DNA from: Calocera cornea HHB12733
Lineage: Eukaryota; Basidiomycota; Dacrymycetes; Dacrymycetales; Dacrymycetaceae
Assembly (NCBI GenBank): GCA_001632435.1
Contig: KV424077.1
Span: forward strand, 1-64,000
Reading direction: 5' to 3'
DNA length: 64,000 nucleotides
Position 1 is the first letter of the stretch, and each line of letters starts with the position of its first letter. The position numbers were made by a program, and so were the translations under genes. Positions 1-64,000 of this stretch are shown in pieces. The notes under the pieces are model-generated. The model ran no database searches. It saw nothing but the letters and a program-made list of their open reading frames with translations, and was not told where the DNA came from.

Positions 1-448
1 CCTTTCCAGTTGTCCCGTTTGTAAATTGAGGACCATCCGATGAGAGAGAGTCTTCGCCCGTGAACCCGTTGGGTGCGTTCCGTCGTATACGCCATTCCGA
101 GAGGGTTCCGTGACCGGAACGGCCATACGGAATAAACCCCTCGAACCCGGAATTGGCCGACGGACCGGAAAGCGAAGCAGGGCAAGTCCGAAAGGTGTCC
201 GGACTTCCGGTGCCGTGTCTCCGGAAGGCCGGAACGCGAAAAATTGGACCACAGTGACAAAGGGAACTGTACACCGGGTACGATGCTCAACCATACAAGT
301 GGAGCACGGTCAGTCAGTGGGCCATGAACGTTGCTATATGGGATGGTGCGCTATCGGTGCGGGATCTGACCCAAGGTACGCGAGTCTAGCGCAAGACGTT
401 TTCCCTTCTGACTAGAGTCCAGATGAGGCTCAGCTGCTTGATCCGCCA
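1..448. other. left edge, no supported gene
   Basis: No reading frame here resembles a known protein. The stretch 90-240 is dense in CCGGA and TCCGG words, as sometimes seen in transposon ends, but I could not pair it with a terminal inverted repeat elsewhere in the island. It probably holds the promoter of the gene starting at 449. Confidence 0.3.
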
Positions 449-1153
449 ATGGCAATCTGCAGTAATGGAGTGATCTTCTCTGCCTCCGATATTCAAGCAA
501 TATACAAGATCGATCTCTCAACGCCAGTCCAGGTAGCGCTCCCGGAGCCTCTCCCTTGGCTGTCTTGGCAGGAGATAGTCGGAGTGCCAGAAAGCACACA
601 AGAGAATGGCCTGGCTGAGTCGAGAGAAGCCGAGCTTCCTGTGGACGCCCTCGCAAGATCGAAGCGATCGCATAACATCGAGCCCGACACAGCGGCAAGC
701 ATCACCGGCGGCAGCCCCTCTCAACTGCTTATGAGCAAAAGACAGAAGACTTCCGGACCGCTACTCGACACCGCAGCCGCCGTTGAGGAGCAGTCGGAGC
801 GCAACGTTGCTCAATATACCTTCAGCGCTCGGACAGTGGAACTGGAAGCCCTGGATATCCAGCTCACCTTTGACCGCTCTCTAACTGACAATGACGTCAA
901 CTATTTACTGCCCTTTGCCGATACCTATGAGGCATACTGGGCGAATCCCCCGCCCGAAGAGCTCGGTGTACTCTCATGTCTCTTTGACGGCAAGGAGATA
1001 CAGCCTGCGAAACCGACGCGCACAGCAGAGAAGAAAGCGTTGGCTGCGTGGCTTCGTCATCAGGCGCGCTTCAAAGGGAAGGAGGGCATGCAAATTAGCT
1101 ACAGGGAAGCTTATCGTAGCTACCGCTGCTTTGCTCTGTCCTCTTCGGAGTGA
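449..1153 (+). CDS. hypothetical protein, 234 aa
   Basis: This is a single open frame from an ATG in good context (GCCAATGGC) to a TGA, with no intron needed. The protein is not recognised. It has an acidic, Ser/Pro-containing N-terminal half with a short basic stretch (SKRQKTSG, about residue 95), and a mixed helical C-terminal half rich in Trp and Tyr (YEAYWANPPPEE, then AWLRHQARFKGKEG). No signal peptide or membrane segment is visible. It lies upstream of, and in the same orientation as, the KDZ transposase at 3733-7092, so it may be a passenger gene of that element or simply a neighbour. The intact frame in a transposon-rich region suggests it is or recently was expressed. No function can be assigned. 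Confidence 0.5.
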   Translation: MAICSNGVIFSASDIQAIYKIDLSTPVQVALPEPLPWLSWQEIVGVPESTQENGLAESREAELPVDALARSKRSHNIEPDTAASITGGSPSQLLMSKRQKTSGPLLDTAAAVEEQSERNVAQYTFSARTVELEALDIQLTFDRSLTDNDVNYLLPFADTYEAYWANPPPEELGVLSCLFDGKEIQPAKPTRTAEKKALAAWLRHQARFKGKEGMQISYREAYRSYRCFALSSSE

Positions 1154-1540
1154 CCGTCGTCTGTTGAAATAGGTCAAGCAGGATCGCTTACTTCCCATAC
1201 TATGTCTAGGCCTTGTATGTACTACATGATACAGACACCCAACGTGGGAGAAAATATATATCAACACAATACCTAGACGTCCGCTATCCTGCCTTTCAAC
1301 GCCTGCTGTAAGATGCCGTCGGGTGGGGCTTGCGGCAGTCGGTACCACAAATCGGTCTCTCAACCGGGGTGCGGCATGCGGAAAATGGATCTGGGATAGA
1401 ATTAATTTACTCCGAGCAATCGTGTAATAGCCCTCACTTCTGCTTGTATATATCTGGAGAGCGAACAAAAGTTTGCCTCCTGTACAATGCGGCAATTACA
1501 CGTGATAGGTAAGATGCAAGACAGGGCCCGTGAGAGCGAC

Positions 1541-3181
1541 TCACTTGCGCGGACGACCCCGTTTTCGAGCTGTTGGGGTCGCATGCTGCTCAGCATCTAG
1601 CCTACGTTTACGCGCAGTGCGTCCAAGGCTGCTAGTCATGTTCCGTAGGGGCGACCCTTCGTCTTCCAAACTGGCGGGCGGAGACGTCAGCGGTGAAGGA
1701 AGGAATGGGCTGGTTTGATGACCGATGCTGCCTGGGAGAGGCGTCGATGGCTCCGCTCGAGCGGTGGCCGTGGGTCTTCGCGGCGAACCTTGTGCCGCAG
1801 TTTCAGTGTCATCCTTGTCTGCCCGAAGCTGCGCGCGACCGGTAGTCGAAGACGGAGTCTCGAGAACCGAATTCTGGAATAGGGTGTACTTGTCTTCGTA
1901 GAGGAATTGATCTTGCTCAATTCGCTGATAGGTCGAGACGAGATCGGCATAGGTCATCTGCTCTGGGTGGGAAAATGATATCCCCAAGGGCATACGCCCT
2001 GGTGCAGTATCAGTGGAGTCCCATTTGACGTCGAGAGATCCAAGCTCATGCTCTGAAAGCTCATCAGTCCTGCGCAATCGTGGCATATTCTTGACTTGCC
2101 ATGTAAATAACAGAAGAATGCGGTCAGAACAACCGAAATTTCGACCTTATTCCACGTGTCGTCGAGGGAGGGTAGGATGGGACAGTTGTTCGGGTAACGT
2201 TGAATGACAGGAAGCTTTCTTGTTGAGGCTTCTTCGAGTTCGCAATCAACTGCAGTGACCAGCCTATCAGCGAAGGACGCGATGACTATGCTAGAGCTCA
2301 CTGGTCGTCTTGACGAACTCCTTCCAAGTCTCAAGGACTTGGGCATGATGTCTAACGTTGAACTGGGAGAACATCAGTCCGGAAGGGTTTTTCCCACTTT
2401 CTACACTGGACAGATCAATGAGCCGTAGTTGCGAGAGTACCGACAGTAGTGCGTGCCTGACATACATGGTAATTGCCCTGGCACCGCTATGGTCCAATCC
2501 ACCCGCCAAAGTAACCAGAGACCAGCCTGTATACGCACCCATCGATCTGTGGAAGGCCGCAATCGTACTATGGACCTGCTCCGCAGCACTGAAGACCTAT
2601 CAGAGATGAAGAGACAACGTCAATGGAGAGATCAGACCATCTCTTACCAGCCCCTGCCTCTTCTATCCGCTCGCTGCCTTTCCGTGCTAGTTCAGCCGCT
2701 TCGAGGTAGGTAGCTCGACGTTCAGGGGAGAGCTCATCATCCCAGTACTTCTTCAGAAAGCTGGGACGTGCTAGGAATACCGACTTCTTCGACTCGAGGG
2801 CATGAGAAGCGACTAGTTGGGTGAAGTTCGGGATCTCCAGCGCCATAAGCTCGCGAGCTCTGTTTGCAATCGGAGCTGGCTTGTCGCTAATGAAAGGAAG
2901 TTTCAGAAGGGGATCGTTGACGTGCGCTCGGCTATTCTTGAAGAAGACGTAGATTTTCTGTAGAGAAATGTGGTGAGGAGTGGAGAATGGACTGTAACAA
3001 CTCTATGACGCACGTCTCGAAGATTTCCCTCTCGATTCTTCCCTTGGTCAGGGAATCTGTCTCGAAAGGCAGACGTAATCTCGGTAGCATACTCCTTGCC
3101 TTGTCGGGCATCAGCACGGACGTTGAACTGCGAGATCCGCTCCAACAACCATGATCGCTCTTCTTGCGAAAAGACAACCAT
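1541..3181 (-). CDS. AT-hook protein in transposon island (multi-exon)
   Basis: This minus-strand gene starts at an ATG at 3181. Exon 1 (3181-3014) encodes a Trp-containing helical segment (FSQEERSWLLERISQF) that resembles SANT/Myb-like DNA-binding helices. It splices in phase to exon 2 at 2957 (GTGCGT donor, CTACAG acceptor) giving NLRD-KIYVFFKN. Further exons carry WDDELSPERRATYLEAAELA, then a region with AITMYVRHALLSVLSQLRLI, and a last exon full of Ser, Thr and Pro. It ends in the AT-hook core KRGRPRK just before the stop, so DNA binding is likely. The donor and acceptor between exons 2 and 3 (about 2645 and 2590) do not join in phase with the best sites, so either a weak donor is used or a small indel is present. 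The family is not named; the link to the neighbouring KDZ transposase is positional only. Confidence 0.55.
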
Positions 3182-3732
3182 TGCTTGGTACGCAAGAGTA
3201 GCCAACGGGCAGCCGGAACGCAACGAGGAAGAGGACAGTCTACAGACGATCGGTAGCGGGCCATCCTGTACTGAGCTGATTTTGAGAAAAGCTAGAGGCG
3301 AAGGTATGCCGACGTTCCTCGAGCAAAATAGTGATACACAAAAGAGTCATCGCGCAGGCGGGAAGAGAGGCCAGCAAGGGTCTGACGTTGCCACGCCGTT
3401 GGGCGATCGGCGGAAGAGATCCAGAAGCTTCAGCTGAAGACGGCCCGGATAAGAAGACGTAAAGGTTCCTAGAGCCCTTGATGGATACTTGGACGTTCCA
3501 CTGCTCTTGTTGTCGTGGAGATAAGCAATATCAAAAGAACCCCGCTTGTGCGGGCAGCTGTGCGTTCACTGCGACTGGGCGGTGCTTCTTCCTTGCCATG
3601 TGCCGAAACCCTGAGAGGCAGTGACTGACAAACCGGAGCATCAAGATTATCGATACCCGAGGCACGCATTCCTCCGGCAACGTCACCTTCAACAACAATT
3701 GTACCTCCTCCTCGCCTCGGACTTGCAACAAT

Positions 3733-6700
3733 ATGCCTCCTTCACGTCGAAACCGCCACAGCTCAAGTATCTTCCTCGTGGATTCACCGTCGACTACCAG
3801 AGCCTCTCAGCCGGGAAGCTCGAAATTGGATCTTCCATCTCTCTTGAAGATCGATGAACCACGTCCGGCATGCCCATTGATCGTTGACAAATTTACACCG
3901 CCCGAAAAGCCACCGGTTCATTCCAAGCGGAAGCAGGTGAGATAGTTCGAAGTAGATCTGCTTTTGCTCGTGCTGAAATGCTGGAGATGGCATCTGATCA
4001 TATGTCGGCTTTCTCGGCAAGACGGTCAGAGATTCTAGCGGAATGTCTACGTCACTACGGCCGGACGTCCACATCAATGGCTTGTGCAGGCTGCTGTAAA
4101 CCCTGCTCTCAACCTACCCGATGCCGGGACTGCTTTCTTGAAGTTGAGCTCTGTTCGATATGCCAGGTCGACGTCCACTCGCGCAATCCGCTTCATTGGA
4201 TCGAAACTTGGAATGGTGACTTCTTCGAACGTACCTCGCTGCAAAAACTTGGCTTAACCATTCATCTCGGCCATCGCGGCCTTCCATGCCCTACTACTTC
4301 CTCCGCCACACCGGTCGCTTTCACAATTGTGCATATCAACGGAGTACATAACGTGTCTCTGGCTTTCTGCAGCTGTGATGGTGCATCTGAGCGCTACCTC
4401 CAACTTCTAGGATCTCGACTCTTTCCAGTGACGTACGAGCTGCCCAAGACTGCCTTTACGTTTGCGGTTCTCAAGGACTTCCATCTGCATACGCTATGCT
4501 CGAAGAAATCTGCATATGATTACTATGCCAAGCTTGTACGACAGACAAGTGACGTGTCCCCAGCCTCTGCCAACGATCGATACAGAGAGCTTCTCAGGGC
4601 AAGCCGAGTTTGGATGGACCTTGAATCTTCTCGACGGAGTGGATCTGATCATGGCCTTGCGCGCGACCTGCCTCAGTTCGCGGCTGCGGCTATTCGCAGT
4701 CCACTGTGTCCGGCATGCCCACAAATGGGCATCAACGTGACTGCAGGTGATATTGCAGAGATGGGTCACTCCAAGCCGTGCGCTTTCTGATCTTTCTCCT
4801 CCGCCGTTTCTGATGATTGTTAGGCACCTACTCACTCTGTACTTGGGAGGCGATGGCAACTTTACGTTGTCATCTAAGCAGAAGACGACAGACGCGAACG
4901 ATGTTCCGCTCAATAACGGAGAGGGCTTCTTCCCAAATCAGCACCGCTTCGAGAAGTTCATCCAGAAGCATGAAGATCTGCAATTGGTGAGATCTACTCC
5001 ACCGGATTCTACAGGAGTTACAGAGCTGACAAACTCAAGTAGCCTCAGACTTGTAGCGGTTTCAAGACGTCAATGCTCTTTCAAGGTAACCTGGGATATC
5101 GCTCGTCAGGCGTTTATTCTTGGACTTGCCTAAGACACGGACTCTATCGGCCCCGTGGTACAGTAGACCTTCAAATCGGCGAACGGTACACCACTAACTC
5201 CCGCTGTACGTCTATGTACTGATATTCTTGCAGATTTTCCAACGTCGATTACGCGTTTGCTGGAGCCATCGCCGGTGCGGAGGACTTGCCACAGATCTTT
5301 TTGTCGTATGACTTGGCTTGCATGTGGTCTCCGAAGTGGAGGGAGCGAATGGCCGCGAGATTCCCGTACTTGCTTCCACTTTGGGACCGCATTACGTTTG
5401 TTGTCCCCAAGATGCACGAATACGCTCATCGGGACAGCTGCCGATATCGCTTCTCGCTGGCATGGAAAGAAGGTGCTGCTCGGGTGGATGGAGAAGGCGT
5501 GGAGAGGACCTGGGCTGAGCACAACCAGCTGGGAGGTAGTACGAAAGAGATGAATCCGGGGCACAGACACGACTGCTTGGAGGTACACTTCTCAGACTGG
5601 AATTGGAGAAAGCAAAGAGACATTGGTACGCTCCGCGACTATTGATAGTCCTATTCTGATCTGGACTGCAGTCCCTTCTCTGTGTCGGAGAGCTATCAAG
5701 GCAAGAATGCAATGCCAACGTTACACGGCTTATTTCGAGGACGTCAGCGATGCCTTCGGAGCATCGAGAGTCTTTCTGTGGAGCAAGCAGCCCGAATATG
5801 TTGAACAGCGGCTTGGCAAATTCACGAGCGTGTATAAGTATCCGGAGGAAGCAGGTCTGTACGATTCACTTATCCCTGATTTGGACTTACACTCTCCAGT
5901 TCCAACGTATCAGGCAGTTGTTGAGCGGTTACAAGAAGAGGAGAGAGCTTCGGTCAATGCTTTCTCGAGAATCTCGGAGGCCAGGAGCGACAGTGCTAGC
6001 GCAGTCTCTTTCATCCAGATGGGCATCTCGTTGCAACAATCTCAGTAGGTAAACGTTGTGCCATACAAGTATGAAGGCTCATTATCTGCATAAGATATGT
6101 CGTAAAGCGAGCCTTGGAGAGGGAATCTGCTTTTCCCAACGACGACGATGAGATCGATTCAGGAGCTCAAGGCGACGTGTGTACCACTCTCTTGCCACAG
6201 CTGCGTGCGTGGCGGATTCTGCAATTGCGTGAAATGCCCTTATTATCGAGTGGCCAGCACCTTCCTATGGAAGAAGAGGATGCCGTGCGACCAGGACTGG
6301 AAGAACTCGGGCTTCCGTCCGCATTCGATGAGCAAGCTAGACGGGCGCTTCAACTTGAAAGCTTAGCGTCCATAGAGCTGACGTTGAGGAAAGCCCAGGC
6401 AGAAGAAGCGATTGGACGACTAATCGAAGAGCTGAAGATACGGCACGCATATCGGCAGAGTATCAAGACGTCTGCATCTGCGTCCGGCATCAAAACCAGA
6501 GCCCGAAAGGCGTTGGAGCTCCAGAGCCAACTGATCGATCGCTATGCAAGCGTCTATCGAAGAGCAAGAGAGGCGATGATTTGCCTGGGTCTCTCTACAG
6601 CGGATCCGAAATACCGATCACTTTCGGACGATGATCTTCAGCTGCCTTCGATCTCTGACCAGCTGGAGAACGTAGGGAGGACTGTTCCACGCGATCCTTG

Positions 6701-7092
6701 GTTCTATGTCTTCCGCCGTGGGGAGTTCTCTTCTGAGAAGACGTCTGAGTCTACCTCCTGGAGTGAAACTGGTCCGCATTTCTCTCCTTGCTGTCTTTGC
6801 TGATCCGCTGATCCCCTGCCGTCTAGTTGACTCTGTGACCTGGTGGCGTGCCCGTGCCCTAGCGTTGCGATGGAAAGAAGAGCTGGAGCTTCTGGAAGAA
6901 GAGATGAAGCGGGTGATGCGATTCTTTCGATGCTACAGTGACCTATGGAAGCAAGCTGGAGCTCGACGTCATATGCAAGTCGGCTGGACTGCCTATGCCG
7001 CAAAACAGGCGAGTACATTCTCTCTGCTTGCTGAATATGCCTGGACGTCCTTTTCGCTTTTCTTGGATACGCGATCTATCCGGATGAACTGA
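3733..7092 (+). mobile_element. CxC2-type KDZ (Kyakuja-Dileera-Zisupton) transposase gene
   Basis: This encodes a DNA transposase of the KDZ superfamily. The parts are in the usual order. First comes an N-terminal exon ending HSKRKQ (3733-3940). A cysteine cluster follows at 4080-4180 (CAGCC, C..C, CRDC, CSIC), which is the CxC2 module associated with KDZ enzymes. Next are TLYLGGDGNFTLSSKQKTTD (about 4835), then RHGLYRPRGTVDLQIGER spliced to FSNVDYAFAGAI, and the core SYDLACMW ... VPKMHEYAHRDSC ... GEGVERTWAEHNQLGG (5230-5550). The coiled-coil C-terminal part has WWRARALALRW and YAAKQAS (6840-7010). Several short introns are visible, for example 5188-5233 and 6046-6096. A one-base frame change near 3940-3960 separates the first exon from the rest and is not explained by a good intron, so the copy may be inactive. 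No convincing terminal inverted repeats were found. Confidence 0.85.
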
Positions 7093-7867
7093 ATGACACC
7101 GCTTTCCATATTACAGAATGATCCTCTGCGGGTTACGTTTTAAGTGATGAAGAGCGGATCTGGGCCGTTGTTATCATGCACGGCCGATTCTCCTCCTCGA
7201 TCGTCGCAGCATCCGTAGTGGCGCAGTGACTGCGTTCTATACGGAACTTCTGTCACCCAAGCCGCATCGAAGAGGAACGTCAAATATCGCCGAAATTGCA
7301 GATATCGCGGCTGTCAGCACGGAGTACGCCGCGCTTGGCAGTAGCCTGACGACCGTGAGAGGACACTGGCAAGAACGCCTTAAATTTCTGCCTTGATAGA
7401 AGCCGCCGAAGCCGAGTAGCAGTGGTAGAGCAACGACCCGTTACAGTGGTAAGCGGGACTGATGCTGAAAAGGGGATTATTCTGCTTCTCATCAAATAAT
7501 CACAGTTTTCACAGATATTGCCGTTCTTGGAGAAATTCTTGAAACGTAAACGCGCGGGTTGATGTGATTGCTTGGAGATCGTGCCACGGACTGTAGCCCC
7601 AGGAACTGGGGCTAATCGACGTGGTACTGCCAGCCTTCGTTTATGGCCAGCATCTTCCTGCAGGAACACATCACTGCATGGTAACCGATCAGTCTGCGGA
7701 ATGCAGAGAACAAGATGACGTGTCCTTCGAGGTGAGTTACTGGCCATATAAGCGAGAATTGTTAAAGTCTCACCGAGATAGAGCAGATAGAGCAGAAATC
7801 GACCTCCCTCTTGTATCCCGCACTCGACGTTTGACTACCATACTCTTTACTTGCCCTTTCTATCGCT

Positions 7868-9324
7868 ATGACGGACGTACCGCCCATTCTTTACCGCCCA
7901 CCTCACGCAACTGAAGTTTGCCGAACTTGCGGGAGCGGTATTCACCCTCGAGTCATGGTGGCATCTACCGCCCAAAACAAGGGCCGATCATATCATGCAG
8001 TGCGTTTGTCTTTCCCGATAACGTCAGTTGGTCTCAGGTAATTAACGTGTGTTCTACCGCAGTGCAACGGAGTGGTTGGCGGAGTTTCTCACTGGTCGAC
8101 GTGGAGGGCAGACCTGCCTTGGCGGCGGGCGACTTCGGCTCCTCCGATCTTCACGTCCGGGCCAGCAGACATCGATTCAGCCTCTGTGATGTTTCCTATC
8201 AACGGTTTTGGAATACTGTGCTCGAATCCTAGCTGCCGCAAGATGGGCAATCGTCACTGTCCCTTCCTTGCCTGTATCAAGTGCTGCCCTGGTTGCCGAC
8301 GTCCGGGTCACGACAAATACCGCTTCATCGAAACAAGCTCTCCTCATGCTGCATCTTCAGCCAGCTATCTGCCGTCATCGCCGTTGTACCCATCGTCTTC
8401 GATATCTCCTGTTGGCTGTAAGGTCAAGAATGAGACCCGTGGAGGGACAGCAAAACTCGAACGGCAGACAGCAACCCTCAAGGCTGAGCTGCTCAGCCCG
8501 ATCAGTCTCACTCCACGCAGTCTCAGAGCGCCGATGGGAGGTGCGACTGTCTATTTCTGGATTTCTGTACGTTCCTCCGCCAGAGAAAAGGAGGATAGAC
8601 GCTAACGTACACATTAGGCGTTCATCAAACCGGTGAAATGGTCGCTCCCTTCCCAGACAATGTTCAGCCCTTTGACGCATGCGAACATCCTGCGAGAGCT
8701 ATCAGATACAGAGGCACCGATGGTTCAGTACTATCATAGGGCTGCTCTATGCTGGGTCGATGTCAAAGAAGAGGACATGTTCGAGCTGTCTGAAGGGTCT
8801 GTTCTGCTGCTGCGGTCTGGCCAAACTATCACCTTCGACCTTGATGGAATCGAGATTGCCCTCGATTATCTTGACTTGGCTGCCGTACTGAATCGGTACG
8901 CAGAGGATGCCTTTTTGTATCGCCCATGTAAAGAAGATCGTGATGGTGGCAGTATTCGAATCAGACTCTTCCCGCCCAGTTTCTGACGTGGACTCTGCAG
9001 GCAAGCCCTTTCAGAGGAGGCTGCTTCGAACTTATGGCGGGGCCGCTAAGAAGAATAGATTTCTTCCTACCGAGACGTCTGAAGGTGCGCTGAGCTTTTT
9101 GTAAGCCTGGTAACCACGTCTTACTGTGGCGGGCAGTCCCATTGGCGCAGGCCAAACGACAGCGTACATCTTTTGCAGAGCAGAAGAGCCCATCCGCTTT
9201 TGATTCGATTCCACCAGCAGGTGCACAAAAGCGAAAACGAAGTGACACCTTAGGCATTTTCTCTCAGAAGAAGAAGAAGCGGATTGTCGACTGGTCTGAC
9301 GTCGACGTCATTGATTTGACCTAA
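7868..9324 (+). CDS. GRF-like zinc-finger protein with C-terminal NLS and SUMO-interacting motif
   Basis: Five exons (7868-7999, 8063-8566, 8618-8927, 9001-9084, 9137-9324) splice in phase through GT-AG introns of 51-73 bases to give 405 residues. The N terminus has CRTCG ... NKGRSYHAC, the signature spacing of a GRF-type zinc finger, which binds single-stranded nucleic acid in known members. A second cysteine-rich segment follows at about residues 110-135 (CSNPSC, C..C, CCPGC). The middle is a Ser/Pro linker and a mixed globular part. The C terminus is basic (KRKR, then KKKKR) and ends VDVIDLT, a good match to a SUMO-interacting motif (hydrophobic V-I-D-L next to acids). The gene is intact and lies directly behind the KDZ transposase in the same direction. 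A role in chromatin or element control is inference only. Confidence 0.7.
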
Positions 9325-10313
9325 CCGCTTTATCGATGAGGTCGTCCTCGGACAATTCTCAAACGAAATGCCCTGCAGTCTCTTACTAGCCCAGCGCTCT
9401 TCCGGTCATATACACGTTCACTCATATTCTGATCTTTCACCCCAACGTGGGAGAGTGACTGATTGAGATACCAACTTCAGGCTGCCGCAGCCTTAATAAT
9501 CCATTGTCCATTCTCTATAAGGAAAGATGACCGGAAGCAAGTGTCGGATGCAGATGAGCGGGTGTTTAATCCCGCCTTCTGAAGCTTCCATCTTCATCCT
9601 CCTCGTCAACCATGACCAACGCCCACAAATCCGATACCATCCTTCACTCCCTTTTGCCTTGGTCCTCATAAGATTTCTGGCTTGGATTGCATTGATTCTT
9701 ATGGCGTGTATTCGACATACCACCGCGCAGACGCTGCGAAGGCTATCTATCTGTACCGTCACGTTGGTAACATGGCAAGCTGGCAGTGTCCGCGCCAGAA
9801 GTGGTGTGTGTACTATCCTGAGGAATGGACGTCTGAAAGCTGATATCTGGAAGGGGCGCGTGGCTGAGTCCCCCTACGTGGGGTGGACCGACGTCGTGCT
9901 GATATGCGAAAGATATGCGAAAGGTGCGTCATGCCGCTCGCTCTCCACAGATGCACTGCTAACGTATGCACCCCTATTAGGTCTGCTTTCGACAAAGATC
10001 TAATACCGAAGGAGATCGGCAAATAAAGAGCTCAGAGGTCATGGCATGCCACAGAACTCTCCGCAGACGTCGGATATTGAGCTCGCCAATTGGGCTCAAC
10101 CCAATCTCTGTGGCGAATGCACGAAAGGCTCTGTCTCTGTTTACAGGGTGAAACTGCTTCCGTCGTCCCTCACGTGAGTTGTAGCAACGCGTCGAGGAGT
10201 AGACCCTGACGCCAGATATTTTGCTTCCGCTCGCCACCCAGCCTCGCGATCCTCTGCATCTCCGCTGCTCATCACGGTCTGCACCTCTATATCTCGTCAA
10301 CGTCCTTCCCAAG
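9325..10313. other. intergenic, weak coding signals only
   Basis: Short open stretches on the plus strand (about 9665-9840 with QKWCVYYPEEW, and 9885-10005 with ICERCVMPLALHRC) might be exons of a small gene. I could not connect them with plausible introns or find a start codon, and no family is recognised. The last 150 bases are probably the promoter and leader of the gene at 10314. Confidence 0.25.
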
Positions 10314-10917
10314 ATGCGCTTTGGAGGACGCGATGTTCAAGTCCTCATCGGATCGACAATCATCCAAGGTACGCCAAGCGCCAGCAAAGCCCTCAAGGAT
10401 CATGTGCGCGACGTTCGCGGACAACTGAAGCTGGCCAAGTCTACTCTGAAGCGCGCCCGCCGCTCTCTGCGCAAAGCCCGGAAACGTCTTCACAAAGCGG
10501 AAAGGAAGTTCGATCGACGTCCGATCTCTCTGCTGTACGTTTCGATGTACCGTGCTGGAAGTGTCGTGGCTACGTTCGAGCGAGAGGTTGATGAGGGGGA
10601 GGCGAGAGTGACTTGGCTAGCGAGCCAGTTGAGTTTGGCGGAGAGCGGTGTCGTTCCTTCAGGTGCGCCTCCTTATATGCTGACGTTCGACGACTATCAC
10701 TGACACCTTTTCAGGTTACTATGCGCAAGCTGGTGTCAGCAACGTTGGTCCGGCGAACGCCAACCAGTTCATGAACGCTTTCAACGGCATGAGCATCAAC
10801 GTTGGCAACGGCGGTGGGGGCGGAGGGACGGCTGCGGGGATGATGGAAGGTCTCGGGCATGCGTTGCCTGCCATTGCGACGGCGGCAGGCACGCTTGCAA
10901 GCGTTATACCGACGTGA
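10314..10917 (+). CDS. small coiled-coil protein, 183 aa
   Basis: Two exons (10314-10662 and 10715-10917) join in phase through a 52-base GT-AG intron. Residues about 25-70 form a very basic heptad-like helix (LKLAKSTLKRARRSLRKARK), followed by a hydrophobic segment (LLYVSMYRAGSVVATFE) and a second helix rich in Glu. The second exon encodes an Ala/Gly/Asn-rich tail with a run of glycines and a final hydrophobic Ala/Thr stretch (ALPAIATAAGTLASVIPT). No catalytic motif is visible and the family is not recognised. The splice in phase and the strong codon pattern make it a believable gene. It sits alone between the transposon island and the kinase array. Confidence 0.6.
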
Positions 10918-11455
10918 GGAGGGCAGGCGAGTGCTTAGGTACGTTGTTGTCTTGCCGTTTGCCGTTCGCCATAACCTAACAGTCCTGCAAAGTCATGAAC
11001 GCGGTAGAATTGTACTAGTCACATTGCAGTACAAATATATGTCATGCTCAGACGTTTGCAGTGTGGTCCTAGTTCTCATGTCACATGACTAAAGTCACCG
11101 ATAATCCCACCTTATCCCGCGATAAACTGAAAGCTTCTGCAGGATTATCTGTCAGCTCTTTGCTGGACAGCGTTCTGCGATTATCCCCGTCCACGTTCTC
11201 AGTTCGGCTCAGATTATCTAAGTCGACTGAAGCATCTGCGGCTGGGAGGGTGTAATGTCAAACTACCGTGCACAGGGTATACTGCCGCACTCCAAGGGAG
11301 CTCGTACGGCGGCCGCGGGTCCGCGTGGATCCACAACTGTGGTCATTGACTGGAGCTATCATCAGGCACAGCCCTCTGGAGGAAGGCGTCGACTACATTC
11401 ACACAGGTCAACATTGGCATTCACAGAGAGGAAGGTATCATCACTTACAGTAGGA
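10918..11455. other. intergenic up to assembly gap
   Basis: No gene is supported. Several GATTATC words occur at 11095-11220 without a regular period. A NotI-like GCGGCCGC site occurs at 11309. The stretch ends at a run of N and therefore may be incomplete. Confidence 0.4.
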
Positions 11456-11555
11456 NNNNNNNNNNNNNNNNNNNNNNNNNNNNNNNNNNNNNNNNNNNNN
11501 NNNNNNNNNNNNNNNNNNNNNNNNNNNNNNNNNNNNNNNNNNNNNNNNNNNNNNN
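11456..11555. other. assembly gap (100 N)
   Basis: Exactly 100 N, the conventional placeholder for a gap of unknown size. It is followed by a run of eight or more G, and lies only 30 bases beyond the stop codon of kinase gene K-A. Confidence 0.99.
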
Positions 11556-11585
11556 GGGGGGGGGCTTGTTCAGTACCATCGTCCG

Positions 11586-14270
11586 TTACTCTAGCAGTTC
11601 TCCGAAGGGTCGGCCTTCCCGGTGCAAGTAAGGATCGAAGTCTTGCACTTCCTCGCTGGGAACAACGCCCCATCTTGGTCGCGAGGGATCCACCTTGAGG
11701 CTCCGTCTTTCATTAAACCATCCGATTTCAAGAGACAAGCCTTCGAAGCTTGGCTGTTCCTCGAAGAACTTCTTCCAGGAAGCCCTCCCAATCAGCAGTC
11801 GGTGCAGCGGAGCACCCGCAGCGGCGCGCTCTCGTATGAACGCAACAATTGTTCCCTCGACTGCGGGACTGTGCAGCATGGAATCAAGCATTAAGGTCTT
11901 GAGACTTGGGAGGAGGTTGTTTGCCCCGCCTGCGAAGTTCACTTGCTCCTTAAAAGTGATGCAGTCGATGCTGAGAATCTCTAGGTCCACGAGCGCGCCC
12001 AGAATGAAGCCATCGGTTGCAAAAGGATAAGAACCCCAGCAGTACAGTGTCATTGCCTTTAGTCGTGGCCAATGGCTCAATGTTTTAGAGTCGAGAACCC
12101 TCCTTTGGCTGGAACACGTAGAGAAAAAGGAAAATTCTGTAAGAGGTGCAGCTGAGAGAAATGTCGTTAAAGATTCTGCCGTGGCGGGGTAGGATGTCGT
12201 CAGACGAAACACCTTGAGGTTGGGAAGTTGCGGACTGGATGAAACTGGTTGATCATTGAGCCATGTGCCTTCTTCACTTTTCCTGGAGTCGAGTAGCCCA
12301 GAGACGAAGGGAGAAGACGGCACATCGAATATGGAGAGAGATTCAAGGGCAGGTAACTTGCTTAAAAGCCCGCAGATCTTCGATAATGTAAGGGTTGCAG
12401 GATCACGAGGGTCGCCGTAAATACACGCTCTGAGTACCAGACAGCGCAACCCCCAGGGTGCAAGCCTCCCCAACGCTCTTGGAACAACACCCAGGTGAAG
12501 TTCATCCAGGTCGGGAAGTCGCTTTCGAAGGATCGCAAGGAAGGGAATAGAGCAAACAGGAGGCTCCCCATGGTTGCGTTGCAGCTGCAAGCATTGGAGC
12601 GCGGGTGCTGCAAGCAGACCGACTTCGAGTTGTTCTTCGAACTGTTCCCTGTTTGTATGTGGGGAGATGCCAGTGAGACGAAGGATCTTCATCCCAAGTT
12701 CCTTGAGCGACAATTTGTTCATGTGTTTAACCCAGGAATGTGAGGTATTGGTTGGGGGAATTATGAGGCCAGCTATGCGCGCTCTCTCCCTCCATAGCCT
12801 CGCGGTGGAGATTCTAGCCATACACACTCTCTTGATGTCGAGGAGTGGCCGTTCATATCGAAATTCCTGTATTATGTCTTAGTTGGCGCTTTCTTGTAAG
12901 ACATTACAAACGTACGAGTTCCACTTGAAGAAAGATACTCTGATGAACATCATGCTCCAGCTGCTCCAGAGTGGGTCGCTTCGCCTGTTGGACATCCGAC
13001 CAAGCGTCCAACATCAGCGTCCACCGCTCATCATCTAGGTCCTTGTGGTCATCCGTCGGTCTCTCCGGATTTCTTCCCCCATGAAACACTTCTGCGATGA
13101 CTTCATAATCCGATTTGCCCTTGAAAGGCGGGCAGCCGGTCAAGATCTGTTCCCGCCGTTGAGCTACTGGAACGGCTCTTCAAAGCATGCTGTACCTCGA
13201 AGAACGTACGCGCCATTTCGAAAACGTCACTCTGTGTGGACTTGGAGCTCGAGTGCCGCAGTCCATATCGCACGGGATTGAGTCTTTCAAATGCCAGCCA
13301 TCTTGCATTACCGCTTCCGGCAGTGCTCGTTGTGGCGACGTTCTCCCGCCTTGTAACTTCCATTATTTGTGACAGGCCGAAGTCTGTGAGTCGTGCCGTT
13401 ACCACGCCAGACTGGGCCACATCGATGAGTACGTTGTTCTGAAAAGATGGCTGTCATCATCCATCCCTGTACTCGACAAACGCCCTACTCACGCCTTTGA
13501 GGTCGCCATGCACAATGGGCCCAGAGGGTAAGGAATGGAGGTAAGATACAGCATGTATAATATCGAGTAGCTGCATTCTATGATATCAGCTCCCGTAAAC
13601 GAGTCACTGGACTACTCACGAAGAGTAGACGTGAGCGAGTAGGATGTTCCTTGATGTATTCCATGACGTTTCCACCGGACATCCAGGGCGAGATCATGCA
13701 GAGCTGCGCATATACTCCAGGTCGAATCTTGGACCAGTCCGCGATGCCAAGCAGTGGAACAATGTTGGGATGCTCCAGGCCAGACCAAGTCAACGCTTCC
13801 CGAGCGGAGAGCTGAATATCGTCAGCTGAGTTCAAACGGTGTAGAAGCGACGACACTGACTTCTTGAACACGAACAGGCGGTCTACCGTACTCGAAGAAG
13901 ACCTTAACAGCAACCAGTCGACCACCGGTCAGACGGGTACTAAACACCCGCGCAAACCCGCCTTTATCAGCCGGCAGGTCATCCGGCTGCAGATTGATCT
14001 GTTCGGTCAAGTTGAATGACGCCGGGAAGAGTGCGAACACGTTCGGCAGAGTCCAATCATACGAGCACTACAACAGATCAGCAACATGGAGTGACTTCAG
14101 CTGCTCGGGCATACGTGTGAGTTGCTCTCGTTGCAAGCCAGACAAGCGGGATGACCACCGTCACACACCCGTTTTCTACGGAGCGATGTGCATCAGCTCG
14201 TGCACTGTGCGAAGCAGCAAACAGCTGACCTTGCCCAGCATGAGAGGCACCTCTTAGCTGCGACTTCCAT
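11586..14270 (-). CDS. K-A: Zn2Cys6 - protein kinase - LRR-like fusion protein, 777 aa
   Basis: Eight exons (14270-14230, 14175-14115, 14067-13861, 13811-13620, 13570-13493, 13438-13196, 13146-12916, 12866-11586) join in phase through short GT-AG introns into one 777-residue frame. Residues 8-35 are a fungal Zn2Cys6 cluster with spacing C-x2-C-x6-C-x6-C-x2-C-x6-C (CLSC, ARKRVCDGG, CLAC, then CSYDW). A kinase domain follows: glycine loop DKGGFARVF, VAVK with Lys89, catalytic loop HGDLKGNN with Asp190, DFG with Asp212, WLAFERLNP in place of APE, and RPTLEQLEHDV at the end. The C-terminal 427-codon exon is LRR-like. All catalytic residues are present, so it is probably an active kinase. A DNA-binding cluster on the same chain implies nuclear action; substrate and ligand are unknown. 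It ends FGELLE, like the other copies. Confidence 0.85.
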
Positions 14271-14869
14271 AACAGGTAGAACACTGACTGAAGTGCAAGA
14301 GACGACGTTGGTGGACGGATGGGACGAGACGAGACTCGAGAGATTGCGTCCGGGAACGCGTGTCGACAGAGATAGAAGATCTCGGAATCTCTATTCAATT
14401 GATTGTAGTTGGGGCCCAGGGCGGGAAACAAGCATTTCTGCGCGTTGCTCAACGCCTTGATAAGGCATCCACTACTTCAAGCAAATCACTCGATGGAAAG
14501 TATGATGAGATCAACGTGCGCGTACCCGGCACATGTTCTCCGCAGAGAAAGGAGGTGAGAAACAGGGAATGGGATGCCGACAGTCGTCACCTGTTCTCCT
14601 CTTAACAGCACCGGGCCCGTTATCCATTGCTCGACTTGCGACGACTCTGATGCTTGGGGTGACACCGAACTGGCCCATCCTTGCTTTGGGTAACATATGG
14701 AGATAACAATGGACTGCACATCGTCGGAGATAGACCCACCGTTTGATCAAGCCCACCGCGTCAAAGTACGACGCGTCAGCCAACGCGTCGCGTCAGGAAC
14801 TTGAAGTGCTCCCGCAGCCTCACCGTACTGTAACCATCTCTCGACCTCACTCTTCACCTCACAAGCGTG

Positions 14870-16186
14870 CACGATGTTAACCGTCCACACCCGAACAGAC
14901 CACCGCACCCCATGCGCCAGTTCTCCTCCCTCTCCCTCTCCTCTGCCGATCAGACCACCATCCTCGGCAATATGATCCGACCAGCCCTCCCGCGAGCGAT
15001 GAAGCCCCCACCGCCCGCCCAGACATGCGAATGGCTCCATCGACGAGATGACCCAGTTTGAGCCCAAGGTTCACGAGGAGAGTTGGCTGCTGCTGGGGTA
15101 CAATGGAGCAGTTGGTGGCTGCAAACATTTTGCGTGCGTCCCGTTTTATCCCTTGTAACCCCATGCGACCCAGCGCGGTTGGAAGGTGCACGTCCAGCGA
15201 GCAAGCAGCTGAGAAACATGCGCAGTATACACCAACCCGTTCGAGGTCGCCACCTGACTCGCCGTCGCTGGTATACGGTCATGCTCGTGTCCTGATGCGC
15301 CCTCGTCTGCCGCCCGTGTGGGCGCGGCCCGTTCCCCCTCCCGCGCTAGCGTGCTGTGCCGTTCTGTTCGTGTTCGTTCACGATGAGTGCGTCTCTGTTC
15401 CCATTGTCCGGTTTCCGCTCCACACCCCGGTGCAGCGGGGCGGTATGATCTCATGGGCATGTGCTTACCCCCCCCCTCAGGCTCAACGACGCCTACCTCG
15501 AAGCCAACTTGACATATCCTCGCACAAGAAGACGCGACCGACATCCCCGCGTACTACTCCCGCGCGCCAGCGTCGAGGTCTTGGGTGCTTATCCACTAAG
15601 CAAATATGATTGGATTGGTGCCGGTGGATGCGTACCAGCTTGAGGGGGGACTGAGGAGTTTGGAGGAGTTGGTTACGAGACGGAGGTGGATGGTGACAAC
15701 GAGGACGAGAACAAGGAGGGCAAGGAGGTGACGGAAGACGCTAACGCGAAGAGGGCTCAGAAGGGACAGCAAGGGAAGGACAGTAAGAAGGACGATGGGA
15801 ATAAGCCGGATCATTCGAAGATCTACCGCTCGCCAGCGCCTACCGAGCCTACCGCAGCCCTCGTCCGGCAGCTTCACCTCGACCCAACGTACGGCTCGAC
15901 GTTCATACAGAACGAGCTGCTCACGCACGGGATCTCCCAAGCCGTCACCGTCCCTTCCCTCGAGGTGATCTACCTCAGGTTGTCGAAGCTGACACCATGG
16001 TTGGAGGAGGTGAGCAAGACGATGGGCATGCGCCGGCGAGCGGGGCCGACGGGGGAGGAGCTGGCTAGGGATGTGGGGAGGAGAGGGCTCATGGGCTGTA
16101 GGGAGTGGTACGTCGGTGTGGGGAGGGAGACATGGGAGGAGAGGTACGAGGAGATGAGGGAGATGCATGGACTGTGGACGCAGTAG
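14870..16186 (+). pseudogene. X1: unit X, most complete copy, unknown protein
   Basis: The clearest open part is about 15650-16186, without an ATG of its own, so it is probably the last exon of a longer gene. It encodes an acidic, Lys-rich linker and then KIYRSPAPTEPTAALV, LDPTYGSTFIQNELLTHGIS, LEVIYLRLSKLTPWLEEVSK and a C-terminal GCREWYVGVGRETWEERYEE. An upstream exon near 15030-15130 may encode HANGSIDEMTQFEPK ... ESWLLLGYNGAVGG. I could not splice the whole gene and stops interrupt the 5' half, so I treat it as broken or unresolved. The same sequence returns as X2 (16816-17088) and X3 (20330-22160), each beside a kinase gene, so X and K were duplicated together. The family is not recognised. 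Confidence 0.45.
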
Positions 16187-16344
16187 GAGTGCGCGTGATG
16201 TGCCCGTAGAGCAAAAGGAGGCACGAGATGGTACACCTATTCACTGTAGATAGTGCAGGCAGGGCCTAATGTAAAACTGTCTGTACACATGTAATACGGC
16301 TGCACTCGAATGAATCTTGCACGGCGGCTATCATGAGGTATATC

Positions 16345-16830
16345 ATCTTGCAGGATGTCGTCGGCTGCGCCGCGTAGGGATGGATTCGGTCGATCACGGT
16401 CGGCCCGGTTCAAAACCGCTTCCGCATTCTGTGATGGCCGGTCTTTGGTTCGATTCGGTTGTGACCGGTTTTGAGTGGACGGAAATGAAAGGCTCAAAAT
16501 GTGTTGATCAGTCCTCGCAAGGCAGAAACTTGAAGCTCAAATGATTGTCAGAGATGGCTCAAGTGCATTTTAGGCACTCAAGCGGTATTGGACAACATTT
16601 CCAGGAGATGCGCCGTCCAAAATTGGTCGAAAGTTGGAGAACGGATGGTCTACTGGTGAGAAAAGTTTACGTCATAAGAAAATTTCTATACAATTGATCA
16701 CGTGCTCCGAGAACGCGTTCTAGCCGGTTTTCAGTTTCTGAAATGCCCGGTGCTGGTCTTGGACTGCTCACGGTCTTGAGACCAGACCGAGCACCGCGGT
16801 CTTCGCGGTTCAGTCATGACCGCGGTCGAT
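16345..16830. repeat. CCGGT-rich imperfect palindrome, MITE-like insertion candidate
   Basis: Both ends are dense in ACCGG/CCGGT and CGGTC words with partial inverted symmetry (for example CGGTTCAAAACCGC near 16405, and GACCGAGCACCGCGGTCTTC near 16785), while the middle is AT-richer and non-coding. It lies between the end of X1 and the fragment X2. The ends were not aligned base by base and no target-site duplication was established. Confidence 0.35.
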
Positions 16831-17088
16831 CTCTTAGGAACGTACCTGCACATTGCGTATCTGAGCGTCTCGAAGCTGTTTCTTTGGCTTGAAGAAAGGA
16901 GCAAGACGAGGGGGATGAGAGTGATGAACCAGCCGGATAGAGAGGTGCGGGTGAGGGGTGCGAAGGCAAACCGGCTGATGAACTGTCGGGAGTGGTGCGC
17001 TTGTGTGCGGACGGAGGCGTGTGAGGGGAAATTCAGGGACTGTGTGTCTGGTGGGACTGCGGCTGAGCTGCCGCTGGAAGACGAATAG
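16816..17088 (+). pseudogene. X2: fragment of unit X
   Basis: This fragment matches only the C-terminal part of X1. LSVSKLFLWLEERSKTRGM corresponds to LRLSKLTPWLEEVSKTMGM of X1, and NCREWCACVRTEACEGKF to GCREWYVGVGRETWEERY. The upstream exons are missing and are replaced by the CCGGT-rich block. A short open frame survives to a stop at 17088, but it is most simply a truncated duplicate. It lies 190 bases beyond the 3' end of kinase gene K-B, in the opposite direction. Confidence 0.6.
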
Positions 17089-17275
17089 CGGCAGGTATAA
17101 AGGTGAGTATTGTACATGGGGAGGGGTGTGCAATGCCAGAAACCGTGTGCCATGACCGACCTAGTTGTACAGTGTGGGCGAGTCCAGAATGATGGTTGAT
17201 TGAGAGGAAGACATCATTGAATACATGATGAAGGTGAGCGACTAACAGAGGTCCGTGCAAAGAAAACGATTTCCT

Positions 17276-20025
17276 CTAAAAATATGGTTGGAGTAATTCC
17301 TCGAAAGGCTTTCCTTCCCGCTCCACCCAGGGATCAAAATTGTCTAACTCCGAGTTGGGAACAAGTCCCCATTCAGCCTTGGATTCGGCACAGTCGTCTC
17401 CAAAGACTCCATACGCAGTACCCGGCTTGAACCAACCTATCTCCAACTCCAATCCTTGGAGGCTCGGCTCCATCGCAAATAAATCCTTCCAGACCGCTTG
17501 GTTGATCAGAAGTCGGCGTATTGGAATACCGTAGTAGGCACGAGCTTGCACAAGTCGGGTGATCGTCTCTCCCTCTACACCAGAGTTGGTCATACCCAGG
17601 ATACTGCAGACGATCACGGTCTTCAGACTTGGCAGCACGCGACCTGGATCGATCCCCCAAAAGACCTGGTTAATAATGCTATGTCGATCCAAACTCAGAA
17701 TCTCCAAGGCAGTCAGCTCTGCCACGGCGAACAAATCGATGGCAGAGGGGTGTTTCGTATTGATGCTGAGGCTCCTCAATTTTGGCCAGTAGCTGACAGC
17801 CTTGTCGATAGAAAAGGGTCCCTCCCACCACGAGGGAAAGAATGAGAAACGGGTGAGCCCCTTCTGATATGAAAGCAGCCCCATCAGCGCGTGCGCAGTG
17901 TCTCCGTTCGCAGCCTTCAAAGCAAAGGATTTGAGCTTCAAAAGCTGTGGGCATACTAGTTGATGCTGCCATTCGACTGCCTTCCCAGAGGTAATATCCA
18001 AGCCGAATTTAAGGGAATGTGCGGATCGGCGTGATGCAACAGCGTCCAGAAAGACCTCTTCCAGAACAGGTAGCTGCTCCAAAAGCTGGCAGAGTTTCAA
18101 CAGTGGCCAACTGCAAGGATCTCCGTCATCCTCAAAGATCGCTCGAAGTGCCAGACTTCGCAATAGCCACGGCGAAAGCTGCCCAAAGCATGTCGGGGTG
18201 AGCTCCATCACAAGTGCTTTCAGGGTTGGAAATTGACGTTGAATGACATCCAAGAATCGCAGATCGTGCGTTACCGGTCGGTGAGCCCCCACCAGCTTCA
18301 AATCTTCAACAGACGGAGCTGAGCGCAGAACGGCTTCTAGATGTTCCGTACTCTCGTACATATCGATGTCAGTGATCCGTAAGGTAGCCAGACGAAGCTC
18401 ATAGAGTGACAGATCTTGCATGCGTTTGAACCATGGCTCATTTGTTGAGCAGATGGGCACCGTTATGCCCTGCATAGGCGACCTCTCTTTGAGCAGTACG
18501 AGGATCCGCTGAGAGGAAACGCCAATCTTGCACAAACGTTTCATGTCTATATATGAGCTTCCGTCCAGCTGTGACGTCTGGAGAATTTTTGATTCAGCGC
18601 CCTTGTGGTAGGATATGGACAACGTACCAGTTCGTTTATCATGCTGTTCCAAACACCATACTCCACCTGTTGCAGTGATGCCCGTTTCTCCGGTACGTTC
18701 GACCAACAGTCCAGCATCAACAACCACTGGTTGTCATCCAGACCGTCACAGCCACCAATCGGCCTGTCTGGATTCATGTCCTGAAGCACGTAGTTGATGA
18801 CTTGATACTCCGTCTTCCCATGAAAGGGTGCTGCACCCGTTAATATCTATTTACAAGGCGTAAGACACTGGTGAGGGGGTGATCCACGGAGACAACAAAC
18901 CTCGAAGAACGTGCGCATCATCTCAAAAATGTCGCTCAGTGTTGACTTTGCGGTCGATAGTTGAAGTCCATATCGTGTGGGATCGAGGCGCTCGAATGCC
19001 AGCCATCTTGCATTGCCGAGACCGGTCGTGCTGGTGGTGGCGAGGTTATGTCGGTTCGAGAGGTCGATTATTTGTGAGAGCCCAAAGTCAGTGAGCTGTG
19101 CTGTTACTTTGTCATCCGGTTCAACATGGACGAGAATGTTGTTCTGAAGACATATGTATCAGAGAATTTTTCTCGCAGTACTTTGAGTCCACAAGAACTA
19201 ACCCCTTTCAGATCACCATGTACAATTGGGCCAAATGGGAGCGAGTGAAGGTAGTCAACTGCGCGAACAATGTCGAGCAACTGCGAGAGCGAGTCATCAG
19301 CGATATAGGCATAACGTTCGGGTGTGCTTACCCAAGGTAAACGTGAAACGGTTGGGTGATCTTGGATGTAGTCCATTATGTTTCCGCCCGACCTCCAGGG
19401 AGATACCATACAGAGTTGCTCGGATCCACCACGACGAATTTTACGGTAATCGGCAACTCCAAACAGAGGCACAATGTTGGGATGGTCCAGACCGGACCAA
19501 GTCAGTGCCTCTCGTGCGGAAAGCTTAAATGCCCTGTCAGTTGCCATCTCGTGTCTCGCATGTTTATGCCCACTTACTTCAAGAGCTCGCTCCGGCGGTC
19601 TTCGGCCATCAAAGAACACCTTGACGGCAACCAACTCATCCTCCACCGTCCGTGTCCGGTAGACTTTAGCGAATGCACCGTGGCTGACCTCCTGGGCGGT
19701 GCTCGAGAGTCTGACGCGCTTGTTCATATTGGACGAGGCGGGAAAGAGCTTGAGCACATTTGACATGGTCCAGTCATAGGTGCAAGGCTAGGGTCCGGTT
19801 ACGGTCAGAAATATACATGAATTCCACAGGCTCACATGCAATTTCTCCCGTCGACAAGCCTTACAACGTGGTCGAGTGCTATCGCACAGTCGCTTCCTTT
19901 GAGGATTGACTGTGAGTGGAAGTTCCGTATGGGCACGGCACAGCTCACCTTGCTGAGCAGGCAAGGCACTTCGAGACGTCTGGAACCTCTGCAGGGCCAT
20001 CCATAATATCCATCATGACATCCAT
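17276..20025 (-). CDS. K-B: Zn2Cys6 - protein kinase - LRR-like fusion protein, 793 aa
   Basis: Eight exons (20025-19949, 19896-19836, 19787-19578, 19523-19332, 19280-19203, 19143-18901, 18846-18628, 18577-17276) splice in phase to 793 residues. The start ATG has context ACCATGG. Residues 20-48 form the Zn2Cys6 cluster C-x2-C-x6-C-x6-C-x2-C-x7-C (CLAC, ARKRLCDSTRPRC, KAC, PCTYDW). The kinase has VAVK Lys102, HGDLKGNN Asp203 and DFG Asp225, with WLAFERLDP and a terminal RASLQQVEYGV. The last 434 codons are LRR-like with repeated L-x-x-L-x-L patterns. Exon lengths 61, 192, 78 and 243 equal those of K-A and K-C, which supports the intron calls. The exon 6 donor is GTTTGT, a weaker site. The protein is probably a nuclear kinase; its target is unknown. 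Confidence 0.85.
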
Positions 20026-20329
20026 GGTTCAACGAATAACTCAGATGATCAATGTTAGAGAAAGCCCTTTCCGTAGATGGACGTGTAGAATCAAGGTGCA
20101 AACGCGTTCAGGGACCTGGGAATGATTGGTCGGATGTGATCGATTGAGCCGGGAGCTTGCAAGGCAGGACAGCCTCCAGCCTTGATCTGGCACAGCTAAA
20201 GTCGACCGGATGAATGTCCTGTCGTCGGAGCACCGCCCATCTGATCAGAGTGCACAGAACCGTTGTTGTTTACGGTGACAGGTATAGCCGTGCTTAGCGG
20301 AAAAGGCGGAACCGCTATCGCCGCGTGCT

Positions 20330-22160
20330 GAGTTGGCTCACAGCTGGCAGCGTCGTCAGTGCTCACCCCAATCCTCACCTCACCGGTCACTACCGCACAC
20401 GCCATCCGATCTCCCCTCTCGGCCAGACCGCACTTGCCTCATACTCTCTAGCTCTCCCCTCTATAACACTTACCTTGTGCTTCATCTCCCATCCGCTTCT
20501 GCTGCTTCCCAGGCAGCGTCGCAACCCCTCCAATCGCCGGCTTCGCACTCCCACCACCAATGCCAGCCCAAGCAGCGCCGCAACTCTGAACGGCGCAAGA
20601 CCACAATGCATTCCTCGGACGTGGCCAATCGACCACTGCCTTCAACCTCAACCGAACACCCACGATCCCGGCCAGTGTCTAAGTTCCCGCCGACGGACTC
20701 GACACCCGCCATCATGCACAGACATTACACATGCGCAAGTGCGAACCAACCCGTCTGAAGGGGGTTAGGTTGATGCTGGGGTACGGTGTCATGCAGTGGT
20801 TGCGGTGATGAACATCCTACGTACGTCGTTCTCTCCCGCCTCTGCCTGCTCCCCGTGCCAACTGGCTGGTGCACGCCGCACCATCACCCCCTGGCCAGGC
20901 GGGCAGGCATTCGGTTGTGCACCCATCGCTGATGCGACCTCACAGCGTAGACTGACGCCTGCACAATCCAGGCATACGTATGCGCTGCGGCCGTATTGAA
21001 CATCTTCATGGCGTTTGGGGCATTGTCGGTTGGCCTTGGTGGGGACTGTAGTCCATGCCTCACCGCACAAGCGAGCTATAGGATGCCGTTCCTGTTCGCC
21101 ATTTATTGATGCGTGGTATAACCTTCCGGCTGCCCCAGATGTAGTACATGTCGGGGCGGTGTGATCTAGTGCGCATATGCTGACCCGCTGGCAGGTCAAC
21201 CGCCAGTACTTCATTACATCACCGGGGGCGATTTCTCGCGATCGACACCATCGATAGCCACGCGTACGACACGCACACACCGCGGTTCCGTTTGTCGATG
21301 GCGACATAGACGAGCAATCCGATTGATGTCGTCGTGCCGGACAGGCACCGGCGGAAGGCGGGCCGATGAGGCTAGAAGAGCTGGTTGGAGGCACGGAGGT
21401 GTAGGGGGATGACGGAGAGGAGAAGGCAAGAAGGGCGAAAAAGGAAGAAATTGGGCGAGCAGAACCTCCACTACAAGCCAGATCTCACGGGCGTGTGGCC
21501 CCTTACGGGTGGCGCCAGGGGGGAGAGTAGCCCATACCTCACTGCGCTCGCGAGTAGCAGGATGCTGTTCCTGTTCTTCATTGGATGGTGCGTATCTTGC
21601 CGTCCAGCTGCCTCAGATGTAGCACATGGCTTAGCGGTGTGATTTAGAGTACATATACTGAGCCCCTCGCCAGGTTAACCGCGTTTGCTTGAAGTGAGCA
21701 AGGGGCGCGGCTCGTGGCGATAGACACAATCGATAACTGCGTACCAACCACACACACCGCGATGCGGGTTCTGCACACAGGCCTAGAATGCCTCGATCAC
21801 GTCACTGCGCTGGAACCGCACGGGCTGGGCGTGGGGCTGAAGAGCGTGACCAGTTGGTTAGAACACGAAGGTGGAGGAAGATAAAGGTGAGGACAAGAGA
21901 CGAGCAAGAACGGATGAAGACGGATGAGCAGAAGTTCGATTACAGCAAGATCTCGCATCCTCCCTCGCCTCTCTAGCTCAAGCTGCACCCGTCACTTCCA
22001 CCTCGACACGTTCTTCGGTCCCACCTCTATCCAGGACAACTTGGTCAAGCATGGAGCTGACAAGGCTGTCGAGGCACCATCAATACGCACGATCTGCTTC
22101 ACCATACCGGAGCTTTCCGTTCACTCGACGTTATCCCAACAACGGGGATGAGGAAGTAGA
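20330..22160 (+). pseudogene. X3: degenerate copy of unit X
   Basis: The 3' end matches X1. LDTFFGPTSIQDNLVKHGAD (about 22005-22065) corresponds to LDPTYGSTFIQNELLTHGIS, followed by APSIRTICFTIPEL for PSLEVIYLRLSKL. Near 20770 VRLMLGYGVMQW parallels SWLLLGYNGAVGG of X1. Stops interrupt every frame between these blocks. Inside it, about 21040-21250 and 21500-21760 are two copies of one segment (both contain GGATGCTGTTCCTGTT or a close variant followed by the same splice-like stretch), so part of the unit was duplicated again. It is probably dead. It separates K-B from K-C. Confidence 0.5.
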
Positions 22161-22369
22161 GGAGCTGGAGGAGTAGCTAGTGCTGAACGTGAAGTGGAGG
22201 GGTTTGAATGTGTGTGAATATTCGGTACTTACTTTGTATGCTTCAAAGAATCTTGATAAGCTTGATAAGACACTGGTCACGCGCAGGCTGCATTCAGAGC
22301 GAGAGAGTATCGGGTACAACAATGGACGAGCGTTTAATGGCATATGAACTGGTATGGTCTCTTACATTG

Positions 22370-25059
22370 CTACATTAGCTCTTCGAAGGATCTTGACCTC
22401 CCCTTTGGTACCACATTGGGATCGAAGTCCTCTATCTCGGACATGGGGATAAGCCCCCATTCTGGCTCCCAGCGATTATTAAACCCGGCTGTCCCAGCCT
22501 TATTTTTATACCATCCGAGCTCCACCTGCAGACCTCGGAAGCTGGACTCTATGCTGAAGAAGTCCTTCCAGGTCCGTGGGTGAATTAAAAGTCGAAGTAG
22601 CGGGATACCGGTAGCGGCACGGGCTTGTACAAAGCTTACAAGAGTGCTCTCGGGCGCAAAGGTGCCATTGCCCATCTCGCGAATCATCAAGGTCTTCAGA
22701 GTGGGCAGTAGTAGCATGCCGAGCCCCTCCCCCAGGATGGTCTGGTTGAGAAAGGTACAGCGGTCCACACGGAGTATCTCCAACGAGGTTAACTCCTTCA
22801 GAACGAAGGTGTGGATCGTATATCGAAAATCTGTCTTCATGGTGAGAAACTTCAATCGCGGCCAGTAACGAGCCACGCTGCTGGCAAGATGTTCTTCCTC
22901 CACTATCGCTGCACTGAGGGCCAAGTGTACGAACCGCGCCTTTGAAAATATTCGCATCAAGGCGTGTGCCGTGCCAGGGCTACATGGTGTAGTAAGACTG
23001 AGAGATTTCATACTCGCAAGTTGCGGGGATGGCAAGTGATGATGTCGAGCATTTGCCTTGCTTGGAGCGGTCGGCAAAGAAGCTTGAAAAGAGTGGGCCT
23101 GTCCTGCTGAAGGCGTGGCATCCATAAAGACTTCTTCTAGACCTGGCAAATGGAGTAGAAGGTCGCCGAGCTTCCACAACGACCAGCTGCAGGGGTCTGC
23201 ATCTTCTTCAAAACTCACATCGAGGGACATACTGCGCAACCCCCATGTCGACAGGCCCTCGACGGTTGCAGGACTCGGAACTCCTCTCATGATAAGTGTC
23301 TTCAGCTTGGGGGCCCGTCTTTGAATGATTTCCAGGAATGGTAGTCCAGTGATAACAGGTCGGTTACCGCCATGTAGTATCACGGACTCAACAGACGGGG
23401 TCGACAGGAAAATTGCGTCCAGATCATGATGCTCCTCCCACTTGTAGTGGCCAATGTCGGTGAGCCAAAGGTTTGTGATAGGGAGCTCGTGGAGGGGCAA
23501 AGTCTGAAAATATTTGGCCCAGGGCTCGTGTATGTCGAGAAAGGGGATTATGACCCCAGTTATACGCGGCTTCTCTTGCAAAATTCTCCTTGGGGGGGTG
23601 CTGAGTTTTCCAAGGTATTTCAGGTCCAGATATCGTGTACCATCGGCTGTCTGAAATACATGTTATATGTCGTATGTGTGGCATTGTGCAGTCACATTAC
23701 CACGTTATCTTCCATGTAGATGCTCTGCTGAATATCTTCCTCCACCTGTTGCAAAGACGGTCGTTCTTGGGCCCGTATATCCGACCAGCAGTTTAGCATA
23801 AGGGACCATCGATCGTCATCCAGACCGCCACAGTTACCCGTCGGTCTTTCCGGATTGATGCCCTGGAACACATCCACAATGACTTCATAATCTGGTTTCC
23901 CCTGGAACGGCGGCGCGCCGGTTAAGATCTGTACTGGTCGTGAGGCAACCTCCAAGATGTTCTTTAGAATAGGCCATACCTCCAGGAAAGTGCGCATCAT
24001 TTCGAAGATGTCGCTCTGCCTCGACTTTGCACTCGAGGGTCTCAATCCGTATCCGGCTGGATTCAGTCGTTCGAACGCAAGCCATCTGGCGTTACCATTC
24101 CCCGCCGTGCTAGTGGTGGCGATGTTATCTTGCCTTGACACGTCCATCATTTGCGCCAAGCCGAAATCTGTAAGCTGCGCTGTTGGAAAACCATACTCGT
24201 CCATCTCAATGAGAATATTGTTCTACAATGATCATTGTTAGCAGTTGGTGCTGCATGCAGACAAACGACTTACTCCCTTCAAGTCTCCATGTATAACTGG
24301 TCCAGATGGCCGGGAGTGAAGGTACAAGACAGCATGCACGATGTCGAGTAACTGTCCCGGATTAGATTTGTGAGTTTGGGGTAGAGTACGGATTCCGCTC
24401 ACCCAGGACAGGCGGGAAACATTTGGATGGTCTTTGATATATTCCATGATGTTTCCGCCCGACATCCAAGGTGCCACCATACATAGTTGTGAGAAGCCGC
24501 CGGGGCAGATCTTGGCGTAATCGGCAACTCCGAGAAGGGGAACGATGTAGGGATGAGAAAGACTGGACCAGATCAATGCTTCTCTCGTGGAAAGCTGAAC
24601 ACGGTATCAGGCGACGTTCGGTGTCTCCCAGCTAAGTGCTCACTTCAAGAGCTCTCGTCGGTGGCCTTTTGTGATCAAAGAAGACTTTGACGGCAACCAA
24701 CTCGTTCCTCGTTGTGTGCGTACGATAAACTCTAGCGAATGCGCCCTGGTCGACTTGCTGTGCGGTACGTTCGAGGACCAGCTGTGCATTCATGTCGAAC
24801 TTTGCTGGGAAAAGCTTGAACACATTCGGCAGAGTCCAGTCATAGGAGCACTAGGAGGGGCTCAACCAGGGCTATACCCAACCACCCAAAACTTACGTGC
24901 GATTTATGCTCGCGACAAGCACTGCAGGTCGGCTGTACGCCGTCGCATGTCATTTTACTATGAATGGGTTGCCTTGAATTCAACCCTGACGCACGGTGAG
25001 GACGACACAGCTCACCGCGTGGAGCATGATAAGCAGCTGGGTACGTCTGGGGAATCCAT
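22370..25059 (-). CDS. K-C: Zn2Cys6 - protein kinase - LRR-like fusion protein, 777 aa
   Basis: Eight exons (25059-25016, 24957-24897, 24850-24644, 24594-24403, 24351-24274, 24222-23980, 23928-23701, 23650-22370) splice in phase to 777 residues, the same length as K-A. The Zn2Cys6 cluster is at residues 9-36 (CLSC, TRKMTCDGVQPTC, SAC, then HCSYDW). The kinase has QGAFARVY, VAVK Lys90, HGDLKGNN Asp191, DFG Asp213, WLAFERLNP, and RPSLQQVEEDI near residue 340. The junction to the LRR-like half (exon 7 to 8) is in frame (EDNV-TADGTRYLDLK), so kinase and repeat are one chain. Leu-rich units run to the end (RSRSFEELM). No signal peptide or membrane segment is seen. It is probably nuclear; partner and substrate are unknown. 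Confidence 0.87.
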
Positions 25060-25676
25060 ACTGAAGCGGTCTGCTAATGGATGATCAACAAGGAGTTGGT
25101 ACAAGCTTGATGGTCGCGACCAGCAAGACGGGACTGGTGCTCGGAAACGCGTTCCGACAGAGATAGGGCGCGTCAGAAGATCGGATGCCATCGATACGGT
25201 CGGGAGCGGGACGAAACTGACAGCGTGGCATCAGAGATACACGTTATTCTCGCATTGAGGAAGACGTTGCGCGTAGATAACCATCTAATATCAGTGCGAA
25301 TGAGCTCGCACGAACGAGCCTCCAATGAGAACCGATCGATATATAGTCGCGTCACGACAGAAGTTAGAGCACAGGACGGAAGGGGAAAGTCATGGGAGCA
25401 TGTGTCCCGATCACTCGTCTTCCGCGTCTGGACTCTGGAGGTAGCGGTCCCGCGCCTTCAGCGCTCGTGCTCATCCCCCTTGACATCCCATGCCCAAGCA
25501 ACGATAATTTCGGTGTTTGCTTCAAGTCAAGAAGCACCAGCATAGTCACCCGGTCCAATTATCGGACGATACCGTATAATTGCCCCCTAGATCGACCGAA
25601 CAACTGATATATGCGCCCGCGACACTAGCATATATTACACCAGGACATAACAATGAGCATGCAGAGTAGGTAGAAC
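25060..25676. other. intergenic, nothing supported
   Basis: This holds the upstream region of K-C and the 3' flank of NOC2. Short frames here show no conserved motif. It marks the boundary between the tandem kinase array and the housekeeping block. Confidence 0.4.
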
Positions 25677-28080
25677 CTAGCTTTCTACCATCTCAGACCC
25701 TCCCAGTCGTGCCTAGGAGTGGAGTAAGCGACTGAACTCGTAACATGGCGTTCATTGCTCACCTTCTCTAATACCGCCTTCCTCTTCTCCCTAGCCTTCC
25801 TCTGTACCTTCATCCACTTCCCTATCGGGCTGTCGGCAACGTCTATTGAGGACTGGAAATGTTGAACGTCGCTCCTATCGGCAGGTCCGAAAGACACGCC
25901 CGACCGCTTCTTCTCCATCCACTTCGAGTGGTCCTCAAGTCGCTCAACGAGAGGCTTGAAGGTCGACGTGAGCTTCTGACTGTTCGTCTTCTTCATCGTT
26001 CGGCGAACCAAGATCGTGACAGGTACGGCGAGCTCTGGGAAGGCGATGCTATTTCCAGCGGTCGCAAACCAAGCGCCGAGCAAGTAGGCGCATTCGTCTG
26101 CCAGCGCCTCTTGATAGAGTCGCGTCCGGAGATATGGTGCCGGTACACGGATGAAGATCTCCAGATCTAGCGGTCGCTGTGTTGAGGGCTTCGGTTTGTG
26201 CGAGAACTCGGATGAGGTGATGATTTGGAGGATGAAGGGCGAAAGCGGCACGAACACGCCGGTGTGCCGAATGAGGTGCAGTAGTGATCGTAGGCAATGG
26301 AGGTGGAGGGGGAAATAGCGGGGTGTAGGAATCAACCTGTAGCCGGTCAGGGTATTGTCACGAGGGCGACGAATATGACTTACTTGATAGCGCCAATAGT
26401 AACCTGCACGAGCGGGTAGATCAGCGCATGGAGTGCGCTCTCCTCCCCACTAGCCGCCTGCGCATCCTTGTCGCAAGCCTTGGCGAGCACGATTGACCAG
26501 AAGTCGAGCGAGTGCACGTACTGCCAGTTGTAGACAGCCTTGTACGCCTCCTTGCTCTTGACCTTCATGCTCTCCCGCAGGTGGATCGCCAGCTGACGGA
26601 TGTACCGGAACGCATGCTGGTACGCCGCCTCGTGGTCGATCATGTATATCTCCGATGCGGAGTTTTTCATCAGGTTGATGGAGGGGAGGGTGTGGATGGT
26701 CGTGGATCGAGATGAACGGACGAGCGAGACGTATGTCCCTTTCAGGCACATGTCGAGGATGCTCTGATCTTGGCTGGCAGCAAGTCGGCGGATCGCAAGG
26801 AGAGCCGTCATGCGAGTGTCATCTGTCCCGCTTGACCAGAGCTCGAGTAGCAGCTTGAGGTAGTCCCTGACGACCTTGCGGCTCGAGACGATGTAGGGGA
26901 TGACCTTTGCCGAGTCGGACAGGACGAGCACCTTCATATCACCGTCCGGCAGCTGCTCGAGAAGATGCAAGATGTTGTTGAAGTACGACAGGATCATCTT
27001 CTGGAGCGTGGCGTGCTTCTTGTTTTGTGCGGGAGGTTTGCTGTGCATGACGATTAGCAGTAGCTCTCAGACCAAGGTGGCGAGACTTACTATCGCCCAT
27101 CCGGCAATGTTTTGTAGGGGAGATGATGGGACAGCACAATCGGTGTATACTTGAGCGCAGTGACAACCAGCTTGTTGAACACTGAATACGCCGTCAGGGG
27201 TATGTACTGGTGGGAATACGGGAGGTGACGCACCTGACGAGCTGCCTATCGAGTATGCATACTCAGAACCATCCTCCTCGTTCATATGTGCAGCAGCACG
27301 GAAGGCCAAAAGCATCCTTCTCAAAGACCGCAATGACCGATGCTATCGACAGAGTTCAGCAAGAGTGAAGCTGTGTTCGGGGATACAGACGCACCTCAAG
27401 AAGAGCCTTCTGCCATGCCCGCAACATCTCCTTCGTCACCTCCTTGCCTGCCGGTGGTGCGACAGGTCCCTCCTCTTCGATCTCCTCCGCCTCCTCATCA
27501 TCAGCCATCTCCTCATCCTCACCGTCATCCTGACCCTCGTCCTCCTCAACCTCATTTCCGAACTCGAGCAACTCCTTGTCGTTTTGCTGGAGGTACTTGT
27601 AGAACTCGGGATCCGTCTCCTTCAGTCGCTCAAGGTCCATCTTGTGCGCCTCTTCATCTCCCTCGAGCTCATCCACCGATGCAAATGACTGGTCATCGTC
27701 GACTTCGTCTTCCTCCCCTTCCTCTTCTTCGTCGGAGTCGCCACCTTCGGGTGCATCGTCGCCGTTCATGAAGCCTGCGCCAAGGAAGTCGTCGACCGTC
27801 ATTCCGTTCAGCCTATCTCATGTCACACCATGTCCATTCGGATACTACATATGACGCACTGATCATCATCATCATCCCCAGCGCCCTTCTTCGCATCGTC
27901 GTCCTCATCATCGTCGTTCGCCGCTTCCTTTCCCTTGCCGTTCGTCCGACCCTTGCCTGCAGGTCCCTTCCGCTTCGCGATGACCTGCTTGACCTTGCGC
28001 TGCTTATGCCTCTGCTCAATCTGCTGCTTTAGCTTGCCAGACGAGATGAAACGCTTTGTCGCTTTTGTTGTTTTCGCCAT
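25677..28080 (-). CDS. NOC2: nucleolar complex protein 2 (NOC2)
   Basis: NOC2 works with NOC1 or NOC3 in the nucleolus and nucleoplasm to mature and export pre-60S ribosomal particles. The start ATG at 28080 opens a basic N terminus (MAKTTKATKRFISSGKLKQQ) followed by long acidic runs. Exon 2 carries LNGMTVDDFLGAGFM and LKETDPEFYKYLQQNDKELL. Later exons encode VFNKLVVTALKYTPIVL, QKMILSYFNNILHLLEQLPD, then AYNWQYVHSLDFWS-type sequence typical of the NOC2 core, and LIPTPRYFPLHLHCLRSL. At the end, splicing a GTGAGC donor to a CTCCTAG acceptor gives EKARLGGSEMVES and a stop at 25679-25677, which fits better than reading through to 25685. Introns are short and in phase where checked. A fragment of its 5' end reappears at 41570-41717. 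Confidence 0.92.
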
Positions 28081-28223
28081 GGTGGGGTATCGACGATGAG
28101 CGAGGTGATTTTGGGAGACCTGGCTTGCCTCAGGGTGCACGAAATTTCACACAGGTTCTCGGTGGCTGTGTCGAACGCTTAGGAGTGTGAGGGAACATCA
28201 CTAAAAACAGGCCGCATAGACAA

Positions 28224-29579
28224 GGCCTGATAAGGGCTTATGAGGCGCGAAATGGCTGAAATGTCCGCAACCCTTGCAGACCTTGCCACAAGGCCTTATA
28301 AGGCCAGGCACCGGGCTGCTGGTTGCAGACAAGCCCGACAACCATTATTGTTTTGCTAACAATTGCGATAATCATGTTTCTTTCATGCATCTCATATGCC
28401 CTCATAAGGACAGTGTGCCCTTTTGCACTTTCAACAGTGTTATTGCACCGGATGTACACCTTACCTGAACCTCTTATCTGAGGAATCCTTTCATTCATGC
28501 TAGGGAATTGTGTGCGCTCCGGCACTGTTTGTGTAGCTGTATCCGGTATAACCATTCAATTGTAATCTAACTAAGCCTACATGCTTGTCCAGCTCATCCC
28601 TAACACTTTTAGCACAATGGTCTCGGTGGGTGCACAGCTGTGTGGGTCGACCTTGTGTCACCAAAAGACGAGACCTGCATGTATGAGGTTCAGGTAAGCA
28701 AGGTTCAGGTAAAGCAAAGACGGGCATACCTCTCATGATATTACCAAGGAAAGACGCACCTACATATGCAAGGTTCAGGTAAGCAAGGTTCAGGTAAGGG
28801 AAGACCGGCATACTTTATGTACCATTATTGGACCCCTCGCATAAATGCTACCTGAACTCCGTACATCCTGTAGATTAGCACAATACTCCGGATAGAGGTT
28901 CAGGTGTTGCTTACATGTAGTAAGGCATAAGCCGGGACCCGGACTTGCAAGGGAAGAACAGTGACTATCAGAGGAGGGAGGGATCGTGCCAGGTGGGGGC
29001 CAGGTTTATTGGGAGGGTGTGTGCGGGAGGCCCATCTCAGCCTGGCAGTCATATACTGACAAGTTGCTCTGATTTACAAGCTTGATTGCGCAAGCGTGAC
29101 CAGACCCTATCAATAAACAAGCCAAGCACGTGCTTGCAGCTTGCATTAAGCATGCCTGGTTTCATATTGACTCCGGCCCTGAGAATTCTGTGGAACACCG
29201 GGTTGTGACCGGAATTGAAGTTGCGCATGCCAGTGCGGGACGACAAACCCTAGCTTCCACCATTGTATCAAGTGCAAAACTATGCGCAGATTGGTATGGA
29301 AGATTCAAAGAGCACAGTATTGCTTGGAGAATAGCGGCAACAGAGTGTGAAGGCCGCAAACAAAATAGAGAGGTTGTTAGGTTCAGGTAAGAGGTTCAGG
29401 TATACCACAGACAGCATGTTAGGGTAGGAGCGGGCACAGAAATCTCATACCATACTTGTATCTTGGGCTACTCACAATATTATATTACTGTTACAATGTA
29501 ATCACCTGGCATTGCAACCTTGCCTCCGACTTCCCTATACCTGAACCTCAGATGAGGCACCGATATGGCCTGATAAGGG
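28224..29579. repeat. non-coding repeat element with GGTTCAGGTA motifs
   Basis: The motif GGTTCAGGTA or a near variant occurs on the plus strand at 28687, 28702, 28772, 28787, about 28898, 29378 and 29391. Its reverse complement occurs near 28461, 28850 and 29538. The outer limits carry the same 13 bases, GGCCTGATAAGGG, at 28224 and 29567, in direct orientation. No reading frame inside resembles a protein. It lies between NOC2 and the decayed kinase copy K-D and is best read as a non-autonomous or satellite-like element. Confidence 0.5.
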
Positions 29580-29852
29580 TCCATAAGCCCCACAGGGATT
29601 GGCAACGTGCCAAAAGTGCCACAATAATTGTGGACGCAACCCCAAGGGTCTGAAAAGGGGTCCCAAGCTTCGCCCGCTTTTTGTGATGAAGAAGGAAGCG
29701 CCCGCAGGCTATCGGGACCCCATCGATCGATTGTAGAGCGACCATTGCCGAAATGCCAGGCGCTTGTTGTTTATCCATATTGCCTCAGCGAGACAGAAGG
29801 CGTGGCTTTTACCAGTTGCAATTATTGGAAACTGTCTCGTCACGTACTCGCC

Positions 29853-32639
29853 ATGGATGGAGAAGCGGTCAATGACTGCATAGCGTGTGGTGTCAGGTAT
29901 GTCCGATGCGGTCGAACCCACATGGCTTTGCTGAATCAAGCCGAGCAGGAGATACCGATGCGATCGCGGCAATCCCATCGTGCTCCTTATGCATAAGAGA
30001 TTAAAGAGAGGTGTGCTGCCTCACAAGTCGCTGTGGGCTGCAGCCTGACAACCGGCTACAGTGCTCCTACGACTGGACGTTGGGACCTCACATCTATCGA
30101 CTGTTCGGTCAAGATGGACCGCTGACCGACTATGTGGAGCCGATTAAGGACCCGTCGAAAACGTTCATTGGTGGATTCGGGCGAGTCTACAGAGCTACCT
30201 TGACCGAGGGAGGCCGCCAGAGGTGGTTGCATGATGGAGATCAATACGGCGATGTTACCGTCAAAGTCCTCCATGAGTACAAATGGAGCGCTTCTCGGAG
30301 TCTAATGGTGCGCCCCCATTGTGCCACTGCACGTTGATCACCCTTATTCATGATCCTGAAGCTTGCCTTGCGTGAAGCTTGGGCGTGGTCCCAGCTGAAG
30401 CATAAGAACGTGGCGCCCTTCTGGGGTATCGCCGATTGCCAGTATCTGTATGCTGGAGCGCCGTCGCAATTCTGTATGCTATCTCCCTGGGCATCTCTCG
30501 GAAACGCGGAAGAATTCTCTAAAAATGTCAGAACACGTTGTACCGATATCCCTTCGTGAGTGGCACGCGCTCGACACCCTCAGAAATGAGGTCTCAAGGA
30601 CTCAGCAGATGCTTGACATCGCTCGCGGACTTCAGTACTTGCACAGCACAACACCAAACCCAATTCTCCATGGCGATCTGAAAGGCGTGAGTGACGCTTA
30701 CCTGCAGCCGTGCCGCTCTCCTGATCGTCATTCCAGAACAACATTCTCGTTAGAGCGGATCCCGTTGATCTGATGCCTCGGGCGCAGCTGTGTGATTTCG
30801 GCCTTTCAGGAATGGCAACAGAGATGGACAGCAATCTTACCACGACAAGTACGGTTTTTAATGGAGATGCACGCTGGTTAGCCTGGGAGCGAATAGACCC
30901 CGAACGCTACGGGATCCCACGTGCGGCCGCGGCTATGACCACCGCCAGCGATGTTTCTGAGATGATGCGAACATTCTGGCAGGCATGGGTTTCCCGCAGC
31001 TTTGTATGCGGTCCTCTCACGTCATGTTAGATCATGAAAGGCAAGGTTCCATATCATGGGCGAAATAACTTCCAGGTTCAAGCGCATATACATAACCAAC
31101 AAAATCCAGATCCACCTACCGATTCCACTTGGGAGAATATGCTGCTGTGGCACGCGATGAAACAATGTTGGAGCCCACAGCGGGAAGATCGGTATGACTG
31201 CGGAACGGTGATGACCATCTTGGAGTATTTGTTAATGCTTCAAACTTATGGGGTGCGCATTTTGACAGCATATCTTAAATGGCGTCTGACAATTGTTAGA
31301 GAGGCCCTGAGTCCTCTATCCTAGCCATCAGCGCCTACATTCGCAAAGAGGTCGAGATTGTCGCTTTGTCGAATCAATGGGCTACTTTCCGAACGGATCG
31401 CTTACGGACTACACTGCCAGAGCTTCCGGCCCTAGACCTTAGTTTGGTTGGCAACGGCTTACGAAGCGGATCCCTGTCCCACTTTGCCCAGTTATCTCCT
31501 CCATCATCGTGGTGGACATTACGCCTAGACTCTGAAGATCCGGGATCCATCCACTATGGCAAGCAGTCGTTGTACGGAAGGCTGTTGAACCTGCGGAACC
31601 TGCATGTTCGGTCGCTCAACGGGCAACCGGGCCCGCCGGAGCCACGACCACCGTTTCTGCCGCAACGAGGGCCGGACTTAGCCCCTGTTCTTCAGGTGCT
31701 GCGCATGGAACAACAGCCCCTGCATTGGTGGACGTATCGGTTTCCACGATTGAGGACTTTGTCTATTCTGTATGACCCGGAGCAGTTGGCACCTGTCGAT
31801 TCGCAATGGCAGAACTTCTTTCGGGCTTGCCCCGTACTCAACCGGCTTGAGCTCATCGATCTTCGCACGATCCCGACTGTGGCCTCCCATTCTCCCACGA
31901 AGATCCCACATATGGACCAACTTGAGTTCCTTCAGATGGGTGATATTACACCGGAGCGCGTTTCCTATCTGGTTCAAACCATGCGAGTTCCAAAGCTGGA
32001 GGACCTTTTCCCGGAGCATATGAGCGACGGGGCTGTCGAGCGCTTGTTGTCCCCTAATCAGCTCCCCCCTTTCCGCGGGCTGACTCTGATCCATCTGGAC
32101 TGCGACACCAGCACCCTCCGTCGGCTTTTCCAAGTGTTCCACACCATCGAAAAGCTCAGTCTCCTCCACCTTGATGTCGTCCTCGAGTCCTCATTGCGGA
32201 AGACAGCAGCCGAGCACGGGACGACCGTGTCCTCCCCCCCTGCGTTACATCCGAGTCCTTGGCTACCCGGGGTATGTGCTGGAGAATGTGCCCTCGGCCG
32301 TGCGAGGCTTGGCAGCCCCCTGCGGCAGATTCGCACCACGGCTGCCTGTTTCGCCTGGCCAGAGTGCGGCTGGTATCCCCGGCGCGGCGGGCGGAGGCGG
32401 AGGCGGAGGCGCGCCTGCGCACCTACCTTGGTGAAGCGATATTATATGCGCTGGGCACGGAGACGGGCATGCGGTGGTTGGGGGACCTCAAGGGGGTCGT
32501 ATTCGGCGGAAGAGGTTCGGGCAAGGAGTCAAGGAGTCCAGGACGAGCGCCCTGCAGGTGGCTTGTGGGAAGGCGTGTCCCGGAGAGATTGCTCGCATGT
32601 CCTCCAGATCAGACCCTAGGTTCGTTCTGGGATGAAGCA
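29853..32639 (+). pseudogene. K-D: decayed divergent Zn2Cys6-kinase-LRR gene
   Basis: The layout follows K-A to K-C. A start exon (29853-29896) has CIAC. Exon 2 (29949-30010) contains YRC then C-S-L-C, but these lie in different frames because the exon is 62 rather than 61 bases, and a TAA follows. Exon 3 has CSYDWTL, GGFGRVYRAT and VTVK. Later exons have HGDLKGNN, DFGLSG, WLAWERIDP and QCWSPQREDRYDC, then an LRR-like half from 31366. Further damage: the donor after exon 4 (TTCGTGAGT) is out of phase, the donor after TFWQ is GC rather than GT, and a run of C at 32231-32239 coincides with a frame change in the LRR-like part (frame 2 continues LRYIRVLGYPGYVLE). These lesions together argue for a pseudogene. 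Sequence is closer to K-E and K-F than to K-A to K-C. Confidence 0.75.
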
Positions 32640-32947
32640 TGATGTCCTCTTGAGCTCGTCCGTCGAGGATATCCTCCCCATCCGTACCATATCAGTGTAT
32701 CACCACGCGTCACTACTGTACCTTTGTAACGACTTTATCGCCCCTGTCCGATGCGGTGCCTCTTACAGCATCAAGATACGGCTGGCTCGTATAGCGACAG
32801 TACAGACAGTGCCCCAGACCGCTCGGAGAGACCGCCGACAGTACTCAGTCGCGTGTGCATGGAGTTCCAGCAGAGCGAGAGTGTTCCAGCCCACGCCACA
32901 ACATACAGCACTGTAGGTAGACTGGCGGATCTGCACCAGGAGAAGCG

Positions 32948-33003
32948 TGCCCCAGTGCTCCGGTGCTCCGGTGCCCCGGTGCTCTGGTGCCCCGGTGCTC
33001 GGG
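32948..33003. repeat. 8-bp minisatellite (CGGTGCTC-type units)
   Basis: About six tandem units of CGGTGCTC, alternating with CGGTGCCC and TGGTGCCC, lie in the otherwise empty stretch 32640-33570 between K-D and the Hsp70-like gene. The rest of that stretch contains no supported gene; its right part is probably the promoter of the gene at 33571. Confidence 0.75.
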
Positions 33004-33570
33004 CCTCAGGCCTCCAGCGGTGGACGATGGGAGGGGAGGAGAATCAGGCGCCGCCGTCCGACGCGGGGAGGCGGGGCGCCAAACGCGGATTTGTGGCGGC
33101 ACCTTGAAATGCGATGATCACGTGATATTCAGGCACCGGGCACATTGCCGTACAGTACTGTACTGTAATAGTAATGTCAGTTCTGTGTTTACGCCGCGCC
33201 ACAGATAGGTGCCCATCGGCCCTCGCCGCGCTACAGCGAGAGAGCGCAAATCCGAGCTGGCTTCGACCACTGGCATTCCAAGCAGTGCGCCTCAGGGTCT
33301 CCGTCCCTAGAGGCTGGGTTGCAGAAGGGCGGAGGCTCAAAGAGGGCCGACAGCGGAAGCAACGGGGTCTGTGCATGTGCCTGGGCCGGGAATGCGCTGA
33401 ACGCAGAGGAGTAGCGCCCGGGACCTTGGCATCACTGTCTGTTCTGCCCTTGACGGCCAGGACGTGCACAGGTTCACGTGCGGGTTATCTGCCCCTCTCC
33501 CGACGATCACTCCTTCTTCGCCTCCCTGTCGGCTCCCGGCTCCTTCTCCGCCCACACCCCACACACGACC

Positions 33571-36500
33571 ATGTCCTGCTGCGGCGAGCCCCGGAACAAC
33601 GTCAACGCGCCCGAGAACCGCCAGCCGCCCAGTGCGTTCACGAATGCCGGGGGTGCCGGCGCGCAGGGGGTAACGCACCAGCCGGGCATGCAGGGCGGCA
33701 TGACCTTGCCCACGCTCGGAGGCGGCCTGGGCGGCGTGAGCGGGAACGGTGTGCTGGGAGCGCAGGCGAACGGGAACGGGAACGGGAATGGGAATGGCAC
33801 TGGCACCGGGCTAGGCGCGGGGGGGTACACCACCCAGCCGTTCAAGCCGTCCCTGCCCTCCCCGCCCCCGCCCGCCCACCAGCACCAGCAGAACGGCGCA
33901 CTCGCCCTCGGCTACCCGCAGCAGGCACCCCCGTCCATGCCCACATCGCACAGCACCGGCTCCGGCTCCGGCTCGCTCTGGGGCCAGCCGCGCGTGCCGG
34001 GCAGCCCGGGGCTGGCCGTCAACCAGTGGGGCCAGCCCAGCCCGCCGCTCACCAGCACCTACACCCCCGCACAGGCGGGCAGCCTGGGCAGCAACAACAA
34101 CAACCGCACCAGCACCTTCTCCCCCTCGGGGTACGACACCTCGCTGCTCGGCGCGCACCTCCCGCCCTCGCCCCCTCCATCGGCGTACAACCCCTCCTCC
34201 CCGAACCCCAACGGGTTCGCGCCCTCCCCCACGCCCCTGCTCGACCCGTCCATCCCGCGCCCGACACCCGTCTACCCAGGCCGGCCAATGTCCGGCATGA
34301 GCGGTACCAGTGGCGGGCCCGGCGGCGGCCAGGCAGCAATGAGCATCAGTGTGAGCAGCGGCGTCGAGAGCAGGCCGTTCAACCCCCTGCCGGAGGACGG
34401 CCGGCTCTGCATGAGCCTCGACTTCGGCACCACCTTCTCGGGCGTGGTGAGTCCTTCTGTCAACCTCCTCCCCTGCCCAGCGCCGTCGATATGCGCTGCA
34501 CCTGCGCCGAACTCTGACGCCCCACCCACAGGCCTACGGCTCCTCGCGCATCTCGAACGGGCAGACGCAGCTCATCCTAAACTGGCCGGGCTCGTTCGAG
34601 CACTTCCGCAAGATCCCCACCTGCCTCCTCTACGACGCCTCCGGCAACCTCCTCTCCTGGGGGCTGGACGCCAAAAACGCCCCGCCCATGGACGGCGTCA
34701 TCCGCTGCGAGTGGTTCAAGCTGTTTCTCGAGCCAAAGGCCCTCAGGGACGAGACGATGGTCGATACGCGCCTCCCGAGGCTGCCGGTGCGTCCCTTCCC
34801 CCATCCCGGCCCTTGCCTGCTCCCCGGCGAGCTTGGTGCCGCGGGACCGAACAAGAACAGGAACAACCTGAGACTGACTGAGGACGATGTCCGCAACGTT
34901 CTCTAGCCCGGGAAGAAGGCCATCGACCTCATCACCGACTTCTTGACATGCCTCTGGGAGTACGCGAAGCAGCAGATCGGGCGCGAGATTGGCGCTGTGG
35001 CAGACTTGGGTGCGTCCCCTCATCTGGTCCCCTACTCCCCATGCTCCTCTGCTCGCGCGGGTTCCACTCCTTTGTCAGGTACTTACAACATCGCACCGGT
35101 GCTGACCATCCTCCCCGCGCGCAGAGGCCGCCGACGTGTGGATCACCGTGCCCGCCGCGTGGGACGCCGCGGGGTGCGCGCAGATGCGCGACGCGGCCAT
35201 CGCCGCCGGGCTCGTGCACGCGACCAAGGCGGACGACGAGACGTGGCGGGAGCGGCTGCGGATCATCACGTGCGTCCCTCCCCGCCCTCACTGGCCGAGA
35301 AGCAAGGCGTCTGACGGGCTTGTGTCCTATTGTCTATTGTCTTGGCGCAACGCAGCGAGCCCGAGGCAGCCGCCGTGCACTGCGTCGCGCTGACGGACCT
35401 GCACCACCTGCGCCCCTCGCAGAACTTTATGATCTGCGACGCGGGCGGCGGCACGGTCGACCTGGCGGTGTACAAGCTCATCGGCCAGCTGGCCCACCTC
35501 GAGATCGCCGAGATCTGCGCGCGCTCGGGCGCAAACTGCGGCAGCTTGTTCCTCGACCTGAGGTTCCGCGAGCTCGTCCGCACCCTGCTCGTGGCGCACC
35601 CGGCGCACCTCGATCAGGCCAGCCTCGCCTACTTCATGCACCATTTTGCAGAGGTCGAGAAGCTCGCGTATCAGGGCGAGGAGGACGATGGTGCGTGTAT
35701 CCGCTCCATGAATGGGGTGGTCCGGTGCACCCTGACGATGTGGGTGTGCAGGCAAGATGTTCCAGTTCACGTGCTTCAACGTCGAGGACCAGGACGACGC
35801 CTCGGTCGGGCTGATCAACGGCGAGCTGGCGATCCCGGGCAACCTCCTGCGCCAAGAGGTCTTCGACCCGGTCATCGACCAGGTCCTCCAGCTCATCGAG
35901 GACCAGGAGCGCCGGGTCAAGCAGCGCATCGACGCCCTACTCATGGTCGGCGGCTTCTCGGGCTCAGAGTACCTCCTCAAGCGCGTCGAGCAGCGCTTCG
36001 GGCCCCGCATGCGCGTCGTCCGCCCCGCCGACGCGGACACCGCCACCGTCCGCGGGGCGGCGCAGTACGGCCTCGCGCGCCGCCCGCTCGTCCAGAGCGT
36101 GATCGCGCCCAAGGCGTACCTGATGAAGGTCAAGCTGCCCGCCGAGCCCGAGGACTGGGGAAAGCGGCCCGCATACATCAAGAAGAACGACGCCGGGGTG
36201 GACATCTGCGAGAATCGCCTGCAGTACCTCGTCCAGAAGGGCGCCATCCTCCTCAAGGGACAGAGGATCAAGACAATGTTCTGCAAGTTCTCAAAGCAGC
36301 CCGAGGGTGCGTCCCTTCTGCTTTCATTACCTACTACCGCGTGTTCCGTTCCTCACAAGCGCTAGATCGCTTGTTCACCGCCGTGCTGTACACGTCCGAC
36401 TCGGACCGCGTCATGCGCTACACCGACGAGGGCGAGACGATGGAGCTGTGCAAGTGGCAGGTGGATCTCAGCGTCCTGCCCTCCTTCCAGTGGGCGGCGC

Positions 36501-36631
36501 AGAACAACCCCGGCACCGGCTTCTACACAGAGTTCGAGCTCGGCCTCGAGTTGGATAGTGCAGAGGTCAGGGGCGTGCTCATGTGGGAGGGCAGAGAGTG
36601 GGGCAGCACCGTATTCGACTTCTTGAACTGA
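33571..36631 (+). CDS. Hsp70-like ATPase (HSPA12-like) with long low-complexity N terminus, 844 aa
   Basis: Seven exons (33571-34446, 34532-34786, 34907-35009, 35125-35269, 35356-35690, 35752-36306, 36366-36631) join in phase to 844 residues. The first about 280 residues are Pro/Gly/Asn/Ser/Gln-rich and start MSCCGEP. The actin-like ATPase fold follows: phosphate-1 loop LDFGTTFSGV (about 285), connect segment EPEAAAVHC, phosphate-2 loop DAGGGTVDLAVY, and adenosine motif LMVGGFSGSEYLL. There is no typical substrate-binding domain or EEVD end; the C terminus is FDFLN. This pattern fits the cytosolic HSPA12-like group that is greatly expanded in agaricomycetes, whose role is poorly known. All introns are 59-120 bases. 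Coding GC is much higher than in the flanking kinase remnants. Confidence 0.88.
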
Positions 36632-37062
36632 GCGCGCCGGGCGGGATCTGACACAGCCCGCTTACTGTGTGCGGAGGGGAAGGGGTAATGACGCGCGTTC
36701 GTTCGCTTGAGGCTGGGACAGATTATGATACCGTATATGACTACTTCCTTTCTTGGATCAGGGATCTAATGACGATTTTATGATTTTGCGGCAACACGCG
36801 TGCTAGGGTGCATGAGTCGCACGTATTCCTTACTCTAGTAGCTGCTCCGGGTACCCATGGCTTGCATCCGATTCTCTCTCTCTCAAAGCCGCTTACGGAC
36901 GCGGCTTGGAATGTCTAAACCTCTGTTGGGTATTCCCTTATGTACATAACGGGCCATCACAAAGGGAAGCACCATCATAGATAAACCATCCTGTACGTCA
37001 GCTGCAGGCCCATCATCCTCGCCTGATTTCTCCCGCCGAAGACTCCGCCTTAAGCTCCTCAG
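36632..37062. other. intergenic, nothing supported
   Basis: This contains the 3' flank of the Hsp70-like gene and the end of kinase remnant K-E. No open frame with a recognisable protein is present. Confidence 0.4.
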
Positions 37063-37908
37063 TCAGCTGCACAGAGTCAGACTCGCTCGTCTTGGACACC
37101 TTGTACTCCGCCACCAGGACCCGCAGGCGCGCCTCCTCGTCGGCACGGCAAGCCGCTCCCGGGGGTACCACGCCCACTCCGGCCCCAGGAAAGTGGCGAT
37201 CGTGTTCTCGATATGCTGCAGGGAGTTGCTGAGCTTCCTGCGACCATGCACGAGCATCTCCAGGATATACGCGGGGTAGCCAAACAATCCGATGGTTTGT
37301 AGATTGGGGAGAAGGTGGTCATCCGCCGCTCGGCCAATATCATCGGCAATCACGAACTCGAGTATCGCGTCGACGTAGACGAGAGTGAGCTGTCCGATGG
37401 TGTGGGAAACTTCCAAAAGTCGACGGATGGTGCTAGTGCCGCAGTCCAGGTGAACCAGAGTCAGCCCGCGCAAAGGAGGGAACAGATTATAAAGCAACAA
37501 GGGTACTACAGTCGTGTCGCTCAAATACTTCAAGCAAAGTCGTCCTAGGGCTGGCATTCGCATCGTCCGCATCAAATAGAAAACTCGCTCCGGTGTAATA
37601 CGGCCCAACTGAAGGTACTCAAGTTGGTCCATATTTAGGACCTCCATGCATTGGCATCGCGCTCTGTAAGCGAGCCGCTCGGAAAGTGTTCCATTGATTC
37701 GTCCGCGTGACGATGTCGATCTCTTCGCAAACGTAGGCACCAAGTTTTGGGTTGTAGCACTCATAGCCCCTTGCAAATGTGTTAGCAATATACGCACGGT
37801 ATACGTCCAAAACATTGGCATATACTCCAAACTGGTTATTACGGTTTGGCAGTCATGTCGATCTTCTCGCCGGGATTTCCAACATTGTAGCATGGTACGC
37901 CACAACAA
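37063..37908 (-). pseudogene. K-E: internally deleted remnant of the kinase-LRR family
   Basis: The frame begins in the last part of the kinase domain: MLQCWKSRREDRHDCQTV matches MKQCWSPQREDRYDC of K-D. Near 37700 a second frame carries GAYVCEEIDIV and TNQWNTFRAARLQ, matching K-D AYIRKEVEIV and SNQWATFRTDRLR. It then jumps directly to NMDQLEYLQLGRITPERV (K-D HMDQLEFLQMGDITPERV), so roughly 150 residues of the repeat region are missing. The rest follows K-D closely, including GLTLVHLDCGTSTIRRLL and LGPEWAWYPRE, and unlike K-D it keeps one frame through LFGYPAYILEMLV. The Zn2Cys6 and most of the kinase are absent upstream. Confidence 0.8.
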
Positions 37909-38518
37909 TTTCTTGTCCCAAGTGTCATCAGACCGTATGATGTGCTGAGGATTGTTGATGCCGCGGCAAAGCGCAGCTCGGAGATAAGCGACAAGGGAGT
38001 GTCGAGACCAAGCGAGAGACCCGGAGTACTAGTACTGTCCACAGTACTGAAGCCCCGAGGGAGGAGCCGTCCGCTAGTCCACGTCGGCGCGCATCGGCAA
38101 CCGGCCAAACATCAGCGAGCCAAGCCCATCGCCAGCCAAAGCACACCTCGTGGCTGTGCACAATCAGTAACAATGCTCTTAGTCAGCCCGAGGTTTGTCT
38201 CAAGAAGCCCGGAGAAGCTGGAAGCCCCGCTTCGGCGAGGCTAGGCTATTACTTTTGATTGACTTCCGTGGTCGGAAACGCAATGATGGATGTCATATTG
38301 TTGCGGGGAAGAGATTTGCATCTGGACTGGTGCTGCGGGGACCCTGGGCGGTGGCCAGCCAGCCTGGTGTGCGTCGATCGGGCATCGGAAAGGTGCAGTG
38401 GCATTCGAGAAAGCTTGCCATTGTCATAACTTTGGGCTCTCTCCCAACTCCTCTATACCGCCATTCCCCGCTCCTCCGAGATCGTTCTTCCCTCCGTCAG
38501 TTCGCGTCACAGGCGGAT
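37909..38518. other. intergenic, nothing supported
   Basis: The upstream side of remnant K-E and the 3' flank of ALO1. No kinase exon can be recognised here, so K-E has lost its 5' half. Confidence 0.4.
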
Positions 38519-40354
38519 TCACCTAGCGACCCTCCTGGAGAACGCCTCGGGCTCGTTCCCGCCCAGCTCGCCAAACACGTGCCTCTTGACATACTCGTTC
38601 CTGAACACGCCCTCGGGGTCGACATCCTCGAGCACCTTCTTGAACGCCCCGAACTTGGGGTACATCGCGCTTAGCTCGGAGGGCGTCAGAGGGTGCAGCT
38701 TGGCCCAGTGCGGCCGGCCGCCCTGCCGCAGCATCAAAGCTTCGAACGCGTCGAACCACTTGCGCCAGGGGACGTCGTAGCCGTATGGCCTGCAATGCGT
38801 CAGATCCCATCCAGCGCCACCACACGAATCCTCGCAGGCAGGCGGCGGCACGAGAGAGAGAAAAGGCTCACTTGTACATGACGATGCCTATCCATACCGT
38901 CTGCCTCCCATAGCTCGGCGACAGCCAGATATCGTCCGGTGCCGAGAAGCGGACTTCGATCGGGTAGTGCGCGCGCAGGCCCTTGGGGTCCTTCTCCTGA
39001 GCCTGGAGGAAGGCGCGCAGCTCTGTGAGCGTGGCCGCGGCGTTCTCGTACGGGAGGGCCCATTCGGTTGTGTACTGCTTGAACTAGGAGCGCGGGGAAC
39101 GAAGGATGTCAGCAACTGCAGCTGCATGGGACAGTAGGGTGGAAACGCACCAGGCAATCCAGGTTGAAGATGTTGTAGCTGTCGTCCACGACCACGGCGC
39201 TCGCCGCGTCCAGGCTTGCTGCGAGCCTTCCGATGCCGGGAGTGATGCTGGGGATTGCGAGGGAGACGAAGAGAAGGAACTCGACGACCCAGTGGCCCAT
39301 GACGGTGCCCCAGAAGAAGCTGCCTTTTGCCGGGGAGGCTTTCTACACTCCGCCGTTAGCACCACGATCGTCCTGCTCCGTCTCCGCCCGCAGCGTATAC
39401 CGCACAGAGCACGGACTGATACGGCGGCGGGCAGAAACAGAAAAGGAAGCAACGCCACGCACCTCGTACGTCCGATTCGCCAGCATAACCATAGCCGTGT
39501 CCGCCTGGGGGTTCCACCACACCCTTGTATGCTCGCTCCGCCCGGCCAGGCTATCGAGGTCCCTAACCACATCGGGGAACGGCCGTTTCTCGCGGCTCTC
39601 GCGCAGGCGGAAGCTCGGCTCGAGCTGTACTTTCGCGGAGAGGATCAGGCCGGTCGCGCCCAGCCCACAGAGCGAGGCGAGGAACAGGTCTTGCCTCTCC
39701 CCCCGGGAGCAAGTGACGATCTCCCCGGAAGCGAGAAGGAGAGTGAGCTGGAGCACGTCGCCCGACATGCACTGGTACGCCCATCCGGTCCCGTGCGTCG
39801 CGGTGGTGATGACGCCTGCGAGGGACTGGTCGGAGATGGAGCCGATGTTGCGCAGCGCCAGGCCGTGCCCGTGCAGTGCCTTGTTCAGCGCGTGCAGGAT
39901 GATCCCGGCTTGCGCCGTGACGGTCTTCTTCTCTGTGTCGATCTGCCCCGGGATATCAGCATATTCCAGGGAGAAGCGAGGGGAAAAGCAGGGGGGGACG
40001 CACCTCGAGCACCTTGTCCATACTGTTCATCCTGACCATCCACCCGGTCGTGCACCACAGATCGCTGGGACTATGCCTCGCCCCGGTCGCGCGAATGGCC
40101 TTGCCCTCCCTCTTGGCCAATTCCACAATCATCTGGCACTGCTCGACCGTCCGTGGGACGAAGACGGCCTGCGGGGCGCAGCGGAAGGTCTCTGCCCAGT
40201 TCTGGAACCACTCGGTGCGGCGGTACTGGCGGAAGAGGGGGAGGAAGGAGCGGCGCAGACGGTCCTCCCGCGTCGGCTCGAGGGCGGTGTACAGGCCCGA
40301 GGTGGTGTATGCGCCCAGCGCGGCGGGGGGCGCGGGCGTCGTGGGCGTCGCCAT
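38519..40354 (-). CDS. ALO1: D-arabinono-1,4-lactone oxidase
   Basis: This is a FAD enzyme of the vanillyl-alcohol-oxidase fold that catalyses the last step of D-erythroascorbate synthesis, usually on the mitochondrial outer membrane. Exon 1 (40354-40004) starts MATPTTPAPPAALG and holds WAETFRCAPQAVFVP and ATGARHSPSD, where the His is the usual flavin-linked residue. The next exon has QAGIILHALNKALHGHGLAL and SISDQSLAGVITTATHGTGW, the FAD-binding core. A later exon contains a hydrophobic segment (VVEFLLFVSLAIPSI), consistent with membrane association. The last exon has GGRPHWAKLH, the HWxK substrate motif of aldonolactone oxidases, and ends SRRVAR. Introns are short and about five in number. 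The length of about 500 residues fits the family. Confidence 0.93.
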
Positions 40355-41569
40355 CCTTTGCCGTCACGGTGTTGGTGGGCGGCGGGAGGGGGAGGGGAGG
40401 GCAAGTGGCGAGGCCCGGGGAGGTTTATATATGCGCCCATTGGCTAAGGGGGGGCGGATCGGCCGATCGAGCCAGGACTGGATTACGCAGCGCGTCTTCG
40501 AAGGGTGAATCGCGCCATCCCGTGCCCACCGCTCTGGACCTGCCCATCCCATCCCATCCCATCCCATCCCGCAACGCAGCTGCTGCGTGTCGTGTGGTGT
40601 CGTAACGGCTTGAGCCCACGGAGCCCCGGAGCCTCCCGTCGTCACCGCTGTCTCACCCCGCCCTGCCGCACAAAGTCTCGCTCGGGAATGGCCGAAGCGA
40701 AAGTTTACTGGGGGAGGTGGAGAAGACCCTGGCGGGGGGGCTCCAAGCCGTCGCCGCGCGCGGGTGGAGCAGCGCCGCGCCCAACGCACATGCTCTGGCT
40801 CGCGGGTTGCCTTATCGAGGGCGCAGTGTGCACGCAAGAGCGACGCTTTGTAAGGCCATTCTAATCCAGAGGGAGTAGGAGGAGAATGCGTCGACCCGCT
40901 CCAGGACACGGCACATACAGACCGCAATTAGAGTGCGAGAAGCACGGCACCCGCGCATGTGATTGTCCGCCTTCTGTCATGGGACGGTCGATACAATGGG
41001 CTGTTTTTGGCAACGCGCTTCTGCCTCTTCGGCACACAATGCGCCCGTTCGGGGAAGAGCGAGCCCCTCGCCAGGGACGGCTTCTCCCGAGCTCCGCAAT
41101 GTACTGTATTACCAACGTCGCGCCCCTTCCACGATTCATCTTGGGCGCCACACGTCTCTGTACGATTCGCAAGGATTCGTTCAACCACTCCCATCTGCCG
41201 CGTCTACACGCGCCGTCCCAACCACCTTAACATAATTCATCCGCATCCAGCACCGTTGCCGTCAGACAGCCTCGCATTGTCCAGCACCTGCGCGCTACAG
41301 TATCACAGAACCCGGTTGTCCTTGTCCTCTGACTCTGCTCTGCATCCCTCCCACTCGCGGCCGTCCGGAGCACACAAGAATGCAGGAGCAACGCTGCGCC
41401 GTTGCCCCGAACAGGGACGTGGCGACCGCGACTTGGCACCGTACAGCACCGCCGTCTCCGGCGCAGCATCAAGGACCTCGCCGTCCTCCTTCTTCCAGCT
41501 CTCTCTCCCTGGTCCTGGCCCCGGCCTTGATCCCGGTCCTGCTTCGCCGCTTCCCTCCCCTTGCCAGTC
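40355..41569. other. intergenic, ALO1 promoter and ATCCC repeat
   Basis: No gene is supported. A tandem ATCCC pentamer (about five units) lies at 40544-40570, 190 bases upstream of the ALO1 start, in its presumed promoter. The longer plus-strand frames here contain no conserved motif and are rich in Arg and Pro, as expected of random GC-rich DNA. Confidence 0.45.
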
Positions 41570-41717
41570 CTCCGGCCGGCTCTTGCTCACCGGACCCTTC
41601 GGCTTCGCGATCCCCTGCTTGACCTTGACCGTGCGCTGCTCGTGTCACTGCTGGCTCTGCTACTGCACTTTTCTTCCAGGACGAGACGAGCCGTTTTGTC
41701 GCTTTGGTAGTATCCAC
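41570..41717 (-). pseudogene. fragment of the NOC2 5' end
   Basis: Read on the minus strand, TTKATKRLVSSWK matches the NOC2 start TTKATKRFISSGK. The following bases still align to the NOC2 coding sequence up to about KGPAGKG, with many substitutions and small indels. The start codon has become GTG, and sequence just upstream also resembles the NOC2 leader. No other NOC2 exon follows. It lies 300 bases from kinase remnant K-F, so a segment that joined NOC2 and the K family was probably duplicated and then decayed. Confidence 0.75.
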
Positions 41718-42018
41718 TCTCGGTGGGGTACCCGAAAGCAGTGACTGGGTGCTTCTCAGACCGACTGGAAACTGGTGTATCTTGCATAAAGGCTGCTTTC
41801 ACGAGTGCATTGCCGCTGCTCCGTGTGGGACGCTGCCGTGAGAGGTCGAACTCCTCTAACAGGAGAAGTGTCAGCCCCAGCTCTGCCCTGAGGTCGAGCT
41901 CTCTTCTATATTGCAGTCGAGGTCCTCGACCTCCGTCACACTACACATCTCAACAATGGGTAGCTGACCGTAATTGGAGTAATCAGGAGCTGACGTCCGC
42001 TATGGGATTACATTTCAG

Positions 42019-42306
42019 GCTGGAAGCTTAGACAGTGGCCGAGCACTGGCTGACCGTCTCGTCCCCAACCTATGCCACCTCAAAGTGTATGGATACCCAG
42101 GCTACATCGTGGACAGGTTCGTGCAGGGCCGCAGAGAGCTCGGCACGACCCTGTGGCTGACCATGAGAATAAACGCGACTGCCTGGTTTGATGGGCCAGA
42201 CTGGGAGTGGTACTCTCCGGCGCGGGCGGGGGAGGGAGGAGGCACGGTTGCGGACCATGATGGCGGTGTATCAGTTGGCCAGCCCAAAAAAATATTCGGT
42301 GGATAG
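42019..42306 (+). pseudogene. K-F: C-terminal fragment of the kinase-LRR family
   Basis: This matches the end of the LRR-like half. LVPNLCHLKVYGYPGYIVDR, GRRELGTTLWLTM and GPDWEWYSPARAGEGG correspond to LLPNLQTIGLFGYPAYILEM, GRRKLSNSLQHI and GPEWAWYPRERL of K-E. A shift of frame occurs near 42240, after which ARLRTMMAVYQLASPKKY continues. No kinase or Zn2Cys6 sequence is found upstream. It is a short relic in plus orientation. Confidence 0.75.
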
Positions 42307-42775
42307 AGAAGATCAAGGCGGGGTATTCAGCAGAAGAGATTCAGACAAGGATGAGCTCCCTACGGCTGGCTTATACGAAGGCATATCCGAAAGGTTAGTT
42401 CGGTTCTTGGATGTCTCGTCAGGTACTGTATATAGAGGTATTCACCACAAAGCTCACTGTACCAGTGCTGTGCTCTCAAGCGCGTCCCGAGAGAGATGGA
42501 AGCCATCAGAAGATCATTTTGCATCAATAGATATATTACAGCAAAAATTGTGTCGAATACCATCCACGTTCAAGTTCAACGCCAAATTATAACCAGGCTT
42601 CGTTGGGCTTCTCGAGACTTAAAGTCGCACTCACAAAAATCATGTTGTTGATGGTGCACAGCCACGGGGCATTTTCAAGGGCTCTTACACGGACGGTTCT
42701 GTGCTCCCGCCTCGAGTCGCTCGCTCGCTTTGTCTATAAGGTTCTCTATCTGCTCCTCTTCTCTCTTCTCTCCGC

Positions 42776-44081
42776 ATGGCACTTGAGGCTCTCGAATCGA
42801 GTTCCAGCATGGGAGAGACGGACTCTGCGCCGGCCGAACTAGCAGAGGTCCTCCCCCCGCAGGAGATACTCCGCCAGTTCTTGGACGTCAACATCGCCGG
42901 TCCGTAAGCGCCCGTCTTCCGTCCGCTCTCTTTGCTCACAACCCGTAGCTCCGATGGTCCGGTACTCAAAGTGTATGCATATCCTAGGATTGATATAGCC
43001 GGGTAGAGACTGACGTGCGTGTGGGCAATGGACAGTACCCTTCCGCCACCTCGTCTCGCTGTATGATGTGCACATCACTCACACGCCCATGATCCTCGCT
43101 AAGGAGTTCTCGCGATCCGCCGCTGCGCGCGCGGGGGACTTCAGCACTTCTGCTGCTGAACGCGGGGCGTTTTGGATGTCCGAGGGCTGTGCTTCTCTTT
43201 CGGGCAAGAAACGCCGTCGCTTGGTTCGCGGGGCGCTGATCGCCCAGTTCGCTGCGTCGGACCCGAAGCATATGGCCGATGCTACGGAGCTCATCGCCCC
43301 TTGGGTAGACGGGGTAGACTTGAACTGCGGCTGTCCCCAATCCTGGGCGTACTCGGAGCACGTGGGCAGCTGGCTGCTCAGGAACCCGGATAGAGTGAGG
43401 GATATTGTGCGAGCGACGAAGGATCGCGTGGGTTGGGCATTCCCAGTGAGCGTCAAGATCCGGATTGATGAGAAGCTGGAGAAGACAGAGCAGCTCGTTC
43501 AGACCGGTATGGGCCTCTTCCTCTGCCTTACGGAGGCGCGCTGATGATACTTGACCCTTGGGATAGCGATCCATGCGGGCGCGTCACACATCACCGTCCA
43601 CGGCAGGAATCGGCACCAGGCCTCGACGCAGCCCGTGAACCTGCCCGGGATTAGCTTTGCGGTCGAGGCAGCGAAGGGCGAGGTGCCTGTTGTGGCTAAT
43701 GGGGACGCGTGGAGCTTGCCGGAGGTTGTCAAGATCAGGAACGAGACGGGCGCCCAAGGAGTCATGAGTGCACGGGGGCTGCTGGCGAACCCCGTCAGTC
43801 CCTCTTTCCTCTCATCTTTCCTAGCTCCGGGCACTGATGCGGACTGAGTTGTGTAGGCGCTCTTCTCTGGGTACACTAGCACCCCGCCCTCGGCAATCGC
43901 TCAGTTCGTAGACATATCGCTGAACTACGGCGGCCTCCCCTTCGCGCTCTTCCACCGGCACGTCGCGTACATGCTCGAGGACCGGTTTGAACGCGCGGAG
44001 AAGACGTACTTCAATGTTCTTACGTCGCATGCCGGGGTGCTGGACTTCTTGGAGAGGAGGGGCCTGGAGCTGGGGGGATGA
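42776..44081 (+). CDS. DUS4: tRNA-dihydrouridine synthase, DUS4 type, 356 aa
   Basis: This flavoenzyme reduces uridine to dihydrouridine in the D-loop of cytosolic tRNAs (positions 20a/20b for the Dus4 group). Five exons (42776-42899, 42949-42972, 43036-43506, 43567-43793, 43857-44081) join in phase to 356 residues; exon 2 is only 24 bases. The FMN-binding start reads NIAAPMVRYSKLPFRHLV, then TPMILAKEF, GALIAQFAASDP, GVDLNCGCPQSWAYSEHVG, VSVKIRIDE, HITVHGRNRHQ and GAQGVMSARGLLANP, all in the usual order of the Dus TIM barrel. A short helical C-terminal part follows. Length fits Dus4 rather than the larger Dus3. The 24-base exon rests on a GTCCGT donor, chosen because it restores the conserved AAPMVR. 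Confidence 0.9.
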
Positions 44082-44505
44082 GGCTACACGCTGGAAGGGG
44101 ATGCAGTGTCAGAACTGTTGAGGTGATGGAGCCGATGAGCGTGGGCGGCCATGAGCGGCTGGAGATCTACGCTTGTAACAGCGATGTTCTACAGTCGTTC
44201 GACCGTAGGACTTCGTTGTGCCCGGAACGCGGAATGGTGCGTGGAGGTGGATCCTTGCGGCATGTGCAGCAACGAGAACATCATCGGTGGCAACTTGATC
44301 GCCATGTTGTAACGGGCGCGATTCCTCCAGAGCAAGCGGCTGAGCAGCAGTATGGAAACAGGAGGTACATTGCTTCATTTTTGCGAGGAACAACACTGAC
44401 AGATCCTACAGCCGATACGCTACATCTAATGATTCCATATTCCGATTCCGAATCGGATCGCTATCCACGCATATTACACGCCTAGCCCTCTGCTCACGCT
44501 CACGC
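44082..44505. other. intergenic, convergent 3' ends
   Basis: Between the DUS4 stop and the stop of the DUF1479 gene. No supported gene. Both neighbours end here, so it holds two 3' regions. Confidence 0.4.
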
Positions 44506-46060
44506 TCACGCAAACCCCAGGAGCCGGTTCGCCTCGCGCAGCAGGTCCTTCTCGCCCTTGGGCGCGCTCTCGTCGATCGGGAAGGGCGCAAAGCCCATCG
44601 CACGCTTGCCCTCCTCGGAGAGGATGTCCTCCTCGGTTGCCATGAGCGCGAACCCGGTCTCGGGCTTGATGTCCTTGCCGTAGTCGGGCGGCGTCGCACC
44701 CGTCTTGAAGGCCTCACGCTGGCGCGCCAGGTAGGACGCATTGCGCAGCGTCATGGGGCAGGCGGGGATGTACATGACGGACGAGTCGGAGGGGCCGTTG
44801 TGCTCCTCCTCGACGGCGTGGATGACATCTGCTTTCGGCTCAGCACATCCGCACACGGTAGGTATGTATCGATAGTCGCTACGCACCACAATGCCAGAAG
44901 ACCATGTCGCCCGGCAGCACGCGCGGCATGCACGTCATCGTGTCGTTCGTCCGGAGATGCGGGTGCGTGTCCTCGTTCAGCCGCATGCTCTTGGTGGGCA
45001 TCAGCCCAGGGTAGTGCGCCGTGTCCGGGTCGTACTCCCAGTTCTCGACCTGCATCGGGTCCAGGTCGGGCGACCGGAGGCGGAAGAAGGGGCGGAGCAC
45101 GACGTAGGCGTTTGACAGCTGCACGTTCGGGAACACTTTGAGCGTGCCTTCGCCAGGGCCGGTGTTGGACATGGCCAGCCAGCCTTGCCAGGAGCGGAAG
45201 ATGCTCGACTGGGATCCGGATCATTCTCATCAGCTGCTGGGAAGCAGGATGAAAGTGAGTGGGGACGCACCTGACCAGGCCGCTTGTGCATATTGTTCTC
45301 CGCCGGGATGCGCCCATCAACGACAAACGGATCATGCTCCCTCCACTGCCCCTTGAGCACGCTCGCAAAGCAGCTCCTCAGGCTATCGTCCGCCCACCGC
45401 TCGATCTTGGCCCCGTCGATGTGCGGCGGGTGGGCCTTCCACACCGGGTCGGTGCGGATGCGGAAGCGGTCGGCGTACGAGACGGGCGTGGAGAAGGAGA
45501 TGAGCAGGTTCGGGTCGCGCGGCGTCGTCCAGAGCGCGTTGAGCGCCTTGGTCACGGCCATCACGTTCGCGTCTGAGCGGGCTTGCACTTGGGACTTGGA
45601 CCAGCTGTGCGCGGTCAGCGCCTGGCCCGGCCTGTAGGAGGAGAGACGCGAGTACGCACTACATCTGGAAGAACTGCTTGTCGCCCTCGGGGAAGCCGTC
45701 CACCTGGGGGTTGGCCTTGATGTACTCCCTGAGCATGGCCTTCCACTTGAGCGCCTGCTCGTCCTCGACGACGTTGTGGACGACGACGCTGCCGACCTTC
45801 CTGATCGCGTCCTTCTGGGCGTCGGTGAGCGTGCCGAGGTCGGCAAAGTCCACCTCGGGGATGATGCTCGGGCCCTTGGCGAGGATCTCGTCGTGGGCGG
45901 CGGCGAGGGAGTGGATGAGGTCCGCCCAGCACGCCTTGATCGCCGCCTCGTCCGCGGGGTTGACGATGGCGCGCTTGAGCGGTGTGCCGTACTCGGGGTC
46001 GAAGGTGGCCTTGTCGGCCTCTGCGAGCCGTTCAGCGCGGGAAGGGGGAACGTCACCCAT
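44506..46060 (-). CDS. DUF1479 protein, probable Fe(II)/2-oxoglutarate-type dioxygenase
   Basis: The DUF1479 family (YbiU-like) has a double-stranded beta-helix fold like Fe(II) dioxygenases; its substrate is not established. The start is MGDVPPSRAERLAEADK at 46060. Recognisable parts are GSVVVHNVVEDEQALKWK, YIKANPQVDGFPEGDKQFFQ joined by an intron to WSKSQVQARSD, then HPPHIDGAKIERW, SCFASVLKGQW, GEGTLKVFPNVQLSNAYVVL, and LPGDMVFWHC followed by an exon with DVIHAVEEEHNG. The H-x-D and later H residues fit the metal site of this fold. The C terminus ends ANRLLGFA. About 480 residues, the usual length. Introns are short with GTGCGT-type donors. Confidence 0.88.
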
Positions 46061-47161
46061 ATCGAGTATATGCTATTCCTGATGGAGAAGACTACGGGAG
46101 AGAGAGAGCGGCAGGCGGGGGTGCAGCGTATCGGGCAGTCTTATAACGTGGGCTCAGCTGGCCGAGTCCGTGTCTGGAGACGGGCAGCAGACCTCGCCCT
46201 CACCGTGCGCCGCTCCTTCTAAATTTGGACATGCGCAGGGGGTCCGGTGCGGAGAAATCGGCCACTCCGCGGGGAAATCGCTCCCTCGCTGCGGCACTCC
46301 CGGCCCGTGGGCCGAGCGGCGCGTCATTCGTCAACATCCGCCACCCGCCTCGTATTGACGTCGGGCGGCACACATGCTGGTCGTACGGATACGGCAAGCT
46401 ATCCTTGCTCTTCTTGCGTGGTAGCCCTTGAAAGACCGGCTATGACGGCGAGAGCCGCGGCCGTGTATTCGGTGGAGGTCCCCTCTGGCCGGCAGTCCCG
46501 TTGGAAATCTCTCAGAGCAGTTTCCGCGCGCGCATAAGCTTTGCGGGCCAAGTATTGACCGACACCTCCAGGGCCCGTGAAAGGTAATCCTATTCTAAAT
46601 ATATGCAACGGGCCGCAATGAGCCTCCTAATAGCCTGGAGCTCAGTATCCCTGTGCTGTCCGAGGGAAGGAGATGCACATGCCGCCTCCACCGACAATGG
46701 TCTACAAACACAACAACGCCTTTCTGAACTTCTGGAATGAACCGAACGCCTCCTCTTCCTTCCTTCTTTGCGGATCCAGCGGGCCGGTTCAAGAATGGGG
46801 AATTCGACTCACTCCTTCGTCACAAGGTGGTTGTTGTTGACCATGGCCCGTCATTGTGCAGAGGTTGGACAACGTACAGGTGGGCCGCAGTCCAGGTTCA
46901 CCAATCTAACTACAATGCCGTACTACAAAACCATATCTGTAACCCCGTCATCCAGACCTCTCCAAGCCAAACCAAGTCATCTCAGTCTGTCGCGCTCTTC
47001 TCTCCCCTGAACCAGTACATGCCCTCTGTTTCACTACCCTGTCTTCGCCTCCCTGGAGGCCCCACTCTTCTCTCGGCTGTTTTCGCGGTTCAACACAGCA
47101 CTGTCAGCACAGCACTCATGCGGCGGCCGCGATACTGGATTATGAGAAACAACCCCAGCCT
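46061..47161. other. intergenic, nothing supported
   Basis: The left part is the promoter side of the DUF1479 gene. The remaining kilobase shows only frames without conserved motifs on either strand. Confidence 0.4.
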
Positions 47162-48470
47162 TCAAGCCCATCGATCCTGTCTGTCTCCCCGGTGTTCCCG
47201 CGTCTCCCATCTCCTCCTCTCTGTTCTCTCTCCCTCCTTGCCCACTTCCTGTTCCAAACACAGCATGCCATCCTTCCACTTGAGCGTGGTGCGGAAACAC
47301 CGAAAGCTCATGCCCGAACTGCCGAAGGACTCAACGCGTCCAGGTTGCTCACCAGGGAGTCGCGCACCTGTGGGCCCGAGTTGGCTCCAGCCACGGCAAT
47401 GTCCGAGTCGGTAGGCCGAGCCCCGGCGACCATGATCGCTGCAGCTATGAGAGGAAACGCAAACCCTGCCCACGCACCCCACTGGCCTACCCCGAACTGC
47501 CGAAGGACTCAACGCGCCCGGGTTGCTCACCAGGGAGTCGCGCTCCTGTGGGTCCGAGTTGGCTCCAGCCACGGCGATGTCCGAGTCGGTAGGCCGGGCC
47601 CCGGCGAACATGATCGCTGCAGCCATGAGAGGAAACGCAAACCCTGCCCACGCACCCCACTGGCCTACGACATTCGCCGGATCTTCCTCCGGCAGCATGC
47701 GCAATGCCGATTTTTCCGAGCTAACAACATGTGGAACAGCAGCGGGGGCACAAGCGAAGGAGATGAGCGTAACGACAGCCACACTACAGTGTACCCAAAC
47801 CCGCAGGGGGTAATCTGTGGACCGCAGGAAAACCCTGCAGGCGCTGGACATAAAGTAGGCGGGAACAAACACAAAAGGAACAAGTCCCATCTGGGAATAC
47901 GCATCCTGAAACGCTCGTAAAGCATCCAAGGCCATAAGCTGAGCATCTCCGGGATCGCGAATACGTAGACCGGTGTTTTGACAGTACTTCAAATATGCTG
48001 CCTCAGCCAAGAGAAACAAAATGGAGTCCTGACCAGGCTGGGCCGGGGTGAATCGCTTGTATATCTCGTAGCCGTCCACCAGAGCGCATAACAAGTTGAA
48101 GAAGAGCCACATTCCAAACACGCCCAGTCAGCCATCAGGTTTTCGAATAACCTTGGCCCAGGTCAACACTGGAATCCCGGCCATTGCGCAGGTCCAGCAG
48201 ATGTGGTGTGTGACCAGGACTTCCAGGTCCAGAAAGTCGCTCCGCTGATGGCCGATCAGCACACCCGCATGAAGTGCAGCGACGCTCGCGTAGATCATGG
48301 CCGCTGCCAGCATCCCACCCGAGAAGAACTCGAGGCGCTGGGAGAGGAAGGCGGCCGAGCAGGAGGACGTAGAGAAGCGCCCGTTGGAGAAGGGCGTATT
48401 GGCCGCTGATCGGATATACGCATATCATGCCGGCAATTTGCGTAGAGCTGGAAATTGCGACATCCATCGT
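47162..48470 (-). pseudogene. decayed multi-pass membrane-protein gene
   Basis: The start MDVAISSSTQIAG at 48470 leads to ISGQYALLQRALLYVLLL, a first membrane helix typical of a widespread uncharacterised agaricomycete membrane family. The continuation AAFLSQRLEFFSGGMLAAAM is in another frame, so about one base has been gained near 48350-48362. Further on, VIRKPDG is followed by a TGA and then, in the same frame, LGVFGMWLFFNLL, so there is a premature stop at about 48132. The last part has FVPAYFMSSACRVFL, VWVHCSVAVVTLISF and WAGFAFPLMAAAIMF helices. The 3' end carries a 178-bp tandem duplication that pushes the C terminus out of frame. Three independent lesions make loss of function likely. 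Confidence 0.7.
47313..47668. repeat. 178-bp tandem duplication
   Basis: 47313-47490 and 47491-47668 are near-identical copies, both starting CCCGAACTGCCGAAGG and ending CCCCACTGGCCTAC, with only scattered substitutions. 178 is not a multiple of three, so translation of the second copy changes frame. The few differences imply a recent event. Confidence 0.92.
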
Positions 48471-48800
48471 GCCGTGGTGATGTGGTGATGTGGGGAGAGT
48501 GGAAAGGCAAAGAGGCGCCGACCGGAGCGACTAGGGACTGCACGTAGACATCCGGTGAGAGAGGATCGCGTGACTGCACCCTGAGGACCTTCTTTCTTAT
48601 CGGAGATGCGTCACGCACAAGTGACATTGCTAATATACCGCCACAATTGTCGTCTTCTGAGAGACGCGATGGAGGCCTTTTAACCTGGTATTAAGCGGGT
48701 TCGATGCGGTATGACTACAATACAAGGTGTGCACAATGAGAGCTGTAGATGTCGCATGTAGTGCCGGTGAGGCACAGCAGATGTCAAGCCGAACAAGACC

Positions 48801-48850
48801 GAAAGAAAAGAAAGAAAGAAAGAAAGGACGAAAGAAAGAAAGAAAGAGAA
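48801..48850. repeat. (GAAA)n microsatellite
   Basis: An imperfect run of GAAA units on the plus strand just beyond the 3' end of the GATA-factor gene. It produces a spurious Lys/Glu/Arg-rich frame. Confidence 0.9.
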
Positions 48851-48923
48851 CAGACTCTGAGAAAAATCCCCGCACAAGAAGCACTCCGACAGCTGGCACA
48901 GCTCGCACAGCGGAAACGGCCGC

Positions 48924-51900
48924 TCACACCATCGACTTTCTCCGCCTCCTGCTCGTGCCGCCGAACGCCTTGTCGGCCGTCGCGCTCAGATCCTCAGGCT
49001 CAGCAGCGCGCACCTCGCGCACCCACGCGTCCATCTCCCCGCGCTCGCGCCACATGCCCGGCGGCTCGCGCTGCGTCCAGCAGGCATTGTTCTTCCACCT
49101 CCGCGGGCTGTTGTCCGTGTACCGGTCCGGTACCCAGGACGCTTGCGAGAGGTCGAACGAGATGGCTACTGCGACGAGCGGCTGCCTGAGGGGAGAGGCG
49201 CGCGAGGGGGCGGGGGAGAGCATGGCCGCGGCGCGCTGGGAGGCCTGGGAGCCGTTCAGGATGGAGGAGAGGCAGGGCGAGGGCGGCTCGTTGATGAACA
49301 CGAACTCTTCGTCGCTGTGCTGCGTGAGCGGGGTGAGGGGTAGGGTGCTGATGGTGGAGCTTGGCGAGCCTGGCGGGCCGGGCCCGTCAGGCTGCTCTTC
49401 CGAGGCGTCGACGGGGAGAGGGCGACCCTGCGAGTGCATCCTGGTGGTGTGGGAGGAGGAGGTGAGGAGGTCGACGGTGCGGCGCACGGTCTGCTCGTCC
49501 TCTTGCGGCCATATCCGGTAGGCAGTATCGAGTGGGCTCACGTCGGCTTTCGAGAATATCACTATCGCAAGCACGGTCAGATCCTCCCTTGATGCAAGAC
49601 TAGGCAATGTCACGCACGCTCCAACCACGTAGGCAGCTTGGACAGCGGGGAGTATGGTGCACCTAGGAATCCAAACGCGCCTTTGGGAATCACGAATTCT
49701 ACAACCGCCTCGCGTCAGTCCCCGTCCTACATGACGCAGTTGTGATGCCGGAAGGCAGGACTCACGCTTATGCCTCGACACATGGAACGACGCCTTCCTC
49801 CGCTTCCTCTCGGGGGACTCTTCCGCTTCGTGCACTATCGCCTCGCGTCAGCCCCAATTCGGAAATTCGGAACGCAGCTGTACAGCCCAGGCAGGCGGAG
49901 GAAGGAGAAGAGCAAGGCGCACGCACCATCCACAAACCCCGCCGGGGCATACCCGAGCGCATCAACGCCCTTCCACTCCCACGTCTTCCAGCGGTACTCG
50001 AGCGCGCGCTGCACGCGCATCTCCTCCGCCTCCGCCTCCGCGCCGGCCCCGAGCTCAGCAGCCTCCAGCTTCACCTGCACCAGCGCGTCTTCCTCCTTCT
50101 CCGTGCGCGAGCGTTTACGCGGGAGGCCGGAGGCAGAGGCGGAGGCGCGGTTCAGCGACGCACGTTTACCGCCCCTGCCGCGCCCGCTCGGCGTTGCTGC
50201 CGATGCTGAGGCGGAGGTCGAGGGCGGGGCGGAGGTCGAGGCGGAGGCGCTGCGCCTGAGCTCGGGCGTGCGCGTCGCGCTCTTGCTGCTCCACCGGTTG
50301 CGCTTCCTGCTTCCTTTCTTCAGCAGGTGCTCGGGCCTGTACTGACCCTGCATCGCCAAACTCGATCAGCACCCGATTCCTATCGCATAGAGTGTGGCGG
50401 GAGAAAGCGATTGAACAAGCAGAAAGGAACGACGCGGCCAGGCAGGGCATGGGAGGGAAAGGCAGGGAAAAGACAGGAGAGCGAACGGAGCAGAACGCAC
50501 ATCATGCGTGACCTCATACTGCGCGCACGCGTTGCACAGCTGCTCGCCCGTGCTCTTGCGCGTGCGCCAGAGCGGCGTGCTCGTGACTTCGCAGTGGACG
50601 CAGACGGGGGCCAGCGCCTGATCCTCCGGGGCCTCCGGCGCGTCCGGCGCTTCCTGGGGGTCCGGCACTTCCGCGGCGGGCCCGAGCTGGATGGACACGG
50701 GGGAGAATGGCTGCTGTGCTGGTGGGGCGGTGTGGGGCGGGGAGACGAGCGCGGTGATCCCGTCTTCTGGTTCGTCTAGGGATTGCGTGTATGCGCATCA
50801 TCAGTCAGTAAGGGGCTGCGGGGGCGAGCAAGTTGGAAGCAGGCGCACCGTCCAGGTCGATCATCGTGCTCCTCTTGCGCGCGGCCCGGGCGGGCGTGGC
50901 CAGCTCGTCCGCGTTGCTCGGCGTTATAGGCGTCGCGGGCGCCGGGGGAGGCGTGATGGGCGGCTGGGTGTTGATGTTTACGAGCGGCTGGACGGGGATC
51001 GGTTCGCGCTCGCGCTCGACGGCGAAGCCGGGCTCAGAGTCGGGCGGGTGTTGGAGTGGGAGTGGGAGTTGGCTCGGCAGCTCGCGATCGAGCTGCAGCG
51101 CCTGCGCGAGGTTGGCGCCGTGCAGCAGGTCCCGCGGCATGGGGGATTCGCTCTGTAGGACGAGGCGGGCGTTTCCGCGTGCTCTGCCTGTTGGAGCTAT
51201 GAGCGCGTGGACGGGTATGCGTGAGGGGGGAAGGGGCGTACGCGCATGCTCGCCGATGTCCAGCAGCTTGTCGGCTAGCTCTGCCTCGCTCGCGTGGGGC
51301 GGTAGGCCGGCCCAGACGCGCAGGTAGCCGAGGAGGCGGTCTGACTCGCCAAACGCGAGCCTCACGGGCGTCGCCGTACAGTCCGCCTACGACAGCAACA
51401 GCGCGTCAGCGATGCCTCCCAGTTCACAATAGTAAGGAAAGGAGACGGGACGGGACGCACCAATGGGTCCCAATGCGCCCTGACGGTGACCTCGGCCCAC
51501 GCGGGATAATGGACCCAGGCCTCGCCGGCCTCCCAGGCGGGGACGGTGCGGAGCCTTCCGAATCCGGGTGCGCCGCCGCGGGCGTGGTCGTGGAGGGGGA
51601 AGAAGAGCTGGGGGAGGTAGGGCCGGCCGTGGGCGTCTGCGGGGATGTTGGGGTTTCCCGGGTGGTCCGGCTGGTGCGGGGATGTCGGGGCGGGGATGTG
51701 CCGCAGGATGGGGAGGACGGTGAGCGTGGACCAGGTGGTGAGGTCGCTGCTTCCTGCTGCGCTCTGGGGCGGGCAGGGCGGGGCGGGGAGGGTGTAGGTG
51801 ATCGGGGAGGTGGTGGGCGGGCGCGGGGCTGTGGTGGAGGACCAAACGACGCACGCGACGGGCGTGGCTGCGCAGTGTACGTGCGGGCGCCATGGCTCGA

Positions 51901-52096
51901 GGGTGCGTGCGGTGAGGAGTGTGCCGCGGGCGACGCGGGCGCCGACGTCTGCGTTCCAGTTCATGCGCGTTGGGCGGGCGCGGGCGGGGGCGGGGGCGGG
52001 GAGGGCGTGCGATAGGGGTGCGGGTGGGTGGCGTTGGGGGTGGTGCGGGTGGGGAGGGGGAGGGCGGGGAACGCTGGCGCCTGCTCCGGGCTGCAT
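48924..52096 (-). CDS. GATA-type zinc-finger transcription factor
   Basis: This long multi-exon gene probably encodes a nuclear DNA-binding regulator. It starts MQPGAGASVPRPPPP at 52096, then has a Pro-rich region with a conserved-looking core (TRMNWNADVGARVARGTLL), LAFGESDRLLGYLRVWAGLP and LDIGEHARTPLPPSRIPVHA. The finger is CVHC-x18-CNAC with STPLWRTRKSTGEQL between the pairs, which is the fungal x18 GATA form. It is spliced to GQYRPEHLLKKGSRKRNRW, a basic tail. Later exons give LEYRWKTWEWKGVDALGYAP, ERKRRKASFHVSRHK, FVIPKGAFGFLGAPYSPLSK and a Ser/Pro-rich C terminus ending SRRRRKSMV. Most introns were joined in phase, but I did not verify the two most N-terminal junctions. Which GATA factor it is cannot be told from sequence alone. 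Confidence 0.8.
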
Positions 52097-52680
52097 TAGC
52101 GCTGCATGTGTGGGCGAGGGCGACCGGTGAGCAGGGCGGTGGTCGTGCTGTCTGCTCCCCAGCTGCTCGCTGCGTGCTCTGTCAGTGCTCCTCGTCTCGC
52201 TCGTCGTCGTCGTCGTCGTCGTCGGTAGCAGGTGCGGCGCGGTGTGTGGGTTAGACGGCGTGCGTGGGGAGAGCGGAGAGCGTGGACGGGGTGCTGTTCA
52301 CGGGCGTGCGGGCGTGCGGGCCATATGATGCGGGATCGGGCCCTCGGACCCTGCCGGACTTGGTGCACTCCCGGGGGCAATATTAATATGACCGCGTTCA
52401 TTGCACTACACTGCCGAAGGGAGCAAGGAGATGTTCTGATTACGCTTAACGCTTCACGCTTCACGCTGTCGAGTGGAGCTGGAGCTGGAGCTGGGGGGAA
52501 GGTATATGCACTGACTACGCCAAAGAGGGATATAACGGACTACAAGGCGCGAATAAGGATATTCTCTCTCTCTCTCTCAGCTCTCTCTCTACTGCCCCTC
52601 GACTGTCTCTCTGCAGCTGGAACCGGAGCTGGACTTGGAGTGGGTACGCCCGCTCGCCCGCACCTGGTCTACAGCCGCAG
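52097..52680. other. intergenic, promoter of the GATA factor
   Basis: Contains a CGT/GTC trinucleotide run near 52205 and a TC dinucleotide run at 52561-52580, both common in fungal promoters. No gene supported. Confidence 0.45.
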
Positions 52681-55600
52681 CTACTGGGCACCTCCATTCC
52701 CGCTGCCGTTCCCCGCAAACGGCGCGAGCATCTCCCTGCCCTCGAGGATCCTCCTCGTGAGCGTGCTCACATTCGCGTCCGCGACGATGACCTCTTCCGC
52801 GAACTCGATCCCGAACGCCTCTTGCACACCCAGCGCGATCCGCTTCGCCTGGTCCTCGCTGTAGAAGCGGAAGTCCTCCGCGTCCCGCACGGGCTCCAAG
52901 CCCGAGCCCGAGCCCGCGTCCGCCGACGACGCGCGCGAGGAGGGCGGGAGGGCGCAGGCCGGGATCAGCGCTGGGTCGCTGTCCAGCCCGAGCACGACGA
53001 TCTTGGCCAGGCTCGCGTGCACGCTGTCGTAGTCGAAGGACGCGGGCCGGTCCACTGCCGCGCCGTCAGCACCGCTCCGCCGCGACGGGACAAGGCGGGG
53101 CTTACCGTAGATCTCGAACGGCGCCGACACGGCCATGACGTTGTACATCCCGTCATGGTGGTACCTGAGCTCGTAGCTGCCCGTCCGCCATGGCAGCGCC
53201 TTGCCCCGGAACACCACCTCCCCGTCCTCCTGCACCGCGGCCCCAGGCCGCTCGTTGTGCAGCGCCGTGTCGCCGTCCCACTCCTCGTCGACGACGGGCC
53301 GCCAGTGGCCCTGCGAGTTGACCTCCGTCACCGCCCGCGAGCGGTTCGCCCCGAGCCGGTACAGCCCGATCCAGTCCCGCCGCGAGTGGTTCGGCGGCGC
53401 GTTCCACCGCACGTGGATCGGCTCGCCGAGGTGCCACCGGAGGGGCCCGTCGGACGGCGGCAGCAGCGTCAGCGCGTACTTCGTCCTGTCGTACGAGGAC
53501 AGGTTGCTCGACACGCGCGGGAGGATCAGCCGGCTCTTCGAGTGCTCGATCAGGGACCGCGTCTCCTGCATGACCTCGACCAGCTTCGGCTGGGCTGCAG
53601 GGCGATGAGATGATGCAACCACGTCTGATACGAGGACTTACACTTGGCGAGGAACTCTTCGAACGCATCCGCCGTCTCCTCGAACGCCTTCTCGAGCGTC
53701 TCCCGCACCTCCTCGGCGACCTTCTTGATCTCCGGTGCCTGCTTCGCCAGACGCGACTCGAGCAGCTTTGCGTTCTTCGTCGCGACCTTCCTGATCGTCC
53801 TCGTGAACCCCGCCTCCTTCCTCAGAGAGTCACCGTACAACTTCTTCATATGCGGCATCTCAACGGCTGACAGGAACCACCAGTGGGCCAAGTGCGAGAT
53901 GACAGCGAGCGCGAACACGAGCTTGCTCCCGCTGAGCAGGGACAGGCCCCAGACGGCAGCGCCGCTCATCGACTTCTCGGGGTTATTGAGGTACCGGTAG
54001 ATGCCGGAGTAGTCCAGCTGGACGGGGTAGTCCTCGATGAAGAAGTCGCCGAAGAACCAGCCGAAGAGACCGAGGACTTTGAAGGACTCGCTGGCGGTCC
54101 AGATATGCAGGAAGACCAGGAACTGTACGACGTCAGCGAGGAACAGCATGGAATAAGGGGGAAGACGCACGAAGCCGAGCGTGTGACGGAGGAGCTCGCC
54201 GCCGACCGTCCAGTTGACTGGGATGTGGTACGTCTTCAGCACCAGTGCACCAAATGAAGCTGTGATGAGGTGAGTAGCAGTCAACACGCAGAAACGGGTT
54301 CGAGCGTACTGTAAGTCATGCACAAGCTCAAATTGTACATGCTCTTCCAGTTATCGAACGCCTCCTCGATCGCGCGCTTCGCACCCTCCTCGCCACGGAA
54401 ATGGTAGTGCTTGATGAAGTGCCTAACGATCCATTTGCGCTCGCTCTGCGCTTTTAGCAGTAGGCCGAGGCCGAAGGAGTGGAATAGCCGCCAAGCGAGC
54501 GCGTGCACGAAGAAGGAGATCAGGCAGCCGCGCTCGGATAACCTGGGCAAGACCAGGGGCAGGAAGAGCGCATAGCCGAGGAGCACGACGAGGGTGAAGT
54601 CGCTGGATCTGCGTACATGTCAGCATTTCCTTAGGTGCTTCAGGAAAAGCCTGAGCTCACCTCAGCAGATCCAGGTTGAACAGTATCACCGCATCCTTGT
54701 GGAAGTAGCGGTTCATCAGGTCATGCTGGGTCACGATCTCGACCGGCTTCTCGTCCATGCTGCTGTGCTTTGAACTGGGTGTCATCCTGCCCGACCTGGG
54801 TGTGGTCATGCTCTCGTGCTCGCGTGGCTCGTCCTCGCTCTCCGTCGTCTCTGCCTCGGTGATGTCGGGCGTGTCGGCGATGGAGAAGCTGGAGGCGCTC
54901 CTGCGGTGCCCGGGGATCGGCTCCGTCCGGCGCTTGACGAGCGGCGTGCGCTGGGCAATCATCTTCTTCTGCCCGTACGTCCTGGCGATATGCGGGTTCT
55001 CGAAGTACAGCAGGAAGCCGAACTGCGCCGCGTGAGCCGCGAGGCTGACGAACATGACCGTGTAGCTGCCGACAATGAGCGAGAGGCCGTAGTACCCCGC
55101 ATACCCGACAGAGTACATCGGGTGTGGCGCCATCTCGAACACGCCGTCGAAGACGAGGTTGCCACGCGCGAAGAAGACGTCGCCCCAGTACCAGCCGTAG
55201 TCTTTGACGACGTGATGGGCCTCGGTCTTGACCCACCAGTTGAAAGCGATGAGGGCGAAGCCGCAGATCCAGCTATGGGAGATGATCAGTGTGAATAACG
55301 GACTGCAGCGACGGGGAAGCGCACCGGAGCACATGCATCGTCATGGAGAGGTTATTGGGTACCCGGAAATGCGAGAAGGCGAACATACAATAGGCGACAA
55401 AGTCACTGGATGGAGATATGTTAACTGAGGTGACGAATCGAGGTAGGCTAGGGCGCACTTCAACAGGATGATGTCGACGAACTGACGGAAGATAAGCCAG
55501 GTATTGTACTCTATGGGAAGTGTCTGAACGTTTGTCAGTCACTTTATACTGATTCAGAGGCTCAAGCGTGCTCACATCAAAGTCATAGTCCTTGCCCATC

Positions 55601-56153
55601 TTGCCCGCGAGCTGCTTCTGGATCCACGCAGCGACCTGGGGTCTCCGCTTCTTGTCCATCCACCCGCGCTTCTTGACCTCCCTGACGATCCACTTCTTCT
55701 TGCTCTGCTGGGTGAGAACCCAGCCGAGCCCCGCATCGTACGCCGTCCTCCAGAAAGTGAAGTAGAGCACGAAAAGCGTCTGGGAGACATTGCGTGGGAG
55801 GACGAGGAAGAGGATGATCTGGGCGCTGAGGGTGAAGAGCGTGAGGGCGTCGAGGTGGGACTTTGGCTGCCGGGGGTCGAAGAGGGAAGTGAGCACATCA
55901 TGCGTCGTCGGCACGCGGAATACTGCGAAGCGGGGCAAGCGTGTCAGTGGGATGCTCGGGCATGCGGGGTAAGAGGGGTGGAAAAATTACCGGTTCCGTC
56001 GGGCGTCTTGCCCCATATTATTTCCTCTTTCGGCTTGTCGTCCTCCAGCGCCTGTTCAGGCTCATCCACTATGGCAGACCCATCGGCTACCTTAGTGGTA
56101 TTGCGTTGTTTGAGGCCGGAAGTTGGCTGCTGTGCGCTCGGGACGGCCGCCAT
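52681..56153 (-). CDS. CHO2: phosphatidylethanolamine N-methyltransferase
   Basis: CHO2 (PEM1) carries out the first S-adenosylmethionine-dependent methylation of phosphatidylethanolamine toward phosphatidylcholine in the endoplasmic reticulum. It starts [18 protein letters not shown] at 56153, splices to [17 protein letters not shown], and contains many membrane helices. Diagnostic parts include [57 protein letters not shown] (first methyltransferase repeat), then after an acidic Ser-rich loop [38 protein letters not shown] and [19 protein letters not shown] (second repeat). The long soluble C-terminal part has [20 protein letters not shown] and [17 protein letters not shown]. The duplicated methyltransferase core and total of about 950 residues fit CHO2 and exclude the small OPI3 enzyme. 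About eight short introns. Confidence 0.95.
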
Positions 56154-56389
56154 ATTCGACGTGACGGGGGCAAGAGGGCTTCACGGGTCACACGAGCATT
56201 AACGCCCTTCAAGATAGACGTCCGCGTGGCCGGGTCTCCGAGGCCCGTGAAAGTAGGCGGCGGTGCTGATCTGTCTCAAAGACATCAAGGGTTCTCGGCT
56301 TCCTTTCTTGCCCGTCCCTTGCGCAAGTTCATAAGAAGACAATCCGCGGACGATCAGGATTTGGGCTCTTTGCTTCCGCTGCTCCTTCT

Positions 56390-57580
56390 TATTTGCATCC
56401 GCTAGAGCATTTACCTCCGCTCGGATATTTGCTCTTGCATAGGGTGTGTGCTTCCGCTTGCACATCTGCTTCCGTCCGCCTGCTTGCTTCCATTTACTAT
56501 GTTTGCTTCCACGTGGCTGTTTACATCTGTTCACATATTTGTCTCTGCTCTGTTATATATGTTTCCATTAAAGCATTTGTTTCCGTTGGATTGGTTGCTT
56601 CCGCTCGAATGTGTGTGTCCCCATGAATGTTTACTTCCAAGATTTAGCTGGCTAAAACATAGATTTAGCCAGCTAAAATGTAGATTGAGACAGCTAAAAC
56701 ATAGATTTAGCTGGCTAAAACATAGATTGAGACAGCTAAAACATAGATTTAGCTGGCTAAATCTAAGATTTAGACAGCTAAAACATAGATTTAGACAGCT
56801 AAAACATAGATTTAGCCGGCTAAATCATTAATTTAGATAGCTAAAACATAGATTTAGCTGGCTAAAACGTNNNNNNNNNNNNNNNNNNNNNNNNNNNNNN
56901 NNNNNNNNNNNNNNNNNNNNNNNNNNNNNNNNNNNNNNNNNNNNNNNNNNNNNNNNNNNNNNNNNNNNNNNNNNNNNNNNNNNNNNNNNNNNNNNNNNNN
57001 NNNNNNNNNNNNNNNNNNNNNNNNNNNNNNNNNNNNNNNNNNNNNNNNNNNNNNNNNNNNNNNNNNNNNNNNNNNNNNNNNNNNNNNNNNNNNNNNNNNN
57101 NNNNNNNNNNNNNNNNNNNNNNNNNNNNNNNNNNNNNNNNNNNNNNNNNNNNNNNNNNNNNNNNNNNNNNNNNNNNNNNNNNNNNNNNNNNNNNNNNNNN
57201 NNNNNNNNNNNNNNNNNNNNNNNNNNNNNNNNNNNNNNNNNNNNNNNNNNNNNAGATTTAGATGGCTAAAACATAGATTTAGACAGCTAAAACATAGATT
57301 TAGACAGCTAAAACATAGATTTAGCCAGCTAAAACATACTCATGAATGTGCATCCATTGGTCTCTTCACCCACACCAAAGGGAAGCAATAGAATGGTGTG
57401 GAAGCAAACACACACACACAACTCGAGCACTCTCCACGGAAGCAACGATTGAAAGTGGGAGTATTGTAGCTGCGCCAATGGCAAGCGAAAGATGCGCTCC
57501 GGGAGCAAATATGCCCCGCAAGCAGACACGGGGGGAAGCGGAACCAACCCGCTGAAGCGGAAGCAAAGACGAACCCTGCG
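56390..57580. repeat. 21-bp minisatellite flanked by inverted TTGCTTCC/GGAAGCAA arms
   Basis: The core (56641-57335, interrupted by N) is a tandem array of units like AGATTTAGCTGGCTAAAACAT, alternating GCTGGCTAAA and ACAGCTAAAA forms. The left arm (56390-56640) repeats TTGCTTCC, TTTCCGCT-like words on the plus strand. The right arm (57350-57580) repeats GGAAGCAA and GGAAGCGG, the reverse complement. The whole is therefore roughly palindromic around the array. It is non-coding; the 7-residue protein repeat that appears in frame is a by-product of the 21-base period. Confidence 0.75.
56871..57253. other. assembly gap (383 N) inside the minisatellite
   Basis: 383 N, with the same 21-bp units on both sides, so the gap is an unresolved part of the tandem array. 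The specific length suggests a size estimated from read pairs or long reads. Confidence 0.98.
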
Positions 57581-59319
57581 GTCCGCGAATTGCCTCCATC
57601 AGTTTTCTTTCGCGTTTTGTCCTTCTGCTTTCACCTCGACCAACCAACCCCTTCAATTGATCGCTTTGCTCTTTCCTTCCTTTTCCATCGGTAAGAAATT
57701 GCGATGCTCTATATCACGATGTTTTCAGCAGCGCCCGCTTCTGGATGATACAACAGCCGCCGTTCTCTCTCCCGCCGCTGCCGCATCAGCGACCGACCGG
57801 AGACCTCATCAAGATTCGCATCCAGGCCAGCCTCCTAAGCGCCTCAAACACGCACCCCGTCAATTCACTGTCCACTCGAACCTCCCACGAGTGTGCAGTT
57901 ACTAATGCAGGGAAGATCGCGCTCCGCGACGTTACTATTCAGTCCGCCCGACAAACCTGCTCTCGGTCGGACTTTACGAGCCGTCGCACAGTTCACGTCT
58001 CTTTTCCACTCTCTTGTTTCCTTTCACCTGTAGCTGGAGTCGCTAGACGGAGCCTTTACCTGTAGCTCGTAACGATGTCTACTGAATTCCAGTCACATTT
58101 CGACACACGTTCGTGCCCCTGCCTTCCTGGCAGCATACATAAACCCGCGCCCTCTCGCGCATCCCCCACCAAGCCCCAGCAAACCCTCCGTCCTCCGCGC
58201 ACCCACAGATCCAGACGGTTCCACCATTTTACAAGCGGGGCAGACCGACCCAATGTGGCAGCTTATTGCTCCGAACCGAGGTGTCTCACCGGGGACGAGT
58301 TTGTCCGCTGCCGCACAGTTGCACTTCCCCATACATCCCTTGCCTTACTTCGTACAAGAGTACTTTCTGTCGTAGCACTTCGTTTTACGCCGCATTTCCA
58401 CTATCCATGATTTTACAGTTGCGTCCAGGCGACGAGCTCTTTGATGCGCTGGCCGGATCTCCTCCGGCGACACCGACCGAGACACACGTGCGCCTCCGTC
58501 TGCGGCCACGTTGCGCCTTCTTCTGACCATGTCCGGCCCAAATTTTCCGGCTTCCCGTTCTTCCCGTTCGCATCAGCACAATCCAGCACAGCACAGCACC
58601 GCACGGCGTCGTATAAATGCCCCCTCCCCTTCAGCCTGAGCCCAGCGTGTACACCCCGCCCAAACCCCAGCCGTGCGTTATCTTCCCCTTTGCCCCTCGG
58701 GGCTGCGCGGGAAAGGGCAAGGCTGGGCAAGAGGCGCTGGGGAAGAGCACTGGCTGCTTGATTTGACGGCTCATTAGTCTGAACCGGGGACTTTGGTGCC
58801 GGGTGCGGAATTCCTCGCTGTCGTACATACCTGCGTTGCATGTACAGTATAAGTTATTATGTCTGTGCTGAGGGCGGATGGTGCACGATCGTTATCTCGA
58901 GTTGCGCGACGCGTCTGGTTACGCGCGGTCCCTACTCGGCAGGAAAACGCGTGCGCAGGAGCCAGAATTTTTCATCGGGCGACCCGTACCGATCAGTCCC
59001 TCAGTATAAAAAGGCTGCGACGCGCGCGCCGCTGCCCCTCACCTGCTGTACGCTGTGCGCCCCCATTCTCAGCGGGGCGTGCTAACCTTCCCCAGCAGGG
59101 AGAGCGGTGGGCGGCTTTCTATTGTCCAGTCCTCGGCGGCGTGTGCTAGGCTGGGGCTGGAGACTGGCTGTCCGACATGTCTTCTAGTACGGGCTGATGG
59201 GATGGGATACGTATTGCAGTGCGTTTTTTGCGGGTACAATATGCCTACATACATACAGGATTATGTCGCTTTTACCTAGAGACCGAGGGAACATAAGACC
59301 CAGATAAGGAATATACAGG
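57581..59319. other. intergenic, no supported gene
   Basis: Short frames exist on both strands (for example 57745-58065 plus) but show no conserved motif, no consistent splicing and no clear start context. Several TATAAA-like sites (58612, 59006) are followed by no recognisable gene. Confidence 0.35.
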
Positions 59320-60268
59320 TTACAGGTGCTCGACTTCCTCTGGCAGGGGCACGACGAGGATGAGGATAAAGACGGCGAGGACGACAAGGCCCAGTATGAC
59401 CATGGGCGAGCAAAAGCCCCTTCTCTGGCGCGGCTCAGCCGCATCGTCGATAATGTCCTCGAAGGAGGTCTGGACGAGCGCCTTGTCCTCCCCTCCGTCG
59501 GCTGCGGTCGACATGAATCCGCTGATACGGATGTGGCACGGGAGCTGAATCAGGACAAGCCCATCCTCGCTCGGGAAGTCGTCCCACCGCGCGAGGGGCG
59601 ACATGGGGCACTCGGGCGTGTCAACCTTGTCCAGCGGGTCGCCGATGTCGGAGAGCGGGGAGCTCATGGGCGGCAGGGAAGGTGGGGCCGGGGGGAGGGG
59701 CTCAGAGCGGCGGGCGACCTGGCGGAGGTTCTGGTACTTGGGCGTGCGGCGCAGCTGGGGGAGGAGCATAAGCGGCCGGCGCTCTTTGTCCGGCGTGGGC
59801 ACTTCGTCGTCCTCTGACGAGGAGTAGGCGTCGTCGTCATCAGCCGAGGAGTCGGTAGCGAGCTCGGGGGTGATGGGCCGGGAGGAGTCGGTGGACAGGG
59901 AGGAGTCGCGGATTATCGGGCTGGTCGGGGTGGACTGCTGTAGACGGGTTAGTGCGTTGCCAGAAGGGTGAACGGGGAGAGGGGCGTACCTCTGCCAGAG
60001 AGCTCTCAGCGGGGGTGAGCTGGCGAGGGGCCATCTTTCCAGCAGCGGCGGCCTGGTAGCGAGCGTGGGTGGCGGTGGTGAGGGAGGGATCGCGTGAGGA
60101 AGGGAAGGCGAGTGTGCAGCAGGCCAGCGCTACGAGGAGGAGGAAGGGGAGGCGCCTGCGCAGGCTTTTAACCCTCTTCGAGCAGAGGTGGGCCGAGCCG
60201 AGCGCCTGCAGGAAAGACAGCGGGCACGGCTCGCGCGCGTGCAGGTAGGGAGGGACAGAGATCCGCAT
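59320..60268 (-). CDS. putative tail-anchored membrane protein
   Basis: Two exons join in phase (donor at 59989, acceptor before 59937): SSLAE-QSTPTSPIIRDSS. The second exon is acidic and Ser/Pro-rich (DSSADDDDAYSSSEDDEVPT), then RTPKYQNLRQVARRSEPLPP, LVLIQLPCHIRISGFM, and ends with one strong hydrophobic helix, MVILGLVVLAVFILILVVPL, ten residues from the stop, like a tail anchor. The start is uncertain. An ATG at 60034 (MAPRQLTPAESS, good context) gives a soluble N terminus. An ATG at 60268 adds a leader with a second hydrophobic stretch (RRLPFLLLVALACCTLAF). I favour 60034. No family is recognised. Confidence 0.6.
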
Positions 60269-60639
60269 CGTGTCTCGAGGGCGGGGGTCGCCGCGGGTGT
60301 CTCGGGGAGGTTGGACGCGGGTGGGGGGGGAACGCGTCTCGGACGGGGCTGGACACGGGAGACGAGACACCTCCTCCCCACGCGCGCTTTATACGCGTCA
60401 GCGTCCCCAGAGACGACACAGCGGGGAGTGTATGCGGGCGGAGCAGAGCGATGGAGAACCCGCGCTCCGGCATCATGCACTAGTCAAGCCAAGCCACCCC
60501 GGCCGATCCAAGCGAGGAAGCCGTTCCTCTGCCCACCTCCGAACTGGGGCTTGTACCCGGCACGGAGGGTTCGCCGGATGAGCACCGCCGCACATTACCG
60601 AGCCATTGCATAATATCACAGGAGTCAGGACATAGGGAG

Positions 60640-61400
60640 CGAACTGATTGCCTGGGACGGAGATGGTGGGTGTGAAGTGGTGTGAAGAGTGGGAGGCTGG
60701 AGGGGATCGCCCGCCGGGCCCTCGTGGGATCGGTGGACGCGGGAGCAGGTCGCCGCCCGAGGCTGCTCGCATCCTGCGTCGCTCTGGTTCTGGCAAGTCG
60801 GTGTCCTGAACGGATTCGACCACGTACGAACATGCAAACCCATCTCGTTCAGAGGCTGATCAGGCCCGACTATCGTGCGCCTCTTCTGCGCCTCTTCTGC
60901 TGCCTGGAGCGGCGTGACGTATATCGTACCATGCCTTCCCGAGTGCAACGCGACTCAACTGGACCGCGTTTGGCGGCGCCGCCACTCGCCATTGGACAGC
61001 CTCTCTCGGCATGCAGACAAGATCAATACGAGTGGATGAAAGGCGGCTATCATTAATCAGTAACTGGCCCAGTTTACAATGGTATTACGTCCTGAACTAC
61101 GGTCATGGCCTCTTCCGTGAACGGGCCTTGGCCCTTCCCATACCTAGTGATGTCCGAGAGATGTGAATGCAGGAGGACGCGCGTCCCAGGCACGCCTTGA
61201 TGCACCAGCGCCCCTCTTCGCTCCCCTGGACATCCCAGTGTCCCTTACATTCCTGAGACGTAGCGAGTCCCCCCCAGAGAGGACCTTGATAGACCGGAGG
61301 GGGCGTTGGACCGGGGACCGGGTCCGAGTCCGAGTCATCCTCGTCCAAGGAGTTGCCGGTGCTATCACCCGCGGAAATGTAGACCAGCACTACGAGAAAG
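60640..61400. repeat. segmental duplicate of 62745-63230
   Basis: Blocks recur in the same order in both places. GGTGTGAAGAGTGGNAGGC occurs near 60680 and 62800, followed by GGGC(C/G)CTCGT. A CTGG...TTTACAATG...ACG block occurs near 61070 and 62970, followed by ATGGGCCTTGG-like sequence. Identity is moderate with many indels. The duplicated part includes the 3' end of a gene (see 61103-61390). Confidence 0.6.
61103..61390 (-). pseudogene. 3'-end fragment of an Egh16-like gene
   Basis: On the minus strand, ISAGDSTGNSLDEDDSDSDP resembles the acidic ISDNISSNNSDADDGEEDD linker of the gene at the right edge. ECKGHWDVQGSEEGRWCIK resembles its GCKGRWDVQEGEEWHWYNE tail. The signal peptide and body of the protein are missing upstream, where low-complexity DNA begins. 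It lies inside the duplicated segment, so it is a truncated copy. Confidence 0.6.
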
Positions 61401-61539
61401 GTACAAGAGACGTACTAACGCTGGCACCATGCCCTTTCGGAGGGGGGCCAAACTGAGTGCCTTGAGGCACAAGAGTGGGCAGCGCGAGCATGCATACACA
61501 ACCGGAGGGACCCTTTTGTCTCAGACGGCTAGGGTAGCT

Positions 61540-62560
61540 GGGTTTGTCTCGGGGCGAAGTAGGTGCGGGCGATGTCTTGTCTTGATCGGTTTGAGTGGTA
61601 CTTGGGGCTGGGGGGACACCGGTCTGTGAAAGGGGGGAATGTCGTGGACCTGTTGGGTGAACGAGCTCGGGTCTGGGAGGACTGGGGTCTCGGAGAAATT
61701 TGGGCTCCGAGGGGGAGGGGGGCAGATCCAGACGGAGGGCTGTCTTGGGTCGGCTGGATGAGCATGTTGGGTCTTAGGACTGGGGGAGCGGGGGCAGAGT
61801 ATGACTAGCGGGACAAGGCACTGTCGGGGAGACAGAAACAGCGGGAGATCGGTGGGAGCGGAAACGGGCTGAAGGCTGCAGGGACGGCAAGCGGGAGGGG
61901 CGACGGGTGGCAGTAGATGCAAGCGAGGAGGGAGACCCAGCAGGGGACACATCGGTGAGGAGGGAGGGAGGGGGGGGGGTTGAGTCGCGGGGGAGGGTCT
62001 AGGAGTGCTGGTGTTTCAGGGGAGGTCGTGTTGGGCGGGGAGATGTCTTGTCTCCGAGGATTTGGGTCGGCCAATGCGGGTCTCGTAAGACTGGTGGTCT
62101 GGAGTGACAAGGATCACAGGGTTTTGATCTATTTGGGTCCCGCCGGAAGACACAGGTCTCGCAGGACTGTGGCCCGGGATGGCTGTGGGAGACCCGGCTG
62201 AGGGGAGAGACCAGCCGCGGGGGGGGGGGGACAGAGCTGGCAGAGCCAACGGATCGGAAAGATGGGAGGAATAGGTCTGTGGAGAGACAAAGGCTAGACC
62301 AATACCAGCGGGCGGGAGACCACATCGGGTGATGAGACAGACCAGAGGAGACCCGGGAAGGGGGGAAAAGATGAGAAGGAGACCCACAAGAGGGGGGGGA
62401 CAGGCGAGGGGGAGACCAGGCCGGGAAGGCAGACCCAGTGGGGGAGATGATCGATCACCTGGGGCCAGAAGCAGACGGGCGGAGAGAGGGAGAAACAGAT
62501 TGCAGGGAGGGGTGTTTGCGCGCTAGCAGGTCTGAGACCGGTTGGATCGGCAGGTGCAAG
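61540..62560. repeat. G/A-rich strand-biased low-complexity block
   Basis: For about 1 kb the plus strand is strongly purine-rich, with recurring GGGAGA, GGTCTGNGAG, CAGGNGGGAGA and poly-G runs (up to 12 G at 62219-62230 and 9 or more near 61970). Units resemble (GGGAGACC...)n but no fixed period is maintained. It separates the two duplicated segments and codes for nothing recognisable. Confidence 0.65.
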
Positions 62561-63084
62561 TCCCAGACGGGCCAGGGCGCATGAGAGACAGAACATCCCC
62601 ATCACACCGCGGCGGTCTCACTCGCCTCCGAGACCTCAGAGCAGATTGCGCATACCAGCGCAGAGCACCTGAACACCACAGCGAGCAAGACACCGTTGGC
62701 CACGGATTCACGACGCCTGGCCACTTCGGGCAATCCAAGGGTGATCCAGAAGGATGATTTCTGAGCTCAGAGAGAAGGGCGGGGTAGGTGACACGGTGTG
62801 AAGAGTGGCAGGCCGCCAGGCATTGCCTGCTGGGCGCTCGTCGGAGCGATGGAGATTGGCAGAACGGCGAAACTCCTGGAAGCGTCCCGCCTCATCGTCC
62901 GACAAGCTCCATCCACCTGCGAACAACAAGCGTATGCGCTGGGAATGAGCGACTATCATTAATCAAGACTGGTTTTACAATGATGCAACGCCCTAGTCCG
63001 TGGTTATGAGGCTTCTACGTAAATGGGCCTTGGGTACTTAAGTGATACGCTAGCGAGTTGGATTCGGATATAGGAGGCAGCGGC

Positions 63085-64000
63085 TCACAGGTACGGCTCG
63101 TTGTACCAGTGCCACTCCTCGCCTTCCTGGACGTCCCAGCGTCCTTTACAGCCCCGTAGAACTTTCCGACCTCCGCCGCTTCACTCTACTCCACGCGCTT
63201 CCTCCTCGCCCCTTGAGCGGCTCCGCCCTAACAGAGTGCTTGCTCTTCCGCCGCTTCACCTGCGCATGCTTTGGTGCGCGGGCGCGCCGAAGGCCTGACG
63301 GCATGGACGCACCGCCGGAGACAATCTTGGACGGGCTGGGACGGGCGTTGGGCGCTGTCGGGGTGGGTGTGGAGTCGTCCTCCTCCCCGTCGTCCGCGTC
63401 GCTGTTGTTCGACGAGATGTTGTCGGAAATCTTGCTGGAGGCAAGCGACTCAGTGTTGTACGACCTCACCGCCAGGCAGGAGCCCGACTTCCCGTCCCCC
63501 GCGAGGACGCGGAGGAGGCATGCATTGTCCATCGCTCCGCCGGTGCAGTTGGTATGCTCGGGAAGCTGAGCAGTCAGGATCTGGTCGGAGCCTGCGCCCG
63601 TGTCTCTGCGGGAAAGGTCAGATGGGCTACGGGCAGGGAGAGAGCTGGAAGACGCACCCTACATTCACGAGCACAGTAATGGGCGTGAAGTTGAGTCCCG
63701 TGCCTGTCGGGTCCCACTCTACTGTCACTGGCTATATGCATAGGGGTCAGTATCCGCTTCGTATGAGACGCGCAGCGCACGCACCCCCACACCGTCCGTC
63801 CCCACCTCCCGCCAGACCATCGCGACCGTCCCATTCCTACCAGCCATCGGCAGTCCCGCTGCCGCGGCCTTGTCAAGCTCGATTGCCGTATCGATCGCCG
63901 CTCCCGTTGGGGTAGTGCCACATCCTGCTCCTGTGGGGCTGGTGAAGAACGCGACGTTGGCACTGTCGCTCGCGGTAGGCCTGACGAGGAACCCGGCCGT
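63085..64000 (-). CDS. Egh16-like (GEGH16) secreted protein, 3' part, cut by window end
   Basis: The gene enters from the right edge. Visible exons encode ASDSANVAFFTSPTGAGCGT, DTAIELDKAAAAGLP and GTVAMVWREVGTDGVG, then after an intron (GTGCGT to ATATAG, ending before about 63730) PVTVEWDPTGTGLNFTPITV, and after another intron TGAGSDQILTAQLPEHTNC and CLLRVLAGDGKSGSCLAV. This order and the Cys pattern match the extracellular Egh16/Gas1-like family first described from appressoria of plant-pathogenic fungi but common in saprotrophs. A Ser/Asp/Glu-rich linker follows. The end is uncertain: the frame stops at 63146 (SESSTGL), or an intron leads to GCKGRWDVQEGEEWHWYNE and a stop at 63087-63085, which I favour because the duplicate at 61103 keeps the same block. 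N terminus and signal peptide lie outside. Confidence 0.7.

What the first reader, a model, noticed from the sequence alone, without database searches (positions are those of the whole stretch)
11586..25059. A tandem family of Zn2Cys6 - kinase - LRR-like fusion proteins
Three adjacent minus-strand genes each splice, in frame, into one chain. Each chain has a complete C6 zinc cluster (C-x2-C-x6-C-x6-C-x2-C-x6/7-C), a kinase with VAVK, HGDLKGNN and DFG, and about 430 residues of leucine-rich repeats. Seen directly: phase-compatible introns at identical positions in all three (exon 2 = 61 bases, exon 4 = 192, exon 5 = 78, exon 6 = 243) and total lengths 777, 793, 777. Zn2Cys6 proteins and kinases are each common in fungi. 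I do not know of a described family that fuses both to an LRR-like half. Inference: a nuclear kinase brought to DNA by its own cluster, with the LRR half as sensor or adaptor, possibly part of a fast-evolving recognition repertoire.
Basis: partly seen in the sequence, partly recalled or inferred. Interest (0 to 1): 0.88.

Follow-up and report, generated by a model that had tools for sequence, protein, structure and literature searches.

The report
Zinc-cluster kinases with swappable sensor ends
A jelly fungus carries a large clustered gene family that joins a DNA-binding-type zinc cluster and a protein kinase in one chain, with differing tails such as leucine-rich repeats, which suggests a fast-changing set of sensors that may act directly on chromatin.

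Summary
The window is Calocera cornea HHB12733 (Dacrymycetes). Genes A, B and C splice exactly as described; B is letter-for-letter a deposited protein. Each encodes a Gal4/HAP1-type zinc cluster, a TKL-type kinase and a predicted LRR solenoid. They belong to a family of at least 24 loci on three contigs, including a fourth member (D) here with a disrupted cluster. Cluster plus kinase is the constant core; tails vary: LRR, divergent leucine-rich (one with an EH domain), long and helical by eye, Fungal_trans in one probably decayed copy, or none. Relatives occur in C. viscosa and in an unnamed protein with two SH3 domains. Between paralogues A and C83_113733 the halves have different histories (sharp breakpoint in exon 6), and the LRR half has dN/dS about 0.8 against 0.2 for the kinase. 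The six cysteines and a basic pair that in Gal4 contacts DNA are mostly kept. Most likely these are DNA- or chromatin-tethered kinases with changeable sensor tails. DNA binding, location, activity and ligand are inferred, not shown. Ten paper searches found no description of this fusion.

The parts
11586..14270 (-). Gene A, 8 exons, 777 aa: zinc cluster (exons 1-2), kinase (exons 3-7), LRR half (exon 8)
   Evidence: splice model; Pfam
14115..14270 (-). Gene A exons 1-2 with intron 1: six-cysteine zinc cluster split by a phase-2 intron (sixth Cys opens exon 3)
11586..12866 (-). Gene A exon 8: LRR half
   Evidence: fold by relation to the gene C model
17276..20025 (-). Gene B, 8 exons, 793 aa; identical to deposited protein P0001 (Calocera cornea kinase-like protein)
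   Evidence: AF2 model
22370..25059 (-). Gene C, 8 exons, 777 aa; found in the protein database only as a partial kinase (P0127)
22370..23650 (-). Gene C exon 8: LRR half, predicted LRR solenoid
29853..32619 (+). Gene D, fourth member: kinase with HGDLKGNN and DFG; zinc cluster loses frame after the third Cys (by eye); leucine-rich-looking C-terminal frame 31300-32619
13196..13250 (-). Approximate recombination breakpoint in exon 6 of gene A, relative to paralogue C83_113733
15037..16328 (+). Companion gene X between A and B, with a copy beside C83_113733; not part of the kinase chain

Best explanation
A Calocera family of TKL-type kinases that carry their own Gal4/HAP1-type zinc cluster. SHOWN by sequence: one open chain with cluster, conserved linker (C-S/T-Y-D-W ... 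LF) and kinase, followed by an exchangeable tail; at least 24 loci; tails differ between subclades; in the pair A/C83_113733 the LRR half changes faster than the kinase half and has a different history. INFERRED: the cluster holds two zincs and binds CGG-type DNA half-sites, probably without the usual coiled-coil dimer, so the kinase sits on chromatin; the tail senses a partner or ligand; binding releases the kinase to phosphorylate Ser/Thr on chromatin-bound or transcription proteins. Tandem duplication and gene conversion renew the LRR tails like a recognition repertoire, while the helical-tail members do a more conserved job.
For: Six Cys aligned in 26 of 28 rows; at the places of Gal4 Lys17/Lys18, R in 26 of 28 and R/K in 24 of 28 (the Gal4 contact role is recalled). 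The zinc-part profile matches HAP1/CYP1 (E 1.1e-5), RSC3, Cep3, GAL4, LAC9 and PPR1 in the PDB. Pfam Zn_clus passes in 15 of 23 loci scanned. Catalytic Lys in 28 of 28 rows, catalytic-loop Asp in 25 of 28, DFG in 27 of 27 with letters. The three rows without that Asp, in one clade, also lack a complete basic pair, against 2 of 25 others. One member's tail is a Fungal_trans domain (E 6.8e-9). LRR dN/dS 0.79 against kinase 0.19 for A/C83_113733, and 0.41 against 0.13 for B/C83_108506. Introns 1-5 of A/C83_113733 differ at 99 of 245 sites, introns 6-7 at 1 of 98. Separate C. cornea and C. viscosa groups in the LRR clade, a close cross-species pair (P0004 locus and P0008) in the helical clade (quick tree).
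Against: No transcript, binding, localisation or activity data. No coiled-coil dimer element was seen by eye after the cluster. The zinc part is modelled below pLDDT 50. Gene B's cluster and 7 more of 23 scanned loci score below the Pfam cut-off. Some copies look decayed (C83_10634, C83_108506, D). dN/dS 0.79 can be relaxed constraint, and for A/B, A/C and B/C the LRR ratios are only 0.21-0.31 (kinase 0.12-0.16 where computable) at saturated dS. The zinc part of B/C83_108506 has ratio 0.51. The Fungal_trans member needs a weak splice donor because of an in-frame TGA, and lacks the alphaC Glu. The basic-pair/pseudokinase link is one clade, so one event.
Confidence: 0.45

Rival explanations
1. 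Cytoplasmic receptor-like kinase. The zinc cluster no longer meets DNA but is a structural, metal-sensing or protein-docking module next to the kinase N-lobe; the LRR or other tail senses a ligand and the kinase signals in the cytoplasm, as RIPK-like or receptor-like cytoplasmic kinases do.
For: A conserved 'YDW ... LF' linker joins cluster to kinase and no dimerisation helix was seen by eye; SH3 tails in P0006 and an EH domain in C83_29961 usually have cytoplasmic partners (the usual place is recalled); the kinase is closest to MLK kinases and TNNI3K in the PDB by sequence; HGD instead of HRD (non-RD, a class recalled as common in innate immune kinases).
Against: The cluster mostly keeps a basic pair that a purely structural module would not need, and matches DNA binders best; one relative carries Fungal_trans.
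Confidence: 0.3
2. A transcription factor under its own kinase. The protein is a zinc-cluster regulator in which the kinase and tail form a built-in switch, and the output is transcription rather than phosphorylation of other chromatin proteins.
For: Fungal_trans tail in C83_33200; cluster of the HAP1/GAL4 kind.
Against: Pfam finds no middle homology region in A, B and C; only one, probably decayed, member has it. Activation regions were not tested.
Confidence: 0.15
3. A decaying, mostly non-functional kinase array kept by recombination, with no cellular role for the fusion.
For: Several copies look broken: C83_10634 has two stops and a frame break, C83_108506 a frame break and, by eye, a lost splice acceptor, D a disrupted cluster.
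Against: Purifying selection on the kinase (dN/dS 0.13-0.19) and on the zinc part of A/C83_113733 (0.27), though 0.51 for the zinc part of B and its decayed partner; conserved Cys in 26 of 28 rows.
Confidence: 0.07
4. Annotation artefact: the zinc exons are chance open stretches in front of ordinary kinase genes.
For: Deposited models of some paralogues lack the zinc exons (P0122, P0125, P0127).
Against: 22 of 24 loci beat all 60 permutations; the predicted proteins P0001, P0002, P0004, P0006, P0121, P0123 and P0130 include the cluster.
Confidence: 0.02

Closest known systems
Gal4/HAP1-type Zn2Cys6 transcription factors (PF00172)
   Same: Six-cysteine spacing, R/K-rich stretch between Cys2 and Cys3, Asp/Asn after Cys3, Pro before Cys4, N-terminal place
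   Different: Fused directly to a kinase; no coiled coil seen by eye; a middle homology domain was found in only one, probably decayed, member
Agaricomycete TKL expansions and the FslK lineage (PMC2838846, PMC3937382; passages read)
   Same: TKL-type kinase core and lineage-specific expansion in basidiomycetes; the nearest non-Calocera fungal homologues listed are such kinases
   Different: The main texts hold no occurrence of 'zinc'; the family rows form a clade apart from the three agaric rows used; membership in FslK was not tested
F-box/LRR proteins (FBXL2, FBXL17, TIR1, D3)
   Same: Fold of the LRR half
   Different: No F-box found by Pfam in A, B, C; the LRR is attached to a kinase
Plant LRR receptor kinases, receptor-like cytoplasmic kinases and NLR repertoires (recalled)
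   Same: LRR with kinase, clustered paralogues, fast LRR change
   Different: No NB-ARC found by Pfam, transmembrane part not tested; kinase lies before the LRR; zinc cluster at the front
Fungal NLR-like receptors (recalled; only titles and abstract starts seen)
   Same: Repertoires with a conserved core and exchangeable domains
   Different: Core is zinc cluster plus kinase; no nucleotide-binding domain found by Pfam in A, B, C

Membership tests
Zn2Cys6 zinc cluster (PF00172) | C-x2-C-x6-C-x5-9-C-x2-C-x5-9-C | tested here: met
   Complete by pattern in 20 of 24 locus models; all six Cys aligned in 26 of 28 rows
Zn2Cys6 zinc cluster (PF00172) | Score over the curated Pfam cut-off | tested here: met
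   15 of 23 loci scanned pass; A and C pass, B (16.7) does not
Zn2Cys6 transcription factor | Sequence-specific DNA binding | not testable with these tools
   Only the basic pair and the PDB profile match
Zn2Cys6 transcription factor | Middle homology region (Fungal_trans) | tested here: not met
   Absent by Pfam in A, B, C; present in 1 of 10 C-terminal frames scanned, C83_33200
TKL / protein kinase | Lys, alphaC Glu, catalytic-loop Asp, DFG | tested here: met
   A, B and C have all; alphaC Glu in 23 of 28 and catalytic Asp in 25 of 28 rows; Pfam; fold
TKL / protein kinase | Catalytic activity | not testable with these tools
   none
FslK lineage (PMC3937382) | Falls inside the FslK clade in a kinase tree | not tested
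Leucine-rich repeat protein | LRR solenoid fold | tested here: met
F-box/LRR protein | F-box domain | tested here: not met
   No F-box family in Pfam scans of A, B, C at E up to 1
Receptor kinase | Transmembrane segment between sensor and kinase | not tested
   No predictor run; the order of domains is the reverse

The most novel reading that the evidence does not exclude
A fungal repertoire of chromatin-anchored receptor kinases: a zinc cluster posts each kinase at DNA sites, and duplicated, converted and exchanged tails (LRR, helical, EH, SH3) give each copy a different trigger, so recognition and phosphorylation take place on DNA in one molecule.
Probability: 0.25. Interest if true: 0.92.

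Novelty: new variant of a known kind. Interest (0 to 1): 0.74.

Why it matters
Sequence-specific DNA-binding domains and protein kinases normally sit in separate molecules. A clustered family that joins them, with tails that change, would give a direct route from recognition to chromatin and a testable model for how a jelly fungus senses partners, neighbours or stress. It is also a family that public annotation partly hides, because the short exons of the zinc cluster are missing from several deposited models.

Tried and rejected
Artefact of gene modelling: rejected. Allelic copies of A/B on C83: rejected, because the 14 matches of 80 bases or more between window and C83 are at most 2.8 kb long at 66-81% identity. 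An F-box origin of the tail by sequence: the LRR profile search found one protein, P0159, which is the tail of member C83_81078 held as a separate protein with an 'F-box domain-containing' name; inconclusive. LRR change by secondary structure gave 29% of loop, 22% of strand and 19% of helix positions changed, no clear pattern. Companion gene X gave no Pfam family (two frames). Seven kinase loci on C219, C231 and C238 turned up in the spliced scan without a cluster and are not counted. Literature: ten searches listed no paper on a zinc cluster fused to a kinase; PMC2838846, PMC3937382 and PMC5415576 were read by passages only: the first two have no occurrence of 'zinc', the third none of 'kinase' in the main text. 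Only open-licence papers were searched and no supplements were opened, so an earlier mention cannot be excluded. Presence in other Dacrymycetes was not established either way: the homologue search scores about 8000 candidates and lists 120 of 388.

Rows dropped: C83_10634 from the conservation table and from the Pfam zinc scans; six fragmentary C. viscosa rows (P0003, P0124, P0126, P0131, P0132, P0134) and six of nine outgroup rows from the tree. The 24 loci are those above score 2200 on C83 1-120000, C158 30001-69274 and the window; C83 120001-135528 and C158 1-30000 were not read, so the count is a lower bound.
Full report
What is there. The window is part of contig C164 of the held genome. 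Gene B is letter-for-letter the deposited protein P0001, a 'kinase-like protein' of Calocera cornea HHB12733, a dacrymycete. Pfam finds a kinase in all three, and Zn_clus over its cut-off in A and C but not in B. No Pfam LRR family passes, but gene C exon 8 folded alone gives an LRR solenoid (mean pLDDT 74, five sequences in the alignment), whose best structural matches include F-box/LRR proteins, NLR LRR domains, LRRC8 and RNA1/RanGAP. In the model of gene B the kinase is confident while residues 1-48, the zinc part, are below pLDDT 50, so the model says nothing about how cluster and kinase sit together.

The family. A genome search with the cluster-plus-kinase part found related exons on many contigs; the matches that cover zinc part and linker together with the kinase lie on C83, C158 and C164. 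A search with Zn_clus alone, exon by exon, leaves the split clusters of this family below the cut-off. I wrote a small spliced aligner and scanned the fetched stretches: 24 loci, 16 on C83, 4 on C158 and 4 in the window. Seven kinases on C219, C231 and C238 showed no cluster. The fourth locus in the window is D, plus strand 29853-31318, whose cluster loses frame after the third Cys (by eye). The first two introns are phase 2 (inside the cluster) then phase 0 in 23 of 24 profile-guided models. As a control I permuted the zinc columns of the profile 60 times for each locus: 22 of 24 loci beat every permutation; C83_10634 and C83_12233 do not. Four of the 24 fed the profile; without them it is 18 of 20. 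Of 23 loci scanned with Pfam, 15 pass the Zn_clus cut-off.

Conservation. In 28 rows (23 loci and five relatives) all six Cys are kept in 26, while the other cluster positions are on average 25% identical and the kinase 46%. The pair aligned with Gal4 Lys17/Lys18 is R in 26 of 28 and then R/K in 24 of 28. A profile of the zinc part finds HAP1/CYP1, RSC3, Cep3, GAL4, LAC9 and PPR1 in the PDB. The kinase keeps its Lys in 28 of 28 rows, alphaC Glu in 23 of 28, the catalytic Asp in 25 of 28 and DFG in 27 of 27 with letters. The three rows without the catalytic Asp belong to one clade and lack a complete basic pair (RA, RM, QN); two of the other 25 lack it too (RQ, SK). Counted as rows this is Fisher p 0.003, but it is one clade, so one event.

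Tails. Of the 24 loci, by BLAST, Pfam and reading: seven have an LRR half of the A/B/C type, five a more divergent leucine-rich half (C83_29961 adds an EH domain, E 2.7e-13), three a leucine-rich-looking frame without a BLAST match to the references, three a long half like that of P0004 (no Pfam family passes there; helical by eye), one a Fungal_trans domain (C83_33200, E 6.8e-9), and five no convincing tail (downstream frames under 190 aa without a match). The Fungal_trans case is weak as a working fusion: it needs a poor splice donor because of an in-frame TGA, and its alphaC region is lost. P0006, an unnamed JGI protein on a 1.8-kb contig and so probably metagenomic, has the core and two SH3 domains. 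In a quick kinase tree the family rows form one clade apart from three agaric kinases; the three helical-tail loci group with C. viscosa relatives, one pair (the P0004 locus and P0008) being very close, whereas in the LRR clade five C. cornea and three C. viscosa rows form separate groups. So the core predates the species split and the LRR branch turns over.

Exchange of halves. A and C83_113733 are sisters in the tree. Upstream of about position 13250, introns 1-5 differ at 99 of 245 aligned sites; introns 6-7 differ at 1 of 98. In 50-codon windows synonymous differences are 0.46-0.72 up to residue 250, then 0.06-0.30 (0.33 in the window across the break). This is a recombination or gene-conversion boundary inside the kinase. 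In the LRR half dS is 0.18 and dN 0.14 (ratio 0.79), in the kinase 0.64 and 0.12 (0.19), in the zinc part 1.32 and 0.36 (0.27). For B and C83_108506 the ratios are 0.41 (LRR), 0.13 (kinase) and 0.51 (zinc), with dS 1.4 in LRR and kinase and one decayed partner. For A/B, A/C and B/C dS is saturated; LRR ratios are 0.21-0.31 and kinase 0.12-0.16 where computable. The LRR half is under weaker constraint or partly under diversifying selection; these data do not separate the two.

Distribution and annotation. The homologue searches list C. cornea, C. viscosa and a few unnamed proteins, then ordinary kinases of Suillus, Rhizopogon, Ceratobasidium, Mycena and others at about 30% identity. In the precomputed Pfam column, partly cut off in the print, Zn_clus shows for P0002, P0006 and P0130 only (120 of 317 and 120 of 388 listed). 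Some deposited models miss the zinc exons or cut the gene: P0122 and P0125 lack the cluster, P0127 is a piece of C, P0159 is the tail of C83_81078.

How it most likely works. Shown: architecture, conservation, family size, tail exchange between subclades and half-swapping in one pair. Established for the parts: Gal4-type clusters bind CGG half-sites (recalled), LRR solenoids commonly bind partners (recalled), and A, B and C have the catalytic residues. Inferred: the cluster tethers the kinase to DNA and the tail gates it. The main rival is that the cluster has become a docking or structural module of a cytoplasmic kinase. I put the DNA-tethered kinase at 0.45 and that rival at 0.3.

Novelty. 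Both parts are common in fungi; the fusion as a clustered family was not described in the papers that I could search (passages). I class it as a new variant of a known kind (TKL expansion) with an unusual front end.

Noticed in passing
window 15860-16183 (+), 16843-17037 (+), 21987-22151 (+); C83 116744-117061 (-), 123815-124132 (+): Companion gene X: five matches in the genome (E up to 0.01), three in this window and two on C83; three lie tail-to-tail with a kinase gene (B, C, C83_113733), the last about 7 kb further on in a stretch not read. No Pfam family in two frames tried; by eye the C83 frame looks like a membrane-anchored GNAT acetyltransferase.
   Followed up: partly
C83:33200-35931 (L024:3200-5931): A family member whose tail is a Fungal_trans domain, with a damaged kinase alphaC region and an in-frame TGA before the usual splice donor.
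   Followed up: partly
C83:29961-32872 (L024): A member whose leucine-rich tail ends in an EH domain, PF12763 E 2.7e-13.
   Followed up: partly
C83:10634-20955: Five short members without a convincing tail; three of them lack the catalytic Asp and a complete basic pair in the cluster, i.e. zinc cluster plus pseudokinase.
   Followed up: partly
window 11586-13250 (-) against the C83 113733 paralogue: Introns 6 and 7 are 100% and 98% identical while exon 7 is 94% and exon 8 86% identical: nested conversion tracts, or exons changing faster than introns.
   Followed up: partly
window 3888-4787 (+): CxC2 cysteine cluster associated with KDZ transposases (PF18803, E 9.3e-35), probably a mobile element beside the array.
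   Followed up: no
window 26383-27066 (-): Noc2 family gene (PF03715, E 1.8e-56), next to gene C.
   Followed up: no
window 45004-46140 (-): Frame with a Gig2-like match (PF07350, E 1.5e-30).
   Followed up: no
window 11456-11555 and 56871-57253: Runs of N; the first lies 30 bases after the stop of gene A and does not cut it.
   Followed up: no
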